Assembly: GCA_946803715.1 (NCBI GenBank)
Contig: CAMPET010000148.1
Span: forward strand, 146,356-175,579
DNA length: 29,224 nucleotides
Source: Beroe ovata
Lineage: Eukaryota > Ctenophora > Nuda > Beroida > Beroidae
Direction: 5' to 3'
Below are positions 1-29,224 of this stretch, one piece after another (positions within the stretch are counted from its first letter, which is position 1; every line of letters begins with the position of its first letter). Position numbers and translations under genes: made by a program. The notes under the pieces are model-generated. The model did not search any database. It was given only the letters and a program-made list of their open reading frames with translations, and was not told where the DNA came from.

Positions 1-1572
1 TGTTCAGCACAAAACATGCATTGGTAGCCATAGTGCCAGAAAATGCTCCCAACTTAAAGTCACAAAACAAATAGCAAAACAATAGATTAATGTACCGATA
101 TAGTACGTTACAGCTGGCTCATAATACGAGTAGTGTTTATATACTTATCATCATGCGAGCATACAAAAATATATAATACGCTTCTTCATCCAGACGATTA
201 TATATTTTATATGAGAATCTGTGAATTGGACAAGCTGATACTCTTAACTAAACGAAGAGAGAGAGAGTGAATACATGAGAGTTGGTGTTTTTTAAATCCC
301 TCATGAAAATTAATCTTAACAGAAGAAAGCAATAATTACATATTTCTGCTTTTATAGGCGAGTTAATGATTCATGTTTTTGAATTATATAACTTGTTGAA
401 TGAAACTGGTTGATTACATGCTTTTGTTAATGCTTTTTTTCACGCGGATTATTTTGAGCGGTTCTTTCATCAATGATCGGCAAGCATGAGGTGCAATGAT
501 AATTTGATCAATCAAAATGACTGTCTATACTTAGTCCGGCTCGAGCAATTACCAGTCCATCATTTGACCATTGTACTAGAGTGGCCTTTTTTCGTATCAA
601 TGTCTTGTCAGATGTCGTAATATGACCTCTGACAATCAAAGAAGGCACGATGAAGAAGGTTACATGAAGTAGGAATAAGGTAATATAACAATAAGACGGT
701 AACGTTAACAAACCTGATAAGCTCTTACAAGCGGCATCTCGATTGACAAAGATTCATACATTAATGCATGAAAGGTACCGTTCATCAGAACTGTAAGAAT
801 ATAGGTCCTAAGCATACAGGGACAGTCATTGCCACCCCCAGAAATGCCACATGGTAGCGGGTTAGTGCTACAGGTGCCATATTGATGCCTGTCCTTATAA
901 TTTTCCTCCCATTACCATTCCAAATACATAAACTGCGAATGTCGATGATATATTCTTATGCAAAACAGGCGTACTGAAGACCCGATGTTATGAGGTAATG
1001 TCAACTGGATGAATTGGGATTACCATGACTGATCGCAATATGGAGATATGGGGAGTGTAAGATTTACGCTCTTTATGCAGTCTATCCGGGCATTTCACAA
1101 TGTAAATTAGTGCAATAAGCGCACATGCATGCATAATTACTAAAACTAACACGTGGATAAACGCGGCAAACTCGAAGTCTGAACGTACATGCCAACAGCT
1201 GTGAGTCTGTAAGTGCAAAGATGGAAAGTAGTTACTACATACTGGAATAGGATCCAGCGCCAAAAACTTGGTGAAAATAAAGCATTTATACCAGACCAAA
1301 TAAACCAAAAGATCCCTCTTCAATACACCAAGCAACAAACATGAAAACACCTGACCACAACAACAAGGCAAATTATAACGAAGTGAAACATTTAATTATG
1401 TTCGCTAAAATGAGTTCAATGATGGATTGGGGCACCAAACAAGAAAACAATGAAAGCATCTCAAATGATAACTTTGCAAACGGGAGGGATGAGGGGTAAA
1501 TAATTTCGTTGATTGTTCTAACTTGGGAGTTGGGATAAAATCCATTGTCTGCAGTGCTATAGCACTGGATTA

Positions 1573-1658
1573 TACACACACGTACACACGTACACACACA
1601 CACGTACACACACTCACTCACACACACACACACACTCACACACTCACACACACACATA
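1573..1658. repeat. CA microsatellite with GTACAC interruptions
   Basis: (CA)n interrupted by CGTA and CT steps. Confidence 0.95.
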
Positions 1659-4600
1659 TTGATATACACAAACTTATTCCAAGCAAATTCTGGGAATGCT
1701 AAGCTGGTCCTGCAGGATCACAAATCTAATGACGAAGTCATCAAACTATTGACCTTTGTCATGCTCAGTATCTTACATAGGAGAATTTTTGATTCTTGAG
1801 GCCTTATTCGTCTGGTTCATGATGTCTAGGTGGTGTGGTTAGATTTAGAAGTTCACAGAGTCACATCATCTACCGAAGTATAATCATTTTCCAACTTGAG
1901 ACTGATTTCCTGATATCATCATTGATCAGTTATTAGTAATATCGATTGTTGCCTGTAATCTTCTAATCATAGAAGATACAGTTACAATTTGGATCCATGT
2001 ATGAATTCGGAATGAGTTTGATACTTGCAGTACTATTATTACCTAACTGCATTTCTCTTCTGAAGAGAGAGTATATTGTAGTGAAATTCTGCTTTCTGGA
2101 TAAAAAGCAATTTAAAACCTCTTTGATATATTTAATTGAATTAGTAATAAATTAGCAATAAACTAGGCAATTCGATCACGCCCTGTTCTCTCCCTTCGTC
2201 CTTGATGGGCTCTTCTTCAGAAGTCACCAGACCACATATAATAATCGAACTGAGGCTATATTCATCATTTCAATGCTTGGATATTGGATAATAAGTATTG
2301 AGTACAGCAGAATCTGCCAGGCAGATAAGTATGATGAATCGTGAAATTACGGATGGAAATAGCAGAGTGTATTTTGGTCCTCATCATTTCCTTCCCATTG
2401 ATTTCACGTCCAGTAAGTTCATTCAGACAGATTTATAGGCAGCAATCAGCATAAAATTGATTTTCACTTGATGAAAGTAGATGGAAACATCTAAATTCTT
2501 GAATTATTTCTCCCTCTCATAATTTGGTGTTTTAATTTTTCAACATTTGCAAACTCAAATTAGGTTAACAGGTGAAATAGGTATCTTGATAGTTAGTTTT
2601 CTGAATGAATCAAGCTTACAGAACCTCATTCCATATTTTCCAAATTATTTCAAGTAACCCCCTGCCTCTATGCAGCAGAATAGATTATAGAAGTCCAGAA
2701 ATCAATACTATAACTTTACTATTTTCTATCATCATGTCAAATATATATCTCATAATTCCACGGCACTAATCGGACTATTAGTTCACAATAGAGTTCGAAC
2801 GTGTACGTCATGTATACAGGACAATATATTTCAACTCAGTTGGATTGCATAGAGCGGCCCATGCAGGGTTCTTTTGTTAGGATTTCAGAAGAAACCGGGG
2901 TTTATCAGTGCATCACAGACATTTTGTCAGTGTATTCTGCAATGACAGATTTTATCATCTCCATTCTCCTTTCATATATGAATGAACGTGCGTTCCATCG
3001 ACCTGCTGCTTTTTCATTGCTCATTCTGTGTGCTGTCCACTGAACACATCATGATAATGTACAGGATCGTTGCCATATCTGACGCAGATTTTATCTCATT
3101 ATTATTTTCATTGGAAGCACCCCAACATCCATCAATACATCATATATGCTATAGCTATCCATGGAAGCATCGGGGTTCTTGCCGTAACCACTTTGTTCCT
3201 GACGCTTCTTTATCCAAGTGAAGCATATTCACTCAACATATCATATTCTTCATCCACAAACAAAAGCTGTATAATGAATCCAAATTACAAATCATATATG
3301 TCACCACGATATTATATATGCCTTGCAATCATAAAGAAATGTCACCACTTACCACCTGTAGATCATTTGTCAACTTGACATAATATGTATGTGGGATACA
3401 TCTGTAGTGTTTTGACGACTCTGTCAGAAATCTGCCTCTGATCCATATATATCATGCTCCACGAATTCTATATCAGTCAGTACTGCTACTATGACACCAT
3501 TATTATCATGTGAACCTATGATCATTAGTGACACCAACTTTGCATGGGATTGGTCACGTTAGCAGTATTTTTTTGCAGTATATCTGCTGCATTCTGCGTT
3601 ACAGCATATTTATGGATGCGCAAAGTGACTCTAGAAAAAAAGTAGTTTCACTGTTAAGTTTGTTTTTTGGTTGTTGCCTGTTTGAAAATTAGAACTGTGC
3701 CCAACTTTTGAATCATTTTACGATGCAATCCCGAATCAGTACGACCTACTGCTGAGGCATGCAGCACACCTCACTTTCAACTCTCAACATCTCACTGTCG
3801 ACATCCTGATTTGACCTCCTATAGTAGTCCCTCCTATATGGTGTCTACATTGATCCGATCATTCAGTTTACTCCAAATTTTCAATCTGCACACCTTACTT
3901 TTTTCCACACTCCATCCCGATTAGGACTCTCCTAGTCCCTAAAATGGTGTCTACAGTAGACTTTCAGCTTTTACACGTCTACCGTGTTCGTCTGCTCTGC
4001 AAGTCAGAGTGTCTAGTGTACAGTAATTAATTGACGACATATATAATGTACATAATTAATTACCTATGTTATACTGTCTAACTATGTTATATATACGTCC
4101 CATGCAATATTATATACGGGCCCCTGCTGGTACATGCCACGACTTTTGTCAAGGTACCAGGCACACTGCCTATGGACAGTTGAATTCCTGGTACTATCTG
4201 ATGGATTTATATAGTGTACCTAGTGGAACCAGTTATTGCCCCCTCCTGACAACGTAATACAGCTTAATATTTTATCTGGTCAAATTTTTCCGCGTGCTAT
4301 GCCCGCATTCATCTTCTTTTTCTGAGAAATCGATTTTCCTGAATTTTTGTACAAAAATTTGTGTAGAATATTATTTTGATATGCGTTTTGAGAGGAAGGG
4401 AATATTATGTTTTTCACCTGTTTTAGCATGATGCCATATCATGGCGAGAGAGCCTATGAAGAGGTCCATATTGTTCTATATATCGAGTATCGTTTTATCT
4501 TTTGCATGCAGCTCTAACCATACCGCAGTACTTTTGTTTTAGTTTATAGTTTTCATTTTGTTTTGGTTGTCATTTCGCGCCTTTCCTGGTTTGTTCAATA

Positions 4601-4704
4601 TGGACATTCAAGTAGCATGCTAGGCGCTAGCTGATTGGAAAGTTGATTGTAGATTCATATAGTAAGATCATAGTATATGGGCGTGGTCACGAGCTACTAG
4701 ATAG

Positions 4705-4718
4705 GTTGCCATGGTAAC
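4705..4718. promoter_or_regulatory. Perfect X-box motif (RFX-type site)
   Basis: GTTGCCATGGTAAC matches the full palindromic RFX-factor consensus. RFX sites of this quality are known upstream of ciliary genes in animals, but no exon is recognisable nearby. The related palindrome GTTACCATGGTAAC occurs inside V3 (25419-25432), where it is coding. Confidence 0.55.
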
Positions 4719-5354
4719 CGGATTATTGTTGGTCACATGATGGCTTCCAGATTCACGGGGAATTACATGAATTATGAACATACAATCACCGCATAAATGA
4801 CTTATTACAATAGCAAAGCAAACTATATCTCTATGAATTAGGATACTACCTATAGGATAATATACACTGAGGTCTTATTTTTTCGTCGAAGTTATCTTAA
4901 GATTGACTCAAGCTGATCGGGAAGTCTGCGATGTTAACGCGCCCATCCCAGTTCTTTCTTCTGAATCCTGTAGCATTCAGAATGTCCCACCGTATACCTA
5001 ATGATAAGTTTTTACTGGTTCATTTTATAAACCCTTCACTCATGCAGTACATAGCCTATTTCATCAATCATCATGTAAGCGTTAATATCCCTGCCAAAAT
5101 GCCGTTTTTTCAGCTATACCAACTATAGATGGGCATATATATTTTATGTCGTTGTACGTACGCTGACCTGTAGGTCCTATGTTTTCGGTAAAATATTGTG
5201 AGCTCGTAGAAGGTCCTGTAACTTGAAATAGCGTTTATTTTTGTCATCTTTTTCTTTATATTTCCATTTTATTAATATGGTTCCGTGATTTTCCGTGAAA
5301 CCAGATGGATATTATGATACGCCCTCAAACCTTGCCTCATCCCCTTTACTTATG

Positions 5355-5392
5355 CATAACCTCTTTTCCACATCATAACCTCTTTTCCACAT
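5355..5392 (+). repeat. 19-bp direct repeat, two copies
   Basis: CATAACCTCTTTTCCACAT occurs at 5355 and again immediately after, at 5374. Confidence 0.9.
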
Positions 5393-5714
5393 CATCTTCC
5401 TTTTTAATATGTGTATTTTTTCATATTTTCATTCTAAAAGCATGTGTATATTGCGTACATCATATATTATGTTACCCAGATATCAACATATATGCTGACG
5501 AGTGACGTTGTTTTTCAAAGACGCTCCATATATGACTCAGAAATACCTATCTATATATTAACTGGGTAGGCATCAGGTCGATATCATCTCGGATTTATCT
5601 ATTACCACAGTCCTAAGTTCCGGTCTGGTTTAGGGGAAAAGCTTTCGGGCGGTTCGCTATATCGGCGCCCGCGTACTGTTCATTATTCACGATATATTTC
5701 ATCCTCTAGGTCTG

Positions 5715-5817
5715 TATATAAGTGTTTCTGACATCAGTTGCCAATAATAAATCCCTGAAGCGAAACACACACCACAAACCTATGTACGATTTTAGAGTCA
5801 GATCATCAGTATATGAG
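5715..5817 (+). other. Possible promoter and tiny first exon in duplicate copy 1
   Basis: TATATAAG (5715-5722) is followed 60 bp later by ATG 5782, 12 codons (MYDFRVRSSVYE) and a strong donor GTACGT at 5818. An acceptor-like gtttgacggcag ends at 6064, and a phase 0 join would read 14 more codons (LSSNTCNCPNPIEF) to TGA. The unit would be a 26-residue product, or a non-coding RNA. An AATAAA lies at 5746. Confidence 0.25.
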
Positions 5818-7581
5818 GTACGTATAATATGCTTGAGGATTTTTAAAACCGTCATACAGTAAATAGGTCAAGCGCATATGACTTAGGTTTTGAATTTGGT
5901 AGTTATAGATTTACTGATGTTAATATCATATACCCTCTGTCACGGTGATGTTTTACCTAATAGTCATCGGTTGGTGCTTGCTTGAACCTACGTGACTGAT
6001 CTGGGCTTCATGATGTGAAGTCTTTATCACTATTTTGAATTTTACTTGTTTGTGTTTGACGGCAGCTGTCCTCGAATACCTGCAATTGCCCCAATCCTAT
6101 CGAGTTCTGACTTCTTTTCCACAACATGTGTGTCTCATCATCCACCAGGTTTGACTCTTGTAAAAAACATGTTTACAGATAGATTTTGGTTCAGGACATC
6201 ATTAAGTAATCTCTCAATAAAGACAGTTCCATGCCCAAAAGTTGTCCTGAGAAATCACTTGTAACTTACTGAAGTTTACATTCTTTTGACGACTTATATG
6301 CGAAGTGAAATCGTGATTCATATACCCAAAGGCATTGCACGCTCTGAGCTAACGACTCTATATTTTCTGCCAAGGTATACAACTATTTCTGTGATCAAAT
6401 GTGACAGAAATACTGTACAGTGAGGAGAAACATATGATTTATGCTCGTGGCGCTAAATTTTACGACGAAAATTGATCTGCACGTGCGACGCGTTAGAAAA
6501 TTGAAACTTTTCAGGTTTCATATGATCTCGGTATCAAGGATAAAGGCAGTAGTACGTTTGATACTATTATTATTATCATTATAAATAGCATCTCGAAAAA
6601 AATTCGCCAAATATAACATGGAAACACGTTTTGCATCTGTGAGGATAAAGCCGAATTACGAGCTGCGCCCTTATTGGTTTACGTCCCCTGTTTTTTGCAC
6701 GAAATAGAAAACGAATAAATGTTCATTTTTCCAATTACCAAAGTTAACTAGAATGTGGTTTTTCTTAATTATTGCAGGGTGTACCCGCCAAACAACTTGT
6801 ATTTTAATTTGCTGAAATTAATTTTTATGCAAGCATATTAGTAAGGAATAAAATATTCTCCATCAACACTATATTAATCACATAATAAATAGCACTATTT
6901 ACTTAAGGAATTGCTGAAATATATTCATATTTTGAGTTGATAATAGAAAAAGACTTTAGTAATGTTCCCAAAAGGGAATTGATTTTCATAGTTAATAAAA
7001 GTATCTGCTGAATTTCATTTTGATTGCCATTAAATATTATATGTCATGAGGAGCCTCGATTTGATAACCGATATTTTGAAATCTGTAACTCATGTTAGCT
7101 AAACTCAACTGATATTGTCAGATCAATGTTTAACTTATTCATTATGCACCAAACTATAAGTTCAACTTCTGGAGTGATCATGACACAATTAGGTATGACA
7201 AAATGAGTGGTCTCAAGTCCGGCTGATAACAAAATTGTGACAGAAACGATGTACTCGAATAATAATTGGAGTAATTAAATTTGGAATTATGCAAATAAAT
7301 GAATTATGCGGTAATGATTGGACCTTATTATTAAGGTATATAAATGGTTGTTAAAAGTCACATAATTATATAAGCTTTAAAACCGGAAGACGAATACTTT
7401 ATGNCTCAGAAATACCTATCTATATATTAACTGGGTAGGCATCAGGTCGATATCATCTCGGATTTATCTATTACTACTGTCCTAAGTTCCGGTCTGGTTT
7501 AGGGGAAAAGTTCGGGCGGTTCGCTGTATCGGCGCCCGCGTACTGTTCATTATTCACGATATATTTCATCCTCTAGGTCTG

Positions 7582-7686
7582 TATATAAGTGTTTCTGACA
7601 TCAGTTGCCAATAATAAATCCCTGAAGCGAAACACACACACCACAAACCTATGTACGATTTTAGAGTCAGATCATCAGTATATGAG
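7582..7686 (+). other. Same promoter and tiny exon in duplicate copy 2
   Basis: TATATAAG at 7582 and the 12-codon ORF at 7651-7686 are identical in sequence to copy 1, including the GTACGT donor. The putative second exon (7929-7976) differs by one in-frame extra Cys codon and a Pro-to-Ser change, so the frame is kept. Confidence 0.25.
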
Positions 7687-9240
7687 GTACGTATAATATG
7701 TTTGGCGATTTTTAAAACCGTCATTCAGTATATAGGTCAGGCGCATAGGTTTTGAATTTGGTAGTTTTAGATTTACTGATGTTAATATACCCTCTGTAAT
7801 TGTTACGGTGATGTTTTACCTAATAGTCATCGGCTGGTGCTTGCTTGAACTTAGGTGACTGATCTGGGCTTCATGATGTGAAATCTTTATCACTATTTTG
7901 AATTTTACTTGTTTGAGTTCGACAGCAGCTGTCCTCGAATACCTGCTGCAATTGCCCCAATTCTATCGAGTTCTGACTTCTTTTCCACAACATGTGTGTC
8001 TCATCATCTAGCAGGTTTGACTCTTGTAAGAACATGTTTACAAATAGATTTTGGTCCAGGACAACATTAAGTGATCTCTCAATAAAGACAGTTCCATGCC
8101 CAAAATTGTCCTGAGAAATCACTAATTGTAACCTACTGAAGTTTACATTCTTTTGACGACTTATATGCGAAGTGAAATCGTGATTCTTATACCCAAAGGC
8201 ATTGCACGCTTTCAACTAACGACTCTATATTTTCTGCCATGGTATACAAATATTTCTGTGATCAAATGTGACAGAAATACTGTACAGGGAAGAGAAACAT
8301 ATGATTTATGCTCGTGGCGCTAAAGTATACGACGAAAATTGATCTACACGTGCGACGCGTTAGAAAGTTGAACTTTTCAGGTTTCATATGATCTCGGTAT
8401 CAAGGATAAATGCAGTAGTAAGCTTGATACTATTATAGTCATTATAAAGAGCATCTCGAAAAAAATTCAAATTTTCACCAATTTTCGCCAAATATAACTT
8501 GAAACCACGTTTTGCATCTTTGAGGATAAAGCCGAAATCCGACCTGCTTATTGTTTTACGTCCCCTGTTTTTTGCACGAAATAGAAAACGAATAAATGTT
8601 CATTTTTCCGATTACCAAAGTTAACTAGAATGTGGTTTTTCTTAACTATTGCAGGGTGTACCCGCCAAACAACTTGTATTTTTATTTGCTGAAATTAATT
8701 TTTATGCAAGCATAATAGTAAGGAATAAAATATTTTCCATCAACACTATGTTAATCACATAATAAATAGTACTATTTACTTAAGGAATTGCTGAAATATA
8801 TTCATATTTTGAGTTGATAATAGAAAAAACGTTAGTAATGTTCCCAAAAGGGATCGATTTTCATAGTTAAAAAAACTCTCTTAGCTGAATTTCATTTTGA
8901 TTGCCATATTGTCATGAGGAGCCTCGATTTGATAACCGATATTTTGAAATCATGTTAGCTAAAATCAACTGATATTGTCAGATCAATGTTTAACTTATTC
9001 ATTTTGCACCAAACTATAAGTTCAATTACTTTCGGAGTGATCATGACACAATTAGGTATGACAAAATGTGTGGTCTCAAGTCCAGCTGATGACAAAATGG
9101 TGACAGAAACGATTTACTCGAATAATAATTGGAGTAATTAAATTTTAAATTATGCAAATAAAAGATTAATTATGCGGTAATGATTGGACCTTATTATTAA
9201 GGTATATAAATGGTTGTTATTAAAAGTCACATAATTATAT

Positions 9241-12048
9241 TGCGGTAGATATCACCCCATTTGTGGACAAGGACAAAAAATCTGATCATTCATGTACCCA
9301 CAAACTACAAATATCGCGCATGATGAACCTTAATAAAGTTTGTAATTTAATTTCGGACTATAAATTAAATAATTAGGTCCCTTTCCTAATGATGTTTGTT
9401 TAGAATCAAAAGGGCCGGCTATCCATATAAAATGAACATATGTATTTAGCTGTGAGTGTGAGAGAGAGGGAGTCTTTATGGTGAGCTCATATTGCGTTTC
9501 TTTTCATTTTATTCATCCTATTGTTTCTTGCTCCTTACATACTTAAATCGTATTGAAACAAAGCCTTTTCAATTTGGTGAGTATTAGCATCATATATGTT
9601 CTGGTTCTTCTAGGGATTTATTTTGTTTTGTTTAAGTTCTCATCCTTCATGAATACTAGAACTTTTTTGCTAAACATACTAGGTACCTACGTAGTGTCTG
9701 GCGACGTAAATGTTAAAATATCGCATACCTAGGTACATTTTTGAACGTTTTCAGTCGACTTAAGAAAAATTCCTATGAAAAACCTGAACCGAGCTAACGC
9801 CCCAAATGCGGCAAAAAATTTGAGGTGTTCCTTAAAAAGTTAAAAACGAATTCCAATCCTTCTTTCGGAGGTGTTAGGATACTACGAAATATTTATGAAA
9901 AGTTTGGTTTTCGCAAAGGTGGAATCATCTTCAGAAATCATGAAGGTCATTTTCTTATTTCTGTAAACATTCAGGAATTATGGTCAATGGATAAAAATTT
10001 TTGACATTTTATCAACATATTGGGTGATAAAACTACAGATTCCAAGTTTTTTTAAACAAATGATGTCTGGTCGAAGCTAGGTTTTACTGAAAAATGTAAA
10101 CCTACTTTTCTCTAGATCTATAATAAAAGTTGAGCTATATGTACTAAGTATTCGACATCTCGGATGATATAGAGTTTTTTCTTGAAGAATCATTCTTGCC
10201 CACCTCTCTCCGTCCACAAGTTTTGTTTTTATCAAAACACAGGTTATAAAAACGACCACTCCCTATTTCCCACATAAGAATGTCACGTGCTCAGTTTTGT
10301 TTCGAATTTCACTTTCCGAGGAAGAGCTATATTTTCCCAAAATAGCAACACCAGCAGCGGCCCTCGCTTCGCAACATTGCAGACACTTCACACCCTCTTC
10401 ATATGTATGCCTCCCTTTGGCTGGCATGGAATATAGCGACCGCGGCTACAGTTTATATCGTTACTTCACGCCTTTACACTTCGGTGGACAATATATATAT
10501 GTAACAACAACATAGTGTCGCTCCAGCTAACCCCTGACTCCGCGAGTTTGTGTTGACGGATATACGTGTTCTTATCATTTATAGCAACTCTCTTCGTTTT
10601 ACTTCTCTCATATAGAAGTAGGTCCATAGCTTTGCAAAGTTATGAAGATGCGTTGTGCGAGACATTTTGTCGTGGGTAGGAATTAGGAAATTTGTGCGTT
10701 TTTTGCGATCGCGCGGGATACGTCCAGTGTCCACATACTCAGAGTGCGCGCCATCCGTGCTTATCACTAGGTATATCATGTGTTGTTTTTTCACGAGTTT
10801 GCGCTCTCTTTAATCTTGCTGCTATTGCTAATGATGTTTCGTGGCATATAATTTGAGGAATTTCGGTGTGTAAAAGGAATATTTTCATCATCTGAATTAT
10901 TTTATACCTCATCAGAAAATGTACACTGTACTTAGATGAAATAGTAAGCTGTACTCAGATCCTAATTATTTGAATCCACTCGCAAAAATTCATTATAATA
11001 TTTTCTTTGAGAAGATTCTAGAATCTGTAGAAGTGGAACTACCTTTGTTTATAATTTCATTTTTATGTTTTTATTTTTTCGTGCGGTGGCTTCCATGAGG
11101 CCCCCTTGGTTCATACGTGACACACACACACACACACACATATTAGTATGACATGTACGTGACACGCGCACTGGTGCGTGCTTGACCTTCACAATGATTG
11201 TCTAAAATTTCCAATTTCCGGACAAAACAATGTGCTTTGCACTTAGTTCTCGGTTGTTCATTCCCTGCATTGAACATGCTGTTGATATATTTCATGAACA
11301 ATATCTTATGTGCCCTCTTTTTCCAACTCAGAAGTATCGTGAGTTCTATGATATGAGCTGTTAATAACGTTAAGTTGTTGTAGCACAGGGTTATTAACGT
11401 GTTAATTGCCAGCTATATATACTAGGTTGTTAACAGTTTCTGTTACACTTCCCTTGTCACATTATATATTGGGATATTTTTGCTATCTATAGCTGTCCGG
11501 ATTAGTTATATCTATAGACACATGAGATGCTTCCAAGTCCATACCTATGCTTATAAATCTGCTATTTGCGAATGCCGGATCCATGATTTGTACTTTACAG
11601 ATTATTTCCTCCTATAATTTCGCTCCTGAAATTCTTTTTTGTCACATATGGTCTGCAGCACATATGTGTGATGAAGTAATCATCACCATTTTCGAGTTAA
11701 TTGAACTTAAATGAGCTCATCAAAGGAGATATCTAATTAAATGTAGCCTATTACCGTAGTATTATATTGATGATTTTGTCTATCTGCTGTCTTGAACATA
11801 GCACACACACATTCGCTCACTTGGCTGGCTTCGTAGATATATTAACGCTTGTTACATTGCGGGTGCTCTAATTGATACTGTCATTAATTTAAGGAGTCTG
11901 TGCTTAATATTATTCGATTTATAGGTAAATTCATGACATGAATCTGTCGAATTAGTTTGAAAATTAGTAAAAATATTTCTGCAAAAATGAAATAAATTCG
12001 GAAAAATTGTAGCCATTTCTTCTGTCGTGTTCACGACTCTCTCTACAG
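9241..12048. other. Non-coding region upstream of V1
   Basis: Mostly AT-rich. 10290-10790 is richer in GC and CpG and carries short frames on both strands (a minus frame with ATG at 10779 reads MIYLVISTDGAHSEYVDTGR and on to a stop at 10579), with no recognisable product. It could hold a promoter or a 5' exon of V1. A short CA run lies at 11121-11141. Confidence 0.5.
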
Positions 12049-12074
12049 CTAAATTTTCAACTCCGCCTTATTCA

Positions 12075-12769
12075 ATGCCACGTTCTAATATGCCATCTCT
12101 TACGATGCCATCTCTTACGATGCCATCTCATACGATGCCATCTTATCTAATGCCACCTAATTCTCCCAGGATGAGCTGTGCAGATAGTGACACAGACGAC
12201 GCCCCCCTTCCTCCACCTGTCAAGAAGAAGCGTCGCAGTCGGAGTTTTCTTCCCAAGATATTCAGCCCGTTCAAACGAACACCCAAGAAAAACTCTGTAA
12301 CCCCATCAGACCAACAAATTACCTATTGCAAGAAAGACAATACCAGCAACCCGCCGAAAATCGAGATTTGCACGGCAAAAAGTGACAGTATCTCAATCAA
12401 ATCGTCCAAATCAAACTCGATCAGGTCGATACTATCGGGATCGATCATATCGGAGGATTGGAACCCACTCAACGGAATCCAATTCAGCACTACGTCAAAT
12501 CCGAAACTCACGAACGGATCGTCGCTTTCGGCATCATCGCCGCACAACAACAACATCACGAGTAGTGCTTCCCCCGTAAACGTGCGGATACACTCGCCCG
12601 CGTCGCGCGGCAGTAACGGACGCTCCCCGTCGATCGGATCGCAGTCGCTGACGGTTCCCTTCACGCGAAAGGATCGGGCGAACAGTAACATCTCGATTTT
12701 CACGGAGGAGGAGTTACCATCGTTCCGGAGCGGGGCGTACATGCCGGGATTTGCTAAAAATAGATTCAA
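12075..12769 (+). CDS. Alternative first exon V1 of EF-hand (calmodulin-like) protein
   Basis: Open exon of 231 codons plus two bases. The open frame continues upstream to a GTG at 12027, but the first in-frame ATG is 12075, followed by five more in-frame ATGs inside a pentapeptide repeat (residues 1-30, MPSLT-like). Then come an acidic/proline stretch (ADSDTDDAPLPPP, residues 36-48), a polybasic-hydrophobic stretch (KKKRRSRSFLPKIFSPFKR, 50-68) and a Ser/Asn-rich, probably disordered region. The end FTEEELPSFR...NRF is followed by AA and the donor GTGAGT. Joining phase 2 to the exon at 28120 restores a Lys codon and gives NRFK-QIFDMFD, which matches the entering helix of a first EF-hand. GC content is above the flanks. 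A pyrimidine-rich stretch ending in acag just before 12049 is a possible splice acceptor, so V1 could instead be internal. The function of the N-terminal region is not recognised. Confidence 0.72.
12090..12149 (+). repeat. In-frame 15-bp tandem repeat coding MPSLT-type pentapeptides
   Basis: Four consecutive 15-bp units, each starting ATGCCATCT, encode MPSLT, MPSLT, MPSHT and MPSYL. MPRSN before them and MPPNS after them are degenerate flanking units. Every unit starts with Met, so V1 has several in-frame start codons in a row. Confidence 0.9.
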
Positions 12770-12865
12770 GTGAGTACACTCGATCGGGATTTGCTAAAAA
12801 TAGATTCAAGTGAGTACACTCGACCGGGATTTGCTAAAAATAGATTCAAGTGAGTACACTCGATC
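12746..12865 (+). repeat. Three 40-bp tandem copies spanning the V1 splice donor
   Basis: A unit that starts GGGATTTGCTAAAAATAG and contains TTCAAGTGAGTACACTCGA is present at 12746, 12786 and 12826, nearly identical each time. Each unit holds the end of the V1 exon and its GTGAGT donor, so three identical 5' splice sites stand in a row. Only the first gives an open frame into the constant exon; the other two lie behind the in-frame TGA at 12771-12773. Confidence 0.95.
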
Positions 12866-13730
12866 GACCACACAAATATGTTTTGATCCCTCATATCATT
12901 ATCACAGTATCACACTTATTTTGATCACACATACCTATAGTTTGATGATACTTGTGTCTGCAAACTTGTGATGGTGTTTGTTGTGTGTTGTTACGTGTTT
13001 TGTGTGTGTCTGTGTTTTGTAACGTGTTTTCAGTACGACGTTATACGTTTTTTATTCTTTCGATCCCAGTATTAGTCTCATATCACGTGTTTTTCACATC
13101 ATAATATAGGTATAAGACGTGTTTCGTTGTAAGATTAAGACTATCTGCATCATCTACATTACACATACAAATTATTATGTTGACCACCTGTTAAACGCGG
13201 ATCGATTTTATAAACAACTGCATAATGCATTGGTCATTGCTTCACTCACTGGGCATAAATTACGTTTTTGTCAACATATGGCTGTCCAGTATTCAACTTA
13301 AACAACATCACCAGTTGCCAGTTGGCTGATGTTAACGGATCGTTAATCGTTTGAGATTTCTCCGTGATGATGTCGTATTGTAGTCGGTCTGGTTTTCCTT
13401 TCATGTTCCATTGATGGAGGGGCGGAATTGATATTACATGCCCATTTCCCGTTTTCGTTAGGTTATGGAATATATTGGATCCATGATGGCATATGATGGG
13501 ATATGATATAGCGCATCACAATACCTATGGAGGTCTGTACAATTATACAGTCCTCTGTCCTGCAGCTGATTCTGCATAGGATCAGTATCTCTACACTACA
13601 GCACTATACTATAGTGTCGACTCTATCTAGCCCTCATATAGAGAGAGAGCAGGCGTCCTGGTGTCGGTGACATGGAGATGATGATGATCAGTGCTGTTTG
13701 ATTATACCGCCATGCGGCCATGCGCCGCGC

Positions 13731-13804
13731 ACACACAAACACACACACACACACACGCACGCACAGACACACACACACTCAGACACACACACACACANAC
13801 ACAT
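13731..13804. repeat. CA microsatellite containing an N
   Basis: Imperfect (CA)n with CG and GA steps. The unresolved base at 13798 lies near its end. Confidence 0.95.
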
Positions 13805-14839
13805 ATATATGAAGTTCGGTTTTTTAATCACATGTATAATTAAGTGATTATAGTAGTGCACGATACGATATATGTTTGTCATAATAAGCTGTGCGCGCAT
13901 GCGCGTCTCTTATCATGATAACAACTTTAAATAACTAATTCGTCGTATTATAATACAAAGTTTAATATATTATTATTCGTATGGTTCGTGTCCTGAGACT
14001 TATGGATATTATAAGCTAGACCGCTCTGCTTAGCTTGGATCATAGCGGAGCTCTGGATGATAACTTACCTCAATCGACTGTAATATTCCTTTATTTGTAT
14101 GTGGCGGTATGCACCACAGTCCATATAGATATCGATTTGTGTAGAACAGGGGCGCGCAACGTGTGCACAATTTGTGCTGATCATACTTCACCTACTGCTA
14201 TTTTGATTATTGGATAGACTATAACTATCTACAGTACCCAGATATTCCAGAATCTAGAGTGTGATCTAGATTGCTATCCGGAGCAATATATGCTCCTTGA
14301 GTATCATAAATATTTTACATCAGTTTCGCCGTCACCTTAGTGCATGATATTGTCCAGATAGGCTGATTATGACCAAGAGCATTACAAAGATCATCTCTTG
14401 GGCTTTCAATTTTCACGACAACCCATCTTAGCGTAATGACCATCGCTGTGCGTGATTTGAATATCCTCAACTTAACCGCATGTGCGGACTCAATTAGCTG
14501 TACTGTGTACAGATTTTCGGTGAGGGATTGTTTGATGAAACCGACATTACGTAAAATGCCTGATAAATATGACGGTGTAAAGGATTGTCGGCACTTAAGT
14601 ATGCTAAAGGGACATATACTGATATGGATATCATAATTCTTCAAGAGCTGTTGTTCATGTTGGACAATAATGACCGTTAATATGAGAATAGTTTTTGTTC
14701 AATGTCCTCATCAAACTTCGGTAGATGATTTATACGAACTTAAGGTGCTGTTTTAGTGGTAAAGTTTAATTTTCATATTGATACCTAGAATAGAGGAAGT
14801 CTCTATCTCACTTGACCTGAAATTGTCTTAACTCTAAGT

Positions 14840-14886
14840 CTATCCTATTTCTTGGCAAGAAATAGGATAGGCAAGAAATTCTTGCC
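14840..14886. repeat. Two overlapping perfect inverted repeats
   Basis: CTATCCTATTTCTTG (14840-14854) pairs with 14856-14870 around a single G. GGCAAGAA (14870-14877) then pairs with TTCTTGCC (14879-14886) around a single A. The second palindrome reuses the CAAGAAAT sequence of the first. Confidence 0.9.
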
Positions 14887-15555
14887 CATTTTGATGGTTT
14901 TAGCTATATACTTCGCCAGCTATCAATTTCCAGCCGTTATCGTCTCCATTATTCATGATATAAACGTCATAAGTGATACAATCGCGCATAGCTTCTGGAT
15001 ACACTACTTCTGCATCGTGATCGGCGGAACTGTTTAAATCACTTTTAATAATCCAAAGCTCAGCAATTCTTTAGCCTTTTCATGATTTTCTTCTTACAGC
15101 ATTTTTAAAACCTCCTTCTTCTTCTATCGAATCCTTTACAATTTACGTCTTATTTTGTACTCGATTTTGAGTTCGTGACCAAGTATTATGAATTGTTTTC
15201 GAATATATTTTGTTTTCGTCACAAATAATTTGACAACTATGCTAGCCTTAAAACGCGCGTTTTGCATATGTTTATGAAATGTCCAAGGCGTAGTATTTGT
15301 ATGGTTCCAACATAAGTGTGACTGGTCCTAGCTCACTGCCTCCTCATATTTGAGTTAAAACTGAGTTTTAAAACCATATTAGCCCATTCCACACCATATC
15401 ATTATGCTAGCACGTGCAAAAAGAACCAACACGAATGTCAAGCTCAAGGAATATTTAAAATTTGTAGAACCTTATGTTCAACTTTTCTGGCAAAAACATC
15501 TGCCTGCGCCTGGCACATCCTATATGTACAGGTTGGAGCAGTATGGGCCTTGTCA

Positions 15556-15609
15556 CTCACTCACACACACACACTCACACACACACGCACACACACACAC
15601 ACACACACA
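15556..15609. repeat. CA microsatellite
   Basis: Imperfect (CA)n starting CACTCACTCACACAC. Confidence 0.95.
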
Positions 15610-16169
15610 GCGTGATGAAATCCTGGCTGATTTTCACACATTGACCCTGTTAATATATTTATAAATTTGTTTACGCCTCCCATGTAAAACATGAAGTAAA
15701 TATATAAAACTTATATAGTGTTAACATGCCGAGTTTATCATATAAGAAATGGTATTTCAATATACATATAAACCCCTCTCCATAAGGGGTGGAAGTACCT
15801 GTTATTATTTCGTTTAGCCGTATATATATTGAACTGCGCGCAGCTCTTCGTTCGCAGCAAACATATATATATTGTTTGTTTGTGCGAGTACCCGTCTTCT
15901 TTTTGCAGTCTACGCCGGCTAGCTGACCGCAGAGGACACTGTTCCAATATCATACACGAACTCATCAGACTGAAGATCATTTCGGAAAGGGAATCATCTT
16001 TGATATCGTCATCTTTTTCATCATTGCAGAGCAAAACGAGAATCAGATTATTTGCGTTTCATGCGCTACTTGGACTTAGATCAGTGACTAGGGTCATGCC
16101 CAACAAGCAGAAACTTGAGAAAAAGTTATAAAAAAGCGCGGATAATAGTAATTTTTCTCCTCGTAATTT

Positions 16170-16176
16170 TATAAAA
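16170..16176 (+). promoter_or_regulatory. TATA-like element upstream of V2
   Basis: TATAAAA about 180 bp upstream of the V2 start codon in otherwise AT-rich DNA. It would suit a promoter specific to V2, but such a match is common at this base composition. Confidence 0.25.
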
Positions 16177-16307
16177 ATTCACATTATCTGTTATTGTTTC
16201 GTTCGCATCTCGTGCACAATTGAGCTGCTCTAGCGGGCCCTCTGAGCAGCAGCCGGGAGTTAAATACTCACAGCGAAACGTGCTTCTATATTTCCTCGAT
16301 ACATACT

Positions 16308-16321
16308 ATATCACGTGATAT
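16308..16321. promoter_or_regulatory. Palindromic E-box ATATCACGTGATAT upstream of V2
   Basis: A perfect 14-bp palindrome with a CACGTG core, 37 bp upstream of the V2 ATG. Factors of the bHLH-ZIP type bind this core. A second half-similar site, GCACGTGTG, follows at 16347. Confidence 0.5.
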
Positions 16322-16358
16322 TGAACGTGATATATCCTTGATATCGCACGTGTGTGTC

Positions 16359-17125
16359 ATGAAACCAGACCGTCCCCCTCTCTCCTTCTCATCGTCGTCT
16401 CCTCCATCATCCCCCATCATGACCACTAGAACCGCCCCTAGCTCTCCTCCCGACATTAGTCTCGATATTTTCCGCACGGGATCAATTCCATCATCTGCTG
16501 CTTACCGTCCCTCCCCCTCGCTATCCAAGATAAAACGAGCACTCGCCAGTCTGACCGAACCTGCCGACCTGTCGTCAACGTTCCCCGATCATCAGTACCG
16601 GTTGTCGATTTCCGACGCTGATTCATACGACGAGAACTTTGATTACGATGTACGAAGACCTTCCGAGAGTATGAAAAAGAAGAAAACGTCGACGAAGACT
16701 ACGACGAACTCTAAGAAATCGAGTATTCCTGCATCGCCGGCAGTTAGTAATCACGTACAGGTGGTTGGAGAACGTGGTAACAGTACTGCTGCCAGTAACT
16801 CTCCGTCAAAAAGTGATGACCATGTTGTGACATCGTGTCATCACTTTGTTATGCCATCGAAAGCGTCCATATACTCCGCTCCTTCAGAAAAATCATCATC
16901 ATCCAAGAGCACGCGAAGTAATTACAGTTCTCTAAAACCGATCGCCAACCATAGTTCAAAGAGTAATCATTCGGCCCCCGCCCGTTCGGAGCCGAAGTCG
17001 GGCCTCGCTCGAAATCACGTGATACCGGATGCTAATTTTATCGGCGTTGATAATCTACTCCATGTCAAGGTTGACGGGGCACTCATCGGCCGGAAAATTA
17101 GTCCTCAATGGAGAAAAGAGTGTAG
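16359..17125 (+). CDS. Alternative first exon V2 of EF-hand (calmodulin-like) protein
   Basis: Open exon of 255 codons plus two bases, ending TGT-AG before the donor GTGAGTAC. The start is the first ATG of the frame; the open frame extends back to a TGA at 16221 without another ATG, and G stands at -3. The protein begins with a Ser/Pro-rich segment (residues 5-35), then a short basic amphipathic stretch (SLSKIKRALASL, 54-65), an acidic patch (SISDADSYDENFDYD, 83-97), a Lys/Thr-rich patch (105-120) and a long Ser-rich tail with DHVVTSCHHF near 154-163. The last 36 residues look more ordered and end QWRKEC. Phase 2 joining to 28120 adds Arg and reads into QIFDMFD. No known domain is recognised in this exon. 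It is GC-richer than its flanks. Confidence 0.72.
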
Positions 17126-17129
17126 GTGA

Positions 17130-17330
17130 GTACATTGAGTGTATACAATTGAGTGTACAATGTACGTTGTGTGTAGTGTGTGTAGGTACTATGTGTAAAC
17201 TATTGAGTGTACAATGTACATTGCGTGTACTATGTATGTACAATGTAAATTATTTATACAATGTACATTGTGTGCTATGTGTATAATATCGAGTGTACAA
17301 TGTACATTGTGTGCACTATGTGTATGAATA
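17130..17330 (+). repeat. Palindrome-rich minisatellite after the V2 donor
   Basis: Irregular repeats of GAGTGTACAATGTACATTGTG start directly in the first bases of the V2 intron. The core CAATGTACATTG is a perfect palindrome, complete in three copies (near 17214, 17258 and 17297), with variants near 17157 and 17240, so the RNA could fold into several small hairpins beside the splice donor. Confidence 0.85.
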
Positions 17331-17492
17331 ATACCTTGCGTATACATTTGCAGTTTGTACATGATGACATTGTGTCATGTACATGAGGTACATGAGGTAT
17401 TGTGTAATGTGTAGAATACTTGTATGAAAGTGCATGTAATCAATACATCAATAATTGTGCAGTGAATCTATGAGGTATACCTATTCCGATGA

Positions 17493-18978
17493 GAAATTCG
17501 AAGAAATTTTTTGTCGCACATGCAAGCAAAGACCAATTTTCCCATGTATTTTTGGACGCTGAATCGATTCCCGAACGAATTTCGGCCCTATCTTGCTTCC
17601 CTGAGATTTGAGAAGCTGTGTATCATGTGAGTGTGACTCATTAACTTCATGTCTGAGAAGAAATAAGAATTTTCCCCGATTTCCCAATCAGCTAGCTCTC
17701 TAATTCTTTCAGATTCGAATTCTACGTCAAAAAATAGGCCAGAAACACTATTTTTCAGTATGTCACGTGCAGAACTGATTTTGGCCTATTTGTGTGTCCC
17801 ATTGATTTTCGCGTTTTTGTACTGTTTGCTTCCCACGGGAGAGAAATCGTCATTTGGGCGTGGTTTCACGGCGAGTATGAACTAAACATGATCGTAACGA
17901 GGATTGATATTTGTAGTGTGAGAGTAGGAGAGATGATTTGGTGGAAAATTCGTGTCGTAAGTGCCGGTAAAGACTTCATTAGAGACCTTCGAAAATGAAG
18001 TAAAAAAGTGTGGAGTCACTCACTTCATTTTCTATCGATACTCCGATCAGAAATTCGAAGAAATTTTTTTGTCGCACATGCAAGCAAAGACCATGAATTC
18101 CCATGTATTTTTGGACGCTGAATCGATTCCCGATCGAATTTCGGCCCTATCTTGCTTCCCTGAGGAGCTGTATATCATGTGACTCATAACTTCATGTCTG
18201 AGAAGAAATAAGAATTTTCCCCAATTTCCCAATCAGCTAGCTCTCTAATTCTTTCAGATTCGAATTCTACGTCAAAAAATAGGCCAGAAACACTATTTTT
18301 CAGTATGTCACGTGCAGAACTGATTTTGGCCTATTTGTGTGTCCCATTGATTTTCGCGTTTTTGTACTGTTTGCTTCCCAGGGGAGAGAAATCGTCATTT
18401 GGGCGTGGTTTCACGGCGAGTATGAACTATACATGATCGTAACGAGGATTGATATTTGTGGTGTGAGAGTAGGAGAGATGATTTGGTCGAGAATTAGTGT
18501 CGTAAGTGCAAGTAAAGACTTCATTAGAGACCTTCGAAAATGAAGTAAAAAAGTGTGGAGTCACTGACTTCATTTTTAATCGATACTCCGAGAGAAATTC
18601 GAAGAAATTTTTCTGTCGCACATGCAAGCAGAGACCATGAATTCCCATGTATTTTTGGACGCTGAATCGATTCCCAATCAAATTTCGGCCCTATCTTGCT
18701 TCCCTGAGGAGCTGTATATCATGTGACTCGTAACTTCATGTCTGAGAAGAAATAAGAATTCCCCCAATTTCCCAATCAGCTAGCTCTCTTATTCTTTCAG
18801 ATTCGAATTCTACGTCAAAAAATAGTATGTTGCGTGCAGTACTGATTTTGGCCTATTTGTGTGTCCCATTGATTTTCGCGTTTTTGTACTGTTTGCTTCC
18901 CAGGGGAGAGAAATCGTCATTTGGGCGTGGTTTCACGGCGAGTATGTGGAGCCACTCACTTCATTTTTTATTGATACC
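17493..18978 (+). repeat. Three tandem copies of a ~550-bp unit (third partial)
   Basis: The anchor GAAATTCGAAGAAATTTTT recurs at 17493, 18050 and 18594. Units are highly similar with small indels. The third has lost about 25 bp near 18824 and about 125 bp near 18946, where the sequence jumps from GCGAGTATG to TGTGGAG. There is no N at the junctions. Short open frames on both strands repeat with the unit but show no recognisable domain. The array lies in the long V2 intron. Confidence 0.93.
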
Positions 18979-19606
18979 TACATTATAACCTCGTACAATA
19001 TACACTTCGTACATGATATACATTTTATACTCAACATTTGTACATGAATACATTCCACATCGTACACGGCACATATTTTACTCATTAGTTGAGAAGTGCA
19101 GCACTATTTCATGACAATGGGCTCGTCCTTGACCACGCCCTTCATCAATGCGCGGCAGAATGACATCACCGCATCTCTATGATGATATACTACATACCTA
19201 ATCGTGGGAAAATATTTGAACCATTTCAACGAGAATATATTTATACGTGGGTATTAATTCACACTCAGTCATTAAATTGTCTGCGCAGTCAATTACAATA
19301 ATTATTAATTGCTCAAATCACACTAATCATGACTTAGTTAGTATGATATACTCAACATCTTAATTGTTTAATTACTTAATTTTATATATATGAACGGTTA
19401 TTATTATTGGATTTAACGTCAGATTATTAGGTCTAAAACTTTTGTATTATTGACGTGGAGGTTATGCGTCTGTGCACGCTTTGTCGGCCGACATACCACA
19501 ATTATATGGGAATTCATGCTTTCATTTTCGGTTGGTAAATAAATCCTTCCAGCCTGCAGCATGTCTCGCCTGAGCGTCCTACTCCCACCAGTTCTACTAT
19601 TCCCCG
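18979..19606. other. AT-rich stretch without recognised features
   Basis: Nothing beyond short AT-rich direct repeats is visible here. Confidence 0.6.
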
Positions 19607-19799
19607 CCACAACCTTTCCTATCACTCTAACACTGACCACACCCCCTTTAAACCACACCAAACTTGACCACACCCCTTCCCTCCACCCCTCCTCCTTCCC
19701 CCACCACTCCTCCTTCCCTCCACCCCTCCTCCTTCCCCCACCACTCCCATTTTCTTGACCACACTCCCACTTTATTAACCACTCCCTCACACCACGCAC

Positions 19800-19950
19800 C
19801 CTCCACCCCTGGGAGCTGACACGTAACGTTTCGCTTGAGCGATTCTCAATAGTATGACACTCGGCCAAGACAACTTCTATCCACTCTTTCTCTCTCCCTA
19901 CCTCATTGTCGGTAAATTGCCGTATGGTATGTATGATGATGTTGATCATG
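19800..19950 (-). CDS. Weak minus-strand ORF inside the 590-bp duplication
   Basis: Reads MAEEAMINIIIHTIRQFTDN, then EVGREKEWIEVVLAECHTIE, then NRSS. The same frame is kept in the second copy (about 20430-20570) with a synonymous change, but there a TAA stops it after 46 residues. In copy 1 it runs on into the low-complexity tract on the complement of the ACCACACCC repeat. No family is recognised; it could be a fragment of a dispersed element. Confidence 0.2.
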
Positions 19951-20749
19951 GCTTCTTCAGCCATCCACCTATTATGTACCCGTGTTGTAGTTTAGATACT
20001 AATAGGTTTAATGAGATATAAATAGAATTGGGACACAGGACCCTTGTAAATAGTAAAAGGACCAGCTTTTCCTGAGACGAAGAAACGAGTAGATATGTTT
20101 GTATGAGTTCTCTTCTGACTTTCCTCTCTTTCTTTCTCAGTGTGAGTGTGTGTGTTTGTGTGTGTTTATGTATGTGTGTGTGTGTGTGTANCCACAACCT
20201 TTCCTATCACTCTAACACTGACCAGTGACCACACCCCCTTTTAACCACACCGAACTTGACCATACCCCTTCCCTCCACCCCTCCCCTTCCCCAACCCCTC
20301 CTCATTCCCCCGGCCCCACCACTCCCCTCCCTCCACACCTCCTCCTTCCCCCACCACTCCCACTTTCTTGACCACACTCCCACTTTATTAACCACTCCCT
20401 CACACCACACAGCCCCCATCCCTGGGAGCTGACACGTTACGTTTTGCTTGAGCGATTCTCAATAGTATGACACTCGGCCAAGACAACTTCTATCCACTCT
20501 TTCTCTCTCCCTACCTCATTGTCGGTAAATTGTCGTATGGTATGTATGATGATGTTGATCATGGCTTCTTCAGCCATCGACCTATTATGTACCCGTGTTG
20601 TAGTTTAGGTACTAATAGGTTTAATGAGATATAAATAGAATTGGGACACAGGACCCTTGTAAATGGTAAAAGGATCAGCTTCTCCTAAGGCGAAGATACG
20701 AATACATATGTTTGTATGAGTTCTCTCTGACTTTGCCCTCTTTCTTTCT

Positions 20750-20751
<2 letters not shown>

Positions 20752-20798
<47 letters not shown>
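20752..20798. repeat. TG microsatellite
   Basis: Long uninterrupted (TG)n closing the second copy of the 590-bp duplication. A shorter, imperfect counterpart closes the first copy at 20143-20190. Confidence 0.95.
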
Positions 20799-20801
<3 letters not shown>

Positions 20802-21491
20802 TAGGGAACAATTAGTGTCATCTGTCGTTTTCAGTTTACTCCAGGATGCAGCCGCACTCTTATCTACCGCTATAATTGCTGATATATACCGTGTAATGGA
20901 GTCTTTGCATGACGTGAGACGCAGTTCTGGGTGTGTGTTTGTGTGTGCTGTCAGTGTGTGTGTCAGTGTGTCTGTGAGTTTCTGCCATTCATACTTTGTT
21001 TTCATAGTATGCGATTTGACCATGTATAATCATAACAATATAGTTTGAAATCAAAGCCAATACATCCTTGATCCACGCATGAATGAAAGTTATTCAATAA
21101 ATCCCGACTGTTTGTTTCAGCCCAGTACATGATGAAAACTCGTATCATTCTTGGAGATACTTGTTTTACATCGTCCTACAGCCAAACAAACTATCTCCTC
21201 AAGTATAATGCGCACATAAGTATAATTATCTATATAAAAGAGACCTGCACTAATGTAAAGACTATTTATAATTATCCACATAATTCTGAAGTTATGATGC
21301 GTTTTCACCAGACATGCACGCTTAAACTCCCGTAGTAGAGAGACTCATAAACTCTCTCACTGTTATCCAGCAGTAGTTGTTTTGGTTTGAATTACCCGTG
21401 GATTTGGACATTTTTCAGTGCACTATGCCTACCATCCTTATGGCTCTTGCATTGTATCAATAGAATATATGCAATATATATACTGCAACAA

Positions 21492-21523
21492 TAATCTATT
21501 GTGTTTCATAACACAATAGATTA
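21492..21523. repeat. Inverted repeat, 14-bp arms, 4-bp loop
   Basis: TAATCTATTGTGTT at 21492-21505 and its perfect complement at 21510-21523 flank tcat. Confidence 0.9.
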
Positions 21524-21627
21524 GGTAGGTACTGAGCTCTATCTTTGGCAATTATGTTTTTATAACTATAAGAGTTACTTTTTTATTAGAGTTGCTATTC
21601 ACGCATTTACACGGGAACGATACTAGG

Positions 21628-21765
21628 AAACGGCCAAAAACTATTTTACAGGGGGCATACTACAAATAAGTGTTCCTGACCTATTTTTTGACTTAGAATT
21701 CAAATCTGGAGGAATATTTGAGCCAGCTCATCAGGAAATTGAGGAAAAATCTGATTTCTATATAG
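21628..21765 (-). repeat. Diverged, inverted relative of the 550-bp repeat
   Basis: The + strand here (for example CCTATTTTTTGACTTAGAAT and the following AATCTGGAGGAATATTTGAG) aligns with the reverse complement of the interior of the 17493-18978 unit over roughly 120 bp, with many substitutions. This shows the sequence is a dispersed family, with older copies outside the array. Confidence 0.75.
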
Positions 21766-22401
21766 GTGTATGTGAGTTGAAATTTGTAGAATTAATTTGA
21801 AGAATGTACTCAGGCTCTTTTAGAAAATTTAATCCCGACTGAGCGTTAGTCTTGCTTGTTGGGAATCTCAAAGCTTTCCGTATATAAACGCCTTTAAAAT
21901 TCAAGTTTTATCATGTGTACGCTGAGATATTATAGATCGCTTGATTATGGATGATTGTGTGCTTCGTTATGAGATCGTATATTTCCCATCGCTTACGTTC
22001 CGTTTACACGTTTACTTTTTGCAGTTGCGTTAGGTATATAAGTAGCCACAAGTAATATTGAGAAATGATGATTCAAATGAGCTAGTCGTTGAAAATAGGT
22101 GATAAGCTGTTGCTCAAATTCCACTTTTCATTGATATTTCCATGCATTCACTATTTCATACCGTATTGCATAGAATTCTACCGCCTGAATAAGGCTTATT
22201 GATAACTTCTTAGACTCTATAATTTCCAGACTTTTATAGTAATTTCTCGCTCTAAATTATCCCTCTTTTGTAATTGAAGCACTCAGATGAGTTCGTATAG
22301 CGTGCAAGGGCGGCCACCCGATTTAGACCGCTCACTGCATACGATTAATAAAATCCTCTGCCCAGTTATATGAACAGGGAATTGATAAAGTTGAAAAATC
22401 A

Positions 22402-22629
22402 CTATAGTTCAACGTTTCCATACCTTATTGTTATAGATCTAACAAGAACCGCCAGATTTATAATATAGTTTAAATCGGTATAACGCAGTAGCACGTCGTT
22501 GCCGCCATCAGTGTACGTGATCAAACTTTTAGGGTACCAGCTTGTTACTATAGATGGACCACTCGATGTACCAGTTTGTTCTTGAATCTTTCTGGAATGC
22601 CACAACTCTGTCACAGCTCCAAACTCCAT
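22402..22629 (-). CDS. Possible minus-strand coding exon
   Basis: The ATG at 22629 (minus) has a strong context, with A at -3 and G at +4. It reads MEFGAVTELWHSRK and on through YPKSLITYTDGGNDVLLRYT to SITI, then AG and a donor GTATGG. The frame otherwise stops at 22402. GC content is clearly above the AT-rich flanks. I recognise no domain, and the downstream acceptor is unclear. It may be an exon of a gene nested in the V2 intron, or chance. Confidence 0.3.
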   Translation of the reverse strand: MEFGAVTELWHSRKIQEQTGTSSGPSIVTSWYPKSLITYTDGGNDVLLRYTDLNYIINLAVLVRSITIRYGNVEL

Positions 22630-25052
22630 GTTGAATTCTACTTATGAGGTGTGAAATTCAGCACTTTGTGAGGGTCATTAGATAAATAAGGATGGAATTC
22701 GTTCCTTCCTATTACAGTGAGCGATCATCATTATGATCCAAATCTCTATGTTGATCTTAAGTTAGAATTAAGAATTAATTACTTGAATTAAAGTATATAT
22801 TAAGTTTAAGTATATTGAATACTTAGAGTATATAATATCATAGCGATCATTTGATCTTAAGTTCTCTAATATTTCATGAAATTAGACTAGCGTTTAATAT
22901 TATGATATCTTAGCTTGCCTGGTATATCTTCGTATACGATCCTTGATATCGTATAACTTACTTATATTATACTTGATGTGTAATTGTATTGAACTAATAT
23001 ACTGGACTGACTATTTATAATCTAAGTATGCGCGCTTTTATTAAACTACTATATTTGCGCTCAATACTTATAATTGAGATGAAGCACTGAGATGAGCTAT
23101 GACTACAATTACACTGGTTGTAATTGTATCGGGAACTGCGATCACCTCTAATATCATTGTTCATCATTGTTTACAGTTCAGCTTTTGTTCTGGACTATTG
23201 TTGTTAGATCCCAGCTCACAACCTACTTATAATACTGTCTTAAACTTCATAGCACACTTCTATAGATACTGTCTTTCTTTCACTGCTCCCTATACTCACT
23301 TCATAACACCATCTTCAATTTACTTAAACTTATAGTTATACCTACCGTTTCTTACAATTCGTATGTACTTACTTCTTCACGCAATGTGAGCTTCATTTCT
23401 GTTTGCCAAAATGGGGATTCATATGAAATTATTCGTCAAGTCCCTGAAAATTCTGTAGAATGGGAATCTGGAGTGCTGAAATCCTGTCATGAACATAATA
23501 TCCTCTGATTAAGTTCTGCATATCTAAATTTCCCTGCTTTAGTTTGAACTACAACAAATATAATATCCTAACTCATTCTCTACACTTCCTCACTCAAGCT
23601 GTAGGATAAGCTGACCTTTTTTTCTGTAGAACTCTTCTCAATAGGGAAATTGTTGTGAAATAAATGCCACTGCACAGTTTATTAATACACCAGTACAGCC
23701 ACGTGATAAGCAATGCTCACCTGATGCAGCAACCTACTTTTGTCTAAACGTGAATTTCACGAACGTTTGTCACGCAATCGATACCTATATCCATTTTTAC
23801 TGATTGTTTTTCGTCACGTTTGTATCCTCTCTTGGTCATAACTTTGACGCGGAACCCACGTGACTTCCATATATGGTAGTCATGTGACCTGCAATCACAT
23901 GACTCTCTTCTAATTAAATTGTTTTTTCATATCCTCGATGTGTGATCGTGAATAACTGCATCAAATATACCTACCTGTGTTTCTTCTTTTGTTAGGTACA
24001 GCTCTTTTGTCTTGAACCGAAACCAGCAGCTGCATTATGCTGATTCAATTCTCAATTTCCGACGAATATAAGAATAGGAGTGAATAGTAGGTGTATCTCT
24101 TATTTTCAAGTTTTCGAGTTTTCCCTTGGTTTTGGAGGGTCTTTATATAACAACGTTTTCAAGTACCTTTGCCTTGTCTGAAGATAATCTCTACCTATAA
24201 CGCTACCTGTATTGAAGGCGAAAAATATACATTTAGGAGGAAAATCTCAGGAGTTATACAGAACTCTACTGGTCATAACTATGTTAATTGAATTTAATTA
24301 TGTATACGTCATAGGATAAATAATTCCGCAGACCTTGGGGTAAATATTTTATTCACTCTTCGGATAAAAGTTCAGTAGCTAAAATAAACGCCGTTCCTAT
24401 GTTATTTCTATGAGAACTTGAACCGCTGTTTAATCAGGTTTTATTGATGATTTTTCAAGTTGAATAATAAATCAATGGACAATACTATTCCCCAATAAAA
24501 GAATAGGAAATTATGATTCATTGTTTCAATCATCTTTGATTGTTTAATCACCTCCTAAAGAAATCTACAATAGGAGGTATTGTATTCTTTACACGCACCA
24601 TCTGTTTCACTCTATTGTGTCCACCGCTGACCGCTGTGTGGAACAATTGGTATCCAACCCACTTGGTCCTCCAATCATAATATGATTCACTCTGGAGTCT
24701 TGACAATTGCTTTACACATGAGACCAGAGTCTATTCAATTTCATGTTCAATTCAGCTAAAATATTAGTTTATTTCTCTATTGTTCATGATATGAGCTCGA
24801 TTTACAAAATCTATGCCGATCAATGATCATCGTTTATTTGCGCACGAAGTGACTATTGTGTGATTCTCTGTGTGATTGGCCACATCGCGCTTGATGGGCC
24901 ACGTGAAAAAAATACGTTGAAGTTTTATTTATTTATTTGTGTCCATAGATCGGATATGTTGCATTGTTTCGGTAATCTCGGTTTATCTCACAGCTGACAA
25001 AAGGGAGGATTTAGCAAACGGATTGGGGATATTATATATCAGAATCCTAACC

Positions 25053-25094
25053 ATGAAAATTGGCGGCTCTCCAAGATCACAAACTTATAGATGA
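25053..25094 (+). promoter_or_regulatory. Upstream ORF overlapping the V3 start by ATGA
   Basis: A 13-codon ORF (MKIGGSPRSQTYR) starts with A at -3 and terminates at the TGA of 25092-25094, which overlaps the V3 ATG (25091-25093). The V3 start itself has T at -3. If both are on the same mRNA, V3 translation would depend on leaky scanning or termination-coupled reinitiation. Confidence 0.5.
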
Positions 25095-25740
25095 GGTTGC
25101 CCAAGATTCTGAAAGTTTTATCCAGGAAGACAAGCGATGATCCTAGCAACAATAGAAATGGCAACACCTCCTTTCCATCGCAAACGTATCATGGTGATAG
25201 CAAAGATCACGTAGTAACGCGTGACTCACGCGTGACGTCACACCATCATCACCAGGGCAACCAATCAGTGTCGCCGCCGGTCATGTGCAACAAATTGACT
25301 CGCAAGAAGGGTTCAGTTGGTAAATCTTCGAGTAAAGTGGAGGAATTCAGTCTGACGGACGTTCATTTCGACGATTTTGATCGGAGTTCGACGCGAGACA
25401 ATTGCCAGACTGGTAACAGTTACCATGGTAACGGATCTAATGGGAGTTACCATGGTCGCCGGAGTAAACGAAAAGGTAACGGCAGTGCGCCCGAAACATC
25501 AACTCCAACGAGCAATGATTCTTGGTGGCAAAACATAGCACTGGCAACTTCTCAATCGGTTGACCCACTGCGAAGTATCAAAAACGGTCCGATTGAAGCT
25601 CATGGTGTGACGCCTGTTTTACCCCTGGCATCAACCCGTGGAGATATCAAGGTATTCCTCAACTACAAGAAAATCGAAAATGAAAAGTGTCGGAGGAGAG
25701 ATCAACGGTCAATGGTCAATGAGGATGATCCGGTGTTCAG
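25091..25740 (+). CDS. Alternative first exon V3 of EF-hand (calmodulin-like) protein
   Basis: Open exon of 216 codons plus two bases. The in-frame codon just before the ATG is TAG (25088-25090), which fixes this start unless cttatag is itself a splice acceptor. The protein opens with a basic amphipathic stretch (MRLPKILKVLSRK), followed by Asn/Ser/His-rich sequence with DHVVTRDSRVTSHHHH (39-54), a Tyr-His-Gly repeat (GNSYHGNGSNGSYHG, 108-122) and a charged end (KKIENEKCRRRDQRS, then DDPVF). The donor is AG-GTAATA; phase 2 joining to 28120 adds Arg and gives DDPVFR-QIFDMFD. The LPKI motif is also present in V1 (residues 59-62). No catalytic domain is visible; the segment is probably largely disordered. 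Confidence 0.72.
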
Positions 25741-25765
25741 GTAATATATTTGAGACACCAAAAAT

Positions 25766-26020
25766 CCTTGACACCGCGTCTCCTTGACACCGGTTTCCCT
25801 TGACACCGGCTTTCCTTGACACCACGTCTCCTTGACACCAGTTTACCTTGACACCGCTTCTCCTTGACAACGCATCTCTTTGACACCGGTTTCCCTTGAC
25901 ACCGGCTTCCCTTGACACCAGTTTACCTTGACACCGCTTCTCCTTGACAGCAGTTTACCTTGACACCGCGTTTCCTTGACACCAGTTTACCTTGAAACTC
26001 CACTTACTCTTGACACCACT
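25766..26020 (+). repeat. Minisatellite of ~17-bp units (CCTTGACACCGG type)
   Basis: About 16 degenerate copies of a unit with core TTGACACC and a T/C-rich spacer. It starts 25 bp after the V3 splice donor. The TTGACA core is not a bacterial promoter in this context. Confidence 0.92.
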
Positions 26021-26343
26021 TTTTCCCCACAACTCTATCCCCCCCCTCGCGCCAGTCATCCCATGCCTGACTCCGAGTAGTCGGTATTCTTTGCGTATTG
26101 AAGTAGACTATATAATATGATATTGAACCTTGTGTTTGCCATCAAAACCGTTTCCTCGGTATAGTATACGGTATGATATATTTCCTTTGGTCATAATGGT
26201 AAACACTAAATGGATTGGTTTAATACTACACAAGCTTGCATTTTACTGCTCTTCTACCCACATTTCCTTGTTCTGGTCATTTCTTCGGGAAATTGCTCCT
26301 TTCTTCTCCTCCAATCGTCTGGAGCTTTTGGAGAACTCTCCTC

Positions 26344-26444
26344 ATGCATTGGACAAGACCGGGATCAATTCCTGCATTTTATATACTTTATCTCATCATC
26401 TTCGCTTACACAATTTACACGGCCGATATCGAAGTGGGTTGGAA
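26344..26444 (+). CDS. Possible short alternative first exon V5 with hydrophobic N-terminus
   Basis: The frame from ATG 26344 reads MHWTRPGSIPAFYILY, then LIIFAYTIYTADIEVGW, then AA and a strong donor GTGAGC at 26445. This is 33 codons plus two bases, again phase 2, so joining to 28120 restores Lys and gives EVGWK-QIFDMFD, just as V1 gives NRFK-QIFDMFD. Residues 9-25 are hydrophobic enough for a signal peptide or signal anchor. The frame stays open upstream, so an earlier start or an acceptor is possible. Support is the donor strength, the matching phase and the position between V3 and V4. Against it are its shortness and the other open frames that overlap it here. Confidence 0.42.
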
Positions 26445-26724
26445 GTGAGCGAAGATATTCCCCGGTTTTTCATAGGCTCCCCGGCACTGCGCCTTTTCCG
26501 AACTATCATAACTTGCACCACGGTTCATGATATACCAGTCTCGAGACTAACTACCAGTTACTTATCTATTTATATATTGGTCGAGTGTACTAGGTTCCCG
26601 TGTACTGTGCCTACTTTCTGCAGTTTCCGTGTTTATACTTAGTTTGCAATAGGATAATAGTGTCTCCGGGTGTTGTATAGTGCGTGTAGAACGGTTACTT
26701 CAATACACTGGTGTACTTATCAAA

Positions 26725-26803
26725 GTGGTGTCTGATAAGTGGTGTCTGTTTTTATAATAGTGGTGTCTGATAAGTGGTGTCTGATAAGTGGTGTCTGATA
26801 AGA
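26725..26803 (+). repeat. 14-bp tandem repeat (TGGTGTCTGATAAG)
   Basis: Five copies at 26726, 26740 (interrupted by a T/A-rich insert), 26761, 26775 and 26789. The core GGTGTC is the reverse complement of the GACACC core in the 25766-26020 minisatellite. Confidence 0.9.
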
Positions 26804-26861
26804 CGTGTACGTATGAGTATCGCAGATACCTGTTATGATGTGGATTAGAGTTCAGAATCGG

Positions 26862-26892
26862 GCTATTGGCTAAGACCGGCTTAGCCAATAGC
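26862..26892. repeat. Inverted repeat, 13-bp arms, 5-bp loop
   Basis: GCTATTGGCTAAG at 26862-26874 and CTTAGCCAATAGC at 26880-26892 are perfect reverse complements around accgg. It lies 260 bp upstream of V4 and could form a hairpin. Each arm contains a CCAAT/ATTGG box. Confidence 0.85.
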
Positions 26893-27154
26893 GTGGTTCT
26901 GGCTGTCGGCCACCAGTGGTTGCAGCTATAGCTTTGCAAGCTTTGATCTTTAGCTCGAGCAGGATTGAGTAACAAAACTTGCTTCCTGCAGCTCTAGATT
27001 TCTTTTTTCGAAATCGAATGCATTTCTCCGTTGTTCCTCTTCACAAGATTAAAACAATGTAACGTCACTAATAAATTACGTAGCCTCTCCCAATTTCTGG
27101 GCAGAATCAGGTTGAGGAAGGGTGTAACTCCCGGGAGTTTTTGATCTCGGGATC

Positions 27155-27573
27155 ATGACGGAAAAGAACCGGTCATCGCTTCTCCGTGGGATCACCCGAG
27201 CTGTTTCATATCGTATGGGGGGCCACTACCAGTCCCAATATCTGGGCCGAACATCCGCTTCCCAGGAACATTTAGTGGGTCATGGGTCAAATGTCACGTT
27301 TCACGGGTCGAATGATGATCATCATCATCATGCGGGGTCACGTGATCATTGTAATGGAGGGTGTGGTCATGTTTCGTCATTGGGCGAGGAATATGATTTG
27401 GATGATAGCCACCTTTATAACTGCGCGAGTGATGTGAGAAGTGGGACCGAGGATACACATTCGAGTGACTCATGTGATCAGTTATTGAAAATGTCACGTG
27501 ATCACACAATATCACGTGATCACACAATATCACGTGATTACTCAATATCACGTGATCANAATGATACTGCAAG
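27155..27573 (+). CDS. Candidate alternative first exon V4 with uncertain 3' end
   Basis: The ATG at 27155 has A at -3. The protein opens with a basic amphipathic stretch (NRSSLLRGITRAVSYR, 5-20), then Gly/His/Ser-rich sequence (DDHHHH at 54-59), an acidic patch (EEYDLDD, 78-84) and a SRDHTI hexapeptide repeat (114-134). An N at 27559 interrupts the repeat. A weak phase 2 donor (AAG-GTTTTT at 27574) would add Arg and join to 28120. Otherwise the frame runs on to TGA at 27623, ending EPNTRF, where the sequence resembles the end of V1 with the donor bases missing. Similar layout to V1-V3 supports membership. Whether it is functional, broken or misassembled cannot be decided here. Confidence 0.5.
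27492..27558 (+). repeat. 18-bp in-frame repeat coding SRDHTI, with CACGTG in each unit
   Basis: Four units of the type TCACGTGATCACACAATA, the last truncated by the N at 27559. Each unit encodes SRDHTI or SRDYSI and contains the palindromic E-box CACGTG. Confidence 0.9.
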
Positions 27574-27625
27574 GTTTTTATACCAGCAATCTCCTCAAAA
27601 AAGAGAACCAAATACACGTTTCTGA

Positions 27626-28119
27626 GTTAGCTTAAAATCCAAATGCAAAATTGACCCTGATATTATATTTCCGATTCTACCAATTCATCTATCTACCAAT
27701 GTCGGTTTGCGACCAATTTAGCATGGAAATCCTTGCGCTTTCTTGAGAATTACATACCTTGAGTATATTATGATAACTAAACCAGCATATTTATGAGTAC
27801 TTAACTGACATATACGAGATTTACTTTTGGTAATCTATGCGTTCTATTAAACGCAACAGTAATACTTCAGAATATATTGAATAGTAACAGAGCTATTATA
27901 GATCACAATATGCCTGATATAATAGATTGTCGGCCGTAGACTAAATCATTCGTAACTCAAACCATTATACATATTATTTTGAATTATGTTTATTTAATGA
28001 TAATAAATAATTACTAGACTGGAAATATTTGGCCACTAATTTTTCTCACATTTTCATCAATTTTAAGCAGCAGGTTCAACTGACAACAGTTTTTCTCACA
28101 TTCTCTCCCCAATTTTCAG
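27626..28119. other. Intron immediately upstream of the constant exons
   Basis: AT-rich, with no open frame of note. It ends in a pyrimidine-rich tract and the acceptor at 28119 that all first exons would have to use. Confidence 0.7.
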
Positions 28120-28238
28120 GCAGATATTCGACATGTTCGACAAGAACGGCGATAACGTGATTAACGTTGAGGAGCTAAGTGGGATACTCGAAATTCTGGG
28201 ATACTCTCCCACTGTGGATGAAGTCAGGACTATCTTGG
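28120..28238 (+). CDS. Constant exon 1: EF-hand 1 and linker
   Basis: Follows a good acceptor (ctctccccaattttcag). Its first base completes the codon begun by the upstream exon, then reads QIFDMFD. The EF-hand loop is DKNGDNVINVEE, with D, N, D, N and E at positions 1, 3, 5, 9 and 12, so it should bind calcium, although position 6 is Asn where Gly is usual. It continues ELSGILEILGYSPTVDEV, the calmodulin-style spacing to the second hand. The exon ends in phase 1 before GTGAGT. It has no start codon of its own: the entering helix of EF-hand 1 begins in the upstream exon, so a separate N-terminal exon is required. Confidence 0.9.
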
Positions 28239-28304
28239 GTGAGTCCACACTGGAGTTGAATCAAAAATGGGGCAGGAGTTTGTGGTTTTCCGGAAAAGGG
28301 GGGT

Positions 28305-28372
28305 TATTATTGTTGTGTTATTGTTGTCTTATTGTTGCGGTATTGTTGTATTATTATTGTGTTATTGTTGCA
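28305..28372 (+). repeat. TTATTGTTG-type simple repeat in intron
   Basis: Irregular triplet-like repeat of TTG and TTA units in the intron after constant exon 1. Confidence 0.85.
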
Positions 28373-28536
28373 TCGACACCGGCACTATTTACCCAATTGT
28401 CTACACCAGAAATTTAATTTCAAGTGACATAAGTTTCTTTATCCAACCTTACTGCCCATGGTTCCCCACTATGATATAGCACTTCCCTCCAAGTTTATTC
28501 TCAAGTGGTAAGCTTGATTTTGAGTCTCGGTTTCAG

Positions 28537-28643
28537 AAAGATTCGACCAGGATAACTCCGGGACGATTGATTTTGATGAGTATTTGATCCTCATTCAGCA
28601 TTGGATTGAACAGGATGAGGAGCAGATATACGAGGCATTCAAG
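28537..28643 (+). CDS. Constant exon 2: EF-hand 2 and inter-lobe linker
   Basis: Acceptor tctcggtttcag; phase 1 joining forms a Glu codon and reads ERFDQDNSGTIDFDEY. The loop DQDNSGTIDFDE has all canonical ligand positions, including Gly at 6 and Glu at 12. The linker ILIQHWIEQDEEQIYEAFK leads into the third hand and is about two residues shorter than I recall for calmodulin. The exon ends in phase 0 at AAG before GTATTTGTGTG. Confidence 0.92.
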
Positions 28644-28647
28644 GTAT

Positions 28648-28706
28648 TTGTGTGTGTGTGTGTGTGTGTTTGTGTGTGTGTGTTTGTGTGTGTGTTTGTA
28701 TTTGTG
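28648..28706 (+). repeat. TG microsatellite next to a splice donor
   Basis: (TG)n broken by TTTG steps, starting within the first bases of the intron after constant exon 2. Confidence 0.95.
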
Positions 28707-28857
28707 TATGTTGGTCAATTAGAAGTCTTCAGAAAATGTCTGCCTACGATTCCTGAGAAAATTTATGTACATAGGATCATATTAGGACGAGTATTCTGAG
28801 TGGGATTTGTTTTCATTCAAGAAAATCCGCCATTTGACGAATTCTTTCTTTTTAAAG

Positions 28858-28919
28858 GTATTTGACAAAGATGGGGACGGTTTCGTGTCAGCTCAAGAAC
28901 TAAAACGGGCCCTTACTCA
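28858..28919 (+). CDS. Constant exon 3: EF-hand 3
   Basis: Acceptor tttctttttaaag; reads VFDKDGDGFVSAQELKRALT. The loop DKDGDGFVSAQE is fully canonical (D, D, D, Gly at 6, Ser at 9, Glu at 12). The segment is very close to the calmodulin/troponin-C third hand. It ends in phase 2 (CA before GTGAGT). Confidence 0.93.
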
Positions 28920-29162
28920 GTGAGTAGGCTTGATTTGTAGAAGAATAAAACTACTGTCCTTTTTTTAATGCTGGACCCTCCAGCATTGCACGTCTATCTT
29001 AGAAAACTTGGCATATATATTGATCGAACCGTTCAGCCCACAAGTATATCGTTCACCTATGAGTACCACGCCAGTCATATTCCATTACCACCACCCAACC
29101 TCATTATTCACTCTTCATCGTTGGCCCTAGCTTCCCTGTCATAATGATTTCACGCTGCACAG

Positions 29163-29224
29163 GTATGGAGAGCAGTTTACGGAGGATGAAGCTAACGAGT
29201 TCTTCAACATGATGGATACCGACG
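29163..29224 (+). CDS. Constant exon 4 (partial): start of EF-hand 4
   Basis: Acceptor cgctgcacag; phase 2 joining restores Gln and reads YGEQFTEDEANEFFNMMDTD, the typical incoming helix of calmodulin's fourth hand. The window ends two residues into the Ca-binding loop, so the rest of EF-hand 4 and the 3' UTR are outside. Confidence 0.92.

Follow-up and report, generated by a model that had tools for sequence, protein, structure and literature searches.

The window, the whole stretch analysed here, comprises 29,224 nucleotides of Beroe ovata DNA, with which contig C148 ends. The constant exons of an EF-hand gene lie in its last part, on the forward strand. Exon A (28120..28238) opens EF-hand 1, exon B (28537..28643) encodes EF-hand 2 and the linker, and exon C (28858..28919) encodes EF-hand 3. 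The fourth constant exon, D (29163..29224), which encodes the fourth EF-hand, is truncated by the contig end; its last bases and exon E, with the stop codon, were read from the minus strand of C154 (L012), which holds the remainder. Exon A follows an acceptor at 28119, upstream of which 79% of the bases are pyrimidines. This exon completes a K/R codon and opens QIFDMFDKNGD, and the open reading frames P0020 and P0021, from other sequences, run into the same point. The core is under constraint: the two assembled copies of exons A to C (96 codons) showed 15 synonymous and 0 nonsynonymous differences.

The four EF-hand loops (DKNGDNVINVEE, DQDNSGTIDFDE, DKDGDGFVSAQE and DTDGDGVINYEE) are all canonical, and Pfam EF-hand_1 matched four stretches in P0022, a ctenophore relative described below. 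Outside ctenophores, proteins that bear the name calmodulin or calmodulin-like are 27-46% identical to the core, whose linker is two residues shorter than that of calmodulin. The animal's true calmodulin lies elsewhere, on C1 (L028), in four pieces that match a Branchiostoma calmodulin domain at 78-91%. Near-identity to animal calmodulin without a long N-terminal head was not found for the present gene, which is best read as a calmodulin-like sensor separate from true calmodulin. No published description of it was found in a literature search that in part covered titles and the openings of abstracts only; the excerpt available of PMC4488382 mentions a calmodulin-like hit in passing.

Three long open frames lie upstream on the forward strand: V1 (12171..12769; 199 codons plus 2 nt), V2 (16359..17125; 255 codons plus 2 nt) and V3 (25091..25740; 216 codons plus 2 nt). 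As originally predicted, each is open from an ATG and ends in phase 2 at a GT donor, in the phase of the acceptor at 28119/28120 that opens the EF-hand core. The donors read CAA|GTGAGT for V1 (12769|12770), TAG|GTGAGT for V2 and CAG|GTAATA for V3, and the G at 28120 completes the junction codon as K, R and R, respectively, so that the expected K/R-QIFDMFD junctions are formed. V1, V2, V3 and the possible V4 discussed below thus all lie on the plus strand upstream of shared constant exons with one acceptor. The V1 donor is part of a 40-bp tandem repeat on the plus strand (12745..12866), each of whose three copies carries the donor GTGAGTACAC, after 12769, 12809 and 12849. Only the first of these keeps the V1 frame open, because unspliced reading past it gives an in-frame TGA.

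Over the whole stretch, just three plus-strand frames of at least 75 codons led from an ATG to a donor in phase 2 with a score above 1: V1, V2 and V3. For phases 0 and 1, the frames of at least 75 codons among the six listed per phase either ended at GTs within V2, V3 or V4 or came from one frame at 26196 (83 and 79 codons). No ATG-to-phase-2-donor frame of 199 codons or more appeared in 300 composition-matched, order-2 Markov resamples of 12000-28119, the maximum being 169. The existence of V1, V2 and V3 as long open frames with donors is well supported. A codon-usage model trained on 8 ORFs (2007 codons) was dropped as proof of coding; the proposed frames were not singled out, another frame of the same DNA scoring higher in V1, V2 and V3. 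In 1000 draws of random noncoding stretches, as high a score came up 2 times for V1, 1 for V2, 16 for V3, 142 for V4 and 138 for V5.

The original prediction counted up to five first exons. Beyond V1, V2 and V3, a fourth, V4 (27155..27573, plus strand), is plausible. Its donor is weak (CAAG|GTTTTT, score -3.4), and a single N at 27559 hides about 130 of its bases; the second assembled copy, on C154, fills this gap and stays open, in frame, to the same phase-2 site. The fifth did not stand: the longest leftover candidate for V5 (26210-26433, 74 codons) is at chance level, 74 codons being reached in 36 of 300 resamples.

V1 is conserved. Its orthologues P0063 and P0064 are identical to it at 145 of 181 and 107 of 177 aligned residues, respectively; both are head-only frames that start with MSC, end with NRFK and stop exactly at the V1 splice point. 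Since both begin with this MSC and an acceptor-like CCCAG lies one base upstream of 12171, the start of V1 is very probably 12171 (MSC...) rather than 12075, the position first proposed. The NRFK tail agrees with helix A of calmodulin (F12-K13). A conserved KKKRR cluster in V1 could be a nuclear signal. The support for V2 consists of frame, donor and phase, and no protein relative of V2 or V4 was found among 530 candidates.

All named relatives are ctenophores, and none was found in viral contigs. P0022, on a contig of 1,231 bases, encodes a V3 orthologue and the core in one uninterrupted frame of 366 residues, and aligned to V3 plus core over 100% with 58% identity. V3-type tails also occur in P0001, P0024 and P0025. 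P0001 and P0027 carry different heads on cores that differ at 0 of 139 positions, and the cores of P0029 and P0030, again under alternative heads, likewise show 0 of 139 differences. Heads other than the V3 orthologue itself are joined to the core in P0001, P0024, P0025, P0027, P0029, P0030 and P0032. Such joined cases thus cover the V3 type and other heads, with none for V1, V2 or V4. Two relatives belong to the same gene family as the Beroe gene, with heads that join at the same residue: Bolinopsis microptera P0027 ('calmodulin-like isoform X4'), whose core differs from that of the window at 11 of 139 positions, and Mnemiopsis leidyi P0025 (ACHWQZ_G001983), which differs at 8 of 139 and has a shorter V3-type head. 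Related comb jellies thus have the same core with different heads, and a V3 orthologue joined to it. The heads of P0027, P0030 and P0032 had no match in the Beroe genome, an empty answer that, as the search tool warns, by itself shows nothing. Because these heads are unmatched, species seem to differ in their set of first exons.

We considered the possibility that V3 is the sole head of the sensor and that V1 and V2 represent separate genes of one exon each, nested upstream, whose apparent donors are just a TGA stop and then GT. V1 and V2 do both reach a TGA if unspliced, and the frames of P0063 and P0064 end at the same residue without the core. Nested intronic genes also have a precedent, hundreds of them being reported in another ctenophore (PMC8527503, in the part available). 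Yet phase-2 GTGA donors always generate that TGA, and the V1 and V2 sites both read GTGAGTACA, in the right phase and with a K/R codon. The fit of the V1 tail to helix A also speaks against independent genes, as do a short motif lying 28 residues before the junction in V1, the same distance as in the core-joined head from Bolinopsis, and the different heads on identical cores in relatives. This reading appears very unlikely.

V1 or V2 might instead be cassette exons following an unseen upstream first exon. The V1 frame is open upstream and has one acceptor-like site compatible with phase 2, giving an exon start at 12170, and in another species P0029 and P0030 hint at heads made of two parts: a 36-residue piece common to both precedes the core, so that certain heads elsewhere may be built from more than one exon. 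Such an origin of V1 is at odds with orthologues that start at the same MSC. For V2, none of the four phase-2 AGs in the open frame upstream is acceptor-like. The 32 kb upstream contained no ATG frame of at least 60 codons with a phase-2 donor giving K/R. No upstream coding exon could be joined in phase 2 before the start of V3, since a TAG directly precedes its ATG, or before that of V4, whose open frame contains no phase-2 AG. We consider cassette exons quite unlikely.

The preferred reading, to which we assign a probability of about 0.85, is that of one ctenophore calmodulin-like sensor gene in which several alternative first coding exons (V1, V2, V3 and probably V4) are spliced to the acceptor at 28119/28120. 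Each V exon would be spliced from its phase-2 donor to this common acceptor. It would bring an initiation codon, an extended head that is mostly of low complexity, and EF-hand helix A in its first half, ending at the equivalent of calmodulin Phe12; the constant exons would supply four intact EF-hands. In Beroe itself, exon ends, phases, open frames and the conservation of V1 were observed directly; relatives provided the case of a V3-type head joined with the core and those of identical cores that bear different heads. Together with the conservation of V1 up to its splice point, these observations give good support to the predicted single core with alternative first coding exons. Because P0063 and P0064 are head-only frames, we infer the joining of V1 to the core, and V2 would likewise use this acceptor in Beroe. 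The heads may give the sensor different locations or partners.

Exon choice would operate through separate 5' ends, either promoters or trans-splice sites. Distinct 5' ends do not by themselves imply the originally proposed promoter for each exon, since trans-spliced leaders are widespread in ctenophores and in Hormiphora are present on 56% of Iso-Seq reads, a lower bound (PMC8527503, in the part available). Spliced-leader trans-splicing might thus take place before each V exon on shared long pre-mRNAs without separate promoters, exon choice being then a splicing choice. This scheme is compatible with the alternative-first-exon reading and competes with it only on the origin of the 5' ends. 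The leader frequency in Hormiphora and the CCCAG one base before the V1 start are in its favour. Against it, the Hormiphora leader had 0 matches here, loose matches to the leader end numbering 42, compared with 32 in a reversed control, and the 300 nt upstream of each start, V1 to V4, held no acceptor-like AG (at least 70% pyrimidines); about one-third of random 300-nt stretches have one. We regard it as rather doubtful.

The heads (183-256 residues) contain no Pfam domain that we could find. Their similarity was assessed in 24 pairs. There was no clear similarity between V1 and V3 (179 of 500 shuffles as good), V2 and V1 (395), V2 and V3 (75) or V4 and P0022 (232). For V3 and V4 no shuffle was as good (0 of 500), yet V4 failed to resemble the V3 orthologue P0022, and paralogy between the V exons appears weak or partial. 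V1, V3 and the head of Bolinopsis X4, P0027, carry the motif [DEN][ILV]x[IVL]F 28-33 residues ahead of the junction and are the only three with it among six heads tested by shuffling (3 of 6 reached in 0 of 5000 shuffles, for a motif picked after the sequences were seen). The motif is missing from V2, V4, P0029, P0030 and P0032, and in P0022 it lies 41 residues before the junction.

That the arrangement could not be matched to a described gene, as had been stated, proved too strong, since KChIP genes and the UGT1/protocadherin clusters share this layout, though the Beroe gene is not a member of those families. Like the Beroe gene, CaBP1/caldendrin has a core of calmodulin type preceded by a long alternative N-terminal head; in CaBPs, however, the second EF-hand is degenerate, whereas all four Beroe loops are canonical. 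KChIPs (KCNIP1-4) are neuronal calcium sensors, another EF-hand subfamily, in which the first EF-hand is degenerate. The Beroe gene differs from them in that its core resembles calmodulin, all four loops being intact, and in that its heads are 183-256 residues long; its canonical first loop and calmodulin-type PDB matches (the best 60 of 572 being calmodulins, a calmodulin-related protein or calmodulin constructs) do not fit membership of that subfamily. First exons of UGT1, GCNT2 and protocadherin are clear paralogues encoding an enzyme part or an ectodomain, in contrast to the Beroe heads, with no Pfam domain and weak or partial paralogy. The resemblance to these clusters lies in the array of alternative first exons upstream of shared exons to which they are joined (PMC1885805 and PMC3325998, in the parts available). 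For KChIPs, the excerpt available of PMC3973911 mentions 17 variants.

A broader proposal, for which we see the chances as even, is that ctenophores possess a protocadherin/UGT1-style first-exon array through which a single calmodulin-like sensor receives many disordered heads. Such an array would be old in the phylum, with heads gained and lost between genera, several of them retaining a short docking motif some 30 residues ahead of the EF-hands even as the targeting segment, such as the putative nuclear signal of V1, is swapped. Ctenophores are one of the earliest animal branches, with unusual nervous systems and cilia. A calcium sensor fitted by one locus with exchangeable heads would reveal how one sensor is split among their cell types or compartments, and would provide a case of an exon array whose constant part is nearly frozen while its heads turn over.

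On the plus strand of the window, only three ATG-to-phase-2-donor frames of at least 75 codons with a donor score above 1 were found, V1 (12171-12769), V2 (16359-17125) and V3 (25091-25740). All three end at phase-2 donors and place a Lys or Arg at the junction with the constant exons (acceptor 28119/28120), as the original prediction had stated. The longest such frame giving Lys/Arg on the minus strand comprised 68 codons and, among the frames listed for phases 0 and 1, the long ones ran to GTs within V2, V3 and V4, plus one at 26196. The chance level was assessed with 300 order-2 Markov resamples of 12000-28119. A length of 199 codons was attained in none of the 300, and one of 74 codons in 36. 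V5, most likely 26210-26433 (74 codons), is thus indistinguishable from chance, so that the originally proposed set of up to five first exons is reduced to V1, V2 and V3, which stand as long frames with donors, and a probable fourth, V4 (27155-27573). Codon usage did not single out the proposed head frames as coding, and no Pfam domain was detected in the heads tested (V1, V2, V3, the 5' part of V4, and the V1-related P0063 and P0064).

The constant part lies on the plus strand. Its exons A (28120-28238), B (28537-28643) and C (28858-28919), and exon D from 29163 to where the contig stops, are bounded by GT-AG splice sites; the remainder of D and an exon E, which carries the stop codon, were read from another contig, C154. 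Together these exons encode four intact EF-hand loops. The core is 27-46% identical to non-ctenophore proteins bearing the name calmodulin or calmodulin-like, its linker having two residues fewer than that of a Branchiostoma calmodulin domain, and its closest named proteins are from ctenophores, i.e. Bolinopsis microptera 'calmodulin-like isoform X4' (P0027) and Mnemiopsis leidyi ACHWQZ_G001983 (P0025). The true calmodulin gene of Beroe ovata, split by introns, is located elsewhere (L028, C1:1043500-1046500). Among the PDB matches listed, most start at the residue before calmodulin Phe12 (mature numbering), indicating that the junction lies inside helix A and that the residue at the Phe12 position is supplied by the head. 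This residue is Phe in V1 and V3, Cys in V2 and Ala in V4, and likewise Ala in P0032. The short ORFs P0020 and P0021 enter exon A at the same point.

When blocks of V1, V2 and V4 were used as protein queries (530 candidates, E up to 10), two proteins were retrieved, P0063 and P0064. Both are V1 orthologues, identical to V1 at 145/181 and 107/177 aligned positions. All three begin with MSC and end with NRFK, exactly at the splice point. The V1 start, predicted at 12075, is therefore moved to 12171, where the orthologues begin; an acceptor-like AG stands one base upstream. A KKKRR cluster, which by consensus could be a nuclear signal, is kept in all three. Since P0063 and P0064 are head-only frames, and a separate V1 gene ending in TGA would give identical ones, we infer the joining of V1 to the core from sequence features: NRFK fits helix A, and a short motif, [DEN][ILV]x[IVL]F, begins 28 residues before the end of V1, as in P0027. 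Three 40-bp tandem copies at 12745-12866 each contain the V1 exon end and donor; only the first of these donors preserves the frame, because leaving it unspliced yields an in-frame TGA.

The same motif is found 33 residues before the head end in V3, 31 in P0001, P0024 and P0025, and 41 in P0022; it is lacking in V2, V4, P0029, P0030 and P0032. With shuffled tails, its presence in 3 of 6 heads was obtained in 0 of 5000 trials, the motif having been picked after inspection of the sequences.

The frame of V2 is the longest and its donor the best, and the support for V2 comes from these two features and from phase. No protein relative of V2 or V4 was found among the 530 candidates, and the sole similarity of V2 to another head, P0022 (2/500 shuffles as good), lies within low-complexity sequence. 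A unit of about 545 bp, in nearly three copies by eye, follows V2 (17461-18990), and a segment several hundred bases long is present as two tandem copies, also by eye (19613-20040 and 20192-20690, with a single N at the border, 20191). The V4 donor is poor (score -3.4), and about 130 bases of this exon are absent from the assembly at the N at 27559; the missing bases are present in C154, where the frame is open to the same phase-2 site.

V3 is matched by P0022, whose 366 residues align over their whole length to V3 plus core (58% identity), with 4 differences in 139 core residues and a head ending in DPVFR at the junction, as in V3. As its contig is only 1,231 bases long, P0022 presumably derives from spliced RNA. 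The P0001 head is of the V3 type, no shuffle in 2000 scoring as well against V3 (8 against V1, 842 against V2, 885 against V4). P0001 and Bolinopsis P0027 have different heads on cores with 0/139 differences. P0029 and P0030, also with 0/139 core differences, have in common the last 36 head residues and differ before them; a retained intron may account for the 5' portion of P0029. P0032 is taken to be from Pleurobrachia on account of its sb/ identifier, since sb identifiers are used where PMC4488382 deals with Pleurobrachia and Hormiphora. Close after the V3 donor lies a minisatellite (25765-26019; about 14 copies of the 16-bp unit TCCTTGACACCGCGTT).

The window covers 146356-175579 of contig C148, up to the contig end, in a 77.8-Mb assembly of 534 contigs. 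The last 1.8 kb of C148 are present again on the minus strand of C154, 84-90% identical except for one 117-base piece, and 15 of 96 codons in exons A-C differ between the copies, all synonymously. The two contigs are probably haplotype copies with overlapping ends. The exceptional piece (27442-27559) is 100% identical within surroundings at about 84-90%, is bordered on one side by a lone N in each contig, and looks like a gap-filling artefact. On C154 (L013), sequence resembling an exon lies past an N at locus position 1450, upstream of the fragment of V4; it has no match in the window and may reflect a scaffold misjoin.

We considered whether the heads could be cassettes preceded by another coding exon. 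V3 has a TAG immediately before its ATG and V4 an open frame without a phase-2 AG ahead of its start, so that neither, with its own start, can be preceded by a coding exon joined in phase 2. A preceding coding exon is unlikely for V2, as none of its four upstream in-frame phase-2 AGs is acceptor-like, and possible for V1, which has one acceptor-like phase-2 AG, just before its start. No ATG frame of at least 60 codons with a Lys/Arg phase-2 donor was found in the 32 kb upstream. Each transcript would carry one first exon spliced to the constant exons, providing one calcium-sensing core with one of several heads. Each head may have a promoter of its own, as the original prediction proposed. In Hormiphora, a trans-spliced leader is reported, in excerpts of PMC8527503, on 56% of Iso-Seq reads, stated as a lower bound. 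This leader was searched for here and not found; a different one may be present.

The arrangement, which the original prediction could not match to a described gene, has known counterparts. According to excerpts of the cited papers, KChIP genes combine a shared EF-hand core with variable N-termini by using different start sites and by alternative splicing (PMC3973911), and the UGT1, GCNT2 and protocadherin clusters have the same variable-first-exon layout (PMC1885805, PMC3325998). One or more public annotations already list the gene under an isoform number (P0027, 'isoform X4'); no description of it was found in the mainly open-access literature searched. Arrangements of this kind are known; one that serves a ctenophore calmodulin-like sensor and has heads varying between genera is, to our knowledge, new.
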